Positions 1 to 64,000 of a stretch of 64,000 nt of DNA are shown piece after piece (positions within the stretch are counted from its first letter, which is position 1; each line of letters begins with the position of its first letter). This DNA is from Methanoculleus sp. (lineage in GTDB: Archaea; Halobacteriota; Methanomicrobia; Methanomicrobiales; Methanoculleaceae): assembly GCF_030019085.1 (NCBI RefSeq), contig NZ_JASEFJ010000002.1, positions 124,001-188,000 of the forward strand, read 5' to 3'. The position numbers were made by a program, and so were the translations under genes. The notes beneath the pieces are model-generated. The model ran no database searches. It was not told where the DNA came from and was given only the letters and a program-made list of their open reading frames with translations.

Positions 1-276
1 GATCCTGGAGAGATCGGTGATATCCCGGATCTTGCTCGTTGCGTGAGGCTGGAACGCAAGGACGGCCTCTTCCGGTGTCATACCCTCCCCGTTGTCAGTC
101 ACCTGGATCTTTGTTATCCCGGTCGTATCCGAGGTTATCTCAAGGAGGATAGCCGTCGCGCCGGCGTCGATCGCGTTCTCCAGGAGTTCCTTTGCTACCG
201 ATGCCGGCCGCTCCACGACCTCGCCGGCGGCGATCTGGTTCACGGTCTCGGGGTCGAGGAGATGGATCTCTGTCAT
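1..276 (-). CDS. mutL: DNA mismatch repair protein MutL, N-terminal part
   Basis: The 92 visible residues are the start of MutL, the GHKL-ATPase that links MutS mismatch recognition to strand incision. They carry the family's ATP-binding signature: a start reading [20 protein letters not shown], then the [10 protein letters not shown] helix with its catalytic Glu and Asn, and the DNGEGM motif. The gene runs off the left edge, so the endonuclease domain cannot be judged. Its ATG overlaps the mutS stop (ATGA at 276-273), so the two are translationally coupled in the order mutS-mutL. MutSL is patchy in archaea and usually regarded as bacterial in origin. Confidence 0.95.
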
Positions 277-2894
277 CGGTCTTCATCCTCGCCGTTTGCA
301 AGCTTCTGGAGACGACATAGGGTGTTCAACGCCTCTATCGGCGTCATCTCGTTCAGGTTCAAATCTCTGAGTTCTTTGACCGCTGGATTCTCCTCCACAA
401 CACCTTCGCCTGGATCGATCAGGAGCATCTGGGTGTAGAGGGGGGCCCGCGGACCGTCGGTTAGTTGCCGTGTCGATGCCTCTTTCATGAGTTGTCTTGC
501 CCGGTCGGTAACCTTCTTCGGGACACCTGCGAGCTGGGCGACGTGGACACCATAACTCCTGTCTGTCGCTCCCGGGATGATCTTACGGAGGAAGACAACA
601 TCTGTCCCGGTATCCTTCACCGCGAAATGGAAGTTCTTCACCCGCGCAAGCGACCCCTCAAGGTCGATCAGATCGTGGAAATGAGTTGCAAAGAGCGTTC
701 GCGGGCCCACAACTGCTCTCCCGTGCAGGAATTCCACCACCGCCCTTGCGATGGCAGAACCGTCCAGCGTGCTTGTTCCCCGCCCGATCTCGTCCAGAAT
801 GACGAGGCTCTGCGGCGTTATGTTGTTGAGGATGTTTGCGAGTTCCAGCATCTCGACCATGAACGTGGACTGCCCGGATGCCAGGTCGTCAAACGCCCCC
901 ACCCTTGTGAAAACCCGGTCGACAACCCCGATGGTTGCATGCCGCGCCGGGACGAAACTCCCCATCTGGGCCATGATGCAGCAGAGCGCCACCGCCCGCA
1001 TGTAGGTGGACTTGCCTGACATGTTTGCTCCTGTGATGATCATGATCTGGGTACCGGCGCTGTCAAGTTCGGTGTCGTTAGGGACAAACGGAGCCTGGAG
1101 GTTCCGCTCTACCACAGGATGCCGGCCGTCGCGGATGATGATCCGTCCGCTCTCCTCGATCCTGGGCCTGGTGTAGTTGTAGCGTGCGGCAACCTCGGCG
1201 AGCGCCGAATAAACGTCGAGCAACCCTAAAGCCCGGGCGGTCGCCTGCAGCCCTGGAACCTCTGCTGCAAGTGTTCTGATGAGTTCGGCGTAGACCTCCG
1301 CTTCAAGTGCCGAGAGTCGGTCCTCCGCGGTCGCGATCATCGCCTCCTTCTCCCGGAGTTCGGGGGTGGTGTAGCGCTCGCCGTTCGCCGTTGTCTGCCG
1401 GCGTTCATACTCCGGTGGAACCAGGTGCAGGTTGGGTTTTGTCACCTCGATGTAGTAGCCGAAGACGCGGTTGTAGCCGACTTTGAGCGACCTGATACCT
1501 GTCCTCTCCCGTTCCTGCTGCTGGAACTCAGCGATCCAGTCCTTCCCGGTCGTTGCCAGGTGCCGGAGGTCGTCGAGTTTCGCGTTAAAACCCTCGCGGA
1601 TCATGCTGCCCGATCTGGCGAGTGCCGGGGGGTCGTCGACTATCGCCCGGCCAATCAGGTCTACAAGAGATGCGTGGTCGCCCATCATCCCCAGAGCATC
1701 GCGAATAAGGGGCGGCGCGTCGGCGTCAAAGAGTGCCTTTATGTCCGGGATCGTTTCGAGCGACTCCCTGAGCGTTGCGAGATCCCTGGGACCGACATTT
1801 CCATAGGCGATCCTCCCGGCGATCCGCTCTATATCGGCAACATCGTTGAGAGCTGCACGAAGTGCCTGCCGCTCAATGGTGTGGTCAAAGAACCATTCCA
1901 CCGCATCGAGTCGTGCCTCGATGGCGTCCTTCCGTAGCAGCGGTGCGATCAGAAATGACCTCATCGTCCGGCTTCCCATCGGCGTCTCGGTGAGATCGAG
2001 TGTGGAGAGGAGGGTGTTTGCATCTTTCCCTCCACGGATAGGAGTTGTGATCTCGAGGTTCCGGAGGGTGATCGCATCGAGCAGCATCTTCTCAGAGGGC
2101 ACCCGGGTCGATAACCCGGAGATGTGAGGGAGTGGTGACTGCTGGGTCTCCTGGGCGTAGCGGAGCGCCGCCCCTGCCGCAGCGATGGCTCCCGTCATCT
2201 GCGCACACCCGTAGCCGTCGAGGGTCGTCGTCCCGAACTGGTTGCAGAGATGTTCGTATGCGACTGTGGGGTCGAAGGCATCGTCGCGGTAACGGCTCAC
2301 TGTCACCCCGAGGGCCTCCAGTCTGGTGGGGAGGGGGCCTCCAAGCCTCTCGGGGACGATAGCCTCCGTCGGGCGGTAACGCACGACCTCCGAGATGATA
2401 TCGGCGTAATCACGTTCCCCGCTGCCAGATGATACAAAGAACTCACCTGTAGAGACATCCAGGAAAGCGAGACCGAATGAGTCAGCCCGATCGGGGGCGA
2501 CCGCCATCAGGTAGTGGGCGCCGGCCGAACCAAGCATCGAGGAGTCGATCAGCGTCCCCGGCGTGATCACACGGGTGACCTCCCGTTTCACGATCCCTTT
2601 AGCGGTCTTTGGGTCCTCCACCTGGTCGCATATGACCACCTTGTAGCCCTTGCTCACCAGACGTGCGATGTAGCCGTCGGCGGCGTGGTTGGGGACGCCC
2701 GCAAGCGGCATCCGGTCGCCGTTCCGGTCCCTGCCGCGGGCTGTAAGGGTGATGTCGAGTTCACGGGATACCACGCTGGCATCGTCCCCGAAGGTCTCAT
2801 AGAAATCTCCCATCCGGAAAAAGATGATGGCATCAGGGTAACGTGCCTTCACCGCGTAGTACTGCCGCATTGCCGGGGTCGGTCCGTCGGTCAT
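273..2894 (-). CDS. mutS: DNA mismatch repair protein MutS
   Basis: This 873-residue protein has the length and layout of bacterial-type MutS1, which binds mismatches as a dimer and recruits MutL. The mismatch-reading Phe-X-Glu motif is present near the N-terminus (GDFYETF, F31 and E33). Near residue 620 comes the Walker A loop [10 protein letters not shown], followed by STFMVEMLE and the Walker B/signature [13 protein letters not shown]. It is complete and directly upstream of mutL with a 4-base overlap. The ATG at 2894 is preceded by a short GGAG; an AT-rich TATA-like element lies near 2922-2932. I see no damage. Confidence 0.97.
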
Positions 2895-3041
2895 TGCTCC
2901 AATTTAAAGGTACCGCGCGGAGCAACATAAGATTACTGCCGTGTAAAATCGGCCAAAATGGGCCTGGATTTAACTGCACCATCCCTCCCGGTTCCGGCAA
3001 ACTACATACGTCCCGAGCACCTACAGAAGACGGGATACTCT

Positions 3042-4295
3042 ATGTCGGCGACTATCGTAGAGAAGATATTTTCGCAACACTGTGGCAGGCCCGTTCGGGC
3101 GGGAGAGGTTGTGATGGCGCCGGTGGATGCGGCGATGATCCACGACATCACTGGCCCGCTTGCGATCAGGGTCTTTTATGAGATGGGTGGGGAGCGCGTC
3201 TTCGATCCGGAACGGATCATCATGCTCTTTGACCACCAGGTACCCGCCGACTCGATACCCGCCGCCGAGAACCACGTCTTCATGCGGCGGTTTGCAGAAG
3301 AGCAGGGGATCCACAACTACGACATGCGTGAAGGCGTCTGTCACCAGGTCGTGATGGAGAAGGGACGGGCGGCCCCGGGCGAGATCGTCGTCGGGACCGA
3401 CTCCCACACCTGTACCTACGGCGCCGCGGGGGCGTTTGCAACCGGGATCGGTTCGACTGATATGGGTTTCGTCCTGAAGTTCGGGGCTCTCTATTTCCGG
3501 GTGCCCGAGAGCATCCTGCTTGAGATCGATGGAAAGTTCGGCCAGAGGGTCGGTGCAAAAGACCTGATCCTCTATCTCGCGGGCGATATCGGTGCCGATG
3601 GCGCGACCTACATGGCACTCGAGTTCACAGGTCGGGCGATACGTGATATGGATATGGCTGGCCGAATGACGTGTGCTAACATGGCGATCGAGATGGGGGC
3701 GAAGGCGGGGATAATCCCGCCCGACGCGACCACCCGGGACTATATCACCGAACGGCGTGAAGTCGGGTCGTATGATCTTGCAAGCGACCCTGACGCCTCC
3801 TACAGGGAGCGGCGGCACTACGATATCACCGAACTCGCCCCACAGGTTGCTGTCCCGCACAATGTCGATAACGTCGTGGACGTAACGGAGGTTGCCGGAA
3901 CGAAGATCGATCAGGTCTTCATAGGCTCCTGTACCAACGGTCGTTACGAAGATCTGGCGGAGGCGGCGGAGGTGATCGGGGCCGCCGACCGGTTTGCGGA
4001 TAGCGTTCGGGTGATAGTCATCCCCGCTTCCCGAACGGAGTATCTGAAGGCTCTCCGGGCCGGGCTCATCGAACGGTTTGTTGAGGCGGGGGCGCTTGTT
4101 GAGGCGCCATGCTGCGGCCCCTGTATGGGCGGGGCGTTCGGGCTGCTCGCACCGGGCGAGGTCTCGCTATCGACATCAAACCGGAACTTCCGGGGCCGGC
4201 AGGGGAGCACCCTGGCATCGGTCTACCTCTCGTCGCCGGCGACGGCAGCGGCAAGTGCACTCTACGGCGAGATCACCGACCCGAGGGAGGTGTGA
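3042..4295 (+). CDS. leuC: 3-isopropylmalate dehydratase large subunit (LeuC / homoaconitase family)
   Basis: This is an aconitase-superfamily large subunit of 417 residues, the usual size of archaeal LeuC. It isomerises 2-isopropylmalate to 3-isopropylmalate with LeuD in leucine synthesis; methanogens also carry paralogues acting on homoaconitate for coenzyme B. The [4Fe-4S] ligands are visible as SCTNGR and CCGPCMGG in the C-terminal third, and [10 protein letters not shown] near residue 120. The chosen ATG gives the family start MSATIVEKI; an upstream in-frame ATG at 2958 would add an implausible 28-residue leader. It is followed 5 bases later by leuD. The leu versus aks assignment rests mainly on the operon. 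Confidence 0.9.
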
Positions 4296-4300
4296 GAATC

Positions 4301-4792
4301 ATGCGGGTATGGAAGTTTGGGGATGATGTCGATACGGATGCTATCATCCCCGGCAGGTTCCTGACGATCTACGATCCGGCGGAACTTGCAAAACATGTGT
4401 TTGAGGGGACGCGGGATGAGTTTGCAGTAGAGGTGCGGGAGGGTGACATTGTGGTTGCCGGCCGCAACTTCGGGTGCGGGTCCTCGCGTGAGCATGCGCC
4501 GCTTGCGCTGCTCGGTGCCGGGGTGAAGATCGTGGTAGCGAAGTCGTTTGCCCGGATCTTTTACCGGAACGCGATCAACACCGGGCTCCTGCCCCTCGTC
4601 TGTCCGGAGACCGATGCCATACAGGATGGCGAGGTCATCTCGGTGGATATCGAAGGGGGTTACATCGAGGTGAACGGGAGAAGGCTTCCGATCGAACCCG
4701 TGCCTGATTTCATGAAGAGGATCGTCGAGGCCGGTGGTCTTGTGGCCTATGCGAGGAACCTCGACGGGGTGGAGATATGCAATACCGGGTAG
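4301..4792 (+). CDS. leuD: 3-isopropylmalate dehydratase small subunit
   Basis: This 163-residue protein is the swivel-domain small subunit that partners LeuC. It begins with [20 protein letters not shown] and contains the conserved [12 protein letters not shown] segment. The substrate-specificity loop after PGR reads FLTI. In homoaconitase small subunits I recall this loop as YLRT, with an Arg that contacts the extra carboxylate; its absence here favours isopropylmalate. The start follows the leuC stop by 5 bases with GGGAGGTG just upstream as ribosome binding site. The stop overlaps the leuB start by 16 bases. Confidence 0.9.
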
Positions 4793-5898
4793 CCGCAATA
4801 GGCGGGGATGGTATAGGTCCCGAGATCATAGCAGCGGGCAGAGAGGTCCTGGACGCCGCGGGAGAGCGATATGGGTTTGATATCGACTGGACAGAGTTCG
4901 ATCTTGGCGCCGAACGTTACCTTGCAACAGGCGAACTCCTGACCGAGGATGATATCCAGGAACTCTCGAAGTTCCCGGCGATCTACTTCGGGGCGATCGG
5001 TGATGAGCGGGTGAGACCCGGGATACTGGAGAAGGGCATACTGCTTGCGATCCGGTTCCACTTCGACCAGTACATCAACCTCCGGCCTATAAGACTCCTC
5101 GAGGGTGTCGAGACGCCGCTTGCGAAGAAGCGTCCGGAGGATATCGACTTTGTGGTGGTCAGGGAGAACACCGAAGACTTCTATGTCGGGATCGGATCCA
5201 GGTTTACCGGAAGACGTGAGAAGAAGACGCTGGAGGTTCTGCGGGAGATATACAGCGTCAGGTTCGGTCTGGACGTCGAGACCGATGCCGACGAACTCGC
5301 CTACCAGATCGGTGTCATCACTCGCGAAGGGGCCGGGCGGGTCATCCGCTACGCCTTTGATCTTGCCATGCAACGGAGGAAGAAGGTCACATCGGTCGAC
5401 AAGGCAAACGTACTCTCCGACGTCTACGGTCTCTGGCGAGACGTCTTCTCGGAGGTCTCCAGGGGTTATCCGGCTGTCTCGACGGAGTTCAACTTCGTCG
5501 ACGCTGTCACGATGTGGTTCCTGAAGAACCCCGAGTGGTTCGACGTTGTTGTCACCCCGAACATGTTTGGCGATATCATCACCGATCTCGGCGCCATGAT
5601 ACAGGGCGGACTCGGTCTTGCCCCCGGCGGGAACATAAACCCCTCGGGCACTTCGATGTTTGAACCGATCCACGGTTCGGCACCGAAGTACCGCGGCCAG
5701 GACGTTGCAAACCCGCTTGCCACCGTCTGGGCGGGTTCGATGCTTCTCGATCACCTCGGCGAACACGAGGCCGCGGCGGCGGTTCTCCGGGCAATCGAAC
5801 GGAGTATCCTGGATGGTTTCGTCACCCGGGATATGGGCGGGGCGAAGAAGACGAGCGAGGTCGGGCAATACCTTGCCACGCTTATCCGGACAGTTTGA
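4777..5898 (+). CDS. leuB: 3-isopropylmalate dehydrogenase family protein
   Basis: This 373-residue beta-decarboxylating dehydrogenase oxidises 3-isopropylmalate to 2-oxoisocaproate with NAD. It shows the family start [11 protein letters not shown], the substrate-binding [13 protein letters not shown] stretch, [11 protein letters not shown], the metal-binding [16 protein letters not shown] and the NAD-binding [15 protein letters not shown]. It is longer than the roughly 330-residue archaeal LeuB and AksF that I know, and is closer in length to bacterial LeuB or tartrate dehydrogenase. Position as third gene after leuC-leuD supports LeuB; homoisocitrate dehydrogenase is the main alternative. 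Confidence 0.85.
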
Positions 5899-5930
5899 GG
5901 GGTTTTACACCCCCCTCCCTCTCGTTTGCC

Positions 5931-7097
5931 ATGATGATGCCAGAAGAGCAGCATACTCCATGTGAGAACCCGCTCTGGCCCTGCGCGATGACCGGTGCGG
6001 TGGCCTGCCTTGCCGGGTTTGAAGACGTTGCAGTCGTTGTCCACGGGTCAAGCGGCTGCTACTTTTACCCTGCCTCGCTCACCGGCGCTCCCATATACGG
6101 GACGTTTCTTCTCGAGAACGAGGTTATATTCGGTACGGAGTCAAGGCTGCGGGAGGTTATAGCGGGTGTAGACGACCGCTACACCAGGATAGCCGTGGTC
6201 AACACCTGTGTGCCGGCGGTCATCGGCGAGGATCTGAGCGATCTCGGCCGTGACGACCGGGTGCTATTCATCGACAGTCCCGGGTTCCTCGGCGATCTCG
6301 AGGTCGGTTACCGGAGGGCGCTTGAACGGATCTCACCGGAGGTCGACCCCGCTGCGCCGGGCGTCAACATCGACGGGATCTCTCTCACCGATCCCTTCTG
6401 CCGGGGAAACACCATCGAAGCACGACGGTTGCTCAGTCTCGCCGGTGTCTCTGTGCAGACCACGTTCTGCCTTGACCGCTACGCTGCAACCCGGCGGGCG
6501 GCGCCGTTAACCGTTGAGACGAACCCGGATCTTTCAGGCGGCATCGGCAGAACCTGTGGGTCGCTCCTCGGTCTTGACGCCGTCAGCGAGACCTTCGAGC
6601 GGCTTGCAACCGTGATCGAGGGGGTCGACGCCCGCCCGGTTGCAAAAGAGGTGGCGTGGGCTGACGCCAGGATCAGGAAGGGCTGCGACAGGTACCTGCG
6701 TCGGTTTGACCCTCCGGTGGTGGCTATCGCTGGCGGCGCCGCCTACGCGGGGTATGCCGCCAATCTTCTCGAACGATATCTCGGTGCGGATATAGCCTTT
6801 ATCGCCGCAAGGAACGACCCTGGTCCCGGAAAGACCGGTATCACCCATACGACCGACCTTGCGGTCATCCGGGAGATGATCCTGGACGCCGAACCCGATC
6901 TGATCCTTGGCTCGTCCTACGAGCAGGCGCTCGCACCTGACGCCGCGTTCGTCGGGCTGACATTTCCGCTCAGGAACAGGGTCAAACTCTCCTCCCCTGC
7001 GGTTATCGGGGTTGAGGGCGCGCTCCGGTTGATGGAGGAGGTGCTCAACGCCTGTATCGACCGACACCGGCGCAGGAGTTCCTGGCCCCGGGATTGA
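5931..7097 (+). CDS. Stand-alone nitrogenase component-1-like (NifD/NifK family) protein
   Basis: This 389-residue protein belongs to the nitrogenase component 1 superfamily. Using the ATG at 5931, it has cysteines at 11 and 18, C43 in HGSSGC and C93 in VNTCVP, matching the three cluster-ligand positions of NifD-like proteins, followed by IGEDL. It is not CfbD, because a better CfbD candidate lies beside cfbC at 9536-10600. No NifH-like reductase adjoins it, so it may borrow CfbC. It lies 32 bases after leuB on the same strand. A TTG at 5895 is possible but overlaps leuB; three tandem ATGs at 5931-5939 are likelier. Reaction unknown. Confidence 0.8.
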   Translation: MMMPEEQHTPCENPLWPCAMTGAVACLAGFEDVAVVVHGSSGCYFYPASLTGAPIYGTFLLENEVIFGTESRLREVIAGVDDRYTRIAVVNTCVPAVIGEDLSDLGRDDRVLFIDSPGFLGDLEVGYRRALERISPEVDPAAPGVNIDGISLTDPFCRGNTIEARRLLSLAGVSVQTTFCLDRYAATRRAAPLTVETNPDLSGGIGRTCGSLLGLDAVSETFERLATVIEGVDARPVAKEVAWADARIRKGCDRYLRRFDPPVVAIAGGAAYAGYAANLLERYLGADIAFIAARNDPGPGKTGITHTTDLAVIREMILDAEPDLILGSSYEQALAPDAAFVGLTFPLRNRVKLSSPAVIGVEGALRLMEEVLNACIDRHRRRSSWPRD

Positions 7098-7191
7098 TGC
7101 CTGGAAAGCGTTAAGACCCGCCTGTCGGAACGCTCATACAGGTAAGGGGGGGTTGTGTTCGTCTCCTCCCGGCCTGCCGGATGTGGTCTGA

Positions 7192-7563
7192 ATGCCGCTT
7201 GTAAAGATCGAGATCCGTATCGGGAAACCGGTAGAGTATCGGAGGTCGATAATCGAGAGCGTCCGCAGGGCGTTCGTAGACGCGCTGCAGACCCCGGAGG
7301 CTGCCCTCTGGATCCGGGTCTGCGAGCGCAAAGAGGAGAACTTCCCGCTACCTCCAGGTCGATCGGGCGACGCTCTCTTGATCGAAGTCAGCCTCATGCC
7401 CGGGCGAACCGCCGAGAAGAAGGAGGCTCTCTTTCGGGCGATCGTCGGGTACCTCGGTCGTAGCCCCGGGATCCGCCCTGAAGATCTCTGTATCGTCCTC
7501 TCCGAACCGCCCGTCGAGAACTGGGCCGAACACGGAGAGCGGTTTGCTGCGCCTCCGGGATGA
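7192..7563 (+). CDS. Tautomerase-family protein
   Basis: This 123-residue protein starts MPLVKIEIRIG, so a catalytic-type Pro would be exposed after Met removal as in the 4-oxalocrotonate tautomerase/MIF superfamily. A central VSLMPGRTAEKKEALFRAIV segment matches the helix and second strand of that fold, and IVLSEPPVENWAEHG near the end resembles the C-terminal tautomerase strand with Asn-Trp. It is longer than the 60-residue single-domain enzymes. Substrate unknown. A small hairpin with C5/G5 arms at 7572-7586 follows the stop and may end transcription. Confidence 0.75.
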   Translation: MPLVKIEIRIGKPVEYRRSIIESVRRAFVDALQTPEAALWIRVCERKEENFPLPPGRSGDALLIEVSLMPGRTAEKKEALFRAIVGYLGRSPGIRPEDLCIVLSEPPVENWAEHGERFAAPPG

Positions 7564-7571
7564 GGCTTGCT

Positions 7572-7586
7572 CCCCCTCGTTGGGGG
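7572..7586 (+). terminator. Short hairpin after the tautomerase gene
   Basis: A C5 run (7572-7576) and a G5 run (7582-7586) can pair with a 5-base loop, starting 8 bases after the tautomerase stop. There is no T-run directly after, so termination is only a guess. Confidence 0.3.
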
Positions 7587-7659
7587 TAACAATCGTTATC
7601 TATCGGAACAGGAGCGTCTTCACTTCGGGTCAACGCCATACCTGGGTCATCTACACAGT

Positions 7660-7694
7660 CCCTGAATGGTTTTCCCCGCGGGGAACCGTCAGGG
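7660..7694 (+). other. Long imperfect inverted repeat
   Basis: The arms read CCCTGA, GGTT, CCCC on the left and GGGG, AACC, TCAGGG on the right, giving 14 pairs interrupted by two small internal loops around a GC centre. It could be an RNA hairpin or a transposon-end palindrome. It lies 70 bases upstream of repeat copy 1 and is not present beside copy 2. Confidence 0.6.
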
Positions 7695-7763
7695 CTCTCT
7701 CCCATATCACGTGGTCGGGCAGGATGAACGTCTCAGTGGAGGCCTGTCATGATGAATCGCTGG

Positions 7764-7836
7764 CTTTTCGTATGAAAATGACCCCAGATTTTCATCCGGT
7801 ATGTCTGTAGCCCTGACGGGCATCATGTAGTTTTTT
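7764..7836 (+). repeat. 73-bp structured repeat, copy 1
   Basis: This unit matches the one at 14898-14970 at 71 of 73 positions. It contains a perfect 8-bp stem (ATGAAAAT/ATTTTCAT, 8-base loop), then a second stem pairing ATGTC with GGCAT, and ends in six T. One of the two differences (T at 7804 here, C in copy 2) keeps the second stem, as a G-U pair here and a G-C pair there. It lies 24 bases upstream of the acetyltransferase start. Confidence 0.85.
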
Positions 7837-7860
7837 ACAAAGAAACAGGGTTGTACGACT

Positions 7861-8340
7861 ATGAACGTGAGGATCAGGGAATACCTCGACGGTGATTTCC
7901 AGGCGGTCTGTGAGATTGATATGGAGAACAGCCCGGAGGGTTGCCGGTCGGAGGTCTTCATCCGCCAGGCCGGTGTCCTCTTTGCCGGGTCGTTCCTTGT
8001 TGCGGAATGCGACGGCAGGGTTACCGGTTACACCATCGGGGCGCTTGTGCAGAACCGGCCGAGAGTGGGGTGGGTCATCCGATTGGTGGTGGCGGAGGGC
8101 TACCGGCGCCGGGGGTTGGGCAGGGGGCTTCTTGCAGCCGTTACCGGAAGGCTCGGTGAGATCGGGGCGGAAGAGGTCTATCTCACGGTCTCGCCGGCGA
8201 ACCATGGCGCCCGGCGACTCTATCAGGAGCACGGGTTTATGGAGGTCGGTTTCTGCCCTGACTACTTCGGCGATGGTGGCGACCGCTACATCCTTCGAAA
8301 AGGTCTTGCCGATCGGAAAGGCTTAACCCCGCTGGATTGA
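7861..8340 (+). CDS. GNAT-family N-acetyltransferase (RimI-like)
   Basis: This 159-residue protein is a single GNAT domain transferring acetyl from acetyl-CoA to an amine. Motif A is clear: VIRLVVAEGYRRRGLGRGLL, with the RRGLG pyrophosphate loop. The C-terminal AVTGRL...EEVYLTVSPANHGARRLYQEHGF segment is typical of RimI-type protein N-terminal acetyltransferases. Substrate not determinable. It starts right after the 73-bp repeat and overlaps a possible TTG start of the next gene by 4 bases, suggesting co-transcription. Confidence 0.85.
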   Translation: MNVRIREYLDGDFQAVCEIDMENSPEGCRSEVFIRQAGVLFAGSFLVAECDGRVTGYTIGALVQNRPRVGWVIRLVVAEGYRRRGLGRGLLAAVTGRLGEIGAEEVYLTVSPANHGARRLYQEHGFMEVGFCPDYFGDGGDRYILRKGLADRKGLTPLD

Positions 8341-8357
8341 AGACACATCTCCATAAC

Positions 8358-8942
8358 ATGTCCCCGGCCACATACCGTATCGGCGAAGAGTTCAAACCGG
8401 TGCCGGCGTACCGGACATACCTCTACACATCGCTCCTGATCTTTGTCGTCGTCCTGATCCTGCCCTGGCTTATCCCGACCATAATCTTCGCCCCTCTCGC
8501 GGTCGGCCTCGGACTCACCATACCGCTGCTTGCCATCATAATCTTTGTCGCCTGGTGGATCCCTCTCTACTGCGAGAGCATAACCTACCGCCTCACTCCA
8601 ACCGAGATCACCTGGGAGCGGGGTGTCTGGTTCAGGCAGACCGGGATCGTTCCATACAACCGGATCACAAACGTTGATATCTTCCAGGGACCGCTGATGC
8701 GGTTCTTCTCGTTCTCGGCCGTTCGGGTGCAGACCGCCGGCTACTCGGCGCAGGCCAGGGCGGAGATTGTCCTGACCGGGATCGCCGACCCAAAAAACCT
8801 TCAGGAGACGATCATGGGTCTCGTCCGGAAGATGGGTTCCATCGCGACCGAAGGTGAACCCGAAAGAGTTGCAGACCTCGGTGCGGTGGTTGCGGAACTG
8901 CGGGCTATCCGGAACCTGCTTGAGGCCGAAGAGAAGAGATAA
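8358..8942 (+). CDS. PH-domain (DUF304/bPH2) membrane protein
   Basis: The protein of 194 residues has two adjacent hydrophobic segments in the first 70 residues, followed by the bacterial PH-like core: YRLTPTEITWERGVWF, IVPYNRITNVDIFQGPLMRFF and VRVQTAGYS. Such proteins are membrane anchored; their role is not known. The ATG at 8358 gives MSPATYRIGEEF. A TTG at 8337 overlapping the acetyltransferase stop would add seven residues. The gene faces the universal stress gene tail to tail. Confidence 0.8.
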   Translation: MSPATYRIGEEFKPVPAYRTYLYTSLLIFVVVLILPWLIPTIIFAPLAVGLGLTIPLLAIIIFVAWWIPLYCESITYRLTPTEITWERGVWFRQTGIVPYNRITNVDIFQGPLMRFFSFSAVRVQTAGYSAQARAEIVLTGIADPKNLQETIMGLVRKMGSIATEGEPERVADLGAVVAELRAIRNLLEAEEKR

Positions 8943-8973
8943 GGGATTCTTCGGGGTAGCAGGAATGTGGTGC

Positions 8974-9447
8974 CTATCCCCTGGTATCCTTCCCCCGCTT
9001 GATTACCAGCACGGGTTGATTTGCGTTCTTGATCACGTACTCAGAGACTGTCCCGAGGAGACGCTCACGGATGTTTGACCTGCCATGAGAGCCAAGGACT
9101 ATAAGCGATGCTCTCTCGGCATCGGCGGAGGCCACGATCTCTTTTCCAGGGTTGCCGACGGGCGTCAGGACGGTCACCTTAAAGCCCTGTTTCTCAAGCG
9201 CCCGCCGTATATCGATTATCCGGTGCTGGATCTCTGCCTGCAGTTGCTTCTGCGTCTCGGTCTCCTGGTTAGATACCGTTCCGAGGAACCCGTGGCCACC
9301 CGAGGCTATCAGCGCTACATCTTTTGAGTCGATTACGTGGACGAGGATGACCTCACGGGTTCCAGCCTCGTGAAGTGCGGGGATGTAGTCCAGAACCTTC
9401 ATGGAAGGCTCTGAGAAGTCCGTTGGAAACAGGATGCGTTCAAACAT
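8974..9447 (-). CDS. Universal stress protein, UspA family
   Basis: This 157-residue protein is a single Usp domain. It begins FERILFPTDFSEPS and near the end has the ATP-binding G-2X-G-9X-G(S/T) signature as GSHGRSNIRERLLGTVS, then NQPVLVIK. It is therefore predicted to be an ATP-binding type Usp. The ATG at 9447 is preceded by a good TATA-like element (ATTTTATAC on the minus strand, 9495-9487). Monocistronic by context. Confidence 0.92.
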   Translation of the reverse strand: MFERILFPTDFSEPSMKVLDYIPALHEAGTREVILVHVIDSKDVALIASGGHGFLGTVSNQETETQKQLQAEIQHRIIDIRRALEKQGFKVTVLTPVGNPGKEIVASADAERASLIVLGSHGRSNIRERLLGTVSEYVIKNANQPVLVIKRGKDTRG

Positions 9448-9486
9448 ACTCTGGCACTCTCTTCACTGTAACTCTTTTCTGCCGGG

Positions 9487-9495
9487 GTATAAAAT
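9487..9495 (-). promoter_or_regulatory. TATA box of the universal stress gene
   Basis: On the minus strand the sequence ATTTTATAC lies about 43 bases before the usp ATG at 9447, which would place the transcript start near 9465 with a short leader. Confidence 0.5.
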
Positions 9496-9535
9496 GGATT
9501 CTGTGTGCTCTGCGGGTAGCGCCAATACCCCTTCA

Positions 9536-10600
9536 TCACCGCCCTCTCTCACGGATGAGCACCCTCCAGCGGTTCAGCATCCGCCCGACCCCCGCGGTCC
9601 CGACTGGCGGGGGGTAGGGCGAAGGGATGGCGACCCCGTCAGGGTCTATGATGAGGCCGAGGGCGTCGGCACACTCGGCGCAGATGGCCTCCACCTCCGG
9701 GTCGCCCCTGAGCATCGGATGCGGGGACTGGAAGCAGACCCGCTTCCCGGCCAGATCATCGAATCTCTCAAGCATCGCCGTCTGGTATGCCCGTTCCTCC
9801 TCGACGGCTGTCAGGGAATCGATGCCACAGACCCGGCCGACCTCTTCAAGGAACCGGCATGTCCCCCCAAGTCCAATCGGGAACGACTTGATGTAAGGTG
9901 TGCCATAACGTCGCTTGAGTTCCTCACCGACAACCCTGAGCGCAGGTTCCCGGAGGATGTTCACTGCGGCGGCACCGAGACGGCTGACATCCCGGGTCAT
10001 GATCCCCCGCACAAACCGCAGGTTGACCGGGAGCCCGAGCCTTTTTAAGAGCCGGTTGACCTCGGCGGCGTTCTCGTCGACGCCGTACTCCAGGTTCTTC
10101 TCCCCGATCAGGTTTGCCGAGATGCTCTTCTCGCTCGATGGCCTGGCAAGCGATGCGACGGCAGAGAGGGCGTTTCTTACCCCGGTCTCAAAGACGCCGC
10201 CAAGGAACCCGGCGGTCGGGATCGGGATCACCGGGACGCCCCGGTCCTTTGTGCAGACTGCCGCAACGTCATCTCCTATCGTCTCGACGATGCAGGTAGA
10301 GAGGACGAAGATGGACGCTGGTGAGAGAGCGAGCGCCTGTTCCAGGGCGGTCTCGAGGGCGTCTTCGCCCCCGAATATGATATCGTTCTCCAGCAGGTGG
10401 CTTGAGAGCAGTCGGGGGAGGTCGCCCCGGTCGTTCGAGAGATTGGTGGCGTGCAGGAGGGAGAAGTTGTGGTGGGTGCAGCCCGCCGGGCCGTGGATGA
10501 CGCAGACGGCGTCCCGCACCTCTGTAGCCACAGAGAGAGCCCCGGTCAGGGTGCAGCCCTCAAACCTGGACGAACTCGAGGGCGAAGGATTCGATCTCAT
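9536..10600 (-). CDS. cfbD: Ni-sirohydrochlorin a,c-diamide reductive cyclase subunit CfbD
   Basis: This 354-residue NifD-like protein is the catalytic half of the F430 cyclase, which reduces and cyclises Ni-sirohydrochlorin a,c-diamide. Cluster-ligand cysteines are C16 (FEGC), C41 (HGPAGC) and C103 (LSTC), followed by VETIGDDV. Its length matches known CfbD, shorter than nitrogenase NifD. It follows cfbC with a 41-base overlap on the same strand, the partner arrangement expected for CfbCD. The start at 10600 gives a Ser-rich leader and overlaps cfbC; a slightly later non-ATG start cannot be excluded. Confidence 0.9.
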
Positions 10601-11378
10601 CCATCTCCATGGGTGTGGGGATGCTTGTCATGTCGTTACCGTATACCAGCCGTGCGAGATCCCGGTAAACCCCGGCCTGCTCGGATTCAGGGGCGTACTC
10701 GATGACAGTCTGCTTCTGCAGTTCTGCAACCTGCACGATCCGCGACCGTGGGATATAGGCGATCATGCGGGAGTTGATCCGGCGGGCAAACTCCTCTACC
10801 AGTTCCCGTTCGCCCTCGATGTTCTTTGCGTTACAGATGACGCCGCCCAGGGAACACCTGCTCCGCGCCCGCCGGGATAGACGGGCGATGGCTCTGGCGA
10901 TGTTGTTTGCGGCGTAGATGGACATGAGTTCACCGGAGGTGACCAGGTAGATCTCACGGGCATAACCCTCTCGCATCGGCATCGCGAACCCCCCGCAGAC
11001 GACATCGCCCAGGACGTCATAGACTATAACGTCGCCCTTGAGGGCATCGAGGCGCTCAAGGAGCTGAAACGTCGCGATGATACCGCGCCCGGCGCAACCT
11101 ATACCAGGTTCGGGTCCCCCCGCCTCCACACACCGCACTCCCCCGAAGCCCCTGTAGACCACGTCCTCGACTGTGATGTTAGTGTCCCCGCGCTCCCGGA
11201 TGAGGTCTAGGACTGTCGGGATCCAGGTCCCGTGGACCAGCATCCGGGTGCTGTCGTGTTTTGGGTCGCAGCCGATCTGCAGGATATCGAGCCCATCCTC
11301 CGCAAGTGCTGCCGAGAGGTTTGCTGCAGTGGTGGATTTCCCGATTCCCCCTTTTCCGTAGAGGGCAATCTGTTTCAT
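10560..11378 (-). CDS. cfbC: Ni-sirohydrochlorin a,c-diamide reductive cyclase reductase CfbC (NifH-like)
   Basis: This 272-residue protein is a NifH-type iron protein that passes electrons to CfbD in F430 synthesis. The P-loop is KGGIGKST (residues 9-16). The NifH cluster ligands appear as [18 protein letters not shown] and later [18 protein letters not shown]. The ATG at 11378 fits NifH starts ([15 protein letters not shown]); an ATG at 11447 would add a poorly conserved tail. An AT-rich element, CTAATTATCC, is centred about 28 bases upstream, suggesting a leaderless transcript. Confidence 0.93.
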
Positions 11379-11400
11379 TGTATCACTATTGAGCCCGCAT

Positions 11401-11410
11401 GGATAATTAG
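11401..11410 (-). promoter_or_regulatory. TATA box of cfbC-cfbD
   Basis: Minus-strand CTAATTATCC is centred about 28 bases before the cfbC ATG (11378), the spacing expected for a leaderless archaeal transcript. Confidence 0.5.
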
Positions 11411-11465
11411 GTCTCGGATGCGGCTCATGGAATGCCGGGGGTTGCATGGTATCCTGACAGGCAAC

Positions 11466-12887
11466 CTATGGCGCGAAGATCATCATACGCTCTTCGGTCA
11501 TCTCTTCGATCGCATACCTCGGGCCCTCCCGCCCCATGCCCGATCCTTTCACCCCGCCGTAGGGGGCATGGTCCAGTCGGAAGGTCGGGATATCGTTGAC
11601 GACCAGCCCGCCAACCCTGAGGGTCTCGAAAGACTCTGCGATCCTCCGGGCATCGTGCGTGAAGATGCCTGCCTGCAGCCCGTATTCTGTATCGTTTGCG
11701 AGCGCCAGCCCCTCCTCGAAGGTGTCGTAGGGTGTGAGTGTCATCACCGGGGCAAAGATCTCCGTCCGGTTCACTTTCATATCCGGTGTTGTATCGAGGA
11801 GCACGGTCGGGGTGATGATCGGGCCGCTCCTGGTCCCGCCAACCAGCACCCGTGCACCGGCCGCAACGGCGTCCTGCACCTTTGAAAAAGCTGCAACGGC
11901 AGCTTCTTCCGAGATCATTGGCCCCACGTCGGTCTCGGGGTTGCGCGGGTCGCCGACTTTGAGGGCACCGGTCTCCTCGGCGATCTGTGCAAGCGCCTTC
12001 TCGTAGATCGGGCGGTGGACGTAGACCCGCTGCACCGAGATGCAGGCCTGCCCGGCGTTTGAGAAGGCACCTGTGACGATCCGGGCCAGCGCGAAATGGA
12101 GATCGGCGTCCTCGTGGACTATAACGGCAGCGTTCCCACCAAGTTCGAGACCGAGACGTTTCCGGCCGGCGATCTCCCGGAGGTGCCAGCCTACGGCCGG
12201 GCTCCCGGTGAAACTGACGCAGGCGACTCTATCGTCACGCACCATCCGCTCTGCAAGACCGGTGTGGCAGGGGAGGACACTGATCGCTTCAGGCGGGAAT
12301 CCGGCCTCAAGCGTCATCTCCCCGAGCATCAGCGACGAGAGTGGTGTGGCCGAGGCGGGCTTCAGGATGATGGAGTTCCCCGCGGCTATAGCCGGTCCGA
12401 GTTTGTGGCAGGCGAGATTGAGCGGGAAGTTAAATGGCGTGATGGCAAGAACGGGGCCGAGGGGAAACCGGCGGAGACAGCCTATCCGGCCTTCCCCGGC
12501 CTCGTTCCAGTCAAGGGGGAGAATTTTCCCCTCTATCCGGCGTGCCTCCTCGGCGGAGACCTCGATGGTCTCTATGGCACGCTCGACCTCGTTTCCAGCG
12601 AGACGACGGGTCTTCCCCGCCTCGAGGGTGATGGTCTTCGCAAGGTCGGCAGAGCGTTTCCGCATGAGGTCGGCAAGATCATATAGGATCTTCGAACGCC
12701 GGTGGGCGGGGAGTTGCCGGGTGATGGAAAACCCGTCTTCTGCAGAACTGAGAGCGTCATCCAGATCTCTGCTGCCGGCAAGATAGACTCTGCCGATGGT
12801 CTCCCCGTTCCAGGGGAACCGGACGTCCTGGGTCTCGCTGCTCGCCCGCCACTCTCCACCAGCAAGGAACTCATGCGTGCTATTCAT
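11466..12887 (-). CDS. cofA: Aldehyde dehydrogenase, probable lactaldehyde dehydrogenase CofA
   Basis: This 473-residue NAD(P)-dependent aldehyde dehydrogenase has the family marks ITPFNFPLNL, KPASATPLS, SFTGSPAVG, the general base in LELGGNAAVIV, and the nucleophile in NAGQACISVQRVYV. Such ALDHs in methanogens include MJ1411, proposed to make lactate for coenzyme F420. Two CofD-type genes lie close by, which supports this role, although recent work has questioned lactate as the F420 precursor. Start chosen at 12887 (MNSTHEFLAGGEW); an ATG at 12959 would add 24 residues unlike the family. A succinate-semialdehyde or other ALDH role is possible. Confidence 0.75.
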   Translation of the reverse strand: MNSTHEFLAGGEWRASSETQDVRFPWNGETIGRVYLAGSRDLDDALSSAEDGFSITRQLPAHRRSKILYDLADLMRKRSADLAKTITLEAGKTRRLAGNEVERAIETIEVSAEEARRIEGKILPLDWNEAGEGRIGCLRRFPLGPVLAITPFNFPLNLACHKLGPAIAAGNSIILKPASATPLSSLMLGEMTLEAGFPPEAISVLPCHTGLAERMVRDDRVACVSFTGSPAVGWHLREIAGRKRLGLELGGNAAVIVHEDADLHFALARIVTGAFSNAGQACISVQRVYVHRPIYEKALAQIAEETGALKVGDPRNPETDVGPMISEEAAVAAFSKVQDAVAAGARVLVGGTRSGPIITPTVLLDTTPDMKVNRTEIFAPVMTLTPYDTFEEGLALANDTEYGLQAGIFTHDARRIAESFETLRVGGLVVNDIPTFRLDHAPYGGVKGSGMGREGPRYAIEEMTEERMMIFAP

Positions 12888-12955
12888 AGAGATGAGTCGA
12901 TACGCCTCAAAATGAATTTTTGGTTCAGGATCAAGGGTTGAATGGTCCCCATGTT

Positions 12956-13190
12956 TCACCGTTCAGCCACCCTCTGAAGTTCTGTCTTTTTTTTTAACGC
13001 CGGCTTAAACGGTCGTTTCTACCAGAAGTGCGCTCACAGCAACGATCTTTTGGACTGACCACCTTGAATTTCGGTGCACTTTCCGTAAAGAGAACTATTC
13101 TCTGGCCAATTCAAAGAGATCTTCGATCAGAGATCGAATACTCACAAAACCTTTCCAGATAGTTTTGGAGAGCGTTATAAAGCACTCGTG
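12956..13190 (-). pseudogene. Possible transposase C-terminal remnant
   Basis: Read on the minus strand from about 13190, one frame gives IWKGFVSIRSLIEDLFELARE, a TAG stop, then SLRKVHRNSRWSVQKIVAVS followed by ALLVETTV and another stop. After an A9 run (T9 on the plus strand near 12987-12995) the neighbouring frame ends KTELQRVAER. The pattern of a basic helix, a hydrophobic stretch and a short tail resembles the C-terminus of some archaeal transposases, but I cannot name the family. At least two stops and one shift mean it is not functional. Confidence 0.35.
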
Positions 13191-13610
13191 ACAGCACAGA
13201 GAAGACTCACAAAAAAAAACATGGCTGGCTTAGGGGGATCCTGGAAAAACCCTGGAAACATATCTCAGCAGTGTTCCAGATATGGTATGATCGTCGCAAA
13301 GACGTTATCTGATCGGATCGATTCCTGCTTACATTCTAAGTTGGTGGTGGATCGCTGCCAGGATGCAACGATCAATAATAAGTTCAGGATTGCAATCTCT
13401 GGGCTAAGAACCCTTTATGCCGCCCGCTGGAATCGGGGGCGGTCAATGGATCTAACCCGGGATACAACGGCGGTTTGGCCCCCGTCTTTGTGGGATTCCT
13501 ATCTTAACCTATACTGCAGGGATCGTTAACCGGATCTGGCAGGCGGGATTGACCGCAGATCTCTCGCCGCATATTCCGGTCCCGATAGACCTTTTCTCCG
13601 GACAACCCCC

Positions 13611-13886
13611 TCAATCAGCCTCCATGGTGGAGAAGAAGTGCGTGCCAACCCCTGCAAGCACTGCCGCCAGGGCAAAGATAACGACGAGATCGAGGGCGAG
13701 CGGAAAGGTTGAGACCCCTCGTTGTGGTTCAACTCCCTGACATGGTCCCACATGAACCTCCTCGTCTGGACGTCCACGCCCACCGTTGGTTCATCCAGTA
13801 GCAGGACACGCGGACGTGTGAGCATGCTTCTTGCTATCTCGAGTCAACGCTGCATCCATCCAGAGTAGTCCTTGACCGGTTACAGG
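13611..13886 (-). pseudogene. ABC transporter remnant: ATPase core joined to permease C-terminus
   Basis: Reading the minus strand from 13886: PVKDYSGWMQR, a TGA stop where Arg is expected, [20 protein letters not shown] and [23 protein letters not shown]. This is the signature-to-Walker-B part of a drug/Nod-factor type ABC ATPase, with a further TAA just upstream of PVKDY. Directly after NHNEG the next frame continues [20 protein letters not shown] and then [11 protein letters not shown] with a stop at 13611, which looks like the last membrane helix of an ABC-2 permease. An internal deletion seems to have joined the two genes. Confidence 0.75.
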
Positions 13887-13933
13887 GTGGAAGTGTTAAT
13901 CGGGGAGACGCCCATATGTAAAGGTATCCTAGC

Positions 13934-14842
13934 ATGATCACATTCCTCTCCGGCGGAACAGAAACGGCCGCGCTAATCCAGGGCTTCCGGCAGATAATGT
14001 ACGATCGCGAGATTGCCGTGGTCGCAAACACCGCCGAGGATCTTCAGGTCTCGGGGGGCCATTGTGCGCCTGACCTTGATACTGCCATCTTCCTCTTTGC
14101 GGGAATCCTGGATACCAACCGCTGGTGGGGGATAAAGGGGGACACCTACACCACCCACACATACCTCCAGAAGGTTGGGGGTGGTGAACCATTCCCTATC
14201 GGTGACCGTGCCAGAGCTGTCCAGATCGCACGGGCAGGGCTCCTATCCCGGGGACTGAGCCTGACGGAGGCGGTGGAGGTGCAGTGCCGCTCTCTCAGTA
14301 TCGGAGCGACCATCCTTCCGGCGACGGATGGAGATGCCACCATCTTCATCGACACCGGCACCGAACTCCTGCCGCTCTTTGAGTACCGGGTGACCGCCGA
14401 CCCCGCAACAGAGGTCCGCGAGGTTCTCCGGGCCGCCCCGGAACCCGCGGTGTTAACGGAGGCGGTGCGGGCGGTGATCGAGGCGAGTGAAGCCGTTGTG
14501 ATCGGGCCTGCCAGCCCTGTAAGGTGCATCCTCCCAATCCTGGACTGCGATGGTATGCGCGACCTCCTGCGCGATACGTTCGTTGTTGCGGTCTCACCAT
14601 TTAGCGGAGATGCCTGTCCTGACCCAAAGGATGTCGCGCTCATCTCCGCTGCCGGCGAAGTGCCGACCGCCCCGGCGGTCTGCCGACTTTACGGGGATCT
14701 CGTAGACCTCTTCGTCCAGGATGTCCACGACCCCGACGAAGTCAAAGGCTCGCTCCGTCTTGAGACGCGCCTCCTGCACACCCGGCAGGCGGAATCACTT
14801 GCCTGGGACGTCATGGCGGTCATACGCCAGGCGGTTTCTTGA
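13934..14842 (+). CDS. Divergent CofD-like protein
   Basis: This 302-residue protein is a paralogue of the CofD at 15340, sharing the start MITFLSGGT, the NTAEDL motif, [14 protein letters not shown] and the VVIGPASPV segment. The N-terminal substrate loop differs: GGTETAALIQG here against [11 protein letters not shown] in the neighbour, so the Gly, Pro and Lys of the canonical loop are lost. The metal-site NTAED is kept. It may be a catalytically altered or decaying copy of 2-phospho-L-lactate transferase. An AT-rich promoter-like stretch lies at about 13894-13925. The 73-bp repeat copy 2 follows its stop. Confidence 0.8.
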   Translation: MITFLSGGTETAALIQGFRQIMYDREIAVVANTAEDLQVSGGHCAPDLDTAIFLFAGILDTNRWWGIKGDTYTTHTYLQKVGGGEPFPIGDRARAVQIARAGLLSRGLSLTEAVEVQCRSLSIGATILPATDGDATIFIDTGTELLPLFEYRVTADPATEVREVLRAAPEPAVLTEAVRAVIEASEAVVIGPASPVRCILPILDCDGMRDLLRDTFVVAVSPFSGDACPDPKDVALISAAGEVPTAPAVCRLYGDLVDLFVQDVHDPDEVKGSLRLETRLLHTRQAESLAWDVMAVIRQAVS

Positions 14843-14897
14843 GATTACAGTCCTCTTTTGACTCATCAGGTCAAAGATCCGGAAGGAAAACCAGCCC

Positions 14898-14970
14898 CTT
14901 TTCGTATGAAAATGACCCCCGATTTTCATCCGGTATGCCTGTAGCCCTGACGGGCATCATGTAGTTTTTT
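14898..14970 (+). repeat. 73-bp structured repeat, copy 2
   Basis: Matches 7764-7836 with two substitutions, including the 8-bp stem, the second stem (ATGCC/GGCAT) and the terminal T6. It starts 55 bases after the stop of the divergent CofD-like gene, on the same strand. The flanks of the two copies are not related, so the unit itself is what is repeated. Confidence 0.85.
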
Positions 14971-15020
14971 GCGGTTGTCTGTGCGGAGGTCATCAAACCG
15001 GTTCACCTCCTGGTTTTGAG

Positions 15021-15037
15021 GGGGGCGGCACGCCCCC
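15021..15037 (+). other. GC-rich perfect hairpin
   Basis: GGGGGCG pairs with CGCCCCC across a GCA loop. No T-run follows. It lies 50 bases beyond repeat copy 2 and could act as a transcript end or processing site. Confidence 0.45.
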
Positions 15038-15339
15038 AATACCCTCTCTATCTTCGTGTGGCCAGGATATTGAATGTGGTCGATCAAACTACTTCCGGGC
15101 GGGCAACTGCCGGTCAGGGGTGCAGATGAGGCCTCTGGCGGCCCAAGCAGGAATCAACGAGGAACCCTCTTCCCTGCCACTCACGGAGAAGGTGTCTCTC
15201 ACAAAACCGGGAGGTATACGCTCTCAGGAAGGTTTATCAGACCACTACATTGCTGAAAGATGCCGTTTTGATGGTCTTCCTGCATCCGGTGGGTTTGGGA
15301 AAATTCATATACAGATCGGCCTGATACGCTAATTGGTCA

Positions 15340-16242
15340 ATGATAACCTTTCTCTCGGGCGGGACCGGAACCCCAAAACTCATCCGCGGGATGCGGGACC
15401 TGCTGGAAGAACGTGAGATCGCGGTCGTCGTCAACACGGCCGAGGATCTCTGGATCACGGGGAACCATCTCTCGCCGGACATCGATACGGTCATCTACCT
15501 CTTTGCAGGTATCCTGGATACGGCCCGGTGGTGGGGGATCCGAAACGACTCATACATAACCCACGACCTCCTTAGGGCGAAGTTCGGTATCGACGAGTAC
15601 ATCGCCGTCGGCGACCAGGATAGAGCTGTCCATGCCGCTCGTGGTGAGATGCTTCGAGGTGGCATGCGGTTGACGGAGGTCACGCGTTTCCTCTGTCAGA
15701 GTCTGGGTGTGCGGGCGACCGTTCTCCCGATGACCGATTCCGTCGTGACGACCTATGTCAGCACGCCTCTCGGCGAGATGCATTTTCAGGAGTACTGGGT
15801 GAAGCACCGTGGCGAGGTGGAGATAGAGGGCGTTTACCGGAGATACGACGAACCACCTCTCGCCACACGGGAGGTTATAGATACGATCGAGGCGAGCGAT
15901 GCTGTGGTGATCGGTCCAAGTAACCCGGTTACGAGCATATCACCGATCCTTGAGTGCAGCGGGGTGCGGGAGGCGTTACGCCGTCAGCATGTCATCGCCG
16001 TCAGTCCGTTCATCGGGGATGCCCCCGTGAGCGGGCCGGCAGCGGCGCTGATGCGCGCCTTCGGGAGGGAACCCTCTTCGGCCGGAACATACGGTCTCTA
16101 CGAAGACTTCCTGGATATCTTCATCCAGGACGTCCGTGACCCGGTCGAGATTGAGGGGGCGTTGAGGATGGATACGCTCATGGTCAATCGTGGCAAGAGC
16201 CTCGACCTTTCAAAGAACATCCTTAACCTGATATATGGGTGA
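15340..16242 (+). CDS. cofD: 2-phospho-L-lactate transferase CofD
   Basis: This 300-residue protein transfers the phospholactyl-type moiety from its guanosine-diphosphate carrier to Fo, giving F420-0 in coenzyme F420 synthesis. The N-terminal loop [11 protein letters not shown], the NTAEDL metal motif, [14 protein letters not shown] and [12 protein letters not shown] are all canonical. It is the likely functional copy next to the divergent paralogue at 13934 and the CofA-type dehydrogenase on the opposite strand. The ATG at 15340 follows an AT-rich stretch; no strong ribosome site is seen, suggesting a short leader. Confidence 0.92.
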
Positions 16243-16604
16243 TAGCCACCCTCTTCACCCCCTCTTCCTCTTCCTGCAGCGGCGACCGGTCACGCTACAG
16301 ATAGCGCGCGGTTGCCGGGAATATACGGTGCTGAAAACCTCAAAATATCACATCCCGACCACCGACCGGGATGAATGATCCCGCCAGCGGCCCGGGCTCG
16401 AGCATTCAGGGCTTACGAATCGGCTGCTCTGGATCCGGCCATCCTCACTCGTGAGAGTGATTCGTGGATTTGCGTGCTTATTTCCTTAATAAGTGAGTAA
16501 ATTTCGGCCTTAATCGCAAAAAAGACTGATATCTCCTGTATTTTTTGATTTATGGCGTTTATAACCGAAAATATTAAAAAATTCAAGCGATAAGAAGATC
16601 TCTA
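16243..16604. promoter_or_regulatory. Upstream region of the arginine decarboxylase gene
   Basis: This 362-base gap turns strongly AT-rich towards the gene. It holds a 6-bp stem with a GTGA loop (16445-16460), an inverted repeat CTTATT-5-AATAAG (16477-16493), and a TATA-like TTTATAA at 16558-16564, about 43 bases before the ATG, which predicts a leader of about 20 bases. The inverted repeat could be an operator, but no regulator is identified. Confidence 0.45.
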
Positions 16605-17147
16605 ATGTTCGTTCCGAGCAAGTGTTTCTTTACAAAGGGCGTGGGAATCCACAAAGACAAACTGGCATCGTTTGAACTGGCACTCAGGCAGGCGGGGATC
16701 GAGAAGTACAACCTGGTCTATGTATCGAGTATTTTTCCGCCAAACTGTCGACTGATCTCGAAAGAGGAGGGCTTGAAAGAGATCTCTCCAGGCAGCATCG
16801 TCTATGTCGTCATGGCCCGGAACGAAACCAACGAACCGAGCCGGCTGGTCTCCGCCGCCATCGGCCACGCGATGCCACGGGAGAGCGATGCCTACGGCTA
16901 CCTCTCCGAGCACCACGCCTTCGGGGAGACCGAAGAGGTCTCTGGTGAATATGCAGAAGACCTGGCAGCGACGATGCTCGCCACAACTCTCGGGATAGAG
17001 TTCGACCCCGACAAAGCGTGGCAGGAGAGAGAACAGATCTACAAGGCAAGTGGCCGGATCATAAGCACAACACACATCTGCCAGGCAGCGGAAGGGGTCA
17101 TGGATGGCCGCTGGACGACCGTGGTTGCTGCAGCGGTCTTCCTCTGA
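16605..17147 (+). CDS. pdaD: Pyruvoyl-dependent arginine decarboxylase
   Basis: This 180-residue proenzyme decarboxylates arginine to agmatine, the first step of archaeal polyamine synthesis. The self-cleavage site is visible as YVSSIFPP: cleavage between S41 and S42 would turn S42 into the pyruvoyl group. The N-terminal [18 protein letters not shown] and the later [20 protein letters not shown] segments match the family. Length is typical. It is monocistronic, with its own AT-rich promoter region. Confidence 0.95.
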
Positions 17148-17248
17148 ACCATTATTTTTCAGGGCAGACTGCCCGGAAACACTCTTCATCCTCTCAATAA
17201 GCGCAAGACAAAATACCTCCCGGGGCCCACAGTGTACAGGTTTTTAAT

Positions 17249-18538
17249 ATGCGACTACCAATACGTGCCGTAACCCCGGAAACAGGGTCTGCAGAGATCA
17301 TCGGCTGGGTGCACGAGATCCGCGACCTTGGAGGTCTTTCTTTCTTCCTGGTCCGTGATAGGACCGGCATAATCCAGGTGACCATCCCGAAGAAGAAGGT
17401 CCCGGCAGAGATCCTTGAGGTCGCCAGGAATGTATCAAGAGAGTCTGTGATCAGGGTCAGAGGCAGTGTTAAGGCGATCGATAAAGCGCCGGGCGGGCGT
17501 GAGATAATCCCTGATGAACTAGAGATCATCAACCTGGCGGATAGCCCCCTCCCGCTCGACGTCGTCGAGAAGGTCCCTGCTGAACTGGACACGCGACTCG
17601 ACTCCAGGTTTCTTGACGCGAGGAAACCACGTGTCCGTGCCATATTTTTCATAAGGTCTGCTGTGACCTGCGCCGCGACAGAGTTCCTCGCATCCAGGGG
17701 CTGCATCAACATCACCACACCGAAGATCGTCGCAGCAGCTACGGAGGGCGGCACCGAACTATTCCCGATCGCCTACTTTGAGAAAGAGGCTTTCTTAAAC
17801 CAGAGCCCGCAACTTTACAAACAGATGATGATGGCTGCAGGCTTCGAGGCAGTATTTGAGATCGGTCCAATCTTCCGCGCCGAGGAACATAACACCGTCA
17901 GACACCTCAATGAAGCCACGTCGCTCGATATCGAGGTATCTTTTGCCGACCACAACGACGTCATGGAACTTCTCGAGGATCTGATTGTTCATATATATGG
18001 ATCCGTTGCAAAGAACTGCGCAGATGACCTGGCAGAGATCGGGGTCGATCTCGCAATCCCTCAAAAACCGTTCCCCAGAATACCCTACGTGGAGGCGATA
18101 GAGATTGCAAACCGCAGCATCGAGGAGAAGATCTCCTTTGGTGACGACCTCACCCCTGCAGCAGAAAGGGCGATCGGCGACACCATCGGAGGTCATTACT
18201 TCGTCGTAGACTGGCCAACCGATATCCGGCCTTACTATGCGATGCCCTACCCGGACCGGCCGGAGTTCTGCAAGGCGTTCGACCTGATGCACCCCCGCAT
18301 GGAACTTGCCTCCGGCGCCCAGCGTATCCACGTTCATGACCTTCTGGTGGAGCGGATCCGCGCAAAAGGGCTCTCACCTGAGAGTTTCGAGTTCTACCTG
18401 AAGACGTTCCGCTACGGTATGCCGCCGCATGCGGGGTGGGGGCTTGGCATCGAGCGTCTGGTGATGACGATGCTCGATCTGCCAAACATCCGGGAGGCGG
18501 TGCTCTTCCCGCGCGACCGGCACAGGCTGACACCATGA
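17249..18538 (+). CDS. aspS: Aspartate-tRNA(Asp/Asn) ligase, predicted non-discriminating
   Basis: This 429-residue class II synthetase is the archaeal-type AspRS. Motif 2 ([20 protein letters not shown]) and motif 3 ([10 protein letters not shown]) are intact. In the anticodon-binding domain the two residues known to set specificity are H22 (GWVHEIRD) and P81 (DKAPGG), where discriminating archaeal enzymes have Trp and Lys. That pattern predicts an enzyme that also aspartylates tRNA-Asn, which GatCAB would then amidate. The start ATG sits in TTTTTAATATG. Confidence 0.95.
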
Positions 18539-18594
18539 GGTTTATATCGGCTGGAACCGATGAATTGAACTGTTAGGTTTTACAGGCTGAGACG

Positions 18595-19497
18595 ATGACC
18601 CTGACTGCAATGCGCCTCCCGACCACGGTGGTCGGGAGTTACCCCGTTGTGAAAGGCTCGGGGCTTATGGCCCTTGTTGACCCGCTGAAACACGCGGTGG
18701 AGGTGGCGGTAGAAGACCAGATCGCCGCCGGGATCGATATAATTTCAGACGGCCAGGTTCGGGGGGACATGATCAACGCGTTTACATCTCACCTTCCGGG
18801 CATCAGGGGGGCGGCGGTCGTGGGTAAGGTACAGCCGGCAAGACAGCCTATCACGCTCGCTGACACGAAGTATGCCCTTTCCCGCCACCCGAAGGTGAAA
18901 GGGATCCTCACCGGGCCGAGCACCATTGCATACGGCCTCTCGATCGAGACCCCATTCTACCGCAACAGGGAGGAACTGATCCTGGACCTTGCACAGGCGC
19001 TTGCGGCCGAGGCGGAGTACCTCCAGAACGCCGGTGTTACGCTCGTGCAGATCGACGAGCCCATCTTCTCCACAGGAGCGGCAAACCTCACCGTCGGTCG
19101 CGAGGCTGTAAACGCGATCGCCGGGAGGCTCCGCGTGCCCGTATGTCTTCACGTCTGCGGGAACCTGGGGGATGTTATCGACGACGTCCTCCGGATGAAT
19201 GTCGATCTCTTCGATTTTGAGTTTTCAAATAACCCCCAGAACCTCGAGATAATCTCTAAAAAGGACCTGCACGGCCGGATGATCGGTTACGGCTGTGTGG
19301 ATTCGGCTGATCCCGGTGTTGAGAGCGTCGAGACTATCCGCAAGAGGATTGAAAGGGGTATCGAGGTATTCTCACCCGGCGCCATACTCATCGATCCTGA
19401 CTGCGGTCTGCGGATGCAGTCACGTGAGGTGGCATCCGGAAAACTGAAGAATATGGTTGCTGCGGCAGGGCTTGCCCGGGCGGATCACCCCGCGTGA
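18595..19497 (+). CDS. Core methionine synthase (MetE C-terminal family)
   Basis: This 300-residue protein corresponds to the catalytic C-terminal barrel of cobalamin-independent methionine synthase, without the N-terminal folate-binding half. It starts with LPTTVVGSYP and carries the zinc ligands in CLHVCGN and PDCGL, plus the QIDEPIF motif. In methanogens such short forms take the methyl group from a corrinoid protein rather than methyl-folate, as shown for the Methanothermobacter enzyme. It lies 56 bases after aspS on the same strand, and a strong hairpin follows its stop. Confidence 0.88.
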   Translation: MTLTAMRLPTTVVGSYPVVKGSGLMALVDPLKHAVEVAVEDQIAAGIDIISDGQVRGDMINAFTSHLPGIRGAAVVGKVQPARQPITLADTKYALSRHPKVKGILTGPSTIAYGLSIETPFYRNREELILDLAQALAAEAEYLQNAGVTLVQIDEPIFSTGAANLTVGREAVNAIAGRLRVPVCLHVCGNLGDVIDDVLRMNVDLFDFEFSNNPQNLEIISKKDLHGRMIGYGCVDSADPGVESVETIRKRIERGIEVFSPGAILIDPDCGLRMQSREVASGKLKNMVAAAGLARADHPA

Positions 19498-19504
19498 CTG
19501 CTCT

Positions 19505-19524
19505 CCCCTGATTGAAATCAGGGG
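19505..19524 (+). terminator. Terminator-like hairpin after the methionine synthase gene
   Basis: CCCCTGAT and ATCAGGGG form a perfect 8-bp stem with a TGAA loop, beginning 7 bases after the stop codon. No T-run follows at once, so termination is inferred from position and stability. Confidence 0.5.
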
Positions 19525-19654
19525 CATCCTGGGTATTATCACTGAGATTGCAGCCCCACTTTCATGATATTATACTTGATCATATGCATTTATGTTTCAG
19601 GTGGACGGGCTGTATCCCGCTATTGAAGTGGCAGGGATTAGCCCTGACTTGATC

Positions 19655-20239
19655 CTAAAATACCCTGCTTGTCGTTGATAACTCGATACCCTCCGCCATG
19701 ATGTGGTAGGGGATCACGCGGTTTGGTAAGTCCTCGTCCCTGAACTTTTCGATGGCAAGCTTCCGCTCGACCTCGTTGCCGTGGACCTCCTGCCACAGCA
19801 TGATGAAGATGTCAGCGGCTCGCGCGATCCGTGACTCTTCAAAAGGGGTGTGGAGGTTTGTGTAGAGGAGGTAGATGATGTTCGCCCCCTCCTCGATCAG
19901 CGCTCTGGTCTCTTCGACGACGAGCTTTTGGGCAGCCTCGATCCCCAGCGTGGCGATCAGGGTGGAGAGTGAGTCCACAATGATCCTATCCCCCTTCATC
20001 GCAGCAACCATCTCCTCGACGCTCATACCCCGTGCATCGACCATCCCCTCTTCCGGTATGGCGTCAAGCATCAGATACGTGCCCGTGCGCCCTCCCTCCT
20101 GCCAGAACTGCCGTGCAAGGAGTTCAAGGCCGCTAACTGGCGACCCGGAGATGACTATACAGGCGCCAGCAGGGAATCCACCGTCGAGCGCAAGGTCCAG
20201 ACCTGCAATACCTGTAGAACGTTTTATGCTACCTGCCAC
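19655..20239 (-). CDS. RecA/KaiC-like ATPase-fold protein with degenerate Walker A
   Basis: This 194-residue protein aligns by pattern with the KaiC/RadA superfamily: STGIAGLDLALDGGFPAGACIVISG at the start, a Walker B-like RIIVDSLSTLI near residue 90, and the RAADIFIMLW and FRDEDLPNRVIPY stretches typical of archaeal KaiC-like proteins. The P-loop reads GSPVSGLELL and lacks the conserved Lys and Ser/Thr, so ATP hydrolysis is doubtful. It lies 56 bases downstream of the acyl-CoA ligase on the same strand. Function unknown; a signalling or binding role is possible. Confidence 0.75.
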   Translation of the reverse strand: MAGSIKRSTGIAGLDLALDGGFPAGACIVISGSPVSGLELLARQFWQEGGRTGTYLMLDAIPEEGMVDARGMSVEEMVAAMKGDRIIVDSLSTLIATLGIEAAQKLVVEETRALIEEGANIIYLLYTNLHTPFEESRIARAADIFIMLWQEVHGNEVERKLAIEKFRDEDLPNRVIPYHIMAEGIELSTTSRVF

Positions 20240-20295
20240 ATCTATGCTCCAGGCTATATCCTCGGGAGGATCTTTGCAATTATTTTTCCTTAATA

Positions 20296-21864
20296 CTACC
20301 CTCTTGTATACGAGCGTTCACCCCGGCTGCAGGTATCACAGTAGTCTTCCTGGAGGCGTTTGCGAAGCAATTTCCAGCCATTTACGCGGGGAATCTCCTT
20401 GACAAAGATGACACGGCGGGGGACCTTGTACCCGGCGAGGCGTTCCCTGGCAAAGGCAAGAATATCCTCCGGGGAGAGGCCGTTTCCAGCAGGGATCACC
20501 ACGGCTACGGGGACCTCGCCCCGGTGCTCGTCGACACACCCGAAGACAGCAGCGTCACGGACGGCCGGGTGCTGGACAAGGACGTCCTCAACCTCGGTCG
20601 GGTAGACCTTCCAGCCGGACATGACGATCATATCCTTCTTGCGGTCGGTGAGGTAGAGCATCCCGTTCTCGTCCAGGTGGCCTATATCGCCCGTCAGGAA
20701 CCACCCGTCAGGGAGAAAGACCTCTGCGGTCTCAGCAGGCATCTGCCAGTAACCGAGCGCCACAGCCGGTCCCCGGAGAGCGATCTCGCCGTCATGGCCA
20801 GGGGGTAGTTCGCGCGCAGGATCGTTTGAATCGACTATCTTTACCTCCGAGAACCCGACCGGTGTGCCAACGCTCCGGAACTCGTCGGCGGTTGCATAGT
20901 GCTCGGGACGGATGGCTGTTCCTGTACCTACGACGATCGTCTCAGAGAGGCCATAAGCATTGACGATCGGGATCCCGAACCGTTCGTGGAAGGGTTTCCA
21001 TATGCCCGGCGTCAGGGGTCCGCCGCCGCTGATCATCGCCCTGACGGTAGCAAGCGCCTTCTCGGTTCCCGGAGGTGTCTGGAGGAGAGAGTGGATAACA
21101 GGGGGCATACCGGCGACGATCGTTGCACGATATTTCCTGGTAAGTTCCAGGTAGCGGCCGAGATCAAACCGCTCCATAACGACATAGGTTGCTCCAGCCC
21201 GGAGGGTAGAGATACCCCAGCTGATCCCGACGTGCCCCATCGGGTAGATCCCCAGGTAGACATCCCGGTCTGTGATCCCGAGGACGTCCCGCTCGGCGTC
21301 CATTGCGGCGATCCAGTTGCCGTGGGTGAGCATGGCGCCTTTAGGTCTCCCGGTAGTCCCGGAGGTGTACTGGATCTGGCAGAGGTCATCGAACCGGCAG
21401 TTGACGGCCCGAAGTCCGGCTGGTGACCTGAGGAGATCTGACCAGGGTGTTGCGGCCTCGACCTCCTCCCCGCCGACCGCGATGATATGCCGGAGTCCTG
21501 GCACCTCTTTCCTGATTCGGTTGACGACCGCTGCGCCGTCGACGTCGGTTATGGCCGCAACGGCACCGGCGTCACGGAGAGCGTAGAGTACCTCGTTCTC
21601 CCGGTAGACCCGGTTTGTGGGGACCGCAACTGCACCGATACGCCAGAGCGCCAGGTAACTCAGCAGGTACTCGGTTGAACTCTCAAGGTAGATACAGACC
21701 CGGTCCCCCCTGGCGATACCGAGGTTCTGGAGCCCGCGTCCTATCCTGGAGACGAGATCGAGGAGTTCAGCGCAGGTGTAACTCTCTCCGGTGGAGGGGA
21801 CGATGAGAGCAACCTTCGAAGGGCTGGAGGCGTTGGCATCGAGAAATGTGGTGCAGTTAGGCAT
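20296..21864 (-). CDS. AMP-forming acyl-CoA synthetase
   Basis: This 522-residue ANL-superfamily enzyme activates a carboxylic acid with ATP and joins it to CoA. The core motifs are present: YTSGTTGRPKGAMLTH (P-loop), YGLSET, WFLTGDIGHLDENG and YLTDRKKDMIVMSGWKVYPTEVE, with a C-terminal RVNGWKLLRK holding the expected catalytic Lys. The sequence looks like a medium- or long-chain fatty-acid or benzoate-type ligase, but substrate cannot be set. The ATG at 21864 has an excellent TAGGAG ribosome site 8 bases upstream; an upstream ATG at 22050 lacks one. Confidence 0.88.
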   Translation of the reverse strand: MPNCTTFLDANASSPSKVALIVPSTGESYTCAELLDLVSRIGRGLQNLGIARGDRVCIYLESSTEYLLSYLALWRIGAVAVPTNRVYRENEVLYALRDAGAVAAITDVDGAAVVNRIRKEVPGLRHIIAVGGEEVEAATPWSDLLRSPAGLRAVNCRFDDLCQIQYTSGTTGRPKGAMLTHGNWIAAMDAERDVLGITDRDVYLGIYPMGHVGISWGISTLRAGATYVVMERFDLGRYLELTRKYRATIVAGMPPVIHSLLQTPPGTEKALATVRAMISGGGPLTPGIWKPFHERFGIPIVNAYGLSETIVVGTGTAIRPEHYATADEFRSVGTPVGFSEVKIVDSNDPARELPPGHDGEIALRGPAVALGYWQMPAETAEVFLPDGWFLTGDIGHLDENGMLYLTDRKKDMIVMSGWKVYPTEVEDVLVQHPAVRDAAVFGCVDEHRGEVPVAVVIPAGNGLSPEDILAFARERLAGYKVPRRVIFVKEIPRVNGWKLLRKRLQEDYCDTCSRGERSYTRG

Positions 21865-22235
21865 GAGGCAACTCCTAATGACACGTATGCACTCTGATGT
21901 ATATAATTGTTCATGCAAGACAGGGGTTGATAAAATCCACCCCTGGCGAGAGATTCGCCCGGCGCCTGTATCGGCGCAGACCGCCCGCCAATGAGGGAAG
22001 GGAGTGGGATGGTCGGCGAACGACGCTCCGTGATGGCAATTTGAGTGCATTGAAGATCTCTGAGTCGGTCTCCGCGCATACTGATGGGATAGCCTGAATA
22101 GTTTTGCCTTTCGTCTCGTTTATTTGACGATCCTTTCGGACCCCGGTTGCGATCCGAAAACTCTTCGATTCAGGTTCTGAAACCAGAAAATATTTCGGAT
22201 ACGGGTTATATCGACCAAACAAGAGAGAATACATC
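21865..22235. promoter_or_regulatory. Divergent promoter region between acyl-CoA ligase and feo operon
   Basis: This 371-base gap has three notable parts. An inverted repeat CAGGGGT-11-ACCCCTG (21921-21945) sits just upstream of the ligase TATA box. TTTCGGA at 22134-22140 is matched by TCCGAAA at 22153-22159, and TTTCGGA recurs near 22193. Close to feoA are TATA-like elements (AAATATTT near 22188 and TTATAT near 22205). These repeats are candidate operators for an iron- or acid-responsive regulator, unproven. Confidence 0.4.
21897..21908 (-). promoter_or_regulatory. TATA box of the acyl-CoA ligase operon
   Basis: Minus-strand AATTATATACAT lies about 38 bases before the ATG at 21864 and would give a short leader containing the TAGGAG site. 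Confidence 0.45.
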
Positions 22236-22499
22236 ATGGAATTTAATTCAGCGGATCATACGAGAACAACCACACTTGAATCTCTTGACCCCGGATGCCG
22301 TTCCAGGATCATCGGTATCCGTGCTTTTGGTCCTCTCAGAAAGCGCATGCTTGCCATGGGCATGGTTCCGGGTGCTGAGGTAGAGGTGATCTGGGCCGCG
22401 CCTCTCGGTGACCCGGTAGAATACAGGGTGAAGGGTTACTGTCTCTCTCTGCGGCGTGCAGAAGCAAGACTGATCGAGGTTCTCGTGGAGGTGCGTTGA
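22236..22499 (+). CDS. feoA: FeoA-domain protein 1
   Basis: This 87-residue protein is an SH3-like FeoA domain that assists ferrous iron uptake by FeoB. It reads GCRSRIIGIRAFGPLRKRMLAMG, then MVPGAEVEVIWAAPLGDPVEYRVKGY and a C-terminal LSLRRAEARLIEV, the standard pattern. It opens the operon feoA-feoA-feoB-membrane protein-FeoC-like. Its stop overlaps the next start (TGATG). Confidence 0.93.
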   Translation: MEFNSADHTRTTTLESLDPGCRSRIIGIRAFGPLRKRMLAMGMVPGAEVEVIWAAPLGDPVEYRVKGYCLSLRRAEARLIEVLVEVR

Positions 22500-22741
22500 T
22501 GGGGGCGACCTGCCCGCTGGCGTTCCTCCTTCCCGGCTCGGTGGCGAGGATTGCCGGGCTCAGAGCTGGCAAAGGGCTACAGACACGTCTCTTCGGGATG
22601 GGATTCTGCCCTGACGCCAGTGTGACGGTCGTCACCGCGGACAGGGGTTCGATCGTTGTCTCGCTCGGAGATGCCCGTTACGCCCTCTCAAAGGGAGTGG
22701 CGATGAAGATCCTGGTATGGGGTATCGGTGAGTCTGCATGA
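22499..22741 (+). CDS. feoA2: FeoA-domain protein 2
   Basis: This 80-residue protein is a second FeoA domain: ARIAGLRAGKGLQTRLFGMG, FCPDASVTVVTADRG, and ALSKGVAMKILV. It is clearly different in sequence from the first copy, so this is old divergence rather than recent duplication. The ATG at 22499 overlaps the previous stop; a TTG three bases earlier is also in frame. The stop overlaps the feoB start by four bases (ATGA). Confidence 0.9.
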   Translation: MGATCPLAFLLPGSVARIAGLRAGKGLQTRLFGMGFCPDASVTVVTADRGSIVVSLGDARYALSKGVAMKILVWGIGESA

Positions 22742-23634
22742 CGCCACGCATCAGGATTGCGCTCATCGGGAATCCGAACGTCGGCAAAACGACGATCTTT
22801 AACGTGCTCACCGGTTCAAGGCAACATGTCGGGAACTGGCCCGGGGTGACCGTGGAGAAGAAGACCGGCATGGTCAGCCATGACGGAGATGAGATCGAGG
22901 TAGTGGATCTCCCCGGAACCTACAGTCTGACGGCCTACTCCATGGACGAGGTAATCACGCGGGATTTCATCCTCGACGGGAAGCCGGATGTCGTCATCCA
23001 GGTGGTTGACGCGACGAACCTGGAGCGAAACCTCTACCTGACACTCCAGGTTGTCGAACTCGGGGTGCCGATGGTCATCGCCCTGAACATGGTCGATCTT
23101 GCCGGGGGACGGGGCGACGGGATCGACCACGAACGACTCTCGGCTTTTCTGGGAGTCACGATCGTGCCGACAGTCGGAACCAGTGGAAAAGGTCTGGACA
23201 GACTCCTTGATGCCGCGATCGGGGAGGCGGAGACCCCGCCGAACCATAAGCAGACCGTTGACTATGGCAGCGAGGTGGAAAATATGATCGCAAGGGTTGC
23301 AGACGTCCTCGCCGCCGACACGGATATTGCTGCTCGATACCCGCTGCGCTGGCTCGCGGTCAAAATCCTTGAGGGAGACGAAAACGCCCTGGCAAAGGTT
23401 TGCGGGGGGCCGGCGAGCGCCCGCGTTGAGGAGATCCTCTCTACCATCGACACGGACAATTACGAGGCCATGATGGCGGACAGACGGTATGAGACAATCG
23501 CCGCCATCCTGCCGGGTGTCAGGAAAAGAAGCACTGACCGGCGCATAAACCCGTCCGACCTGGTCGACCGCGTCGTCACCGACCGTTATCTTGGAATCCC
23601 GATCTTCCTTGCGTTGATGTGGGGGGGCGTTTGA
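22738..23634 (+). CDS. feoB: Ferrous iron transporter FeoB, N-terminal part (frame broken)
   Basis: This 298-codon frame encodes the cytosolic GTPase and linker domains of FeoB. The G1 motif GNPNVGKTT, G2-G3 region WPGVTVEKK and VVDLPGTYSL, and G4 NMVD are all present, and the frame ends at IFLALMWGGV. A G7 run at 23621-23627 leads into a TGA at 23632; removing one G continues directly into the transporter domain (MWGAFELTFTVG). So one intact-looking gene is split by a single +1 shift. This may be a sequencing error, a switchable tract or true decay. Confidence 0.9.
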   Translation: MTPRIRIALIGNPNVGKTTIFNVLTGSRQHVGNWPGVTVEKKTGMVSHDGDEIEVVDLPGTYSLTAYSMDEVITRDFILDGKPDVVIQVVDATNLERNLYLTLQVVELGVPMVIALNMVDLAGGRGDGIDHERLSAFLGVTIVPTVGTSGKGLDRLLDAAIGEAETPPNHKQTVDYGSEVENMIARVADVLAADTDIAARYPLRWLAVKILEGDENALAKVCGGPASARVEEILSTIDTDNYEAMMADRRYETIAAILPGVRKRSTDRRINPSDLVDRVVTDRYLGIPIFLALMWGGV

Positions 23635-24733
23635 ACTGACTTTTACAGTCGGTGCCCCATTTGCCACCGCGATCGAGGTTGCTGCCGGCCATCTCGCGGA
23701 ACTGGTGGCCGGTTCGTTTGAGTCTGCCTGGCTTGCCTCGCTCCTCGGCGACGGGGTCATCGGTGGTCTCGGGGCGGTTCTCGTATTCCTCCCGAACATA
23801 TTCATCCTCTTTCTGATCCTGGCGATACTCGAGGACTCAGGGTATCTCGCGAGAGCCGCATTCGTCATGGACAGGCCTCTCTATACCCTGGGTCTGCCTG
23901 GAAAAGCGTTCATCCCGATGCTTATCGGGTTCGGGTGCAATGTTCCGGCGATCATGGCTACGAGATCGATCGAGAACGAGAACGACCGGCTGCTCACGAT
24001 CCTTGCAAACCCCTTCATGTCATGCAGCGCCAGACTGCCTGTGTATGTACTCCTGGCAGGAACGTTCTTCCCCGAACAGGCAGGAAGCGTTGTTTTCTTC
24101 CTCTACGTTCTCGGCATCGCTGTTGCGATCGTGTCTGCGAAACTTTTCAGGAGTACCATACTTCCAGGTGAGGTCTCACCGTTCGTAATGGAGATGCCAC
24201 CCTACCGTCTCCCGACGGCGAAGATGGCGCTCCTCCAGACGTGGAGTCGAGGTTCGATGTATCTCCGGAAAGCCGGTACAGTCATATTTGGGGGCGTCGT
24301 TATCGTCTGGCTTCTTGCGTCGTTCCCGCCGGGCGTTGACTACGGGAGCGCCTGGAGTCTTGCCGGTATCATCGGTCACCTGCTTGAACCGCTTGTGGCG
24401 CCGCTCGGCTTTGACTGGAAGATCGCTGTTGCTTTGATCTTTGGGTTCATCGCAAAAGAGATCGTCATCGGGTCGCTTGGCACACTCTACGGAACTGGGG
24501 AGGAGACGCTTCCTGCAGCGTTACTCGCCGATCCAAGCATTTCGGCAGCGACGGCCCTCGCCCTGATGGTCTTTGTGCTCCTCTACACCCCTTGCGTTGC
24601 GGCGCTCGGCGTCATCAGGAAGGAGACTGGGTCGTGGAAGTGGACGTGTTTCTCGGTCACCTACGGTCTGATCGTCGCCTGGGTTCTGGCTTTAGTTGTT
24701 GGGCGCTTTGCCGCATTTGCCTGGGGTGCATGA
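23627..24733 (+). CDS. feoB: Ferrous iron transporter FeoB, C-terminal membrane part
   Basis: This 368-codon open frame is the rest of FeoB, containing the membrane permease. It shows the Gate motifs GFGCNVPAIMATRSIE and LANPFMSCSARLPVY with their conserved Cys residues, LLQTWSRGSMYLRKAG and FGFIAKEIVIGSLGTLYG, and ends in YTPCVAALGVIRKE plus a last helix. There is no stop or other damage after the shift point, so selection appears to have kept the reading frame until very recently or the shift is bypassed. The first in-frame start codon is a GTG at 23705 without a good ribosome site. Confidence 0.9.
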   Translation, partial: AFELTFTVGAPFATAIEVAAGHLAELVAGSFESAWLASLLGDGVIGGLGAVLVFLPNIFILFLILAILEDSGYLARAAFVMDRPLYTLGLPGKAFIPMLIGFGCNVPAIMATRSIENENDRLLTILANPFMSCSARLPVYVLLAGTFFPEQAGSVVFFLYVLGIAVAIVSAKLFRSTILPGEVSPFVMEMPPYRLPTAKMALLQTWSRGSMYLRKAGTVIFGGVVIVWLLASFPPGVDYGSAWSLAGIIGHLLEPLVAPLGFDWKIAVALIFGFIAKEIVIGSLGTLYGTGEETLPAALLADPSISAATALALMVFVLLYTPCVAALGVIRKETGSWKWTCFSVTYGLIVAWVLALVVGRFAAFAWGA

Positions 24734-25176
24734 GCATGAATGACAAGAACAAAGCTATATTCGGAGCGGTGCTTGGGGCGCTCTACACGGGCACCGGCAT
24801 ACTCCAGTTTGCATGCGCCTTCTTCGGTCCTGTGGGTGGTCTGGAGGGGTTCCACATATCCGGGGATCTCTTCAACGGGTTCGTGCTGCTCGTGATCGGG
24901 GCGGTTCTTATGACCGGTGCCTGGAAGGTCTCTGCCGGCGCCATGGAGGGTATACCCTTCATATGCGTCGGTCTCTTCCTTTCGACTGTCTTCGGGGTGG
25001 TTGCGCTCTGCTCAATCGGGGCCGGGGTACTTGAGGCCACGTTCTTTGCTGAGGGAGGAGAGACCGTGTGTTCGGCCGTGAACGTGATCAACCCGCTCCT
25101 TTATCTGGCGGCGGTAGGCGTCATCGGTCTCCTGGCATGGGGTAGAGAGTTCTTCAGGGGGGCTGGCGCATCATGA
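24730..25176 (+). CDS. Small integral membrane protein of the feo operon
   Basis: I do not recognise a family for this 148-residue protein. It has about four hydrophobic segments (IFGAVLGALYTGTGILQFAC, GFVLLVIGAVLMTG, FICVGLFLSTVFGVVALC, LLYLAAVGVIGLLAWG) and no long soluble domain. Its start overlaps the feoB stop (ATGA) and its end overlaps the next gene, so it belongs to the iron operon and may help FeoB assemble or gate. ATG 24736 is an alternative start. Confidence 0.7.
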   Translation: MSMNDKNKAIFGAVLGALYTGTGILQFACAFFGPVGGLEGFHISGDLFNGFVLLVIGAVLMTGAWKVSAGAMEGIPFICVGLFLSTVFGVVALCSIGAGVLEATFFAEGGETVCSAVNVINPLLYLAAVGVIGLLAWGREFFRGAGAS

Positions 25177-25454
25177 TGCGAAAGATAGCAGAACGGATTG
25201 CCGGAGGAGGGGCCACAATCGGATCGCTTGCGGCCGATCTGGGTGTGGAACCGGATCTTCTGCTCGAACGACTCTTCATGATGGAACGACTCGGGTTCAT
25301 CGAGCGAAGCGGACCTTGCTACGAACCCTCCGTTACCGAGAAATCTTTCTGCCTCCATTCTACCAGGTGCTCAGGCTGCGGCGTTGCCTGGATACCGGGG
25401 GGCGTGTCTTACGGCCTGACGGAGAAAGGGAAGCGGCTTGCGGGGGGCAAATGA
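25173..25454 (+). CDS. FeoC-like winged-helix protein with four cysteines
   Basis: This 93-residue protein has a winged-helix N-terminal half (IAERIAGGGATIGSLAADLG, LLERLFMMERLGFIER) and four Cys at 49, 60, 66 and 69 (CX10CX5CX2C), with CSGCG at the core. FeoC proteins of bacteria combine a winged helix with a cysteine cluster that binds Fe-S and steadies FeoB. Position as last gene of the feo operon fits. The Cys spacing differs from the enterobacterial form, so the name is by analogy. Confidence 0.7.
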   Translation: MMRKIAERIAGGGATIGSLAADLGVEPDLLLERLFMMERLGFIERSGPCYEPSVTEKSFCLHSTRCSGCGVAWIPGGVSYGLTEKGKRLAGGK

Positions 25455-25885
25455 TCCAGGTTGGCCTTGATACCTGGACAAACCCAGAAGAAGATTAAGA
25501 GAAGGTAGGCTGAAGTATCTGCCGGGAACTAGGGCGGCAACCGTGCACTGACGGGAGTTCGGGTGAAGAGCCGCTCCCCGACCCCAGGGTTCGCCCTCAC
25601 TTCTCGAATTTGAGGCGTCTCCGTCATGACCTGTATCTCTGCATGTCCTCTCCAACCTGCACGGGAGGACACGGTCGCTACAGGTTCATCGTGAGTTCCT
25701 GAACAGAGACTCGACGCGGTCTTTCTCGCTCACGCTGAACCACGCATGAATGCGTAGACTGATACAAGGCGATTGCGTCTGGCTGGCAGAGAGGGAAAGG
25801 AGTGAGAGAAGGCTGGTTTTGTGCAGGTCACCAAGGAGACATCCTGTATCACTCGCAACGGAAAGCCCGGTAACCACCTGGTGCA
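25455..25885. other. Intergenic region between feo operon and S41 protease
   Basis: This 431-base gap has no convincing gene. A perfect small palindrome (ACGCAT-GA-ATGCGT) lies near 25745-25760. A 15-base string, AGTTCCTGAACAGAG, at about 25693-25707 occurs again near 45156-45170. The minus-strand frame at 25371-25655 is low in protein-like character. I see no promoter of note except AT-rich bases (AATAATAAAG) just after 25886. Confidence 0.4.
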
Positions 25886-27616
25886 ATGGGTTCCAATAAT
25901 AAAGCGCAAACTTCAAATCACGTCATGGGGAAAGGGTTCACGAAATGGATCATTATGCTTCTCAGACACTCAACCTGGAGATTGCCCGGGATCGTCACTC
26001 TGGCTCTTACCCTCACCATTGCATACCCGGCGTGCGCCGGGATCTACACCGATTCCTGTGGAATGGTTTGGACTGACACCTGCGTTCCGTTCGAACGAAA
26101 CAACGAGATAGCCTACAACGAAGAACTGGCTGCATCTTTCGCGCCCATCGCGGCCAACCTGACAGAACCCCCTCCCGATTTTAGCAACATATCCTGGAGT
26201 GACGCCTTCCGCGAGACCTGCACCTACATGGAGGAGCGCTACGCCTTTACAGAGTGGCGCGGTGTTGACTGGAACTCGCTTTACTCGACATACGCCCCAA
26301 AGATCGCTGAAGCCGAGAAGAACGGCGATAAGGCCGCATACTACCGCACGCTTCGTGAGTTCGTGTATGCCATCCCGGACGGGCACGTTCTGGTCCGCTC
26401 TACTGAGGACTTCGGGGCGAAGTACGCCGATATCGGAGGTGGCTACGGTCTGACCATCGCGCGACTCGATACGGGAGAGGTCATCGTGACCTACGTTGCG
26501 AACGGGAGCGATGCGGATGAGGCAGGGATCCTGTTTGGCGACGAGGTAGTCTCCTGGGACGGCCGACCGATCGTGGATGCGATCAACGCAACGCCGATCG
26601 TCTGGACCCCGATCAAGCCCTCAACCGCAGAAGGGACCCTCCTACACCAGCAACGGTACCTGACCCGGGCGCCTGTTGGGACGGTGGCGACCATCGGGTT
26701 CGTTTCTCAGAAGGATTCCCTCCTCCACATGGTTAACCTGACCGCAGTGGACGACGGTTACGACACCCTCACCCGGACAAGCGTCTTCCTCGGTCGCGAG
26801 GCAAACGACGGGAGAGCCGGATCATCGGCTGAACTTGAAACAATCATTACAGACGAGACTGTGACCTCAAGAACCCTGCCCGGAGGGGTTGTGTATATCG
26901 CAGTCTACGAGGAGGTCTACGACGCCTACCAGCCATTCACAACGGCGGTGAAGGATGCGATCGAGGATGGGACGCCAGGAATCGTCATCGACCTCCGGTT
27001 CAACAGGGGAGGAGACGACAACCTGGCCTCTGCCTTCGCCGGATGGTTCGTGGACCGGCCGATCTTCTATGAGTACGGCACTTTCTACGACCCAGGGACC
27101 GGTGAAACAACTGTCCTCTGGGAGTCCTGGACAAAACCCCGGCCCAACCGTTACGAAGGCCCTGTCGCCATCCTCGTAAGCCCCTATACTATCAGTTCCG
27201 GTGAGGGACTTCCTAAAGTCTTTGCCGAATCCGGAACGGGTGCGATAGTCTCGTGGTACGGGACGAACGGGGCATTCGGTATCGAGTCGATCGGCCCAAC
27301 GCTCCCTCTCGGGATCGTGACGGCCTTCCCACAGGGCGCGTCGCTCGACGAGGACGGGAAGATCCAAGTCGACAGCAACGCATCGTTGGTCGGCGGGGTG
27401 GCGCCGACGGTGCGGGTGCCGCTCGACAGGGATACTCTGGCAAGGGCTATGGCCGGGGAGGATGTCCAGCTCGCCTACGCGGTTGACTGGCTCAAAGCAG
27501 AGGCGATGACCGAAAGCGCGGAGCACTCTCCTGTTCCCACGCAGAAAGCAGCGGCGGGTTTGGTGATCCCGCTCGCAGCGCTTGCGTTCCTCGCGGTTCA
27601 GTACGGCCGGCGATGA
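25886..27616 (+). CDS. Exported S41-family (C-terminal processing) peptidase
   Basis: This 576-residue protein has a signal peptide (hydrophobic LPGIVTLALTLTIAYPACAG), a middle PDZ-like region around GYGLTIARLDTGE, GSDADEAGILFGDEV, and the S41 catalytic domain with IVIDLRFNRGG and the nucleophile-bearing SPYTISSGEG (Ser near 436). The C-terminal AAAGLVIPLAALAFLAVQYGRR looks like a membrane or surface anchor. It likely works on the cell exterior. Starts at 25886, 25925 and 25955 are all in frame; the later ones place the signal peptide closer to the N-terminus. Confidence 0.85.
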   Translation: MGSNNKAQTSNHVMGKGFTKWIIMLLRHSTWRLPGIVTLALTLTIAYPACAGIYTDSCGMVWTDTCVPFERNNEIAYNEELAASFAPIAANLTEPPPDFSNISWSDAFRETCTYMEERYAFTEWRGVDWNSLYSTYAPKIAEAEKNGDKAAYYRTLREFVYAIPDGHVLVRSTEDFGAKYADIGGGYGLTIARLDTGEVIVTYVANGSDADEAGILFGDEVVSWDGRPIVDAINATPIVWTPIKPSTAEGTLLHQQRYLTRAPVGTVATIGFVSQKDSLLHMVNLTAVDDGYDTLTRTSVFLGREANDGRAGSSAELETIITDETVTSRTLPGGVVYIAVYEEVYDAYQPFTTAVKDAIEDGTPGIVIDLRFNRGGDDNLASAFAGWFVDRPIFYEYGTFYDPGTGETTVLWESWTKPRPNRYEGPVAILVSPYTISSGEGLPKVFAESGTGAIVSWYGTNGAFGIESIGPTLPLGIVTAFPQGASLDEDGKIQVDSNASLVGGVAPTVRVPLDRDTLARAMAGEDVQLAYAVDWLKAEAMTESAEHSPVPTQKAAAGLVIPLAALAFLAVQYGRR

Positions 27617-27631
27617 CCTGGGGCTGTCCTC

Positions 27632-27661
27632 CCCATTTTTCAGTTCCAGCTGGAAAATGGG
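27632..27661. terminator. Bidirectional terminator-like hairpin
   Basis: CCCATTTTTCAG pairs with CTGGAAAATGGG over 12 positions (11 Watson-Crick, one G-U) around a TTCCAG loop. It lies 16 bases after the S41 stop and 45 bases beyond the end of the convergent cdc48 gene, as expected for a shared terminator. Confidence 0.55.
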
Positions 27662-27705
27662 CCGATCACGCTATAAAAAGGAATTTTTCGGGTACCGGGA
27701 CCCGC

Positions 27706-30123
27706 TTATTGGTATTCGAGCGGCTGTGTCTCTTTCGGCAGCCCGCCCTTGAAATACTGCTGGATCTTCTGGTAATACTCCCGCACCCGTTCGTTCATCG
27801 TCGCATGCACCTTCTCACGCGCCCGATCAAAGTGCTTCTGGCTCACGATTGTAGCGCCTTCTCGCATGGCGAGCATTGCTGCTTCCCGTGCGAGCGCCTC
27901 GAGGTCTGAGCCGACAAAACCCTCGGTATCGGCCGCAATCCTCCTGACGAGTTGCTTTCGCACCGGGTCATCAAGGGTTATCTTTTCGCGGGCGAAGAGA
28001 TCGATGATCTTCTTTCGGCGAAGATACGTCCTGAGACCTTCTTCGTCGCCTGGTTTGATCGTGGCAAGGTGTTCCTTTACCTCATTGAGACTCACAGGCC
28101 GGTTTGCTCCGATGGCAAGAACCAGGTCTTCGAGATCGTTCTCAGAGAGACCTTCGGTCATCTCAACAAGTTCATCCATGGTCGAACCTTCGATCGGGAT
28201 GTAACGGGTATGGATGCTGAGGATCTTTTCCCTGTCTTCCCGCCCGGGTTCGCCGACGTAGACGAGTCGGTCGAAGCGTCCGGGTCTCAGCAGAGCCGGG
28301 TCGACCATATCGGGACGATTGGTCGCGCCCATAACCACAACACCCCGCAACTCCTCGAGCCCGTCGATCTCGGTCAGGATCTGGTTTAAGACGCTCTCGG
28401 TGACGTGCGAGTCAGTGCCACCGCTACGAGCGGGGGTGAGGGCATCAAGTTCATCAAAGAAGATGATGGACGGCGCTACCTGCCGGGCCTTCTTAAAGAC
28501 CTCGCGAACCGCCCTTTCACTCTCGCCAACCCATTTGGAGAGCAACTGTGGGCCCTTTATCGGCACGAAGTTCACGCCGCTCTCGCTTGCAACTGCCTTG
28601 GCGATGAGGGTCTTTCCCGTTCCCGGGGGGCCGTAAAGCAGGACACCCCTTGGAGGCTCGATGCCAAGATTCTCAAACTGTTCCCGCCGGGTGAGGGGAT
28701 ACTCCACCGCCTCGCGAACTTCCTGTTTCGCCTCTTCGAGCCCGCCGACATCTTCCCAGGATACGTGCGGGACCTCAAGAAGAATCTCTCGCATGGCGCT
28801 CGGCCCCACATCGCGAAGAGCCTCGCGGAAGTCCCTGGCCTGAACTTCCATCATCTCCAGGATCTCCTGGGGTATCTCATGAGTCTCAAGGTCGATCTCC
28901 GGGAGGTAGCGGCGCAACGCCTTGATCGCGGCCTCACGCGCCAGGGCAGCAAGGTCAGCTCCGACAAACCCATGAGTCTCCCTGGCGATCTCTTCGATCA
29001 GAACGTCATCTGCAAGAGGCATCCCGCGGGTGTGGATCTGGAGTACCTGTACTCGATCGTCCTCAGACGGCACCCCGATCTCGATCTCACGGTCAAATCG
29101 CCCCGGACGGCGGAGGGCAGGGTCGATGGCATCGATCCGGTTTGTGGCACCTATCACTACAACCTGTCCCCGCTCTTCAAGCCCGTCCATCATCGTCAGG
29201 AGCTGGGCAACAACGCGCCGCTCAACCTCCCCGGTCACCTCCTCGCGCCTGGGGGCGATAGAGTCAAGTTCGTCGATGAAGATGATCGCGGGAGCATGCT
29301 GCCGTGCGTCCTCAAAGACTTCGCGGAGTCTCTGCTCGCTCTCACCGTAGTACTTCGAGATCACCTCCGGACCTGCAATCGAGATGAAGTGCGCCCCGCT
29401 CTCGCTTGCAACTGCTTTTGCGATGAGGGTCTTTCCCGTCCCGGGCGGCCCATAGAGGAGGACGCCTTTTGGAGGCTCGATACCAAGCTTACGAAAGATC
29501 TCGGGGTGGCGCATCGGGAGTTCAATCGTCTCGCGAACCCGCTGCAACTCCTCTTTCAGACCGCCGATATCCTCGTAACTGATCCTCCTGACCCCCTCAA
29601 AACCGGCTGCAGGCTTCTCCGAGAACTCGATCTTTGTGTTTCTTGTGATTATCACGGCGTTCTCCGGTTCGACCACCACCGCTTTGAATGCAACGAGTTG
29701 AGGCTGCATGAATGGCAGACCCACCTGGATAGGCACGGAATCGTTCTTGACGACCGGGAAGTCGATCAGCCTGTTTACAACACTGCCGTAGTTGATCGGA
29801 AGCTGTTTTGGGAGGTCTTCTGGAGGTGCAAGCACCACCCGCTTAGCCTCGATCTCCTCATCGAGCGTTCGTACCCTGACACGATCGCCTATGCTTGCAC
29901 CGGCGTTTAGCCGGGTGAAGTTATCGATCCTGACCTTGCCCTGATGCCAGTCGTTCACCATGGCGCGCCAGACCTTGGCTACGGTACGCCTTTTACCTTC
30001 GATAACGACAAGGTCTCCCGGGTTGAGACGGAGCTGCAGCATGGTATCGGGGTCAAGCCGTGCCTTGCCGGCCCCCTGATCCTCCGGGTAAGCGCTATCT
30101 ACCTTCAAGTATATCTCTGGCAT
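27706..30123 (-). CDS. Cdc48/VAT-type AAA ATPase with an extended second AAA domain
   Basis: This 805-residue unfoldase extracts and unfolds proteins, often for the proteasome. It has an N-domain (about 1-185), a D1 domain with GPPGTGKT at 225-232, [12 protein letters not shown] and RRPGRFD, and a D2 domain with a second GPPGTGKT near residue 500, [12 protein letters not shown] and LRPGRFDR. In D2, after [10 protein letters not shown], the usual lid sequence is preceded by roughly 70 extra residues (about 650-725); the segment begins [12 protein letters not shown], resembling the true lid [12 protein letters not shown] at about 733. The gene is monocistronic and divergent from larC. Confidence 0.93.
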
Positions 30124-30169
30124 TACCTCTAATTCTTATATTTCGGGAATTTATAGGTACTGGAGTCGC

Positions 30170-31366
30170 ATGAACGTAGTTCTCTTCGATCCGTTCAACG
30201 GAGCCGCAGGCGATATGATCATCGGATCCCTTCTTGACCTCGGGGCCGACGAGGATGCTGTCCGGGCTGCCATGCGTTCCGTCGTTGGCGAGCCAACAAT
30301 CGAACGGGTAGACCGCTGCGGTCTCCAGGCGTTGCAGGTGGTAACACATGCCCCCACGCAGCACCGCACCCTGCAGGAGGTGCTCGACCGCCTGGCAGAG
30401 AGCGACGCCCCCAAAGAGGCGCTGGAGATGGCACACCGTGTCTTTCTCAGGATACACAGGGCGGAGGAAAGTATCCACGGGACTGGAGCGCATTTCCACG
30501 AGGTGGGTGCAGACGATGCTATAGCCGATGTGGTTGGGGCGTGCACCGCTCTACACAGCCTTGCTCCGGATGGCGTCGCCGTCCTACCGGTGGCACTTGG
30601 CCGCGGTTTTTCGACCGGCGCCCACGGCATATTTCCCATCCCCGCCCCGGCTACGGTGGCTATCCTTGCTGGATCGGATCTGCAGACGGTTCCCGGGGGC
30701 GAAGAGCGGGAACTCTGCACCCCGACGGGAGCCGCGCTCCTCGCCGAGTTTTCGACGATCAGGCCGGACGAGATTGGCCCGGGAAGAATCCTGGCGGTCG
30801 GTTACGGCGCGGGTAGCAGGAACACGCCTGAGAGACCAAACGTTCTACGGTCGATTTTCCTTGAAACGGGGGGCTATAACAGGGGGTCTGACCGGATCGA
30901 TATCCTGGAGACAAACGTGGACGACGTGACAGGGGAGATGCTCGCCTACACCCTGGGTCGCCTGATGGAGGAGGGGGCACGGGATGCAACCGCCATACCC
31001 GTGTTGATGAAGAAAGGCCGTAGCGGCCATATCGTCCGGGTGATCTCCTCACCGGAGACCACAGGCCATCTCACGGAGGTGATGGCACGGGAACTCGGGA
31101 CGCTCGGGATACGCTGCCTCCCGATGGTTCACCGTGCAGTCTCTGAACGGACTATAGAGAGCGTTAAAGTGAGATTTGGAGGAGAAGAGTGGTGGATCGA
31201 TGTAAAGTGCGGGTGGTCGGAAGGCAGGATAACGTCCATCAAGGCGGAGTACGAGCAGGTGGCGCGGTGCGCACAGGAGACGGGGCTTTCGTTCCGTGAG
31301 GTTGCCGCAGGGGTGGAGGCAACTGCCCGCCGCCTCTTCATCGAGCGGGGTATGCTGGGTCCATGA
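30170..31366 (+). CDS. larC: Nickel pincer cofactor biosynthesis protein LarC-like (DUF111)
   Basis: This 398-residue protein matches LarC, the CTP-dependent nickel insertase of the nickel-pincer cofactor. It starts LFDPFNGAAGDMIIGSLLDLG and has the His/Glu-rich HFHEVGADDAIADVVGA, PTGAALL and TNVDDVTGEMLAYTLGRLMEEGARD motifs. It is one continuous frame, unlike the frameshifted larC of Lactobacillus. No larA, larB or larE lies in the window, so its client enzyme is unknown. The stop overlaps the radB start (ATGA). Confidence 0.9.
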   Translation: MNVVLFDPFNGAAGDMIIGSLLDLGADEDAVRAAMRSVVGEPTIERVDRCGLQALQVVTHAPTQHRTLQEVLDRLAESDAPKEALEMAHRVFLRIHRAEESIHGTGAHFHEVGADDAIADVVGACTALHSLAPDGVAVLPVALGRGFSTGAHGIFPIPAPATVAILAGSDLQTVPGGEERELCTPTGAALLAEFSTIRPDEIGPGRILAVGYGAGSRNTPERPNVLRSIFLETGGYNRGSDRIDILETNVDDVTGEMLAYTLGRLMEEGARDATAIPVLMKKGRSGHIVRVISSPETTGHLTEVMARELGTLGIRCLPMVHRAVSERTIESVKVRFGGEEWWIDVKCGWSEGRITSIKAEYEQVARCAQETGLSFREVAAGVEATARRLFIERGMLGP

Positions 31367-32040
31367 AACCTGATCGGGTCAGCACCGGTAGCCCGGCCCT
31401 TGACGACCTCCTTGGCGGCGGACTGGAGCGAGGCGCCATCACCCAGATCTACGGCGAACCAGCAAGCGGGAAAAGCGTATTCTGTCTGATGGCGACGGTG
31501 GCCGTCCTCCGGGCTGGATACTCGGTCGTCTACATCGACACGGAGGGGTTCTCGGTTGAACGGTTTGCGCAGATCGCTGGTGGGGATCCAGGAGAACTCG
31601 CAGAGCGTCTATACCTATTTGAACCGCTTGATTTCACACAGCAGGGAACCATGATCGCCGATACCGAGGCGCTGCTTAAGAAGACCGGGCTGGCGCCTGT
31701 GGGGCTGCTGGTGATGGACTCGGCGACTGCCCTCTACCGAATGGAACTTGACCTTGGACGGGAGGCGTTGCGCAAACTCTCGCATCACATGATAAAACTC
31801 CTTGGACTGGCAAGGAAGTACGAGATCCCGGTCCTGATCACAAACCAGATCTACATGGACCTGGAACGCGAACGTGTGGCGGGCCTCGGGGGGACGGCGC
31901 TTGAACACCTCTCGAAGGCTATAGTGCGGCTTGAAAAGAGAGATAGTGCCCGGAGGGCAGTCCTCCTGAAACACCGATCCCGACCGGAAGGACTCTCGTT
32001 CGATTTTGTGATCACCGGCGAAGGCATCAGAACGTTATAA
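31363..32040 (+). CDS. radB: DNA repair and recombination protein RadB
   Basis: This 225-residue RecA-fold protein is the archaeal RadA paralogue RadB, which lacks the N-terminal helix-hairpin-helix domain. Walker A is GEPASGKS, Walker B LLVMDSATALYRME, followed by TNQIYMD and GGTALEHLSKAIVRLEK. RadB is thought to help recombination and has weak ATPase activity. It is coupled to larC by a 4-base overlap and overlaps dapF tail to tail by 14 bases. Confidence 0.93.
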   Translation: MKPDRVSTGSPALDDLLGGGLERGAITQIYGEPASGKSVFCLMATVAVLRAGYSVVYIDTEGFSVERFAQIAGGDPGELAERLYLFEPLDFTQQGTMIADTEALLKKTGLAPVGLLVMDSATALYRMELDLGREALRKLSHHMIKLLGLARKYEIPVLITNQIYMDLERERVAGLGGTALEHLSKAIVRLEKRDSARRAVLLKHRSRPEGLSFDFVITGEGIRTL

Positions 32041-32845
32041 CGCCCGAAAAGACGGTCTCCGCCGGGCCTTCCATCGTGACGATCTTCTCGAACCTGATCA
32101 CGAGCGGGCCGCCTATCGTCTCCACCAGCACAGTATCCCCCACACGACCAAGACGGCGGGCGACCGCCGCCGATGCTGTGGCGCCTGTGCCGCAGCTCGC
32201 GGTCTCGCTCTCAACACCGCGCTCAAAAGTCCGGATCCGGATCTTATCCGTCCCGAGTCTCTCTACGAAGTTGACGTTTGCGCCCTCCGGGAATGTGGGG
32301 TGGTGCCGGATTACCGGGGCGATGGTCTCGATCTCGACGGAGTCGATATCATCGACAAAGATGACAGCGTGCGGGACACCGATGTTTGCAGCATAGACGG
32401 TGAACCCGCAGATCTCCTCCTGGTAATCCCCTCTCCCGGTGGCGGGGATTACGCTACGCTCAAACGCCGGTTCTGGCATGGTGATCGTCGCGGCAAACTC
32501 GTCGTCCGAGTAGCCCATCGAGACGGGTACGATCCCCGCCCCTGTCTCGATCTTGCAGGACTCTTTCACATAGCCCGCGTCGTAGGCGTATTTTGCAAGA
32601 CAACGGATGCCGTTCCCGCACATTGCGGCCTCGCTCTCGTCGGGCTGGAAAAGTCTCATCCGGATCTCTGCTTTATCAGATGGCTGGAGGTAAAGAACAC
32701 CGTCAGCACCGATGCCAAACCTCCGGTCACAGTAGAGCGCTGCAAAAGTTCCTTTCATCTCGTCCGGGATGACTTCCTGATCAAATTCATCGATCAGTAT
32801 AAAGTCGTTGCCATTTCCCTGCAGTTTGGTGAACGTGATCTCCAT
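32027..32845 (-). CDS. dapF: Diaminopimelate epimerase
   Basis: This 272-residue PLP-independent epimerase converts LL- to meso-diaminopimelate in lysine synthesis. Both catalytic cysteines are present: C76 in AAMCGNGIRC and the second in TASCGTGATAS. The start MEITFTKLQGNGNDFI is canonical. Its 3' end overlaps that of radB by 14 bases. It and the downstream tRNA-His lie on the same strand with the tRNA upstream. Confidence 0.95.
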   Translation of the reverse strand: MEITFTKLQGNGNDFILIDEFDQEVIPDEMKGTFAALYCDRRFGIGADGVLYLQPSDKAEIRMRLFQPDESEAAMCGNGIRCLAKYAYDAGYVKESCKIETGAGIVPVSMGYSDDEFAATITMPEPAFERSVIPATGRGDYQEEICGFTVYAANIGVPHAVIFVDDIDSVEIETIAPVIRHHPTFPEGANVNFVERLGTDKIRIRTFERGVESETASCGTGATASAAVARRLGRVGDTVLVETIGGPLVIRFEKIVTMEGPAETVFSGVITF

Positions 32846-32967
32846 GGCATAGCCTCTTTACGTAGATATTGGGAGCGGCGGGTGATAAACCGTTTTGATG
32901 ACCTGATGTTACCCCGGCACTTCAAGAACCTGATCTGGAGGCAGCGTCCAGAAGTAGCACGAAAAGA

Positions 32968-33040
32968 GGCCAGGGCCGAGATTCGAACCCGGGTCGAGGG
33001 ATCCACAGTCCCTTAGGATAACCAACTACCCCACCCTGGC
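32968..33040 (-). tRNA. tRNA-His (GTG)
   Basis: The minus strand folds into a complete cloverleaf: acceptor GCCAGGG/CCCTGGC, anticodon stem AGGGA/TCCCT with loop CTGTGGA (anticodon GTG), and T-loop TTCGAAT closed by CCGGG/CTCGG with one G-U pair. The discriminator base is C, as in other tRNA-His; the extra G-1 is not encoded in an obvious way (base before is T) and would be added after transcription. The 3' CCA is not encoded. No intron. Confidence 0.95.
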
Positions 33041-33380
33041 AAAGTGCTCATAATAGTTGGCAGTCGGGTTTGATTAAGGTATCTCTCCCCGCGCAGTTCT
33101 TCAGCGCCTCCGATCTCCGATGGGCGCATGGGGCACCACGTCCTACCGGATTATCAGGTCTCCTGCTGTCACCTCAGGCCGTGCAACTGACTGTTGTCCG
33201 GGAGGGCGAGTTATTAATAGAGACCGTGCTCTATAACATACCAGTATTCAGGGGCCTGTTGACGCCCTCCAGGGGTGGCAGAACCGATCCAGATCAGGTC
33301 GTGGTTCGGGAGAACCTGAGGTCAATATTACAGGGTTTTCGAGTTTATTCACCCATAGATAGATGCTGCAGGTGATCACC
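33041..33380. promoter_or_regulatory. Region between tRNA-His and infB
   Basis: This 340-base gap carries a 101-codon open frame (33070-33375) without protein-like features. AT-rich promoter candidates are TTATTAATAG near 33211-33220 and TTTATTC near 33345-33351, the latter about 33 bases before the infB ATG. On the minus strand TTAAT near 33075 could serve the tRNA. Confidence 0.4.
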
Positions 33381-35162
33381 ATGGCAAAGCAATCAGCGAT
33401 CAGAACTCCCATCGTCTGTGTGATGGGGCATGTAGATCACGGCAAGACGTCGCTCCTTGACCGGATCCGGGGTTCATCCGTGGTATCCACCGAAGAGGGT
33501 GCGATTACACAGCATATCGGTGCCACGCTGGTTCCAATCGATGCAATCGTAAGGATGAGCGGTGCACTGAGCAAGGTCAACATCAACGTACCTGGTCTCC
33601 TCTTCATAGATACCCCCGGCCACCATGCCTTCACCACGCTACGTGCGCGCGGCGGAGCGCTCGCCGACATGGCGATCGTGGTTGTGGACATCAACGAAGG
33701 GTTCCGCCCTCAGACGATAGAGGCCCTCCAGATCCTTCGTAACTACAAGACTCCTTTTGTGATCGCGGCGAACAAGGTCGACCGAATCCACGGCTGGCGC
33801 GTCCACGAGGGGCAGCCTTTCTTAAAGACGTTTGCACAGCAGAACGAGCGCGTCCAGGGCGTGCTCGAGACCCGGCTATATGAACTCGTCGGCAAACTCT
33901 CCGACCTCGGGTTCAACTCCGAGCGGTTCGACCGGGTCTCGGACTTCGCACGGAACATATGCATCGTGCCCACGAGCGCCATCACCGGCGAGGGCGTTCC
34001 GGACATCCTGATGGTGCTGATAGGGCTCGCCCAGCGATACATGACCGAGAGTCTCAGGGTCACCGCGGAGGGTCCCGGCGCCGGCACGGTGCTTGAGGTG
34101 AAGGAGGAGCGCGGGCTCGGACTGACACTCGATCTGATCCTTTACGATGGGACGCTCAGGGTCGGAGACGAGATCGTTGTCGCAGGAAACGACCAGATCA
34201 TCGTGACAAAAGTGCGCTCCCTCTTAAAACCCAGGCCGATGAGCGAGATCCTGGTTGAAGAGCGGTTCGAGCGTGTCAGATCGGTCACCGCAGCGGCGGG
34301 CATCAAGGTCGCCGCCCCCAAACTGGATGGCGTCATAGCGGGTTCTCCCTTGCGCGTCGTCCGGGGTGGGAACCGCGACGAGGTTATCGAACAGGTCCGT
34401 CACGAGGTCCAGGACATCCAGGTGAAACTCTCCGATACCGGTGTTATTATACGGGCGGACACCATCGGCGCCCTCGAGGCTCTCTCAAAAGAACTCGAGA
34501 GCCACCAGATCCAGGTTATGCGGGCAGCCGTTGGCCCGGTCACCCGCCACGACGTCATCGAGGCCGGGACCATCAGGGACCCACTATACAGTGCGATCCT
34601 CGCCTTTAATACCCCCGTGCTGCCGGACGCGGTCGACGCTCTGGCAGACGCCTCGATGTCCCACGTCAGCATATTCGAGGGAGGGGTCATTTACCAGCTA
34701 ATCGATGATTACATTGAGTGGCGGGAGGAAAAGAGGCAGGAACTCGAGCGGCAGAGGTTTGAGAGGGTTATCATGCCCGCCAGGATCCGGATCCTTCCGG
34801 ATTGCATCTTCCGGCAGAGCAACCCCGCGGTGGTCGGCGTCCGAGTCCTCGGCGGGAAACTCCAGAGCGGGGTTGACCTTATCCTTCCAGGCGGGAAGAA
34901 AGTGGGCCGGATCAAACAGATCCAGGAGAGGAACGAGACCATTCAGGAGGCAGAGGCGGGCAAAGAGGTGGCGATCTCGATCGAAGGGGCAACAGTCGGC
35001 CGCCAGATCAATGTCAATGATGAACTTTATGTCGATATACCTGAACGGCATGTAAAGGTGATCGAGCGCGAGATGATAGAGAACCTGCGCCCGGACATGC
35101 GCGAGACGCTGGAGGAGTTCACATCTATCAAACGCCGGGACGACCCTTTCTGGGGGAAGTGA
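33381..35162 (+). CDS. infB: Translation initiation factor aIF5B
   Basis: This 593-residue GTPase is archaeal aIF5B (IF2/eIF5B family), which joins ribosomal subunits. G1 is GHVDHGKTS, G3 DTPGH, and G4 NKVD. The C-terminal half has the expected barrel and helical regions with PARIRILPDCIFRQSNPAVVGV. I prefer the ATG at 33381 (MAKQSAIRTP) because GGTGAT lies just upstream as ribosome site; ATG 33363 would add six residues. No intein is seen, as the G-domain is uninterrupted. Confidence 0.96.
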   Translation: MAKQSAIRTPIVCVMGHVDHGKTSLLDRIRGSSVVSTEEGAITQHIGATLVPIDAIVRMSGALSKVNINVPGLLFIDTPGHHAFTTLRARGGALADMAIVVVDINEGFRPQTIEALQILRNYKTPFVIAANKVDRIHGWRVHEGQPFLKTFAQQNERVQGVLETRLYELVGKLSDLGFNSERFDRVSDFARNICIVPTSAITGEGVPDILMVLIGLAQRYMTESLRVTAEGPGAGTVLEVKEERGLGLTLDLILYDGTLRVGDEIVVAGNDQIIVTKVRSLLKPRPMSEILVEERFERVRSVTAAAGIKVAAPKLDGVIAGSPLRVVRGGNRDEVIEQVRHEVQDIQVKLSDTGVIIRADTIGALEALSKELESHQIQVMRAAVGPVTRHDVIEAGTIRDPLYSAILAFNTPVLPDAVDALADASMSHVSIFEGGVIYQLIDDYIEWREEKRQELERQRFERVIMPARIRILPDCIFRQSNPAVVGVRVLGGKLQSGVDLILPGGKKVGRIKQIQERNETIQEAEAGKEVAISIEGATVGRQINVNDELYVDIPERHVKVIEREMIENLRPDMRETLEEFTSIKRRDDPFWGK

Positions 35163-35250
35163 GCCCACTTCCGGGGCTCCAGCCACTCAGAGGTAGTCTT
35201 TTAATACCATATCCCCAAAGTGTATAGGTAGTTTTGATGGAGTCGTCAAG

Positions 35251-35649
35251 ATGGCAGAGTTCAAAATAGTCCTATCAGACCCGGAGACCGGTCGTTCATA
35301 TAAGGTCGATGCGACCGGTCCCGCCGCAGGAGCACTCGTAGGCAGGCATATCGGTGATGAGATCGATGGCGGCGTTCTCGGTTTTGCGGGCTACAAAATC
35401 CGGATCACCGGCGCCTCTGATCGAACGGGCATTCCCGCGCGCCGTGACCTCCCGGGTCCGGCACGCAGAAGGCTCCTGCTCGCCAGGGGTGTCGGGTTCC
35501 ACCCGATCAGAGAAGGGGAACGCCGGAGGAAATCGGTGCGTGGCAACGAGATCAGCGCTGATATCGTCCAGATCAACGCCGTTGTGGCACAGCGCGGTGC
35601 AAAGCCCCTGGAAGAATACTTCAACCGTCCAGAAGCAGCGTCCGAATAA
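35251..35649 (+). CDS. rps6e: Ribosomal protein eS6
   Basis: This 132-residue basic protein is the archaeal/eukaryotic small-subunit protein S6e: FKIVLSDPETGRSYKVDATG, then LVGRHIGDEIDGGVLGFAGYKI, ITGASDRTGIPARRDLPGP and RRKSVRGNEISADIVQINAVV. It is absent from bacteria and confirms archaeal origin. It follows infB by 88 bases; TTTTAATACC near 35198-35207 may be its own TATA box. Confidence 0.96.
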   Translation: MAEFKIVLSDPETGRSYKVDATGPAAGALVGRHIGDEIDGGVLGFAGYKIRITGASDRTGIPARRDLPGPARRRLLLARGVGFHPIREGERRRKSVRGNEISADIVQINAVVAQRGAKPLEEYFNRPEAASE

Positions 35650-35808
35650 ACGAATCCCTTATTTTTCTGGTCCATAGCCAGTATCCGGGCTATTCTGTGA
35701 TTTTCCAGCGATGCGGCAGGGCCACCACGCCTTGTATCTCATATCGTGTTTCTGTGATGGCCACAGACGGTGGCCACCATGGCGAGATCGCCTTCAGCGA
35801 CGCCCCTG

Positions 35809-36522
35809 TTACTGGATTTTCCGGAGAGCACCGGCCGTGATCTCCCTGTAATCTTCGGGACGGTTCAGGAAAGCAACAGATCGAGATCGGCCGACGAGAT
35901 CGTACAGCCCTACCCCTCTCTCGATCCCGAGTTCCTGAATCTCAACCGGATCGCAGTGGCGCACAGGTGGCACCGGGGGATAATGTGGGTTCTTAACCAG
36001 CGCACCCCCTTCCATCTCGTAGTAGGCTGCACCATGCCTTTCCACGTAGGGGCCGTAATCGCTGGAGAACTCCGAAGATACCAGGTTTGCCATAACGAGG
36101 TCCTCGTCTCCAGGGTTTATGGTCACGTGGCCGTACCCTGGCGGTATCAGGACTTTCTCGCCGACGTGGGCCTCGATCATCACAACGTCATCGGCAGTGT
36201 TTGTCTGGAGGAGGTAGTGTCCCCTGCCTTTGAGCACCTCGTAGATCTCAGGATAATACTCGCCTGCAGGGTTCCTGGGGTGGTAGTGGCCCTTTGTCTT
36301 GACGTACTCCCCGCAGAGAACGCGAGCCGGGATGACGGTGATGTCGTAGCGGAGATGGTGCTGCCGTAACCAGTCCCAATCGCTCTTGCTCCTGGCGAGA
36401 TCACGATACATAAAATAGAGGGGTTGATCAGAGGTACAGCCGGGATCTGCAAGCACATCCCGCATATCCTCGATCGTCCTTACCTGCGGCTCCGGTATTG
36501 GTCCGTCCCAGTAGCCGTTCAT
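35809..36522 (-). CDS. pgi: Glucose-6-phosphate isomerase, archaeal cupin type
   Basis: This 237-residue cupin interconverts glucose-6-phosphate and fructose-6-phosphate. The metal ligands are visible as GHYHP (H79, H81), GEYYPEIYE (E88 within the conserved motif) and GYGHVTIN with a further His. The ATG at 36522 overlaps the TGA of the upstream surface-protein gene; a GTG three bases earlier is also open. The pairing with a surface protein has no obvious functional reason. Confidence 0.9.
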   Translation of the reverse strand: MNGYWDGPIPEPQVRTIEDMRDVLADPGCTSDQPLYFMYRDLARSKSDWDWLRQHHLRYDITVIPARVLCGEYVKTKGHYHPRNPAGEYYPEIYEVLKGRGHYLLQTNTADDVVMIEAHVGEKVLIPPGYGHVTINPGDEDLVMANLVSSEFSSDYGPYVERHGAAYYEMEGGALVKNPHYPPVPPVRHCDPVEIQELGIERGVGLYDLVGRSRSVAFLNRPEDYREITAGALRKIQ

Positions 36523-37802
36523 CACTGTTTCTTACGGTACACGAATATATAATACCCTGCCCCGATGATAACGGCCAGAATGACGATGATAAAGATGGTA
36601 TTTGTGAATAAAGCGCCCTGTCTGCGCTCGAGCGCAACCTGCACCTTCATGGTGCTGGATATCTTGCTGTTGTCGAGTGCGTCACGGTAACGGATCTCAG
36701 AGTCTATCCCGTACTTCTTCTCGGTGGCGTCGGTATCAACGTTCACCTCAAACCGTGCTGTCGCGGTCTCACCGGGGGCGAGGTCGCCGAGGTAAGCGGT
36801 GTCATCGCTGCTCGTGAATGGGCCGACAGCGCTGATACGGGCCTGAGCGCTGTAGACAGGCGCCGCTCCGACGTTCTTATACGTTACCTCAAGGATACTC
36901 TTCTGTCCCAGGTAGAGGGTTGTGGGTGGTGAGACAATCTCAAAGTCGATCTTGCCGCCAACCTGAGGTCCGATCGTCACCGCCTTTGATGTCACCGTCT
37001 TTCCTTCGTAGTTCTCGTAGGTTACCGCGACATCCAGCGGATAGGACTGCTCTTCTGCGGTGTCGGCAACCGAGACCTTGAACTTCACTTCCACCGTATC
37101 TCCAGGCCCAAACGTCCCTATGTAGGCGTTGCCGTCGGTGGGGATGAGGGGGCTTGAGCCACTTCTCGCGATCTTTACGATAGCATTCTCCCCCGTATCG
37201 TGCCCGACGTTCTTTACGCTCAGGTAGATGTAGCCTTCAGTGCCAACGTTCACCGATTCTGTGCGCACGTCAAGAACCTCGATCCGGAGATCAGGGGTGA
37301 CACGCACCTCGAGTGGCAGGGTCTCGGTCTTCCGGATGTAGTTGTAGCGGAGTACGTCTGTGTAGTCATCCATCGTCTCCATGTAGGTGTAGGTCACCTG
37401 GAGCGGCAACGTGTATGTCCCGGGTTTTGCCGAGTCCGCTACCTTCACATTGAATGTGGCGGTCGCGTATGCCCCACCCCTGATGTCGCCTACAAACTGT
37501 GGGTCTGTCTTGACAGTGAAAGGCGCATCTCCACTCTTCAGTGCCACTGTGGCCAGTTTTGCTGTGTTCGGCTGATCATCTGGAGGCATCGACGGGACGG
37601 CGATCTTGACGGTGTTCAGGCCAGTGTTTGATATGGTGACCGTGACCGGGGTCTCATCCCCGGGTGTAAACTCGTTTGTGCCGGCGATCGTTGCAGAGAG
37701 TTCGGGGCTCCCGTAGAGGTACTTGACGCCCTGCGCCGACCCGGGCGCAGCGACCACGAGTGCCATCACGAGCACCAGGAGAGGTATGTAGTGCAAACGC
37801 AT
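36522..37802 (-). CDS. Exported membrane-anchored protein with CARDB/S-layer-type repeats
   Basis: This 426-residue protein has an N-terminal signal peptide (LLVLVMALVVAAPGSAQG), three Ig-like repeats and a C-terminal anchor (IFIIVILAVIIGAGYYIFVY followed by RKKQ). The repeats carry the pattern G-x-x-x-TVTISNTGLNTV, YLSVKNVGHDTGE and LEVTYKNVGAAPVYSA, each followed by a GDT or GET turn and a Phe-rich strand, as in CARDB and NEW3 domains of the COG1361 group. It probably sits on the outer face of the membrane. Its promoter is shared, back to back, with a TrmB regulator. Confidence 0.82.
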   Translation of the reverse strand: MRLHYIPLLVLVMALVVAAPGSAQGVKYLYGSPELSATIAGTNEFTPGDETPVTVTISNTGLNTVKIAVPSMPPDDQPNTAKLATVALKSGDAPFTVKTDPQFVGDIRGGAYATATFNVKVADSAKPGTYTLPLQVTYTYMETMDDYTDVLRYNYIRKTETLPLEVRVTPDLRIEVLDVRTESVNVGTEGYIYLSVKNVGHDTGENAIVKIARSGSSPLIPTDGNAYIGTFGPGDTVEVKFKVSVADTAEEQSYPLDVAVTYENYEGKTVTSKAVTIGPQVGGKIDFEIVSPPTTLYLGQKSILEVTYKNVGAAPVYSAQARISAVGPFTSSDDTAYLGDLAPGETATARFEVNVDTDATEKKYGIDSEIRYRDALDNSKISSTMKVQVALERRQGALFTNTIFIIVILAVIIGAGYYIFVYRKKQ

Positions 37803-37813
37803 CTCTTCACCCT

Positions 37814-37830
37814 GTTGTTATGTTAACAAC
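37814..37830. promoter_or_regulatory. Perfect inverted repeat between surface-protein and trmB genes
   Basis: GTTGTTA and TAACAAC are separated by TGT, giving a 17-bp operator-like palindrome. It lies about 25 bases from the TATATATA (37850-37857) that can serve the minus-strand gene, so it covers the likely transcript start, and it lies just upstream of the TTTATT (37835-37840) that can serve trmB. Divergent autoregulation by the TrmB protein is the simplest reading. Confidence 0.6.
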
Positions 37831-37849
37831 AACATTTATTGCCATACTG

Positions 37850-37857
37850 TATATATA
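37850..37857 (-). promoter_or_regulatory. TATA box of the surface-protein gene
   Basis: TATATATA lies about 50 bases before the minus-strand ATG at 37802; transcription would start near 37825, inside the inverted repeat. Confidence 0.45.
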
Positions 37858-37866
37858 CATGATGGA

Positions 37867-38685
37867 ATGACGACTTCCCGGGACGTTCCTGCCCCCCTGC
37901 TGGAATCGCTGAAATCTCTGGGGCTTACGAAGTACGAAGCCCTGGTTTATATTGGTCTCCTCAGGGTTGCGGACGCGACGGCGACGGAGGTTCACGAGAT
38001 CTCCGGTGTGCCGCGCGCATCTGTATACCCGGTTCTCGACCACCTCGTCCAGAAAGAACTGGTCAACGTCTCTCACACGGTGCCTAAAAGGTTCGATGCT
38101 GTCCCCCCTGAACAGGGTATCGAGAACCTTATGCGCAGGATCAGGAGTGATGCAGAGAGCGCACGGGAGGCCCTTGAGGTCTTCTACCGGGAGAAAGAGC
38201 TGATAGACCGGGGTGCCCGGGAGCTCATCTGGACAATCTATGGCGAGGAGAATATCAAGACCCGGCTTGCAGGTATCCTGCGCAGCGCCGAACATAGCGT
38301 GGAGGTGCTTGCGACCCGGGATCTCCTCTACGAGACAGTCCTCCCCCTGCTCGAACCCCTTCCAGAGTCGGTGGAGGTGGAGATCATCACCGCCTGCCGG
38401 GATGAGGGTGAATTGCCGTCTCGGTTCAGGCTCCATCTCCTTTCTCTGACAGGTTCTATGGGGAGACTGCTACCCTACGAGAGGTCAGGCGTCTTCCTGG
38501 TGGACGATGCCCGAGCGCTGGTCTGGGTTGGAGAGGTTGACGGCCAGCCATCTGCGCTCTACTCGGAGTCTGGGGGGCTTCTCCTGTTTGTGCAGCGGCA
38601 TATCACCACAGTCAAGGAATGGGCGATGACCGTGGTCAATAATCAGCCAGGTAACCCATCTTCTGTATATCGATCAACCCCTTGA
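37867..38685 (+). CDS. TrmB-family transcriptional regulator
   Basis: This 272-residue protein begins with the TrmB winged helix (LKSLGLTKYEALVYIGLL, ATEVHEISGVPRASVYPVLDHL, ELVNV), a coiled-coil linker rich in Glu and Arg around residues 75-110, and a C-terminal effector domain (LIWTIYGEENIKTRLAGIL, EVLATRDLLYETVLPLLEPL). Such proteins often sense sugars in archaea. It is divergent from the surface protein, with a shared palindrome, and its last 50 bases overlap the NrpR-domain gene tail to tail. Confidence 0.88.
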   Translation: MTTSRDVPAPLLESLKSLGLTKYEALVYIGLLRVADATATEVHEISGVPRASVYPVLDHLVQKELVNVSHTVPKRFDAVPPEQGIENLMRRIRSDAESAREALEVFYREKELIDRGARELIWTIYGEENIKTRLAGILRSAEHSVEVLATRDLLYETVLPLLEPLPESVEVEIITACRDEGELPSRFRLHLLSLTGSMGRLLPYERSGVFLVDDARALVWVGEVDGQPSALYSESGGLLLFVQRHITTVKEWAMTVVNNQPGNPSSVYRSTP

Positions 38686-39382
38686 GCGCCCGGGTTACCA
38701 CAGGCCTTCCAGCCTCCCTGAGTGCCGCCATTGTGTTAGTGCCGCCGACAAATGCAACGCCCAGGTACTGTGGACTTACAGGGACACCGAGCAGCGGGAG
38801 ATTTGGAGCACCGAGCTCCAGGATCCCGGAGAAACCGAACCCAGAGAGTTCGTCGAGTGTTGTCTCCAGGACTTGCTCGGCTTCCATATGGCATTCCCGG
38901 ATGTTTGCGAGGATGTTTCCAGTTCCATGCCGCATTACATCCAGGATCGACGTTAACTCCTGGGAGATCAGGACCTCCAGCGGGTCGAGTGTTGTATCGC
39001 GGTAGAGGATCATGGCTGTAAACCGTCGGGGTGCCCTCCCTTCGATCTCGACTATCCCGCCCCCTATGGGGTTTAGCGGAATCCCCCGCCGGATGAGGAG
39101 GGCATCGAGGGTGATGCTGCAGATTGTGCATATTGCGTTTCGATCTTCCGCCACGGTGTAGCCATCGACCTGTTCTCCAGGCCCGGCGATGAGTAGCCTG
39201 TCGCTGAGGGTGAGGCCCTGCCGGTGCGCCTCCTTCATGATGGAGATCGCGAACTCGAGGTCGCGGCTCTCGATGACCGAGATGTTGTAGATCACAGTTC
39301 CAGCATTCTCCTCCGGGCGGTAGGTTACCCTGAGCGCGTATTCCTCGATGCGGTGATTGGTAAACTTCAGGGGAGCATGCAT
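38636..39382 (-). CDS. nrpR2: NrpR regulatory-domain (DUF128) protein without DNA-binding domain
   Basis: This 248-residue protein consists of a single DUF128 domain, the 2-oxoglutarate-sensing part of the nitrogen repressor NrpR. Key stretches are YRPEENAGTVIYNISVIE, LSDRLLIAGPGEQVDGY, CTICSITLDALLIRRGIPL and GGGIVEIEGRAPRRFTAMILY. There is no winged helix at the N-terminus. In Methanosarcina the repressor is split into NrpRI (helix plus one domain) and NrpRII (domain only), so this is likely the NrpRII type and would need a partner encoded elsewhere. Confidence 0.85.
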   Translation of the reverse strand: MHAPLKFTNHRIEEYALRVTYRPEENAGTVIYNISVIESRDLEFAISIMKEAHRQGLTLSDRLLIAGPGEQVDGYTVAEDRNAICTICSITLDALLIRRGIPLNPIGGGIVEIEGRAPRRFTAMILYRDTTLDPLEVLISQELTSILDVMRHGTGNILANIRECHMEAEQVLETTLDELSGFGFSGILELGAPNLPLLGVPVSPQYLGVAFVGGTNTMAALREAGRPVVTRALKGLIDIQKMGYLADY

Positions 39383-39672
39383 TACCAGGTTTCTTGCCGT
39401 GGCAGGGGAAAAAGGGTTGCCTTCAGGATCGGGTGAACCTCATTTGAGTTGCAGGTTTTTTTTATGCCTTCGGTCCAGCCAATCATGTCACGACAGGCTG
39501 TATGTGTGAGTCCGCCGGTATTGTTGATAGAAAGTATGGTCCCACTCGTCTGCAGGTTTTTTGAGATTGGTCAATCAGCATCATTCACCCTCTCGCGGCA
39601 TGCCCGCCCACACCGAGCCCGGGCCTACAAAAGGAAAAGTTGTTCTACCTCTCTGTAATATCAATTAGATGA
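39383..39672. other. Gap between the NrpR-domain gene and the unknown 320-residue gene
   Basis: Just under 300 bases with divergent genes at its ends. Two strings, GCAGGTTTTTT, occur at about 39451-39462 and 39551-39561. AAAAGG and AATATCAATTAG near 39630-39668 are AT-rich and may be promoter parts for the downstream gene. No gene seen. Confidence 0.35.
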
Positions 39673-40635
39673 ATGGATAGTGCGACCCGGGAAAAAGCCC
39701 GGAACGTGTTGAAGCGGATCCTTGCCGCGGCTTCTTACGACGTCGAAGAGGTAGGCGATCCGCTGGACCTATCGGCGGTCGGGAGCGAGGATGCCCTGGT
39801 TGTGCTCTGCTCGGACGACCCTGAGACGATCGAGAGTTTCGATTTTATGACATACCGCCTGCGCATAGGTGAAGAGGACTGGGTCTGTAGAAAACTACTC
39901 TTTACGATGAACCCAGAGGTGCTGACGGAGGACTGCATCCGGTGGGGCCCGGATGAGTTTGTCCAGCAGGCTGGCAGAGCCGCTCTGGCGGAGGTTCTCG
40001 GGCAGCGTCTGCTCCTGGACATTCAACGACCGGAGCTGGATCTCCCCGAGAGGCGGGTCGAGGCCGCGCCCCCGATGGAGGAGGGGCTTGAAAGGGGGCC
40101 TGAACTTCCCCATCTACCAGTCAGGGTCACCGAGAAGCGCGCCTGCGAGATCGCAGGAGTGAAGGGGACGGTGAAATGCCGGTTAATCCCTTACTGGCGT
40201 TACACCTACGTGAGCAGCGGCGAGCGCGAGGTCAAGGGCCGACTGGTCTCCTTCGATTCTGAGGGGAGCGGCGCAATCAACGCCATAAATGGCCTGAAGA
40301 TGGAGATCAACCTTGACGATATCGAGCGTGACTCTACCCCCCCTGACTCCGAGATCGTGCCCCCAAGGCTTATGCGTGAGGATGTGGAGGAGGAGATCCT
40401 GCGGGAGGTCACAGAGATGCTCACCCAGCGGATCCGGTTCCGATACGAGAAGGGAGATACTATCTTTTATGAGGAGAAGACCCTCAAGCCCGACCGTAAC
40501 AGTATCAGGATCGAACTTGAGACTATATACGTGCCGGTATGGCAGATCCGGGGCGGTAGTAAGATCGTTGAGGTCAATGCGTTCAGCGGCGAGATCCTTT
40601 CGACGCCGATGGACGAGGGAGTTGAACTTCTGTAG
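39673..40635 (+). CDS. Conserved hypothetical protein, probably methanogen-specific
   Basis: I do not recognise a named family for this 320-residue protein. The N-terminal 110 residues alternate helices and strands (VLKRILAAASYDVEEVG, DALVVLCSDDPETIESFD), the middle is a Pro/Glu-rich linker (about 120-145), and the rest is beta-rich with YWRYTYVSSG, and near the C-terminus YVPVWQIRGGSKIVEVNAFSGEIL, which resembles a PepSY-like strand pair. No signal peptide or membrane helix. It is 8 bases upstream of the flavin disulfide reductase gene, so the two are probably one operon. Confidence 0.75.
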   Translation: MDSATREKARNVLKRILAAASYDVEEVGDPLDLSAVGSEDALVVLCSDDPETIESFDFMTYRLRIGEEDWVCRKLLFTMNPEVLTEDCIRWGPDEFVQQAGRAALAEVLGQRLLLDIQRPELDLPERRVEAAPPMEEGLERGPELPHLPVRVTEKRACEIAGVKGTVKCRLIPYWRYTYVSSGEREVKGRLVSFDSEGSGAINAINGLKMEINLDDIERDSTPPDSEIVPPRLMREDVEEEILREVTEMLTQRIRFRYEKGDTIFYEEKTLKPDRNSIRIELETIYVPVWQIRGGSKIVEVNAFSGEILSTPMDEGVELL

Positions 40636-40643
40636 GTAAAGCC

Positions 40644-41969
40644 ATGATCGTCGTCATCGGTGGAGGGCCTGCAGGCAGGCTCGGGGCTATGCACCTTGCA
40701 CAGGCTGGCAGGGAGGTTCGGCTTGTCGAGCAGCGCAAGATAGGTGGCCAGTGTCTGCACGATCGGTGCATGACGATCTGCGCTTTAAACGACGTGGCAC
40801 GTCTGGTAGAGCAGGCAAGGACGCAGAAGGATCTCGGCATTCTGGACGATGTTCCGAGAGTCTCTTACCCGGCGATCTGGAGACGGATGCGCGAGGTTCA
40901 GGAGAGACTCTCCCTCGTCCTCGATGCTGAGACCCGGGAGGCCGGGGTCGAGATCGTATATGGTGCTGTAGGCCGACTTGAGGGGGCCCGGGTCTTCATC
41001 GATGATGAAGAGGTCAGGGCAGAGGCCGTCCTGGCTGCGACGGGGTCGCGGGCGGCGATCCCCGATCTCCCGGGCACCGATCTGCCCGGGGTCTACACCT
41101 ACCAGACGCTCCCTGAGATGCAGGACACCCCCCGTCGAATGGTGGTGATCGGTGGCGGGGTGGTTGCGGCTGAGTTTGCCTTTATATTCAACGCCTTCGG
41201 AGTTGAGGTTGAGGTGATCGCCCGGCATGAACTGCTGAAGGATCTCGATCCGAAGATGCGGTCCGCAGCGCTGCGCGACCTTGCCGGGGTCGGGATTCGG
41301 GAGCAGACCGGCGTCGCGAGCATCGAAGGGGGCGGACGCGTCCGCTCGGTCATCCTCGCTGACGGTGAAGAGATCGAGGCCGGGGCAGTCCTGCTGGCAA
41401 CAGGCCTCGTCCCCCGCTCGGAGTCACTCCAGGGTCCTTTGAAGCGGCCGAACGGCGCGGTCATCGTAGATCAGCGGATGAGAACGAGCGTTGAGAACGT
41501 CTATGCCGCAGGCGATCTCATAGGTCCGCCATATCTCACCCCCGCCGCCCGGCGGGAGGGCGTGGTTGCGGCCGAGAACATCCTCGGTCACGATACCGTC
41601 ATGGACTACACCTGCATCCCGCAGACGATATCTCTCCGCTACGACCACTCCTTTGTCTCGACGGGAGGGGAGGATGAAGCGCTCACCCTTTCATCTCCGG
41701 CCCCCGCCGGGTCGGGCTCGTTCTGGGATGTGGCGGGTGGCTGGACTGGACTTGCCCGGATCAGGGTCGATCCCGGGAGCGGGAGGCTCGTCGGGGCGGC
41801 TGCCGCCGCTCCGGGGGTCTCGCCTATCTTCTCGTATCTGAGTTACCTGATGAAGCAGGGCATCGCAGTGGCCGATTTTGCCGATATCATCGAGGTACAT
41901 CCCTCGACTGACGGGATCTACTGGCTTGCCCGATACGCTGAGGAGATACTACAGCAGAAGAAGGGGTGA
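40644..41969 (+). CDS. FAD-dependent pyridine nucleotide-disulfide oxidoreductase (dihydrolipoamide dehydrogenase-like)
   Basis: This 441-residue flavoprotein begins with the FAD-binding GGGPAGRLGAMHLAQAG, has a redox pair in GGQCLHDRCM (CX4C as in lipoamide dehydrogenase), a second dinucleotide fold at VVIGGGVVAAEFAFIFNAFG, TSVENVYAAGDLIG, and a C-terminal EVHPSTDGI with the catalytic-type His. No lipoyl enzymes are nearby, so its disulfide substrate is open (CoM-S-S-CoB, thioredoxin and lipoamide are all possible in principle). It follows the unknown 320-residue gene by 8 bases with GGTAAA as ribosome site. Confidence 0.85.
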   Translation: MIVVIGGGPAGRLGAMHLAQAGREVRLVEQRKIGGQCLHDRCMTICALNDVARLVEQARTQKDLGILDDVPRVSYPAIWRRMREVQERLSLVLDAETREAGVEIVYGAVGRLEGARVFIDDEEVRAEAVLAATGSRAAIPDLPGTDLPGVYTYQTLPEMQDTPRRMVVIGGGVVAAEFAFIFNAFGVEVEVIARHELLKDLDPKMRSAALRDLAGVGIREQTGVASIEGGGRVRSVILADGEEIEAGAVLLATGLVPRSESLQGPLKRPNGAVIVDQRMRTSVENVYAAGDLIGPPYLTPAARREGVVAAENILGHDTVMDYTCIPQTISLRYDHSFVSTGGEDEALTLSSPAPAGSGSFWDVAGGWTGLARIRVDPGSGRLVGAAAAAPGVSPIFSYLSYLMKQGIAVADFADIIEVHPSTDGIYWLARYAEEILQQKKG

Positions 41970-42047
41970 GTTTGAGGAATCTTCGAACGGTTCCTCCCCC
42001 GCGCCCGGCATATCCACATATCCCGGGGTGAGGGAGTCCCGGCGGGT

Positions 42048-43670
42048 CTAGACCTGCCGGAGCATCTGCCCGAATTTCGGGATAAAATCTTTTTTCCGGG
42101 ACATCACACCCTCAAGCCTGACGGGCTGGTCCCGCAGTCCAAGTTTGGAGACACAACCCTCATCCCCGGCGGCAAAGAGATCGCTTGCGTTCTCAAAGAT
42201 GTTTGTAAAGAGGGCAAAGAAGCAGTCGACTCCAAACGCTGCCCTCAGGCGCTCAAGTTCGGCGCGGATCTCCTCTGCCTGGTTCTGTGCGAAGTCAAAC
42301 GAAGAGGTCATCACCTGCGAGACCATGATGCTCTTCCCGAAGAGGTTGTAGCGCTTCATGTCCCTGGTGAGGAGTTCGTCTTTCGGGAGGGAGTCGAGAT
42401 CCATGCCCTTCCGGATCAGTTCAGCACCAAAAGTGGTCGGATCGACCCCCGCGATCGCCGCAAGGTAGTCCACTGCCCGTATGTCCGCGGGTGTGGTGGT
42501 TGAGAGTTTCATCACCATGGTGTCGGAGAGGATTCCGGCAAGCAGGATCCCGGCGATTGAGGGTGAGGGCTCTACCCCGGCCTCGATGAACTTGTTTGCG
42601 ATGATCGTTGAGGTCGAACCCACCGGGTCATTGAGGAACTTCACAGGCTTTAAGGTGGATATCGCGCCGAGACGGTGGTGATCGATGATCTCCAGGATGT
42701 CTGCCTTCTCGATCCCGTCGACGGCCTGTGAGTACTCGTTGTGGTCGAGGAGGATCACCGGTTTCTGGACCTCCTGCATCAACGTCGTACGCGACACAAG
42801 CCCTATATGCTCCCCATCTTCGCCGACGACGCAGGCTGTCCTGAACTTTGAGTTCGAGACAACATCTTTTGCATAGTTAAGCGAGTCCTCCAGGCGGACC
42901 GTGGGAACGTCAGTCTCCATGATCATGCGCGCTGGCAGGGAAAGGCTGATCATCTTGCCGACGCTGAAAGCGTCAAGCGTTGTTGCGAGGATCGAGGCCC
43001 CACGTGCCCTGGCGGCCTCGATCACTCGTTCACCCACTGGCGCCCCCTCAGCGATTATGAGCGCGGCGACCCCTGCAGATATCAGCGCAAGCTGGGCGGG
43101 TTCGTTATCGCCAACGATCGCAATGTCGTCTGGAGTCATCCTGGAGAGGGTGACGTGCAGGGCGTCGATGACCGTGTAGACCCGTCCATCCCCGAGCATC
43201 TCGTGCGCCTGGACTACCACCCGCGCATCCAGGATGCGGGCGAGGGTCTCAAGCGGCATCGGGACGAGAGAGAGTTGCTCCCTGGGGTTCTTCCGGACGT
43301 AGGCCCGGGCGAGACCGTACTCGCTGACCAGACCGACCAGTCTTCCCCTGTCGTCAGTGATCGGCATGTTGCGCATATCGTAGGTATCCATCATCTCGAC
43401 CACATCGATCGCCGGGAGATCCTGGCGGGCACAGCGGGTGTCGAGAGGTATATCCGATACGGTGGGCTCGACGCTTTCTATGTATACAGGCGGCTCTACG
43501 TTAAAAGTCTCAAGAGCAAACCGCGCTTCCGGGCCAACCTTCCCACAGCGACCCGGGATGTACTTCCCCGGTTCAGCGTGGTTGCGTAACTCTGCGTAAC
43601 CAATGACGCTACAGATGCTATCGGTGTCAGGTTGCTTGTGACCGATGATATAGACCTTATTCTGTCCCAT
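42048..43670 (-). CDS. ppaC: Manganese-dependent inorganic pyrophosphatase with CBS and DRTGG domains
   Basis: This 540-residue protein is a family II pyrophosphatase of the DHH group carrying an inserted regulatory module. The catalytic parts are GHKQPDTDS near the N-terminus, LLDHNEYSQAV, and EIIDHHRLG. Between the first and second are two CBS halves (MDTYDMRNMPITDDRGRLVG and FRTACVVGEDGEHIGLVS) around a DRTGG-like domain. Adenine nucleotides regulate relatives by binding CBS. The C-terminal DHHA2 domain ends in SRKKDFIP. Complete and monocistronic, tail to tail with the oxidoreductase. Confidence 0.93.
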   Translation of the reverse strand: MGQNKVYIIGHKQPDTDSICSVIGYAELRNHAEPGKYIPGRCGKVGPEARFALETFNVEPPVYIESVEPTVSDIPLDTRCARQDLPAIDVVEMMDTYDMRNMPITDDRGRLVGLVSEYGLARAYVRKNPREQLSLVPMPLETLARILDARVVVQAHEMLGDGRVYTVIDALHVTLSRMTPDDIAIVGDNEPAQLALISAGVAALIIAEGAPVGERVIEAARARGASILATTLDAFSVGKMISLSLPARMIMETDVPTVRLEDSLNYAKDVVSNSKFRTACVVGEDGEHIGLVSRTTLMQEVQKPVILLDHNEYSQAVDGIEKADILEIIDHHRLGAISTLKPVKFLNDPVGSTSTIIANKFIEAGVEPSPSIAGILLAGILSDTMVMKLSTTTPADIRAVDYLAAIAGVDPTTFGAELIRKGMDLDSLPKDELLTRDMKRYNLFGKSIMVSQVMTSSFDFAQNQAEEIRAELERLRAAFGVDCFFALFTNIFENASDLFAAGDEGCVSKLGLRDQPVRLEGVMSRKKDFIPKFGQMLRQV

Positions 43671-43912
43671 GCTCTCCTCGGATCCCCGGCGGGGGAACGG
43701 TTATCCGTAGAGGTATCACCCTCTGCCATCAAAGGTTTTATCCAGGGCGGTCTCTTCCTGGTATGCCTTCTGCGACCGGGGGGGCATGCGTAATTTCATA
43801 GTCCAGAAGACCGGAAACTCTTATGAGCACATCCATGGTAACCGGGGTTCACAGAATGGAATGTGCTCCGACCATTATCCGGTCTTCAATACGATAACAA
43901 TACTAAGGCTGT

Positions 43913-45124
43913 GTGGAACAAATGCTACAGATGATTTCGTGGCTTGACGAAAATTTCAGGTCACTTCAACCGAAGCGCGCAACCATCATGAGAGCGCTGC
44001 GTCACCTGCGCCCTGCAGATCGAAAGAACCTATTCTCCACCGACATCCCCCAGATGCGGACTGCCGAAGGCCGCTGGTTTGAGGCGATAGTTTACGAGAT
44101 GATCCTGGATCTCTCGCTGCAGACAGACCTCATCCATGCCGTTGTGGCCAGGGGAGCTGATGGACCCGCAAAAGTCAGGCGCGCACAAATCGGCCAGAAC
44201 GGCCTGTTCTACTCGAACATCGGGGACATAAAGGTCCGCGGGAACGGCCAGGATCTCGCCGAGGTTGATCTCGTGCTCGTAGACCATACCGGATCGTTGA
44301 CATTTGGAGAGATAGTAACCTCACCTGCCGACTTAAAAGAACTTGAGGATGAGATCCACTACAAGAAGCAGCTCTTCGGATACCTCTACGGGCAACCGAT
44401 CGTGCCGTTCCTTCTCATCTCATCTGTCGATATCTCCAGGACGGCTGTCGTCCGTCGTCTCCTGAAAGAGCCAGACAACGTCCTCCTGACGACGCCGACA
44501 TGTGAGGAGCTAAAAACCCTGATCCGGCAGAGTGACCTTAAACATAGCCCGGTACGGCGAATCCGTCACGATAAGTTGATTCCTATCAATGATATTCCTC
44601 CCCGCCGTCCGTTTGATTACAAGAGACTGCATGACGAGCGGTTGCAGAGCATTATCGCGACAGTCACATCAAAGAACGGCGCGCGGGGACTCGGTATGCC
44701 CGACGAGATCCCGCCGATCGTGAAGAAGGTCATCTTCGGGGGGCTCTATCCCTCCGCTGTTCGGATGCTCGATGCCCGATACCCCATCCAGATCAGGGGA
44801 GAGACCTACGATCCTGATACAATCCAGAAAAGGTTCTCAAAGGTCGTCCTCGCGGTGAACATCCCGGAGTACAGGCCGATTATATATCTGCGGACCAGGA
44901 ACAAGAAGGAGTACCTCAAGATGGTGCCGAGCAAGACCGGCGGGTTTAGATTTGAGAGTCGGCGGACGCCTCACATGGCTGGATTCTTCCTCTGGCTTGA
45001 GTCAGTCCAGCCGTCTATCGGGGCCGAACTGACGCGGGACCTCCTGGATGCGTTCCCTGCGGTTTCTGCTCCTGAAAGGATGGAGGTTGCCGAGGAGGTC
45101 TGCCTGGAGAGGGGGAGGGTATAG
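43913..45124 (+). CDS. Unknown protein with a PD-(D/E)XK-like core
   Basis: This 403-residue protein has no name I can give. Its middle (about 100-145) reads DLAEVDLVLVDHTG, SLTFGEIVTS, then a helix with KKQLFGYLYG. That order of acidic-hydrophobic strand, Glu strand and helix is the PD-(D/E)XK nuclease core, but the catalytic Lys is Val (FGEIV instead of FGEVK). The C-terminal half is basic (KRLHDERLQSI, NIPEYRPIIYLRTRNKKEYLKM). GTG at 43913, or ATG at 43922 or 43931, may start it; no ribosome site decides. Confidence 0.7.
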   Translation: MEQMLQMISWLDENFRSLQPKRATIMRALRHLRPADRKNLFSTDIPQMRTAEGRWFEAIVYEMILDLSLQTDLIHAVVARGADGPAKVRRAQIGQNGLFYSNIGDIKVRGNGQDLAEVDLVLVDHTGSLTFGEIVTSPADLKELEDEIHYKKQLFGYLYGQPIVPFLLISSVDISRTAVVRRLLKEPDNVLLTTPTCEELKTLIRQSDLKHSPVRRIRHDKLIPINDIPPRRPFDYKRLHDERLQSIIATVTSKNGARGLGMPDEIPPIVKKVIFGGLYPSAVRMLDARYPIQIRGETYDPDTIQKRFSKVVLAVNIPEYRPIIYLRTRNKKEYLKMVPSKTGGFRFESRRTPHMAGFFLWLESVQPSIGAELTRDLLDAFPAVSAPERMEVAEEVCLERGRV

Positions 45125-45299
45125 AACCCCGGTTGCCGGAATTGGCCGAACGGGAAGTTCCTGAACAGAGGGTGTCTTCATCATGGTGCCTCCGGGATCG
45201 GTCTGGTGCCGGTCGCCCCGTAGCATGATGTGAATGTGCTCCTCAAATGGATGCATTTTTGCCCTGACCGGCCAGATCCTCTTTTCGGGCCAGGTTGAG

Positions 45300-46277
45300 A
45301 TGTCTGAGATCCAGATCGAACTTATCCAGACTCTCCAGACGGAGGTGGCATTGCTTGAGGGATCGATGAAGGTCTTTTCCATCTTAGGGCACCCGGGGTT
45401 CTTCCTTCTTGCCATTATATTCCTCTACTGGTGCCTGAACCCTCGTCTCGGACTCCGCCTTGCGCTCCTGATGGGGATGACTCTCGGGCTTAACCTGGCG
45501 CTCAAAGTCGCGTTCCATCTCCCTCGCCCATACTGGGTCAGCCAGGATCTCCGGGTGCTGGAGAGCAGCCAGTCGTTCGGCTTTCCATCGGCGCACGCTC
45601 AGGGCTCGGCAACGTTCTGGGGCCTGATCGCCATGGACGCGCGGCGCAGGTGGTTCTCCATCTTTGCGGTCGCCATGGTCGTTCTCATCGGTGTATCACG
45701 GGTCTACCTTGGTGTCCATTTTCCGGTAGACGTTCTCGCAGGCTGGGCTATTGGTGCCGCCGTCCTGTTTGGATTCCTTCTTCTGGAGGGACCCGTTGGC
45801 CGCTGGATTGTTGCCATGCCCCTGTATCGACAGGTGTTTGCCGCATTTGCGGGCTCGGTTGCCCTTTTTATGCCCTCTCTTCTCGCCATAATAGCCATCG
45901 GGGACTGGCAGGTCCCCATCTCCTGGACGGCGGGCGCCCTTGAGACCTCAGGGGTGCCGATCGATCCCCTCTCTCTTCATGAAGCTGTAATGGCATCCGG
46001 GTTCTTCTTCGGGTTTGCGGCGGGTGCGGCGGTGTTGCGTCGCCATGAGTGGATGCCGACCGCGAGGAATGGTTTTTGGGTCTGCCTTTTTTGCTTTATC
46101 ATTGGTCTCGTGGTGGCAGGGGTGATCTACTATGGGTTTGGGCTCCTGGTTCCGCCGGACTTCCTGCCAGCTGCCTACCTCCAGGCCGCCGCTGTCGCGG
46201 TCTGGGTATCCTGGGGTGCCCCGATTCTCTTCTCCTGGCTGACCAGGGGTGTCGGTGACCGGGGAATAGAGATGTAA
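45300..46277 (+). CDS. PAP2-family membrane phosphatase
   Basis: This 325-residue polytopic protein has the three phosphatase motifs of PAP2: KVAFHLPRPYW, PSAHAQGS (His in place within a PSGH-like motif) and SRVYLGVHFPVDVLAG. It has about eight hydrophobic segments, more than the usual six, with a C-terminal extension of four helices. It may dephosphorylate lipid phosphates such as undecaprenyl- or archaeol-type phosphates. The ATG at 45300 gives MSEIQIELIQ; an upstream ATG at 45234 is less likely. Confidence 0.87.
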   Translation: MSEIQIELIQTLQTEVALLEGSMKVFSILGHPGFFLLAIIFLYWCLNPRLGLRLALLMGMTLGLNLALKVAFHLPRPYWVSQDLRVLESSQSFGFPSAHAQGSATFWGLIAMDARRRWFSIFAVAMVVLIGVSRVYLGVHFPVDVLAGWAIGAAVLFGFLLLEGPVGRWIVAMPLYRQVFAAFAGSVALFMPSLLAIIAIGDWQVPISWTAGALETSGVPIDPLSLHEAVMASGFFFGFAAGAAVLRRHEWMPTARNGFWVCLFCFIIGLVVAGVIYYGFGLLVPPDFLPAAYLQAAAVAVWVSWGAPILFSWLTRGVGDRGIEM

Positions 46278-46342
46278 AACGTTCCCGGGTTTCCATTGGG
46301 TTAGATGAAAGGTGTTTACGTTCTGTAAGTTTTTTCAGATCC

Positions 46343-46352
46343 TTTTTATATT
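46343..46352 (+). promoter_or_regulatory. TATA box of the nfeD-SPFH pair
   Basis: TTTTTATATT is centred 24-25 bases before the ATG at 46372, the spacing of a leaderless archaeal transcript. This also decides the start codon over the in-frame ATG at 46312. Confidence 0.6.
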
Positions 46353-46371
46353 CCGCATCCCATTATCATCC

Positions 46372-46830
46372 ATGCTTCTTGAGGGGATGACACTCGGCTG
46401 GATGTTGATCGTGCTCGGGGCGGTGCTGCTCCTGATTGAGGTCTACCAGCCGGGATTCTTCCTCGCCGTCCCTGCGACAGTTCTTTTCATCCTTGGGGTT
46501 CTTCTCCTGTTGGGAGTGGATATCCTGACCTCTCCCCTGGGGCTGGTCGTCGGGATAATTGCGGCGATCCTTGCGGCTATGGCCACGGTCTGGCTTTATG
46601 GCCGTATCACTCCCGCCGAGAAACCTCCGACGACGCTCTCCCGCGACTCGCTCGTCGGTCTTGAAGGGATGGTTGTCCGGGAGGTCGATGATGAGACTCT
46701 CGCCGGGAAGGTGGAGATAGGAGGCATGGAGTGGAGTGCGCGTTCGGAATCCGGTCGTATCCCGGCCGGACGGAGGGTTGTCGTTCTCCGGGCCGAGGGT
46801 GTGCATATAGTTGTGAAGGAGGTATCCTGA
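46372..46830 (+). CDS. NfeD-like membrane protein
   Basis: This 152-residue protein has two to three membrane helices (WMLIVLGAVLLLIEVYQPGF, VPATVLFILGVLLLLGV, LGLVVGIIAAILAAMATVWLYG) and a C-terminal OB-fold domain with LVGLEGMVVREVDDETLAGKVEIGG, WSARSESG and IPAGRRVVVLRAEGVHIVV. This short form lacks the N-terminal serine protease. NfeD proteins pair with SPFH/stomatin proteins, here the next gene, separated by 1 base. Confidence 0.9.
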   Translation: MLLEGMTLGWMLIVLGAVLLLIEVYQPGFFLAVPATVLFILGVLLLLGVDILTSPLGLVVGIIAAILAAMATVWLYGRITPAEKPPTTLSRDSLVGLEGMVVREVDDETLAGKVEIGGMEWSARSESGRIPAGRRVVVLRAEGVHIVVKEVS

Positions 46831-46831
46831 G

Positions 46832-47917
46832 GTGGCATTGATAGAGACCGTCCCCTGGACTGGATTGATCACCATATTCCTGATCATAGTCATCGTCATC
46901 ATTTTTGCCAGCGGTGTTGTGATAGTACAGCCTTACGAGCAGGGTCTCCAGATTCGTCTGGGGCAGTACATCGGGAGGATGAACCCCGGGTTCAGGTGGG
47001 TTGTACCGCTGATCACGAGTGTCAAAAAACTCGATCTCCGGACGGAGGTTATGGACGTCCCGCGGCAGGAGGTGATCACAAAGGACAACTCCCCGACAAA
47101 CGTGGACGCGATCGTCTACGTCCGGGTGATCGACCCCGAGAAGGCCTTCTTCGAGGTGATGAACTACCGTTCGGCGACGGTGGCGCTGGCGCAGACGAGT
47201 CTGCGGGGGATCATCGGTGACATGGAGCTCGACGAAGTCCTTTACAACCGTGATATCATCAACGCCCGTCTCCGGGACATCCTTGACCGGGAGACAGACG
47301 CCTGGGGCGTCAAGGTCGAGCGGGTGGAGATCAAGGAGGTCGACCCTGTGGGAGCGGTAAAGCAGGCAATGACCGAGCAGACCGCGGCCGAGCGTGAGCG
47401 GCGTGCTGCAATCCTCCGTGCAGACGGTGAAAAGAGGGCGGCAATCCTTCGGGCGGAAGGGAGCCGGCAGAGTATCATCCTCGAGGCCGAGGGCGAGCGG
47501 CAGAGCAAGATCCTGCGGGCTGAGGGCGAACGTCTCTCCCGGATCCTGCAGGCACAGGGCGAGGCGCAGGGGTTGCGCATCCTCTCGGTCGGTGCCAGGC
47601 CGCTTGATAAACGGGCGATCACGGTGCTCTCGCTCGACGCTCTGAAACAGATGGCCGATGGTCAGGCGACAAAGATAATCTTCCCGTTCGAGGTATCGAG
47701 CGTCGTTAAACAGGCTGCAGAGTACCTTGGTGCCACGGTTGAGGCCCCTGAGGTATCTGAAGGCACGGAGCTGCCATCAGAGGATATCCTGGGTGAGATG
47801 CCCGGAAGGGACGTTGTTCAGACCGCGGAGGAGGCGGTAAAGAGTATCGAGACCGATATCGACATTGAGATGCAGAAGAAGGCGGGAGACCTGATCGGGC
47901 GGGAGGAGGAGAAATAG
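46832..47917 (+). CDS. SPFH/stomatin-family membrane protein
   Basis: This 361-residue protein is a stomatin: one N-terminal membrane helix (LITIFLIIVIVIIFASGVVI), the SPFH domain (IVQPYEQGLQIRLGQYIG, VMDVPRQEVITKDNSPTNVDA, IIGDMELDEVLYNRDIINARL), and a coiled region with repeated RAxGERxS-type heptads (about 190-245). It starts with GTG at 46832, with GGAGGT eight bases upstream. It probably forms membrane-bound oligomers with the NfeD partner. The acidic C-terminal tail is longer than in many relatives. Confidence 0.93.
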   Translation: MALIETVPWTGLITIFLIIVIVIIFASGVVIVQPYEQGLQIRLGQYIGRMNPGFRWVVPLITSVKKLDLRTEVMDVPRQEVITKDNSPTNVDAIVYVRVIDPEKAFFEVMNYRSATVALAQTSLRGIIGDMELDEVLYNRDIINARLRDILDRETDAWGVKVERVEIKEVDPVGAVKQAMTEQTAAERERRAAILRADGEKRAAILRAEGSRQSIILEAEGERQSKILRAEGERLSRILQAQGEAQGLRILSVGARPLDKRAITVLSLDALKQMADGQATKIIFPFEVSSVVKQAAEYLGATVEAPEVSEGTELPSEDILGEMPGRDVVQTAEEAVKSIETDIDIEMQKKAGDLIGREEEK

Positions 47918-47967
47918 AGTCAGTAAGACCTGACCCCCTCATGCCCTGACTCTTTCGTATGATAATG

Positions 47968-48123
47968 TCAAAGGGGGTGGGTGCCACTCTCCGCTCTCAC
48001 CCCCTTACCGGTTGAATTTTGGTTCTCAGGCGAGTAAATTCGGTACCCCGCACTCAACAGGGTTTCGACGGCATCATCAATCGAAATCTTCGGCAGGGTA
48101 ATGTGCGCCGGGAGTTTCCGCAT
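47968..48123 (-). CDS. Possible small protein of 51 residues
   Basis: Below the usual size cut-off, this frame starts with ATG at 48123 (AAGAGG directly upstream) and reads MRKLPAHITLPKISIDDAVE, then TLLSAGYRIYSPENQNSTGK and ends GVRAESGTHPL. The opening two thirds have a protein-like helix (SIDDAVETLLSAGYRIY), and the frame stays open further upstream (LHRYTVLEV). No family recognised. The stop lies inside the AAGGGGGTG hairpin. It may be real, or a remnant. Confidence 0.35.
   Translation of the reverse strand: MRKLPAHITLPKISIDDAVETLLSAGYRIYSPENQNSTGKGVRAESGTHPL
47971..48006. terminator. Inverted repeat after the SPFH gene
   Basis: AAGGGGGTG pairs with CACCCCCTT over 9 bases with an 18-base loop, about 53 bases after the SPFH stop; on the minus strand it lies at the end of the small ORF. 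Probable transcript end for either. Confidence 0.4.
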
Positions 48124-48279
48124 CCTCTTGAGTCCCGGTTCACCAGGAGATACCTCCAGGACAGTGTATCGATGGAGAATCGCCCTTTGGAGAGGGGCTG
48201 ACGGGGCAGGGGACGGAACATCCCCCTCCCCTGTCCTGACGTCTTACCGGGAACGGTATTCCCTGACCGACCCCACCTC

Positions 48280-48298
48280 CCGGCGCTTGAAGCGCCGG
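48280..48298. other. Near-perfect GC hairpin
   Basis: CCGGCGCTT-G-AAGCGCCGG is a 19-base palindrome, 57 bases downstream of the S2P stop. It may be its terminator or the end of a mobile element. Confidence 0.45.
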
Positions 48299-48354
48299 TT
48301 GGCAGGGGTGGTTGACGATCTGGGGGAAAAACCGCAGAAAAAATGGGTGTCTTT

Positions 48355-49689
48355 CTACCCCATCGCCAGCACCGAGCGCACCGCTGCTCCGATCAGCGGC
48401 ATCGTGATGAGAAGGATCAGCATCACCGTGACGAACCCGCTGATCGAGGAGACGACTCGTTGAGCGTACTGCTGTGACCAGCCCAGCCGCTCGAAGAGCC
48501 GCTCAATCCCTTCCTTCATCATGTAACCCCCGTCGAGCGGGACGATGGGTATGGCGTTGAACATCCCTACAAGCAGGTTGAACCAGCCTGTCCAGAAGAG
48601 GAGGTGGACAAGCCCCCAGAAGAGAGGGAACGGCTCCTCCCAGGCCATCTGTTCGGGGGTGTCCGCGAGCAGGATGGCAAGTTGCATGGTGTTACCCTGG
48701 ATGAAGGCGTCGATCGGGACTATCGTCAGGTAGAGCGGCGCGAGCAGCCCGAGGTCTGCGATTTTATCGAGGTGTTCCTTCACCGCGGGAGCATTGTAGT
48801 AGTAGACCCCCATGAACCCTGAGTCCCGGTCACCGCCGAGCGCCTCCGGCCATTCGGCCAGTGTGAGGGAGTAGGTCTTTTCGACCCCCTCTTTTACGGC
48901 CGTCAGGGTGACCGTCTCCCCGGGCCGTGTCCCCTCCATGATCGCGGCTATCTCCTCCTGGGTTCTTACCGGGATGCCGTTTATCTCCGTGATGACCGAA
49001 TAGCCCTGGATCCCGGCCTCGGCCGCAGGGTAGTCCTGGTAGACCCCCTGCACCAGGGGTATCGCAAGCGGTGTTGCCATGCCGAGGAGGAGGAACATAA
49101 CCGCAAAGCAGAGAAGGCCGAAGACTATGTTATTCGTAATCCCGGCGCCGAACATCCGGATCTTGGGCATACCCCGGGCCGCTTCAACATCCTCCTCGTC
49201 GGGCTCGACAAACGCCCCTATCGGGACGACGGCTATGAGGAGACCCATGCTCCGCACCCGCATATCCTCGACCCTGGCAAGGATCGCGTGTCCGAACTCG
49301 TGGATGACTATCGTGAGGAGGAGACCAAGGATAACTGCCGCTGTGATCGGGATCGCCTGGTTGACGCCGGGTATCGCGAGGATGTTACGGGGGTCGTAGA
49401 TCCCGGTAGGCTCTGGCGTGTGCACCAGATACTGTGGGATGGTGAGGATCAGGGCAAGCGTCATGAAGACCGAGACCACAACGACCATCACGACGCCGAG
49501 GGTAGCGTAAGCCCTGAGCGGTGTTGTAAACTTCCGGAACCAGTCAAAGAACTCGACCCGCTCGGTCTTGATGGCCAGGATCGGGCCAAAAAACATGACG
49601 TGATCCTTGAAGAGTCCCCGCTCACGGATGTAGAGGGCTATCACCAGGTATGCCACGACGAGGAGCAGGAGTATCTGGATCCAGGTCAT
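48355..49689 (-). CDS. Site-2 protease family zinc metalloprotease (M50) with PDZ domain
   Basis: This 444-residue membrane protease cleaves substrates within the membrane. It has HEFGHA (H130, E131, H134), a PDZ-like domain in the loop (AAEAGIQGYSVITEINGIPV, TRPGETVTLTAVKEG) and the third zinc ligand in FNAIPIVPLDGG. About seven hydrophobic helices are seen. ATG at 49689 follows a GTG at 49692. Relatives regulate membrane stress responses; nothing here shows the substrate. It is 41 bases downstream of rnhB on the same strand. Confidence 0.9.
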   Translation of the reverse strand: MTWIQILLLLVVAYLVIALYIRERGLFKDHVMFFGPILAIKTERVEFFDWFRKFTTPLRAYATLGVVMVVVVSVFMTLALILTIPQYLVHTPEPTGIYDPRNILAIPGVNQAIPITAAVILGLLLTIVIHEFGHAILARVEDMRVRSMGLLIAVVPIGAFVEPDEEDVEAARGMPKIRMFGAGITNNIVFGLLCFAVMFLLLGMATPLAIPLVQGVYQDYPAAEAGIQGYSVITEINGIPVRTQEEIAAIMEGTRPGETVTLTAVKEGVEKTYSLTLAEWPEALGGDRDSGFMGVYYYNAPAVKEHLDKIADLGLLAPLYLTIVPIDAFIQGNTMQLAILLADTPEQMAWEEPFPLFWGLVHLLFWTGWFNLLVGMFNAIPIVPLDGGYMMKEGIERLFERLGWSQQYAQRVVSSISGFVTVMLILLITMPLIGAAVRSVLAMG

Positions 49690-49730
49690 CACTCAAGAGT
49701 TGTGGCGCGCAGGGCATAAATTCTTCCAGG

Positions 49731-50390
49731 TCACGAAAAATCCAGGATTGTTCTCTGGCAGAGGTTCGCAACAGTCTTCCACGTCCTGCGAGCGCAGGGC
49801 GGTGGGTTCCCATGGTCACGGATGTAGCCGCGGAGGAACTCGATGGTTACAGGGTCGGAGGGGTAGCCGCTCCCGATGTTCCCATATCGCTCTTCGAGTT
49901 CCTGGATTGCACGGTCGCGGGTGACCTTTGCAACGATGCTGGCCGCGCCGACTACCAGGTACCTGGCATCCGCCCGGTGCTCGGCGACGACCTCACAGGG
50001 GAAGTCCAGAAGGGCTGTGACCGTCCTGCCGTAGCGTTCAGCGTTGACATCGCAGGCGTCCACGTAGGCACAATCTGGCCGGAGCCTCCGGATAACATCG
50101 GCGTGGAGTTCGGCCACGCAGGTGTTCATGCTGATCCTGCCCCTGGCCTCATCGATCCCGGAGGCATCGATGCTGACGATTGCGATCGAGAATTCCCGGG
50201 TCAGGACTTCATAGAGTGCCTCACGCTGCCGGGGTCGGAGGGCCTTTGAGTCCCGGATGGGGAGGTCTGCAAGGTCATCAACCCGCTGACACCCAACGGC
50301 TGCAACGACCATTGGCCCGAGAACTGAGCCCTTTCCTGCCTCATCGACCCCACAGATCACGCATTCTGGTTTATTCGCAAGGTATTTCAA
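49731..50390 (-). CDS. rnhB: Ribonuclease HII
   Basis: This 219-residue enzyme cuts RNA in RNA-DNA hybrids and at single ribonucleotides. The catalytic acids are visible: D16 and E17 in CGVDEAGKG, the Asp in YVDACD, and the Asp in KVTRDRAI. The C-terminal GSGYPSDPVTIEFL is typical for the archaeal enzyme. It is divergent from trkA with only 23 bases between start codons, so the two promoters must overlap. Confidence 0.95.
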   Translation of the reverse strand: MKYLANKPECVICGVDEAGKGSVLGPMVVAAVGCQRVDDLADLPIRDSKALRPRQREALYEVLTREFSIAIVSIDASGIDEARGRISMNTCVAELHADVIRRLRPDCAYVDACDVNAERYGRTVTALLDFPCEVVAEHRADARYLVVGAASIVAKVTRDRAIQELEERYGNIGSGYPSDPVTIEFLRGYIRDHGNPPPCARRTWKTVANLCQRTILDFS

Positions 50391-50413
50391 TACTGGGGGT
50401 TGAATCCAGATGG

Positions 50414-51079
50414 ATGTATACGATCATCGTCGGCCTGGGAGGTATCGGCCGGAGTCTGACTTCGATCGCCGTCAACGCCGGTGATACTGTGGTGGTGATC
50501 GACCAGAACGAAGAACGTGCAAGCGATGTCCTGGAACACTACGATGTGCTTGCGATCATCGGGAACGCAACAGACAAATCGGTGCTCGAGGACGCGGGGA
50601 TCGACCGTGCCGATGCGCTGGTCGCCACAACGAGCGATGACGCCGTGAACCTGATGACCTGCTGGCTTGCGAAACGCTACAACGTCCGGAACGTCGTCTC
50701 GATCGTCAACCAGAAGGAGCATTCCGATCTCTTCAAGGAGGTCGGCGTCAGGATCAGCGAGAATCCCGACGAACTGGTTGCAACCCGGTTATACTACTGG
50801 ACAAAGAGCCCGAACCTTCAGCAGGTAGCCTCGATCCCCGGCGGCACCATCTTTGAGATAGTCGCCGAGGAGGGAGCGCCAATTGTCGATCACGAGATCC
50901 GTGAACTCGATGTTCGGGACTTTGTCTTCATCGCCATTCGACGTGCCGGTGGAGACCTCATCATCCCGAGCGGCACCGTCCGTATCCGGCCCGGGGATAT
51001 CATCACGGTGTTTACGAAAAAAGAGGCGGAAGCGGAGACCTTGAAGACCCTCAACAGGCAGTTGACGCGCTCAGGATAG
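50414..51079 (+). CDS. trkA: TrkA/KtrA-type potassium channel regulatory protein
   Basis: This 221-residue cytosolic protein has one TrkA-N Rossmann domain ([56 protein letters not shown]) and one TrkA-C domain ([29 protein letters not shown]-like end). It binds NAD(H) or ATP and gates a TrkH/KtrB transporter, not encoded nearby. Its 3' end overlaps the geranylgeranyl reductase gene by 9 bases tail to tail. Confidence 0.93.
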
Positions 51080-52267
51080 GGCATCCCTGAGCGCTTTCAG
51101 CTCCAGGATCATCTTCGGGTTGCGCTTGATAAGTTCTTTGATGATAGCCCGGACAGAGAACTCTTTGAGACTGGCACTGGCGATCGAGTCCGCCAGGGTA
51201 TTGAGTTTTGCATCGTCAAGGGTGACGAAGTACTCCTTGACCTTGTAGTTCCTCTCAATTGCTGCGCCCATCTTTGAGTTGCGCCATCCTGTGTCGTAAG
51301 CCATCAGTGCTCCCTTCGAGCAGTCGCCGGCGGCTATGCAGTCTGATGCAACCTGACCGGCAAGCCTGCCGGTGAAGAGGGCGTTGCCTATGCCGCCGCC
51401 GGTGATGGGGTCTACCACCCTGGCCGCATCCCCGACAACCATGAGTCCGTCGGCAACCGTGCACTCGAGTGGCCGGCAGACCGGGACGCCGCCAACGATT
51501 GCCTCGATCATCTTCCCGTTGGGGAAGTTCTTCGCGACGAACCGGTCCAGGTAGTCCTTCGCCCTTGATCCGTCCCTGCTTCTGCGACCGGAGATACCGA
51601 TCCCGACGTTTGCTGTCCGATCGCCCTTCGGGAAGATCCAGAGGTAGCCTTCTGGCGCGATCGTGTTGCCAAGGTAGAAGTCCGTTGAACCCGCGTCAAT
51701 GTCTATATCGGTCATAAGATACTGGGCACAGCTCATCATATCCCGGAGAGGTACGGTGGTGTCGAGACCCGCCCTGCGCGCAAACTGCGCCTCGACACCG
51801 TCAGCGGCGATGACAACGTCGGCCAGGATCTCTCCTGGTGTGCCGATCGATATGATATTTGCGCCCCGGACTGCGCCGTTCTCCATGATCGGCGTGGTTG
51901 CACGGGTCTTGACGATCACGTCCGCACCGGCCTCGGCCGCCTGCCAGACGAGTTCCCGGTCGAATATCTTGCGGTCGAGGACGTAACCGACTTCGTTTCC
52001 GGCTTTATCCTGTTCGAGGCTGATCGTTGTTCCGTTCGGGGCGATTATTCGGGCACGCTCTATATCAGCGGATATCCATCGGGGGTCGGGCTTTACATAC
52101 TCTTTCAGGAGATCTTTGCCGATCCCCTCCGCGCAGCGGACAGGGGCGCCGATTGCGGGACGTTTCTCGATGAGGCAGACGGTGTTCCCGGCTTCCGCCG
52201 CCGTCTTCGCTGCAAGAGCGCCTGCCGGCCCGCCACCTATGACGAGGATATCGTATTTACTCTTCAT
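51071..52267 (-). CDS. Digeranylgeranylglycerophospholipid reductase (GGR)
   Basis: This 398-residue flavoprotein saturates the isoprenoid chains of archaeal membrane lipids. It has the FAD-binding [18 protein letters not shown] with a following acidic residue, the RCAEGIGK motif around a conserved Cys, [31 protein letters not shown], and [21 protein letters not shown]. Its start overlaps the end of the ferredoxin gene by 11 bases. In Methanosarcina, GGR needs a co-encoded ferredoxin for activity, which fits this pairing. Confidence 0.93.
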
Positions 52268-52442
52268 TGCTGACCTCCAGTGCTCCAAGCGGGCACACCC
52301 TCGCGCAGATACCGCAGGCGATACACTCCCCCTCCAGGCTTAGGTAGGCGTCGATCAGCTCAAGCGCATCCTCGGGGCAGACTGCGACGCAGGTGCCACA
52401 GTATCCACACTTATCTCGATTTATCCTGAGCATTGTACTCAT
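52257..52442 (-). CDS. 2[4Fe-4S] ferredoxin linked to GGR
   Basis: This 61-residue protein holds two classic clusters: [12 protein letters not shown] and [12 protein letters not shown]. It would deliver electrons to the geranylgeranyl reductase encoded directly downstream. ATG at 52442 ([12 protein letters not shown]) or 52433 may start it. The upstream sequence has ATAAAGG near 52464-52471 but no ribosome site, suggesting a leaderless transcript. Confidence 0.92.
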
Positions 52443-52493
52443 AATATCGTCCGTCCCCCAAAAACCTTTATGCTCCTTGCTTCGGTTGCTGCG

Positions 52494-52505
52494 CAGGTGC
52501 ACCTG
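52494..52505. promoter_or_regulatory. 12-bp palindrome in the ferredoxin/cbiT divergent promoter
   Basis: CAGGTGCACCTG is a perfect palindrome midway between the divergent starts at 52442 and 52572. It lies upstream of ATTTAATATTAATT (52527-52540), which is the likely cbiT TATA region. A regulator may bind here; alternatively it is chance. Confidence 0.35.
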
Positions 52506-52571
52506 GACGTGAGGCCCACTGTCCCATTTAATATTAATTAGCACAAATTTCTCAGGGTAACAGGGATCTTC

Positions 52572-53102
52572 ATGGGACTGAAGGCCGGTCCTACACAGGA
52601 CGAAGTCATGGCTGTCTCGCTTGCAAAACTCGGCATCCGGCCGGGCGACCGGGTGGTCGACGTGGGCTGCGGGACCGGAAAAGTTTCCATCGCTGCCTCG
52701 AGGACGGCCGGGACTGTCTATGCAATCGACCGTCGGGCTGAGGCGGTCGCCTACGCCCGGCAGGAGGCCGCTGCTGCCGGTGCCGGGAACATTGAGTTCC
52801 TGGAGGGCGATGCGGTGGACGTCCTCCCCAAACTCGGACCGCTCGACGCCGCCTTTGTCGGTGGGTCGCGCCGCCTCCCGGAGGTGCTCGAGATCCTGGC
52901 ACGGATGGTGCGGGGTAGGATCGTCGTGAACGCGGTGATGGTCGGGACGCTTAATGAGGCCATAGTGAGCATGCAGCGCCTCGGGATCTTTATCGAGGCC
53001 GTTCATCTCCAGGTCTCCAGGTCGGCCGGGATCGCCGGCGGGGTTATGTTCAAACCGCTGAACCCGGTCTACATCATCGTGGGGGGTTCAGGATGCTCGT
53101 AG
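52572..53102 (+). CDS. cbiT: Cobalt-precorrin-6B decarboxylase/C15-methyltransferase CbiT
   Basis: This 176-residue SAM-dependent enzyme decarboxylates the acetate side chain at C12 and methylates C15 of the corrin ring in the anaerobic pathway. It starts GLKAGPTQDEVMAVSLAKLG and has the SAM-binding VVDVGCGTGKVSIAAS. It opens the cbiT-L-F-G-H-C-D-E operon and overlaps cbiL by 10 bases. An AT-rich promoter lies 30-45 bases upstream. Confidence 0.93.
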   Translation: MGLKAGPTQDEVMAVSLAKLGIRPGDRVVDVGCGTGKVSIAASRTAGTVYAIDRRAEAVAYARQEAAAAGAGNIEFLEGDAVDVLPKLGPLDAAFVGGSRRLPEVLEILARMVRGRIVVNAVMVGTLNEAIVSMQRLGIFIEAVHLQVSRSAGIAGGVMFKPLNPVYIIVGGSGCS

Positions 53103-53710
53103 GCGTGGGGCTCGGGCCTGGCGACCCGGAACTCCTGACTCTGCGGGCGGTCAGGCTACTTCGAGAGGCGGATGTGGTCTTCGTCCCCGGCAAACTGGCC
53201 TGCGACCTGGTCAGGCCATACCGGGCCGATGCGGTCATCCTTAAATTCCCGATGACGAACGACGAGGGCTACATCCGGAGGTGTCTTGAGGAGAACGCCG
53301 ACCTGATTGCTCCTCACGCCATGGAAGGGCTTGCGGTCTTCGGGATCCTTGGCGACCCGAACTTCTACTCGACCTTCTCCCGACTCAGTGAGGTGATTGC
53401 AGAGCGGCATCCCGGCGTCTCGTTTGCGACCGAACCGGGGGTCAGTTCCATCACGGCGTTTGCCTCGGTGGCAAATGTCCCGGTCTCCGGGCGGGTTCTG
53501 GTCTCGGACGGGAACGGCCCGGAGTCAAGGGTCTTCATGAAGGTCCGGCGACCGGCAGCGCTCGCGGCTGACCTGAGAGAGGAGGGGTTCTCAGAGTTCG
53601 TGCTGGTGGAACGGATGTTCATGCCAGAAGAGCGGGTTTATCGGGGAGACGAACTTCCCGGGGAGAGTGACTACTTCTCGATCCTGTTTGCGAGACGGTC
53701 TTATGGGTAA
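53093..53710 (+). CDS. cbiL: Cobalt-factor II C20-methyltransferase CbiL
   Basis: This 205-residue tetrapyrrole methylase has the N-terminal GVGLGPGDPELLTLRAVRLL, GILGDPNFYSTFSRL and EPGVSSITAFAS, typical of the C20-methylating enzyme. It overlaps cbiT and cbiF by 10 and 8 bases, respectively, so translation is coupled along the operon. Confidence 0.93.
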   Translation: MLVGVGLGPGDPELLTLRAVRLLREADVVFVPGKLACDLVRPYRADAVILKFPMTNDEGYIRRCLEENADLIAPHAMEGLAVFGILGDPNFYSTFSRLSEVIAERHPGVSFATEPGVSSITAFASVANVPVSGRVLVSDGNGPESRVFMKVRRPAALAADLREEGFSEFVLVERMFMPEERVYRGDELPGESDYFSILFARRSYG

Positions 53711-54419
53711 GGTCTACATGGTGGGCGCGGGGCCGGGGGCGCCCGACCTGATCACTGTCAGGGGGATGGACCTGCTCCGGAAGGCGGATGTCCTCATATA
53801 CGCGGGCTCGCTTGTGAACCCGGTGCTCGTTGAGGAGTCGGGCGCGGCACTGAAACTCGACAGCCAGAGTATGAAACTTGATGAGATCGTCGGTGCGATC
53901 GAGGAGCATGTCCGCGCCGGGAGACTTGTTGTCAGGCTCCATTCTGGCGATCCGTCGCTCTACGGTGCGATAGTCGAGCAGATGGCCGAGCTTGAGCGCC
54001 GGGGGATCGAGGCCGAGATCGTGCCCGGGGTCTCGTCGCTCTTTGCGGCCTCGGCGGCTCTAAAGACGCAGTTTACCCTCCGAGATGTCTCCGATAGTCT
54101 GGTGATCACCCGACCGGCGGGGGCGACGCTTGAACGTGACCTGATCCCGGAGTTCTCCCGGCTCGGCCAGACGATGGTGGTATTCCTCGGAACAGAACGG
54201 ATGGAGGAGGTCCTTGCCAGGGTCGAGTGCCCGCCAGAGACCCCGGCGGCGGTCGTCTACCACGCATCCTGGCCGGACGAGAAGGTCGTCCGGGGAACGG
54301 TGGCCGATATCGCCAGGAAGGCCCGTGCTGCCGGGATCGAGCGGACGGCGCTGATAATCATCGGCAAGGTGGTGGACCCGACAACATCGGGGTTCGGGAG
54401 GTCGGTCCTCTACTCATGA
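53703..54419 (+). CDS. cbiF: Cobalt-precorrin-4 C11-methyltransferase CbiF
   Basis: This 238-residue methylase shows MVGAGPGAPDLITVRGMDLL, YAGSLVNPVLV, VRLHSGDPSLYGAIVEQM and the C11-type EIVPGVSSLFAASAALK. Length and motif order match CbiF/CobM. The ATG at 53703 lies inside the end of cbiL. It overlaps cbiG by 4 bases (ATGA). Confidence 0.94.
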   Translation: MGKVYMVGAGPGAPDLITVRGMDLLRKADVLIYAGSLVNPVLVEESGAALKLDSQSMKLDEIVGAIEEHVRAGRLVVRLHSGDPSLYGAIVEQMAELERRGIEAEIVPGVSSLFAASAALKTQFTLRDVSDSLVITRPAGATLERDLIPEFSRLGQTMVVFLGTERMEEVLARVECPPETPAAVVYHASWPDEKVVRGTVADIARKARAAGIERTALIIIGKVVDPTTSGFGRSVLYS

Positions 54420-55288
54420 CCGGGACTGTCGTGGTCGCGCTCGACCGGTTCCTCCCTTCCGCCCGCCGGATCGCCGAAGCGCTGGGTGCCGATCTGGTTC
54501 CCTACACCTCTGAGGTCTTCGCGGAGGTGTTCGGCCGATACGACCGGATCGTTGCCTTGATGTCGGCCGGGATCGCCGTCAGGGGGGTTGCACCGCTCCT
54601 GGTCGATAAGTGGCGCGACCCTGCGGTGGTGGTTGTGAGCCCCGATCTCCGTTACGCCGTCCCGATCGTCGGTGGACATCACGGCGGAAACGATCTTGCC
54701 CGGGAACTTGCCATGACCGGGATCACGCCGGTGATCACGACTGCGACCGAGACGCAGGGCCGCGACTCTGTCGAGGGGATTGCCGCCCGGTCGGGCTACG
54801 ATATTGTGAACCGCGACTCCACCAGGGTGGTGAACGCCGCGATGCTCGATTCGGATCTGCCCCTCTACGACATCCGGGGCCCCGCGATCGTCGTTGCGGG
54901 GCCGGGAGTCTCCATCCTCGTCAGGAAAGGGGATTACGTTGTCGGTATCGGTTGCCGGAAGGGCACTTCTTCCACCGTGGTTGCCGGAGCGCTGCGGCAG
55001 GCGCTGGAATGGGCCAGGATCGCGCCCGAAGACGTTCTTGTCTACGCAACGACCGTGAAGAAACGGGGGGAGACGGGTCTACGTGATGCAGTCGCGGAAC
55101 TCGGCGGCAACCTGGTCTACTTAGACGACGATACCCTGAACGCCCAGAGCGCGCCATCCCCCTCGCGGGCGCCTTTGATCGGGCTGTCTGGGGTTGCGGA
55201 ACCTGCGGCTCTTGCGATCTCGAAGCGAAAAGAACTGGTTCTTGCCAAACAGACCTATGGGTGTGTTACCGTTGCAATCGCACGATAA
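54416..55288 (+). CDS. cbiG: Cobalt-precorrin-5A hydrolase CbiG
   Basis: This 290-residue protein opens the delta-lactone ring of cobalt-precorrin-5A and releases acetaldehyde, the hallmark of the anaerobic route. Visible parts are LMSAGIAVRGVAPLLVDKWRDP, VVSPDLRYAVPIVGGHHGGN and a C-terminal domain with VGIGCRKGTS. The starting ATG overlaps the cbiF stop; the end overlaps the beginning of cbiH. Confidence 0.93.
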   Translation: MTGTVVVALDRFLPSARRIAEALGADLVPYTSEVFAEVFGRYDRIVALMSAGIAVRGVAPLLVDKWRDPAVVVVSPDLRYAVPIVGGHHGGNDLARELAMTGITPVITTATETQGRDSVEGIAARSGYDIVNRDSTRVVNAAMLDSDLPLYDIRGPAIVVAGPGVSILVRKGDYVVGIGCRKGTSSTVVAGALRQALEWARIAPEDVLVYATTVKKRGETGLRDAVAELGGNLVYLDDDTLNAQSAPSPSRAPLIGLSGVAEPAALAISKRKELVLAKQTYGCVTVAIAR

Positions 55289-56051
55289 AAAAGGTAAGTT
55301 GTACATTGTCGGCACGGGCCCTGGCGACCTGCTGCACATAACCCCGAGGGCGCTGAAAGCTCTGGCCGAGGCCGATTGCGTCATCGGTAACGGGATCTAC
55401 CTTGACCTGGTGATGCCGGTGATCGCTGGCAAAGAGGTCATCCGGAGCAGCATGGGCCGGGAGGTCGAGCGGGCCTCGCGGGCGCTCGACCTTGCCCGTG
55501 ACCGCACGGTTGCGATGGTGAGCGGTGGCGATGCCGGGGTGTATGGGATGGCGAGCATAGTCCTGGAGGTGGCCGAACGTTCGGGTTCGACGGTCGAGAT
55601 CGAGGTGGTGCCGGGGATCACGGCCTCTCTCTCGGCGGCGGCACGACTTGGTTCGCCGTTATCGGGGGACTATGTCACGATTAGTCTATCGGATCTCCTG
55701 ACGCCCCTGGAGGAGATCGAGCGGAGGCTTGACCTTGCGTTCCAGATGGGGGTGCCGGTTGTACTATATAATCCCCGTTCCAGGGGACGGCCGCACAACC
55801 TGGAAGTGGCGATCGAGATTGCCCGCCGCCACCTCCCGGAGGAGACGCCGGTCGGGGTGGTCAGGAACGCCTACCGGGATGGAGAGGAGCGCCTTATAAC
55901 GACGCTCGGGGAGTTTGATGAGCATATCGGATTTGTGGATATGCACTCGATCGTCTTTGTTGGCGGAGAGGAGACACGGATCTGGAGGAATGAGGTTGAT
56001 GCGAGAGGGATCATCACACCACGGGGATACCACCGGAAGTACGTATACTGA
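55257..56051 (+). CDS. cbiH: Cobalt-factor III C17-methyltransferase CbiH
   Basis: This 264-residue methylase carries out ring contraction and C17 methylation. It reads YIVGTGPGDLLHITPRALKALAEAD, VSGGDAGVYGMASIVLEVAE and VVPGITASLSAAARLGSPL, then VLYNPRSRGRPHNLEVAIEI. The chosen ATG (MGVLPLQSHDKKGK) lies inside cbiG; TTG or GTG codons a few bases later are possible alternatives since the conserved core starts about 15 residues in. Confidence 0.9.
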   Translation: MGVLPLQSHDKKGKLYIVGTGPGDLLHITPRALKALAEADCVIGNGIYLDLVMPVIAGKEVIRSSMGREVERASRALDLARDRTVAMVSGGDAGVYGMASIVLEVAERSGSTVEIEVVPGITASLSAAARLGSPLSGDYVTISLSDLLTPLEEIERRLDLAFQMGVPVVLYNPRSRGRPHNLEVAIEIARRHLPEETPVGVVRNAYRDGEERLITTLGEFDEHIGFVDMHSIVFVGGEETRIWRNEVDARGIITPRGYHRKYVY

Positions 56052-56679
56052 CCTTGCGGCGGTCACCCCGGAGGCTTATGCGATAGCGAGCGCGAGCAGG
56101 AACCTGGCGCGGGAAAAGGTGGGGAACGCCACGCCCGAGGACAGGATCCGGCAGCGGTGCTCGATCGCGGTCGGCGATTTTGCGATGGCCGATCTGATGC
56201 GGTTCTCCGGCGATCCGATCGAGGCCGGGATCGCAGCGCTTGAACGTCGGGCACCCATAATTGTCGATATCCGGATGGTGCAGGCGGGGATATTGAGATG
56301 GGGACATTCAAGTGAGATCGTGTGTGCCCTGGACCACGGTGAGGAGATCGCGATGGAGCGCGGGATCACCAGGACGTCGGCGGGGTTCTTTGCCCTGCGG
56401 GATCGGCTGGAGGGTTCGATTGTGGTCATAGGGAACGCTCCATCGGCGCTTCTCGTCGTCTGCGGGATGATACGGGAGGGTATCCATCCGGCGCTGGTCG
56501 TCGGGACGCCGGTGGGGTTTGTGAACGCTGCGGAGTCAAAAGAGGAACTCCGCGCCATTGGTATCCCCTCGGTCTCGAACATCGGTACCCGTGGGGGGAC
56601 GCCGGTAGCGGTTGCGGCGGTAAATGAGATCATCACGATCTATGCCGAGCGTGGAGGTCATGCGCGACCCGGTCACTGA
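55999..56679 (+). CDS. cbiC: Cobalt-precorrin-8 methylmutase CbiC
   Basis: This 226-residue enzyme moves the methyl group from C11 to C12. The conserved RQRCSIAVGDFAMADL-type region (residues around 55-75), DIRMVQAGI, RTSAGF, IVVIGNAPSALL and GTPVGFVNAAESKEEL are all present. ATG 55999 has GGAGG about 10 bases before it; ATG 55990 is too close to that site. It overlaps cbiH by 53 bases and cbiD by 20. Confidence 0.92.
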   Translation: MREGSSHHGDTTGSTYTDLAAVTPEAYAIASASRNLAREKVGNATPEDRIRQRCSIAVGDFAMADLMRFSGDPIEAGIAALERRAPIIVDIRMVQAGILRWGHSSEIVCALDHGEEIAMERGITRTSAGFFALRDRLEGSIVVIGNAPSALLVVCGMIREGIHPALVVGTPVGFVNAAESKEELRAIGIPSVSNIGTRGGTPVAVAAVNEIITIYAERGGHARPGH

Positions 56680-57673
56680 GTTCGAGTATCCAGATGAGTG
56701 GGTTGCAGCCTGCCGCTCTCCGGAACTCCTCGACGACGTCCAGCGTGGTCTTGCGGTTCTGACGGCCTCGGGTCTGGTCTTACGGCGGGGGTTCTCGACG
56801 GGGACGACGGCTGCGGCGGCCTGTAAGGCGGCGATCCTCTCGCTTGCTCTTGATACCGTTAAGGAGGTGGAGGTCGGTCTGCCATGCGGCATTGCTGTCA
56901 GGCTTCCGGTGGACGCATATCGGGGTCAGGCGTCGTGCTGGAAGGACGCGGGAGACTACACCTCGGACGTGACCGGAGGGCTTGAGTTCGTCGCGACGGC
57001 AGCACCCTCTCTCAATGAGGGCGGTCGTTTCGTCCCCGGGGAGGGTATCGGGAGTTTTGCCCGCGACACCCCACGCCACCGCCAGGGGACGGCGGCGATC
57101 AGCGAACCGGCGCTTGAGTGTATCAGGCGCTCGATCGATGAGGCGATGGAGGAGACCGGGTTGTCCGGAGTGACGGTCATCCTCACCGTGCCGCGGGGGG
57201 CGGAGGTGGCGCAGAAGACGTTGAACCCTAAGGTCGGGGTGCACGGCGGGATATCGGTGCTCGGGACTACCGGACTTGTTGAGCCATGGGACGACCACGT
57301 GACGGAGGGGGTTCTCGACCGGGTTACACGCTCCGATGCGGTGGTGCTGACGACCGGACGGCTCGGGCTGCGATACTCCCGGCTTTTATTCCCGGAACGT
57401 GAGGCGATCCTGGTGGGGAACCACCTCGCTGAAGCGCTCGAGGTGGTCGCAGGTGGTGATCCGATCATCTGTGGGTTGCCGGGCCTGATCCTGAGGTTCA
57501 TGAACCCGCACATCCTTGATGGGACTGGCTGTGCGACGGTGGAGGAACTGCTGGCGACCTCCGGGGGGAGGGAGGTGCTCCGCCGCGAACTTGAGGCGTT
57601 CCGGTCGCGCTACCCCAACGTCAGGGTCGTGATCGTCGACCGCAGTGGCCGGGTTATTGGTGAATCGCCATGA
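56660..57673 (+). CDS. cbiD: Cobalt-precorrin-5B C1-methyltransferase CbiD
   Basis: This 337-residue enzyme methylates C1 in the anaerobic corrin pathway. It shows LRRGFSTGTTAAAACKAA, the TLNPKVGVHGGISVLGTTG stretch, TTGRLGLRY and GNHLAEALE. I prefer ATG 56660 because the family begins with DPVTxFxYPxxWV; ATG 56642 would add six residues. GGAGGT lies close before 56660. The stop overlaps cbiE by 4 bases. Confidence 0.93.
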   Translation: MRDPVTEFEYPDEWVAACRSPELLDDVQRGLAVLTASGLVLRRGFSTGTTAAAACKAAILSLALDTVKEVEVGLPCGIAVRLPVDAYRGQASCWKDAGDYTSDVTGGLEFVATAAPSLNEGGRFVPGEGIGSFARDTPRHRQGTAAISEPALECIRRSIDEAMEETGLSGVTVILTVPRGAEVAQKTLNPKVGVHGGISVLGTTGLVEPWDDHVTEGVLDRVTRSDAVVLTTGRLGLRYSRLLFPEREAILVGNHLAEALEVVAGGDPIICGLPGLILRFMNPHILDGTGCATVEELLATSGGREVLRRELEAFRSRYPNVRVVIVDRSGRVIGESP

Positions 57674-58254
57674 AGATAGTCGGTGTTGGCTGCGGGCCCG
57701 GGATGCTGACGGCGGAGGCGGTGAGGGTTCTTGAGGATGCGATGCTTGTCTATGGGTCTGCGAGGGCGATCGCGCTTGCCAGGGACGCCATCCCGCCGGG
57801 GTGTGAGGTGCACGGGATCACGGATTACCGGAACCTGCGCTCGCTCCCGGGTCATGCGGTCGTCCTCTCGACGGGCGACCCGATGCTTGCGGGGCTCGGG
57901 TCGCTCCTGGAGGGGGAGGTCATACCGGGTATCTCATCACTCCAGGTCGCGTTTGCCAGGCTCAGGCTTCCGCTCGCGAGGGCGGCGGTCATCCCGGCGC
58001 ACGGGAAGGATCATGACCGGGCTATCGCCAGCGCCCTGGAAGAGATAGAGAGGGGGCGGGTTGTCTTCCTCATCGCCGACCCTGGCTTCGAGGTTGAGGT
58101 GCTCGCGGCTCTCCTCCCGCTGGCAACCCGGATCGCCGTCTGCGAGGATCTGGGTTACCTGACGGAGCGGATCGCCGTCGGGACGGCGGGAGAGCCTCCG
58201 CTGCCCCGGGGGGATCTCTTTGTGGTGGTGGCGTGGGGTGAGGCGGTACGCTGA
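57670..58254 (+). CDS. cbiE: Cobalt-precorrin-7 C5-methyltransferase CbiE
   Basis: This 194-residue methylase has VGVGCGPGMLTAEAVRVLEDA, VVLSTGDPMLAGLG and EVIPGISSLQVAFARL. It is the last gene of the cbi operon. No cbiJ (reductase), cbiA (amidase) or late nucleotide-loop genes are here, so these must be elsewhere. It faces the DNA methyltransferase gene with 7 bases between stops. Confidence 0.92.
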   Translation: MKIVGVGCGPGMLTAEAVRVLEDAMLVYGSARAIALARDAIPPGCEVHGITDYRNLRSLPGHAVVLSTGDPMLAGLGSLLEGEVIPGISSLQVAFARLRLPLARAAVIPAHGKDHDRAIASALEEIERGRVVFLIADPGFEVEVLAALLPLATRIAVCEDLGYLTERIAVGTAGEPPLPRGDLFVVVAWGEAVR

Positions 58255-58261
58255 AGAGAGA

Positions 58262-59272
58262 TCAGCGCCGGCTGTAGACTCTCCTGTTTCCTGCGATGCC
58301 CTCTTTCTTGAGCATCTTCTCGATCGCCCACCGGCCCCGGCCGAGTTCTTCCCCGAGCGTCTCGACCGCTCTCTTCTTCGTCTCCCCGGACTCGATGATC
58401 TGGTTGAACCGGGAGATCAGGGTTTCGCGTTCTGTATCTGTCCAGGGTCTGCCCCGGTTTTTTGGTGCTCCGGTCTCCGGCCTCCTCAGCGTCGGCAGCA
58501 GGTAACCAGGCTGGATCTCCCGCATCTCCTCGATCTTGCGCTCGAAGATCTCTTCTGAGATCTCAAACCCGGTTACCCGTCGGTTGAGACCTACGGCGAC
58601 CTTTGCGGTCGAGAAGCCGCCGAGGAACATGTCGCAGACCAGGTCGCCTTCGTTGCTGCTGTACTGGATCATCTTTGCGAGGAGTTCGGTCGGGAGTTCG
58701 TTCTTGTTCTTCACCTGCCCCGGTTTGTAGTCGCGGTTGATGCACCAGACGTCCTCCCGGTCACTGTAGTTGGGCGACCGGTTGTCCGGCCCGCGTTCCA
58801 GGGCACCGTAACGCGACTCCAGGTTAAAAGTTCTTTTCCCGCCCGGTTTTTCGTAGAAGAGGATGTGGTAGTGGGAGGAGATGTACTTCCGGGTGGTGTA
58901 GATTCCGAAGTTGTAGCGCCAGATGATGTGGTTGACCTCACGAAGGCGCGTCTCCCGGAGGGCGTGGAGGATGTGGTAGAGGTTTGTGTAGCCCGAGACG
59001 ATGTAGATCGAACCGCCCGGTCTGAGTATGCGTTCGGCCTCCCTGATCCATCTACGGCTGAACTCGCCGTAGTCGGCGGCGGCGACCTCGACGTAACCGT
59101 CGATGACGAAACTCTCGTCGCGGTTGTAGTGCCGGTGCAACCGGTCGCCGTTGATGCCGTAGGGTGGGTCGGTGATGATCAGGTCGATGGAGTCGTTGGG
59201 TATGTGTGCCCCGGCCCCGCTGATGCAGTCACCGTTGTAGAAGGTGTTGCCGTAGATCTCCTCGGACCTCAT
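58262..59272 (-). CDS. Solitary DNA methyltransferase (DPPY type, beta-like motif order)
   Basis: This 336-residue enzyme has the catalytic motif TDPPYGI at residues 34-40, and the SAM-binding motif DMFLGGFSTAKVAV near 215, an order seen in beta-class N6-adenine or N4-cytosine methylases. A GRPWTDTERETLI helix region and a small helix-turn-helix-like tail follow. No restriction gene lies beside it. The ATG at 59272 has GAGGGGAG as ribosome site; an upstream ATG at 59419 would add 49 unconserved residues. The target site cannot be predicted. Confidence 0.88.
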   Translation of the reverse strand: MRSEEIYGNTFYNGDCISGAGAHIPNDSIDLIITDPPYGINGDRLHRHYNRDESFVIDGYVEVAAADYGEFSRRWIREAERILRPGGSIYIVSGYTNLYHILHALRETRLREVNHIIWRYNFGIYTTRKYISSHYHILFYEKPGGKRTFNLESRYGALERGPDNRSPNYSDREDVWCINRDYKPGQVKNKNELPTELLAKMIQYSSNEGDLVCDMFLGGFSTAKVAVGLNRRVTGFEISEEIFERKIEEMREIQPGYLLPTLRRPETGAPKNRGRPWTDTERETLISRFNQIIESGETKKRAVETLGEELGRGRWAIEKMLKKEGIAGNRRVYSRR

Positions 59273-59447
59273 GGATCTCCCCTCTCTGTTGGCCCCTCCC
59301 GGTGTACTGGGTTTGGCCCTCCCTCGCGATAAGATAGTCGTCGTGATGGGGAGAGGTTTGCTGCACGGGGTATGCGCACTGATATTGATACACGAATAGA
59401 TGGACATATCTTGTTGCACGATATAGTCATTTAGCAGGTGAGGCTAC
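59273..59447. promoter_or_regulatory. Divergent region between the methyltransferase and cas6
   Basis: This 175-base gap separates divergent starts and marks a switch from GC-rich core genes to AT-richer cas genes. AT-rich stretches (ATATTGATACACGAATAG, ATATAGTCATTTAG) near 59383-59434 precede cas6. GGTGAGG at 59437-59443 is the cas6 ribosome site. I see no CRISPR repeat here. Confidence 0.45.
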
Positions 59448-60230
59448 TTGAGGCTGCTTCTGAAACTCAGGGCGGAAGCTGATCAGAAAGATGTATCACT
59501 TGATTATAACAAACTCCAGGGGTTTGTCTATCGCCTGCTCCAAGAGAGTGGCTACCCAGGTATCCACGACAAAGAGGGCTACAAATACTTCTGTTTCTCA
59601 AACGTTTTCCCATTTGGCGACATGAAAACCGGTGATATCAGGAATTTCATTATAGCCTCGCCGAACCGCAACCTCATCGAAGAGATTGCGAGGCACCTTG
59701 CGACCGTTAAGGATAACCCGATCCACATCGGAGACTGTACCTTCTCTTTATACGGTTCCAGCGGTTTTAACCTCACCATACCCCCAGCACCGCTACGAAT
59801 AGCCTCCGCAACACCGATCATCATCCGGATCCCTGAGTACAATTATGATCTTTACAATTTGCCGCCTGACGAACGTAAACCCAGATACGTCTACTGGCGT
59901 CCGGCAATATCATTCGACGCTTTCGTCAAGCAACTCTCGGAGAACCTCGTCAAGAAATACAATAAGTATTACGGTACGGAGATTGAGGTAACAAACCTTT
60001 TTGAGCAGTTTTTCTTCCGAAAATCGGTGCACACGCGTTTAATCATCGATGGAAAGAGTTACGGTGTTGCTGCAAGCATGTGGGAGTTCTCCTGGAATTA
60101 TCTGAGCCCCACTCAGAAACAGGTCATCGAGTTTGGTCTGGATGCGGGTTTTGGAGAGAGAAATACTTTTGGGTTCGGGTTTGTGAACTTCATTAAGCCC
60201 CAAAATACGTTGCCTCATGCTAATCGATAA
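59448..60230 (+). CDS. cas6: CRISPR-associated endoribonuclease Cas6
   Basis: This 260-residue RAMP protein cuts pre-crRNA. It ends with the glycine-rich loop GFGERNTFGFGFVNF, the Cas6 hallmark, and has two ferredoxin-like halves. It starts with TTG, supported by GGTGAGG four bases upstream. It is on the opposite strand to the other cas genes and overlaps the end of cas3 by 11 bases. Base composition is visibly more AT-rich than the cbi genes. The catalytic residue is not obvious. Confidence 0.9.
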   Translation: MRLLLKLRAEADQKDVSLDYNKLQGFVYRLLQESGYPGIHDKEGYKYFCFSNVFPFGDMKTGDIRNFIIASPNRNLIEEIARHLATVKDNPIHIGDCTFSLYGSSGFNLTIPPAPLRIASATPIIIRIPEYNYDLYNLPPDERKPRYVYWRPAISFDAFVKQLSENLVKKYNKYYGTEIEVTNLFEQFFFRKSVHTRLIIDGKSYGVAASMWEFSWNYLSPTQKQVIEFGLDAGFGERNTFGFGFVNFIKPQNTLPHANR

Positions 60231-62415
60231 AAGCCCCGGGATCGCGCTCTTCAACCAGCAATCCGAGATCACTGTCATATCTAGCGTTCACAAAGAGCAT
60301 TCCCTCTGTTGTGGAGATGCGCCCCTCTTCCTTCAGACGATGATACTGACCACGGCTGAGAGGGAGGGTATATTGCATTGCTCCATAGAAATCTCCTGCC
60401 TGGATATGGTCGAGGTAATCTGTCCGGAACTTCTCGGGTACAACTTCAAATGAGTTGAAAAGTCTATAGAAGTCATCATCAGTCCGTTCCGCGTCTGAAA
60501 ACGGAATGATCTCTTCTATTACGCGTGGAAACGTTTTTCTTACATCGCGGAACAGTTTCTCGTCATTTCCAAAACCGTTCCGATATATCTTATCTGTTAT
60601 ATCCTGTAACACCCACTCGTGCAACAGATCCAGATCCCCCAGTTCTTCCAGCGTACGTTCAACGAGGAGATCGTCATAGACGAACCTGTCCTGCTCTGAC
60701 CCTCTCGTGAATACGTATACTCGGCACACATCCTCCCTGCGTCTCCTGTTGATCCGCCCAAATCGCTGAACGAGAGCATCGATTGGAGCCGGTTCGGTGT
60801 AACAGACGTCATAATCGATATCCAGGGATACCTCTATCGCCTGAGTTCCGACAAGCAGGTCGAGCGAGTCCACCTCTCTCTCTATCTTTTCCCGATCTCC
60901 CAGGGTAAATCTTGAGTGCAGAAGCCTTGAACTGGGTTTTATCCCCTTGAGGCTGTTGTAGACTCGCTGGGCCTGTTTCACCGTATTGCAGACGACGAGA
61001 ACCTTCTCATCACCCCGGAGCGTGTTTTTTATTTCTTCGATGTGATCGCAGATATCTCCATCAAGAAGCGAGCATTCGTGCCGTGTATATCCAGAAAGTT
61101 CGGGTTTACCCATCGTGAGGAGATTCGAAATACCGAGGGAATCTGCAAATATATCCCTGATAAATCCGGGCAACGTTGCTGACATAAGAAGAATCCTTGC
61201 ATCAAGTTTGTTCTTGACGAATTCGGACATCGAAAGGATAAGGCCGACCGTCCTCGCGTCGTAGGCGTGAATCTCGTCAAGGATGAATGATCCCTGATAC
61301 ATCTCCAGAAGCCCCATCTCGTAGCCCTTGATATAGAACAGGTGTTTCAGTGACTGGTATGGTGTCATTATCTTGTAAGGACTGTAGATCTTCTTTGCTA
61401 CATCACGCAGAAACCGCGATTCCTTGGCGTCATCATACATCTTCGAGAGGTAATACGATGCTTTTCCGTGAAGGAGCGAGACGCAGCCATCATCTTTGTA
61501 GTAGGGGGTGAGGCGGCCGGAGAGACGCTGATACATGGCGTTGATGCTTGCGGTGTAAGGGAGCAAATAAAATATTCTGTTTCCTTTGGCTTGATTGAGG
61601 TTGTTAGTCGCCCAGAAGAGCGCTGCTTCGGTCTTTCCCGATCCCGTTGGCGAAATTACAATGGCATCCCCTTTTGTCTCCCTGCACCTTTGCTGGATGC
61701 TGGTGTAGGTCGGATACGTAAACACGGCGTCAAGTGATGGCAGGGGTTTGAGCACCTTTCTGACACCCCCTGAGGCCAGATAATCACAGGTATTGATAGA
61801 ACCCTTTCCAAAGATTCCCACATACTTCAACCTTTGTTTGCACCTATCGTCCCTGAGACATTTTGAGGTGGACTGTATGATATGCTCCCATGATTCATCG
61901 GTGCATTGTGTGAGATCGATAGGGCGAAGATCTGCTGGTTCTCCGAAGTAGTGATTCATCAATCGTGGGTATTCCTTCAGAATCCCGGAAAGTTTCTGCA
62001 AGTTTGGTATGATCTCTGCAAGATACTCCTTGAATGGCGAACCGCAAAAAAGCTCATCCTCCGGGTCTCCGGTGTATCTGGCGAGTTCTCTGAGATCTTT
62101 GTGATGGGTGAGGACAAACAACTTTACCAGGTCGGTATCTCCGGTAGGAAGTGCATCCACAAAGGGAACCGAGAGGATCTCGTGGCGATAATGCCATTTT
62201 TTCCCGCCGTTCAATTGCTCCTGGAAGCCTGTGGCTGCTTTTCCAAAATCGTGAAAGAAGAGGGCGTTAAAGATGGTTTTGTAAAATTCGGGGCAACCGA
62301 TTTTTTCACCGATGTCCGGGTAACACTCCCTTAACGATGAGAATACGGAGAGGCAGGCGAAGGTATGCGCCTCGAGGGTCTCACCAGTGGTCTTGGCTTT
62401 AATCCCGGAAGTCAT
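60220..62415 (-). CDS. cas3: CRISPR-associated helicase/nuclease Cas3
   Basis: This 731-residue protein joins an HD nuclease (LEAHTFA with H17, FFHDFGKA with H55 and D56, LTHHKD) to a superfamily 2 helicase (VISPTGSGKTEAAL, FILDEIHAYD as DEIH box, LLMSATLPG, VGTQAIEVSLDIDYD, QRFGRINRR). It degrades DNA recruited by Cascade. The start at 62415 overlaps the cas5 stop by 17 bases; further upstream ATGs are less likely. Order cas7-cas5-cas3 fits type I-B. Confidence 0.95.
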   Translation of the reverse strand: MTSGIKAKTTGETLEAHTFACLSVFSSLRECYPDIGEKIGCPEFYKTIFNALFFHDFGKAATGFQEQLNGGKKWHYRHEILSVPFVDALPTGDTDLVKLFVLTHHKDLRELARYTGDPEDELFCGSPFKEYLAEIIPNLQKLSGILKEYPRLMNHYFGEPADLRPIDLTQCTDESWEHIIQSTSKCLRDDRCKQRLKYVGIFGKGSINTCDYLASGGVRKVLKPLPSLDAVFTYPTYTSIQQRCRETKGDAIVISPTGSGKTEAALFWATNNLNQAKGNRIFYLLPYTASINAMYQRLSGRLTPYYKDDGCVSLLHGKASYYLSKMYDDAKESRFLRDVAKKIYSPYKIMTPYQSLKHLFYIKGYEMGLLEMYQGSFILDEIHAYDARTVGLILSMSEFVKNKLDARILLMSATLPGFIRDIFADSLGISNLLTMGKPELSGYTRHECSLLDGDICDHIEEIKNTLRGDEKVLVVCNTVKQAQRVYNSLKGIKPSSRLLHSRFTLGDREKIEREVDSLDLLVGTQAIEVSLDIDYDVCYTEPAPIDALVQRFGRINRRRREDVCRVYVFTRGSEQDRFVYDDLLVERTLEELGDLDLLHEWVLQDITDKIYRNGFGNDEKLFRDVRKTFPRVIEEIIPFSDAERTDDDFYRLFNSFEVVPEKFRTDYLDHIQAGDFYGAMQYTLPLSRGQYHRLKEEGRISTTEGMLFVNARYDSDLGLLVEERDPGAFID

Positions 62416-63040
62416 GTAGATACACACCCACATTCCGCTCAGGGTCAAGGTATCCGGGTGAAATCGTCTGTGGTGAGTCCACGATACAGTATGGCATCAC
62501 TCTCAACGGTCTTCGCTCGGCCTCGTCGGTGAAGTCTGAGGGCAGGGAGATGACCTGGCCGGGTAGATCACCGGTGAATGGAACGATCGTGTTCTGGATC
62601 TCGATACTTTCCTGTTCGATGAGTGTAACGGGTTCCAGTGCTTCAACCCATGCGAGGTCGGATTGGCGTCCAAGGAGCAGATTATAACGGGGTCGCTTTA
62701 GATATTCCCTAAAACCCATGTCAGTAAGGTAGAGGGTCAATGTACAGTTATAGAGGAACTCGCGGTTGATTATATCCGTGCCCTGGAACGTAGCGGGTCT
62801 GGTTTGCTTTGCATCTCCATAGATATGGACGCGTTCAAGATCGAGTCCACTTCCATCTGCAACAAAGTCGTAGCCGATCTGCAGATCCTGAAGATGCACT
62901 TTCTCTCCCTTTGCCGCCGAGAGGAGCCCATAAACTGTTGAAATGGGTGGAACCGGATAAGTCGGTTGGTATCCAACAATAAACATGGGGTAGCGGAAGG
63001 AGGCGGTCATAGCCCGTATTGTAGCACGGAGAACATCCAT
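62399..63040 (-). CDS. cas5: CRISPR Cascade subunit Cas5 (type I-B)
   Basis: This 213-residue RAMP protein binds the 5' end of crRNA in Cascade. It begins with RATIRAMTASFRYPMFIVGYQPTYPVPPISTVYGLLSAAKG, a typical Cas5 start: two strands followed by a PP-S-x-YGLLSAA helix. The central YLKRPRYNLLLGRQSDLAWV segment fits Cas5t/Tneap forms. It is 3 bases downstream of cas7. Confidence 0.9.
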   Translation of the reverse strand: MDVLRATIRAMTASFRYPMFIVGYQPTYPVPPISTVYGLLSAAKGEKVHLQDLQIGYDFVADGSGLDLERVHIYGDAKQTRPATFQGTDIINREFLYNCTLTLYLTDMGFREYLKRPRYNLLLGRQSDLAWVEALEPVTLIEQESIEIQNTIVPFTGDLPGQVISLPSDFTDEAERRPLRVMPYCIVDSPQTISPGYLDPERNVGVYLHDFRD

Positions 63041-63043
63041 CCT

Positions 63044-64000
63044 TTATGCCTCAAAGAGAGCATCGTTATTTGAAATTTCCTGTATGAACCCTTCAATGGC
63101 TTTTACCGGCGAGGTGACTGTGAGATCAACCCCTTCTGGCGCCTTGAACTGTAACAGTTCTTTTTCGTTCTCTGTCCCGAAACCCGGGAGGATCCCTATG
63201 TATACTCCCGAAAGCAGGTCGTCCCGATAGTCCTCGAGGACGGTGTAGAGTGCGTCCAGGTCGATGAGGCCCTGTTCATAGTTCCGGTGGGGGAAGACGT
63301 TCATGAAGATGTTGTTGCCGCCGTTCAACGTCGAGAGGATGATGATCTTCGGGGTGACGTCGGTGAGGTGCAGTGTGAGCATGGCACCACCGCTGAGATA
63401 TTTGAGAGCAGCAATGGTATCGGTAACTCTCTTTTTCTTGAGATCTATTGGTATGACATAGCGTTTGGGGTTGTCTCCTACTACCATCCCTTCCGCCTCA
63501 CACCTCTGGACAAGGTCATCAGAGAGGTTCTTCGAGCCGGCTTTATTTATGGAGGTGAACGTTCCGGCAGCACCGAGATCGAGTGCAAAGATTCCTTTAA
63601 GGATGTTGCTGTAGAATTGATGGTTGTATAGAACAGGATCGCCTTCAAAATCACGGTTCATCACACCGAAGTCGGAGGTTACCCGGATCGGTAACCCGAT
63701 CAATGGTGAACACTTCAGGGGGGAGACCCTTGTGACCGTCACGTTTTCAGTTTTCTTCTTCCCCTCGACCTCAATTTTCCTGGCGCTCATGTAACCAAAA
63801 ATGTCATCATCGTCGTAGATGATGGGATCGGCCTCGGTTACCGCCTGGTTGTTCTTGATCTTCTCCACAGGTGAGCAGTTCCAGTTGAACTTTGTCCTGA
63901 GAACCTGCCTCCACCAATAGCGTAATGCCTGTGCTGAGACGTAAGGCCTGACGCCCTCTGGTGAGTTGATCGTCTTTGTTGCAATCTCGTTCTCGTTTGA
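63044..64000 (-). CDS. cas7: CRISPR Cascade backbone Cas7 (DevR/Cst2 type), partial
   Basis: The frame is open to the right edge, so this is the C-terminal 318 residues. The first visible residues read NEIATKTINSPEGVRPYVSA then QALRYWWRQVL, typical of the I-B Cas7 family. Later come SPLIGLPIRVTSDFGVMNRD, and GTFTSINKAG. A GTG at 63868 is not the start. Cas7 forms the crRNA-binding backbone. The large subunit (cas8) and adaptation genes are expected beyond the edge. Confidence 0.93.
   Translation of the reverse strand, partial: SNENEIATKTINSPEGVRPYVSAQALRYWWRQVLRTKFNWNCSPVEKIKNNQAVTEADPIIYDDDDIFGYMSARKIEVEGKKKTENVTVTRVSPLKCSPLIGLPIRVTSDFGVMNRDFEGDPVLYNHQFYSNILKGIFALDLGAAGTFTSINKAGSKNLSDDLVQRCEAEGMVVGDNPKRYVIPIDLKKKRVTDTIAALKYLSGGAMLTLHLTDVTPKIIILSTLNGGNNIFMNVFPHRNYEQGLIDLDALYTVLEDYRDDLLSGVYIGILPGFGTENEKELLQFKAPEGVDLTVTSPVKAIEGFIQEISNNDALFEA

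Follow-up and report, generated by a model that had tools for sequence, protein, structure and literature searches.

What does a nitrogenase-like protein do in a methanogen when its gene follows those of leucine biosynthesis? The question is raised by an open reading frame of a Methanoculleus species, located in a 64,000-nucleotide stretch of its genome that was analysed as a whole and is called the window below. The original prediction took the product for a stand-alone NifD-like protein, encoded after leuCDB with no reductase gene beside it, and regarded a second nitrogenase-like protein, encoded from position 9536, as CfbD of the Ni-sirohydrochlorin a,c-diamide reductase. A different picture emerges from the follow-up: the protein, termed N1, is one half, the beta or K-type subunit, of a nitrogenase-like reductase built from two different subunits, and the protein encoded from 9536, termed N2, is its partner. 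The genes concerned are these:

4777 to 5898, plus strand: leuB-type isopropylmalate dehydrogenase, upstream neighbour of N1 (family match, synteny).
5931 to 7097, plus strand: N1, NifK-type (beta) nitrogenase-like subunit, 388 amino acids (family match, K-side clade, structural model).
8974 to 9447, minus strand: UspA-like gene, which separates N2 from N1 solely in the Methanoculleus family (synteny).
9536 to 10600, minus strand: N2, NifD/E-type (alpha) subunit, 354 amino acids, third domain shortened (NifE score, D-side clade).
10560 to 11378 (longest open reading frame to 11447), minus strand: H, NifH/CfbC-type reductase, overlapping N2 (match to NF033200).

Subunit identity of N1 and N2

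The N1 open reading frame is intact, and its third ATG, at 5937, may be the true start. The product matches the nitrogenase component 1 family PF00148 at 133 bits, from position 1 to 398 of a 399-position profile, and N2 matches it at 192 bits (cut-off 28.6). Among the curated families, both proteins score far below the cut-offs of NifD, NifK, NifE and NifN, and those of BchN, BchB, BchY and BchZ are not reached either; the closest family is nifK for N1 (65 bits, with NifE and CfbD far below their cut-offs) and NifE for N2 (121 bits, below cut-off). AlphaFold2 models of N1 (pLDDT 90, pTM 0.89) and N2 (pLDDT 90, pTM 0.88) match nitrogenase beta subunits, NifEN and the BchB subunit of DPOR. The N1 model has a TM score of about 0.8 (query length) to NifK and BchB, and the best PDB matches of the N2 model include the BchB chain of DPOR, at a TM score of about 0.7.

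In a tree of 70 proteins, composed without Mar, Isr or Bch sequences, N2 falls on the D/E side (support 100/99) and N1 on the K side (100/100), while CfbD forms a separate clade (100/100). Family scores and trees thus agree in placing N1 with NifK, and not with NifD as had been proposed. Within these sides, N2 and the D domain of a group of NifH-D fusion proteins are sisters (100/99), as are N1 and the K partners of those fusions (100/96), a mirrored placement that a jointly inherited D:K pair would give. Pairing of N1 with N2 is very probable.

The same evidence separates both proteins from CfbD. As originally held, N1 and the protein encoded from 9536 are different proteins, of different clades, and N1 is a nitrogenase-like subunit with conserved cluster cysteines that is not CfbD: it scores 45.1 bits against TIGR03282, the CfbD family (cut-off 268.4), and a placement inside the CfbD clade did not occur. 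The identification of N2 as CfbD, by comparison, fails on both counts, with 44.8 bits against the same cut-off and a position outside the CfbD clade. The true CfbD of this genome scores 501.5 bits and is encoded on another contig (C33, L005:12976-14040), beside genes that by inspection are of the cfbA, cfbE and cfbB types. A separate observation concerns the surroundings of cfbD: in the Methanomicrobiales regions examined (L138, L142, L147, L154, L171-L175) it has no adjoining NifH gene, unlike in the majority of the phylum's other sampled genomes, where a NifH gene is next to it. The gene beside cfbC in Methanomicrobiales is easily misread as cfbD.

PF00148 proteins number four in this genome, namely N1, N2, CfbD and a further NifD/E-like protein, N3, encoded near the cfb cluster on contig C33 (L005:9372-10619). 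N3 keeps the three P-cluster cysteine positions and, in addition, a Cys and a His at the positions equivalent to the NifD cofactor ligands C275 and H442. No K-type partner was found beside its gene, and only about one in four Methanomicrobiales genomes has a full-length orthologue.

The H-N2-N1 operon and its displacement

The impression that N1 stands alone dissolves once other genomes are considered. Its partner N2 is nearby in the window, and the N2 and NifH-type genes, which lie 2.4 to 4.3 kb away on the opposite strand, are adjacent to N1 in nearly all other genera; the supposed lack of a reductase gene is likewise particular to this arrangement. Both genes were located at 106 loci, which are not independent species since several genomes are counted twice. 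At 82 of them N2, itself behind H, immediately precedes N1 on one strand; at nine the two share a strand but are separated, and at 15 they lie on opposite strands. The order H, N2, N1 on one strand, with the genes overlapping or touching, recurs in some 30 genera and constitutes a conserved operon. Synteny, co-loss and trees concur that its adjacent NifH, D-type and K-type genes are inherited together, as expected of a heteromeric HDK system. The N2-N1 pair is present in two copies in the Methanoregula MAG OWC_0051 (L209, L225) and also in G109.

Separation of N2 from N1 is a novelty of the Methanoculleus family that arose by insertion of the UspA-like gene followed by inversion. At five loci of the family (L101, L102, L103, L180 and L203) the UspA-like gene sits between N2 and N1 with all genes collinear, and in much of Methanoculleus (L130, L184-L200 and the window) the N1 segment is inverted relative to H-N2 and now lies behind leuB. 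The position after leuB was correctly noticed, this gene preceding N1 on the same strand at a distance of 32 bp in the window, but the link does not extend across genomes. The two genes are on opposite strands at 62 loci and on the same strand at 20, all of them Methanoculleus-type, and a gap of about 90 bp or less occurs at only seven of these 20; in other genera, leuB either converges on N1 or lies farther off. Because the same-strand arrangement is restricted in this way, the leuB-N1 link is secondary and does not reflect an ancestral operon. A stand-alone NifD-like enzyme tied to leucine biosynthesis, as the tight same-strand spacing in the window might recommend, is scarcely credible given that N1 elsewhere follows N2 and that its proximity to leuB is a Methanoculleus-only rearrangement, and a role of N1 in leucine metabolism was set aside for this reason. 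A promoter and terminator scan returned no more sites than shuffled sequences did and carries no information on co-transcription, and a PADLOC search for defence systems gave no match. The usual neighbours of H-N2-N1 look by inspection like TrkH, phosphoribulokinase, desulfoferrodoxin and FprA; tetrapyrrole genes were not found directly beside it.

Distribution, co-loss and the probable electron donor

Orthologues of N1, defined by E values below 1e-30 (weaker matches being paralogues), were found in 141 of 150 Methanomicrobiales genomes and in 106 of the 108 good ones (about 98%), and N2 is matched in 105 of these 108 (E below 1e-30, with a few weak matches). When an N1 profile was run over 394 genomes of the phylum, 81 of the 83 genomes belonging to the order scored at least 428 bits, and the best score outside the order was 119 bits. 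N1 is thus near-universal in Methanomicrobiales, and no other member of the phylum sample has it. In a scan of 84,980 bacterial and archaeal species, one genome each, the titles of the best 80 of 150 loci name Methanomicrobiales genera or, for a few, only Euryarchaeota. Such a distribution is unusual, in that N2:N1 is part of the core equipment of an entire order of methanogens, small-genome members included, yet is missing elsewhere in the phylum sample, and it speaks for a metabolic step, particular to this order, that has yet to be described. Nitrogenase-like clades that await characterisation are an acknowledged gap, and no description of an H-N2-N1 operon in Methanomicrobiales was found in the open-access literature searched.

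The few exceptions are informative. Two genomes that are 99% complete, G047 and G149, lack both N1 and N2 and keep H at 66-67% identity, and no N2-N1 remnants were found beside H in either. An assembly gap is an unlikely explanation here, as H is present without N2:N1 beside it; for G112 and G110, which lack H as well, an assembly gap is likely. The joint loss of N1 and N2, with H retained, speaks for the two subunits being one unit and for a second job of H, presumably with CfbD. It follows also that N2-N1 is not strictly essential in the order.

H itself scores 420.7 bits against the CfbC family NF033200, above the cut-off of 402, and related H proteins score 406-418. It is the only NifH in this genome (G000), other matches being distant P-loop proteins, and the only one at E values of 1e-20 or below in G003 and G019. 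The H clade groups weakly with NifH (87/81), and a tree constrained to unite it with CfbC proteins from other orders is marginally rejected (p-AU 0.043). The suggestion that CfbC acts as electron donor gains from the CfbC-type H being the sole NifH of this genome: H is quite likely the donor of N2:N1, and one NifH probably serves two partners, CfbD and N2:N1. A donor in common with CfbD also invites the thought that N2:N1 has a part, next to CfbD, in the synthesis or modification of F430 or of an F430 variant, the more so as H sits with N2:N1 and not with cfbD in Methanomicrobiales, as opposed to the pairing of NifH with cfbD in the majority of the phylum's other sampled members. This is rather improbable, however, when a complete CfbD is present together with cfbA, cfbE and cfbB, and when G047, which lacks N2:N1, retains both CfbD and H.

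Cluster ligands, relatives and the proposed reaction

The original prediction counted three cluster-type cysteines in N1, C43, C93 and one of an N-terminal pair, and alignment bears this out. The N-terminal member is C18, and the three align with the P-cluster ligands of NifK (C70, C95 and C153 of the A. vinelandii protein), with C11 as a further conserved cysteine. Their codons are as follows:

5961 to 5963, plus strand: C11, extra conserved cysteine (35 of 36 and 49 of 50 orthologues).
5982 to 5984, plus strand: C18, equivalent of C70, the first P-cluster cysteine of NifK (36 of 36; alignment).
6057 to 6059, plus strand: C43, equivalent of the second, C95 (36 of 36; alignment).
6207 to 6209, plus strand: C93, equivalent of the third, C153 (36 of 36; alignment).

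In the first set examined, 36 orthologues from about 30 genera, C18, C43 and C93 are invariant, and they are kept in 49-50 of the 50 orthologues of a second set, so that no loss of ligands was seen; C26, by comparison, is kept in 24 of 36. On the N2 side, C16, C41 and C103 align with the P-cluster ligands of NifD and are invariant in 36 of 36 orthologues, the second set agreeing. All six P-cluster cysteine positions are accordingly kept in N2:N1, three per subunit as in NifDK of Mo-nitrogenase, and the D/E and K/N sides of NifDK and NifEN correspond to N2 and N1. The difference lies in the cofactor site. None of the aligned N2 orthologues has a cysteine at the Cys275 position of NifD and NifE, and the third domain is short, so the combination of Cys275 and His442 that holds the cofactor in the alpha subunit of NifDK does not occur in N2. 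The likely consequence is that N2:N1 operates without an active-site metallocluster.

The missing cysteine is also the one that holds the precursor cluster in NifE, which weighs on the idea that N2:N1 is a NifEN-like scaffold or maturase handling an Fe-S cluster, for example the L-type clusters of the MCR activation complex. The best family score of N2 is with NifE, L-type clusters have recently been found in the MCR activation complex (PMC12176620), and N2:N1 is near-universal in an order of methanogens, all of which would suit a scaffold. Yet the cysteine in question is absent from every aligned N2, though N3 of the same genome keeps one, and other methanogens of the phylum manage without N2:N1; a scaffold function seems quite unlikely.

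DPOR (BchL with BchN-BchB) resembles the present system in the fold of its subunits, in its separate H, D and K components and, probably, in its lack of a metallocofactor; N2:N1 is nonetheless not recovered as BchN/BchB by family cut-offs, and its six cysteines contrast with the three cysteines and one aspartate that ligate the DPOR cluster. CfbC/CfbD, for which the same NifH-type donor is probably used, contributes a superfamily member from the same genome, but CfbD forms homodimers, has two of the cysteines and occupies a clade of its own. The MarHDK and IsrHDK systems, compared outside the tree, share the HDK organisation and P-cluster-type cysteines with H-N2-N1. Mar keeps an [Fe8S9C] cofactor (PMC12552129), the cysteine ligand of which is missing in N2. 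By its description, N2:N1 fits the class of nitrogenase-like pairs reported, from archaea among others, by Dos Santos et al. 2012 (PMC3464626), in which each subunit has three P-cluster cysteines and a cofactor ligand is missing, a cysteine pattern identical to that found here.

The closest relatives in the tree are the NifH-NifE fusions with NifN-like partners, systems that were noted in the same study (PMC3464626). Like N2:N1, they comprise a two-subunit D:K core with a NifH part, and their D subunit also lacks the cofactor cysteine; unlike N2:N1, they have NifH fused to D, a K subunit in which some P-cluster cysteines are lost (by alignment) and a scattered distribution, in 21 of the 394 phylum genomes, as opposed to a separate H, six retained cysteines and order-wide occurrence. 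Fusion loci in G149, G043, G360, G428 and G066 have CobN, a ChlI/D-type ATPase and a FecBCD-type transporter nearby, and a CbiK-type chelatase was confirmed at four fusion loci and CbiZ at two. Other fusion loci have the transporter only, and many have none of CobN, ChlI/D and FecBCD. Such neighbours suggest tetrapyrrole uptake or remodelling. Fusion and NifK genes beside CobN, ChlI/D, CbiK, CbiZ and FecBCD genes were seen at L145, L285, L293, L297 and others. Further NifH-D-K sets, directly after FecCD-like and ABC-ATPase genes, occur at L153 (G030) and L146 (G149) and resemble the Methanocorpusculum Mlab_1039/1040 type of Dos Santos et al. (PMC3464626).

By analogy with DPOR, N2:N1 and H might form an ATP-dependent, DPOR-like tetrapyrrole reductase whose donor H is common to CfbD, a proposal for which the chances appear about even. 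Reduced H would dock on a heterotetramer, (N2:N1)2, hydrolyse ATP and deliver electrons one at a time to an Fe-S cluster at the N2:N1 interface, for which each subunit would provide three cysteine ligands. This cluster would then reduce a bound organic substrate directly, with no metallocofactor, because the cysteine that anchors the FeMo-cofactor or L-cluster in NifD and NifE is gone from N2. H would serve CfbD in F430 synthesis as well. The substrate would most plausibly be a tetrapyrrole or metallotetrapyrrole that is made or modified in nearly all Methanomicrobiales. The main ground for a tetrapyrrole, an indirect one, is the neighbourhood of the sister fusion system, with its CobN, ChlI/D, FecBCD, CbiK and CbiZ genes; against it stand the many fusion loci of family f8 genomes at which no chelatase or transporter neighbours were seen, and the fact that no tetrapyrrole gene adjoins H-N2-N1 itself. 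On balance, a tetrapyrrole substrate is evenly poised.

The lack of adjacent tetrapyrrole genes would sit more easily with another small molecule, such as a pterin, or a sulfur compound of the kind used by Mar and Isr, and substrates in the superfamily are indeed diverse, including methylthio-alkanes and isethionate (PMC12552129, PMC11423573). This is unlikely all the same, in view of the absence from N2 of the ligand that Mar uses and of the fusion-system neighbours, which point to tetrapyrroles. Among tetrapyrrole reactions, a replacement of CbiJ, the precorrin-6A reductase of the cobalamin pathway, deserves mention: the chemistry, reduction of one C=C bond in the macrocycle, would fit an enzyme like DPOR, and CbiJ was undetected in all 150 genomes of the order, most of which have CbiC. 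However, CbiJ is absent from all 394 phylum genomes, most of them without N2:N1, and G047 has CbiC and neither CbiJ nor N2:N1. Left without specific support, the replacement was rejected as very unlikely. The window also holds a cobalamin cluster at 52572-58254, with genes of the cbi T, L, F, G, H, C, D and E types by inspection and no cbiJ seen.

Returning to the DPOR-like tetrapyrrole reductase, the clusters of DPOR and CfbD are held by fewer than six cysteines. As six are available here, the cluster of N2:N1 may be a true P-cluster and not a simple [4Fe-4S] cluster. Conceivably, H-N2-N1 is a hitherto unassigned tetrapyrrole reductase, present in nearly all Methanomicrobiales, for the synthesis or recycling of a reduced metallotetrapyrrole peculiar to the order; its cluster would be of the true P-cluster type, an active-site metallocofactor would be lacking, and one NifH would serve both CfbD and N2:N1. 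In this complete form the proposal is tentative and somewhat doubtful. Six P-cluster cysteine positions without a cofactor ligand are useful for understanding how nitrogenase separated from the tetrapyrrole reductases, and N2:N1 is small and conserved enough for direct testing.

Elsewhere in the window, two similar tandem proteins, encoded at 13934-14842 and 15340-16242, look by inspection like CofD of F420 synthesis. Genes resembling Cas6, Cas3, Cas5 and Cas7 of a type I CRISPR system, again by inspection, occupy 59448-63868, up to the window's end.
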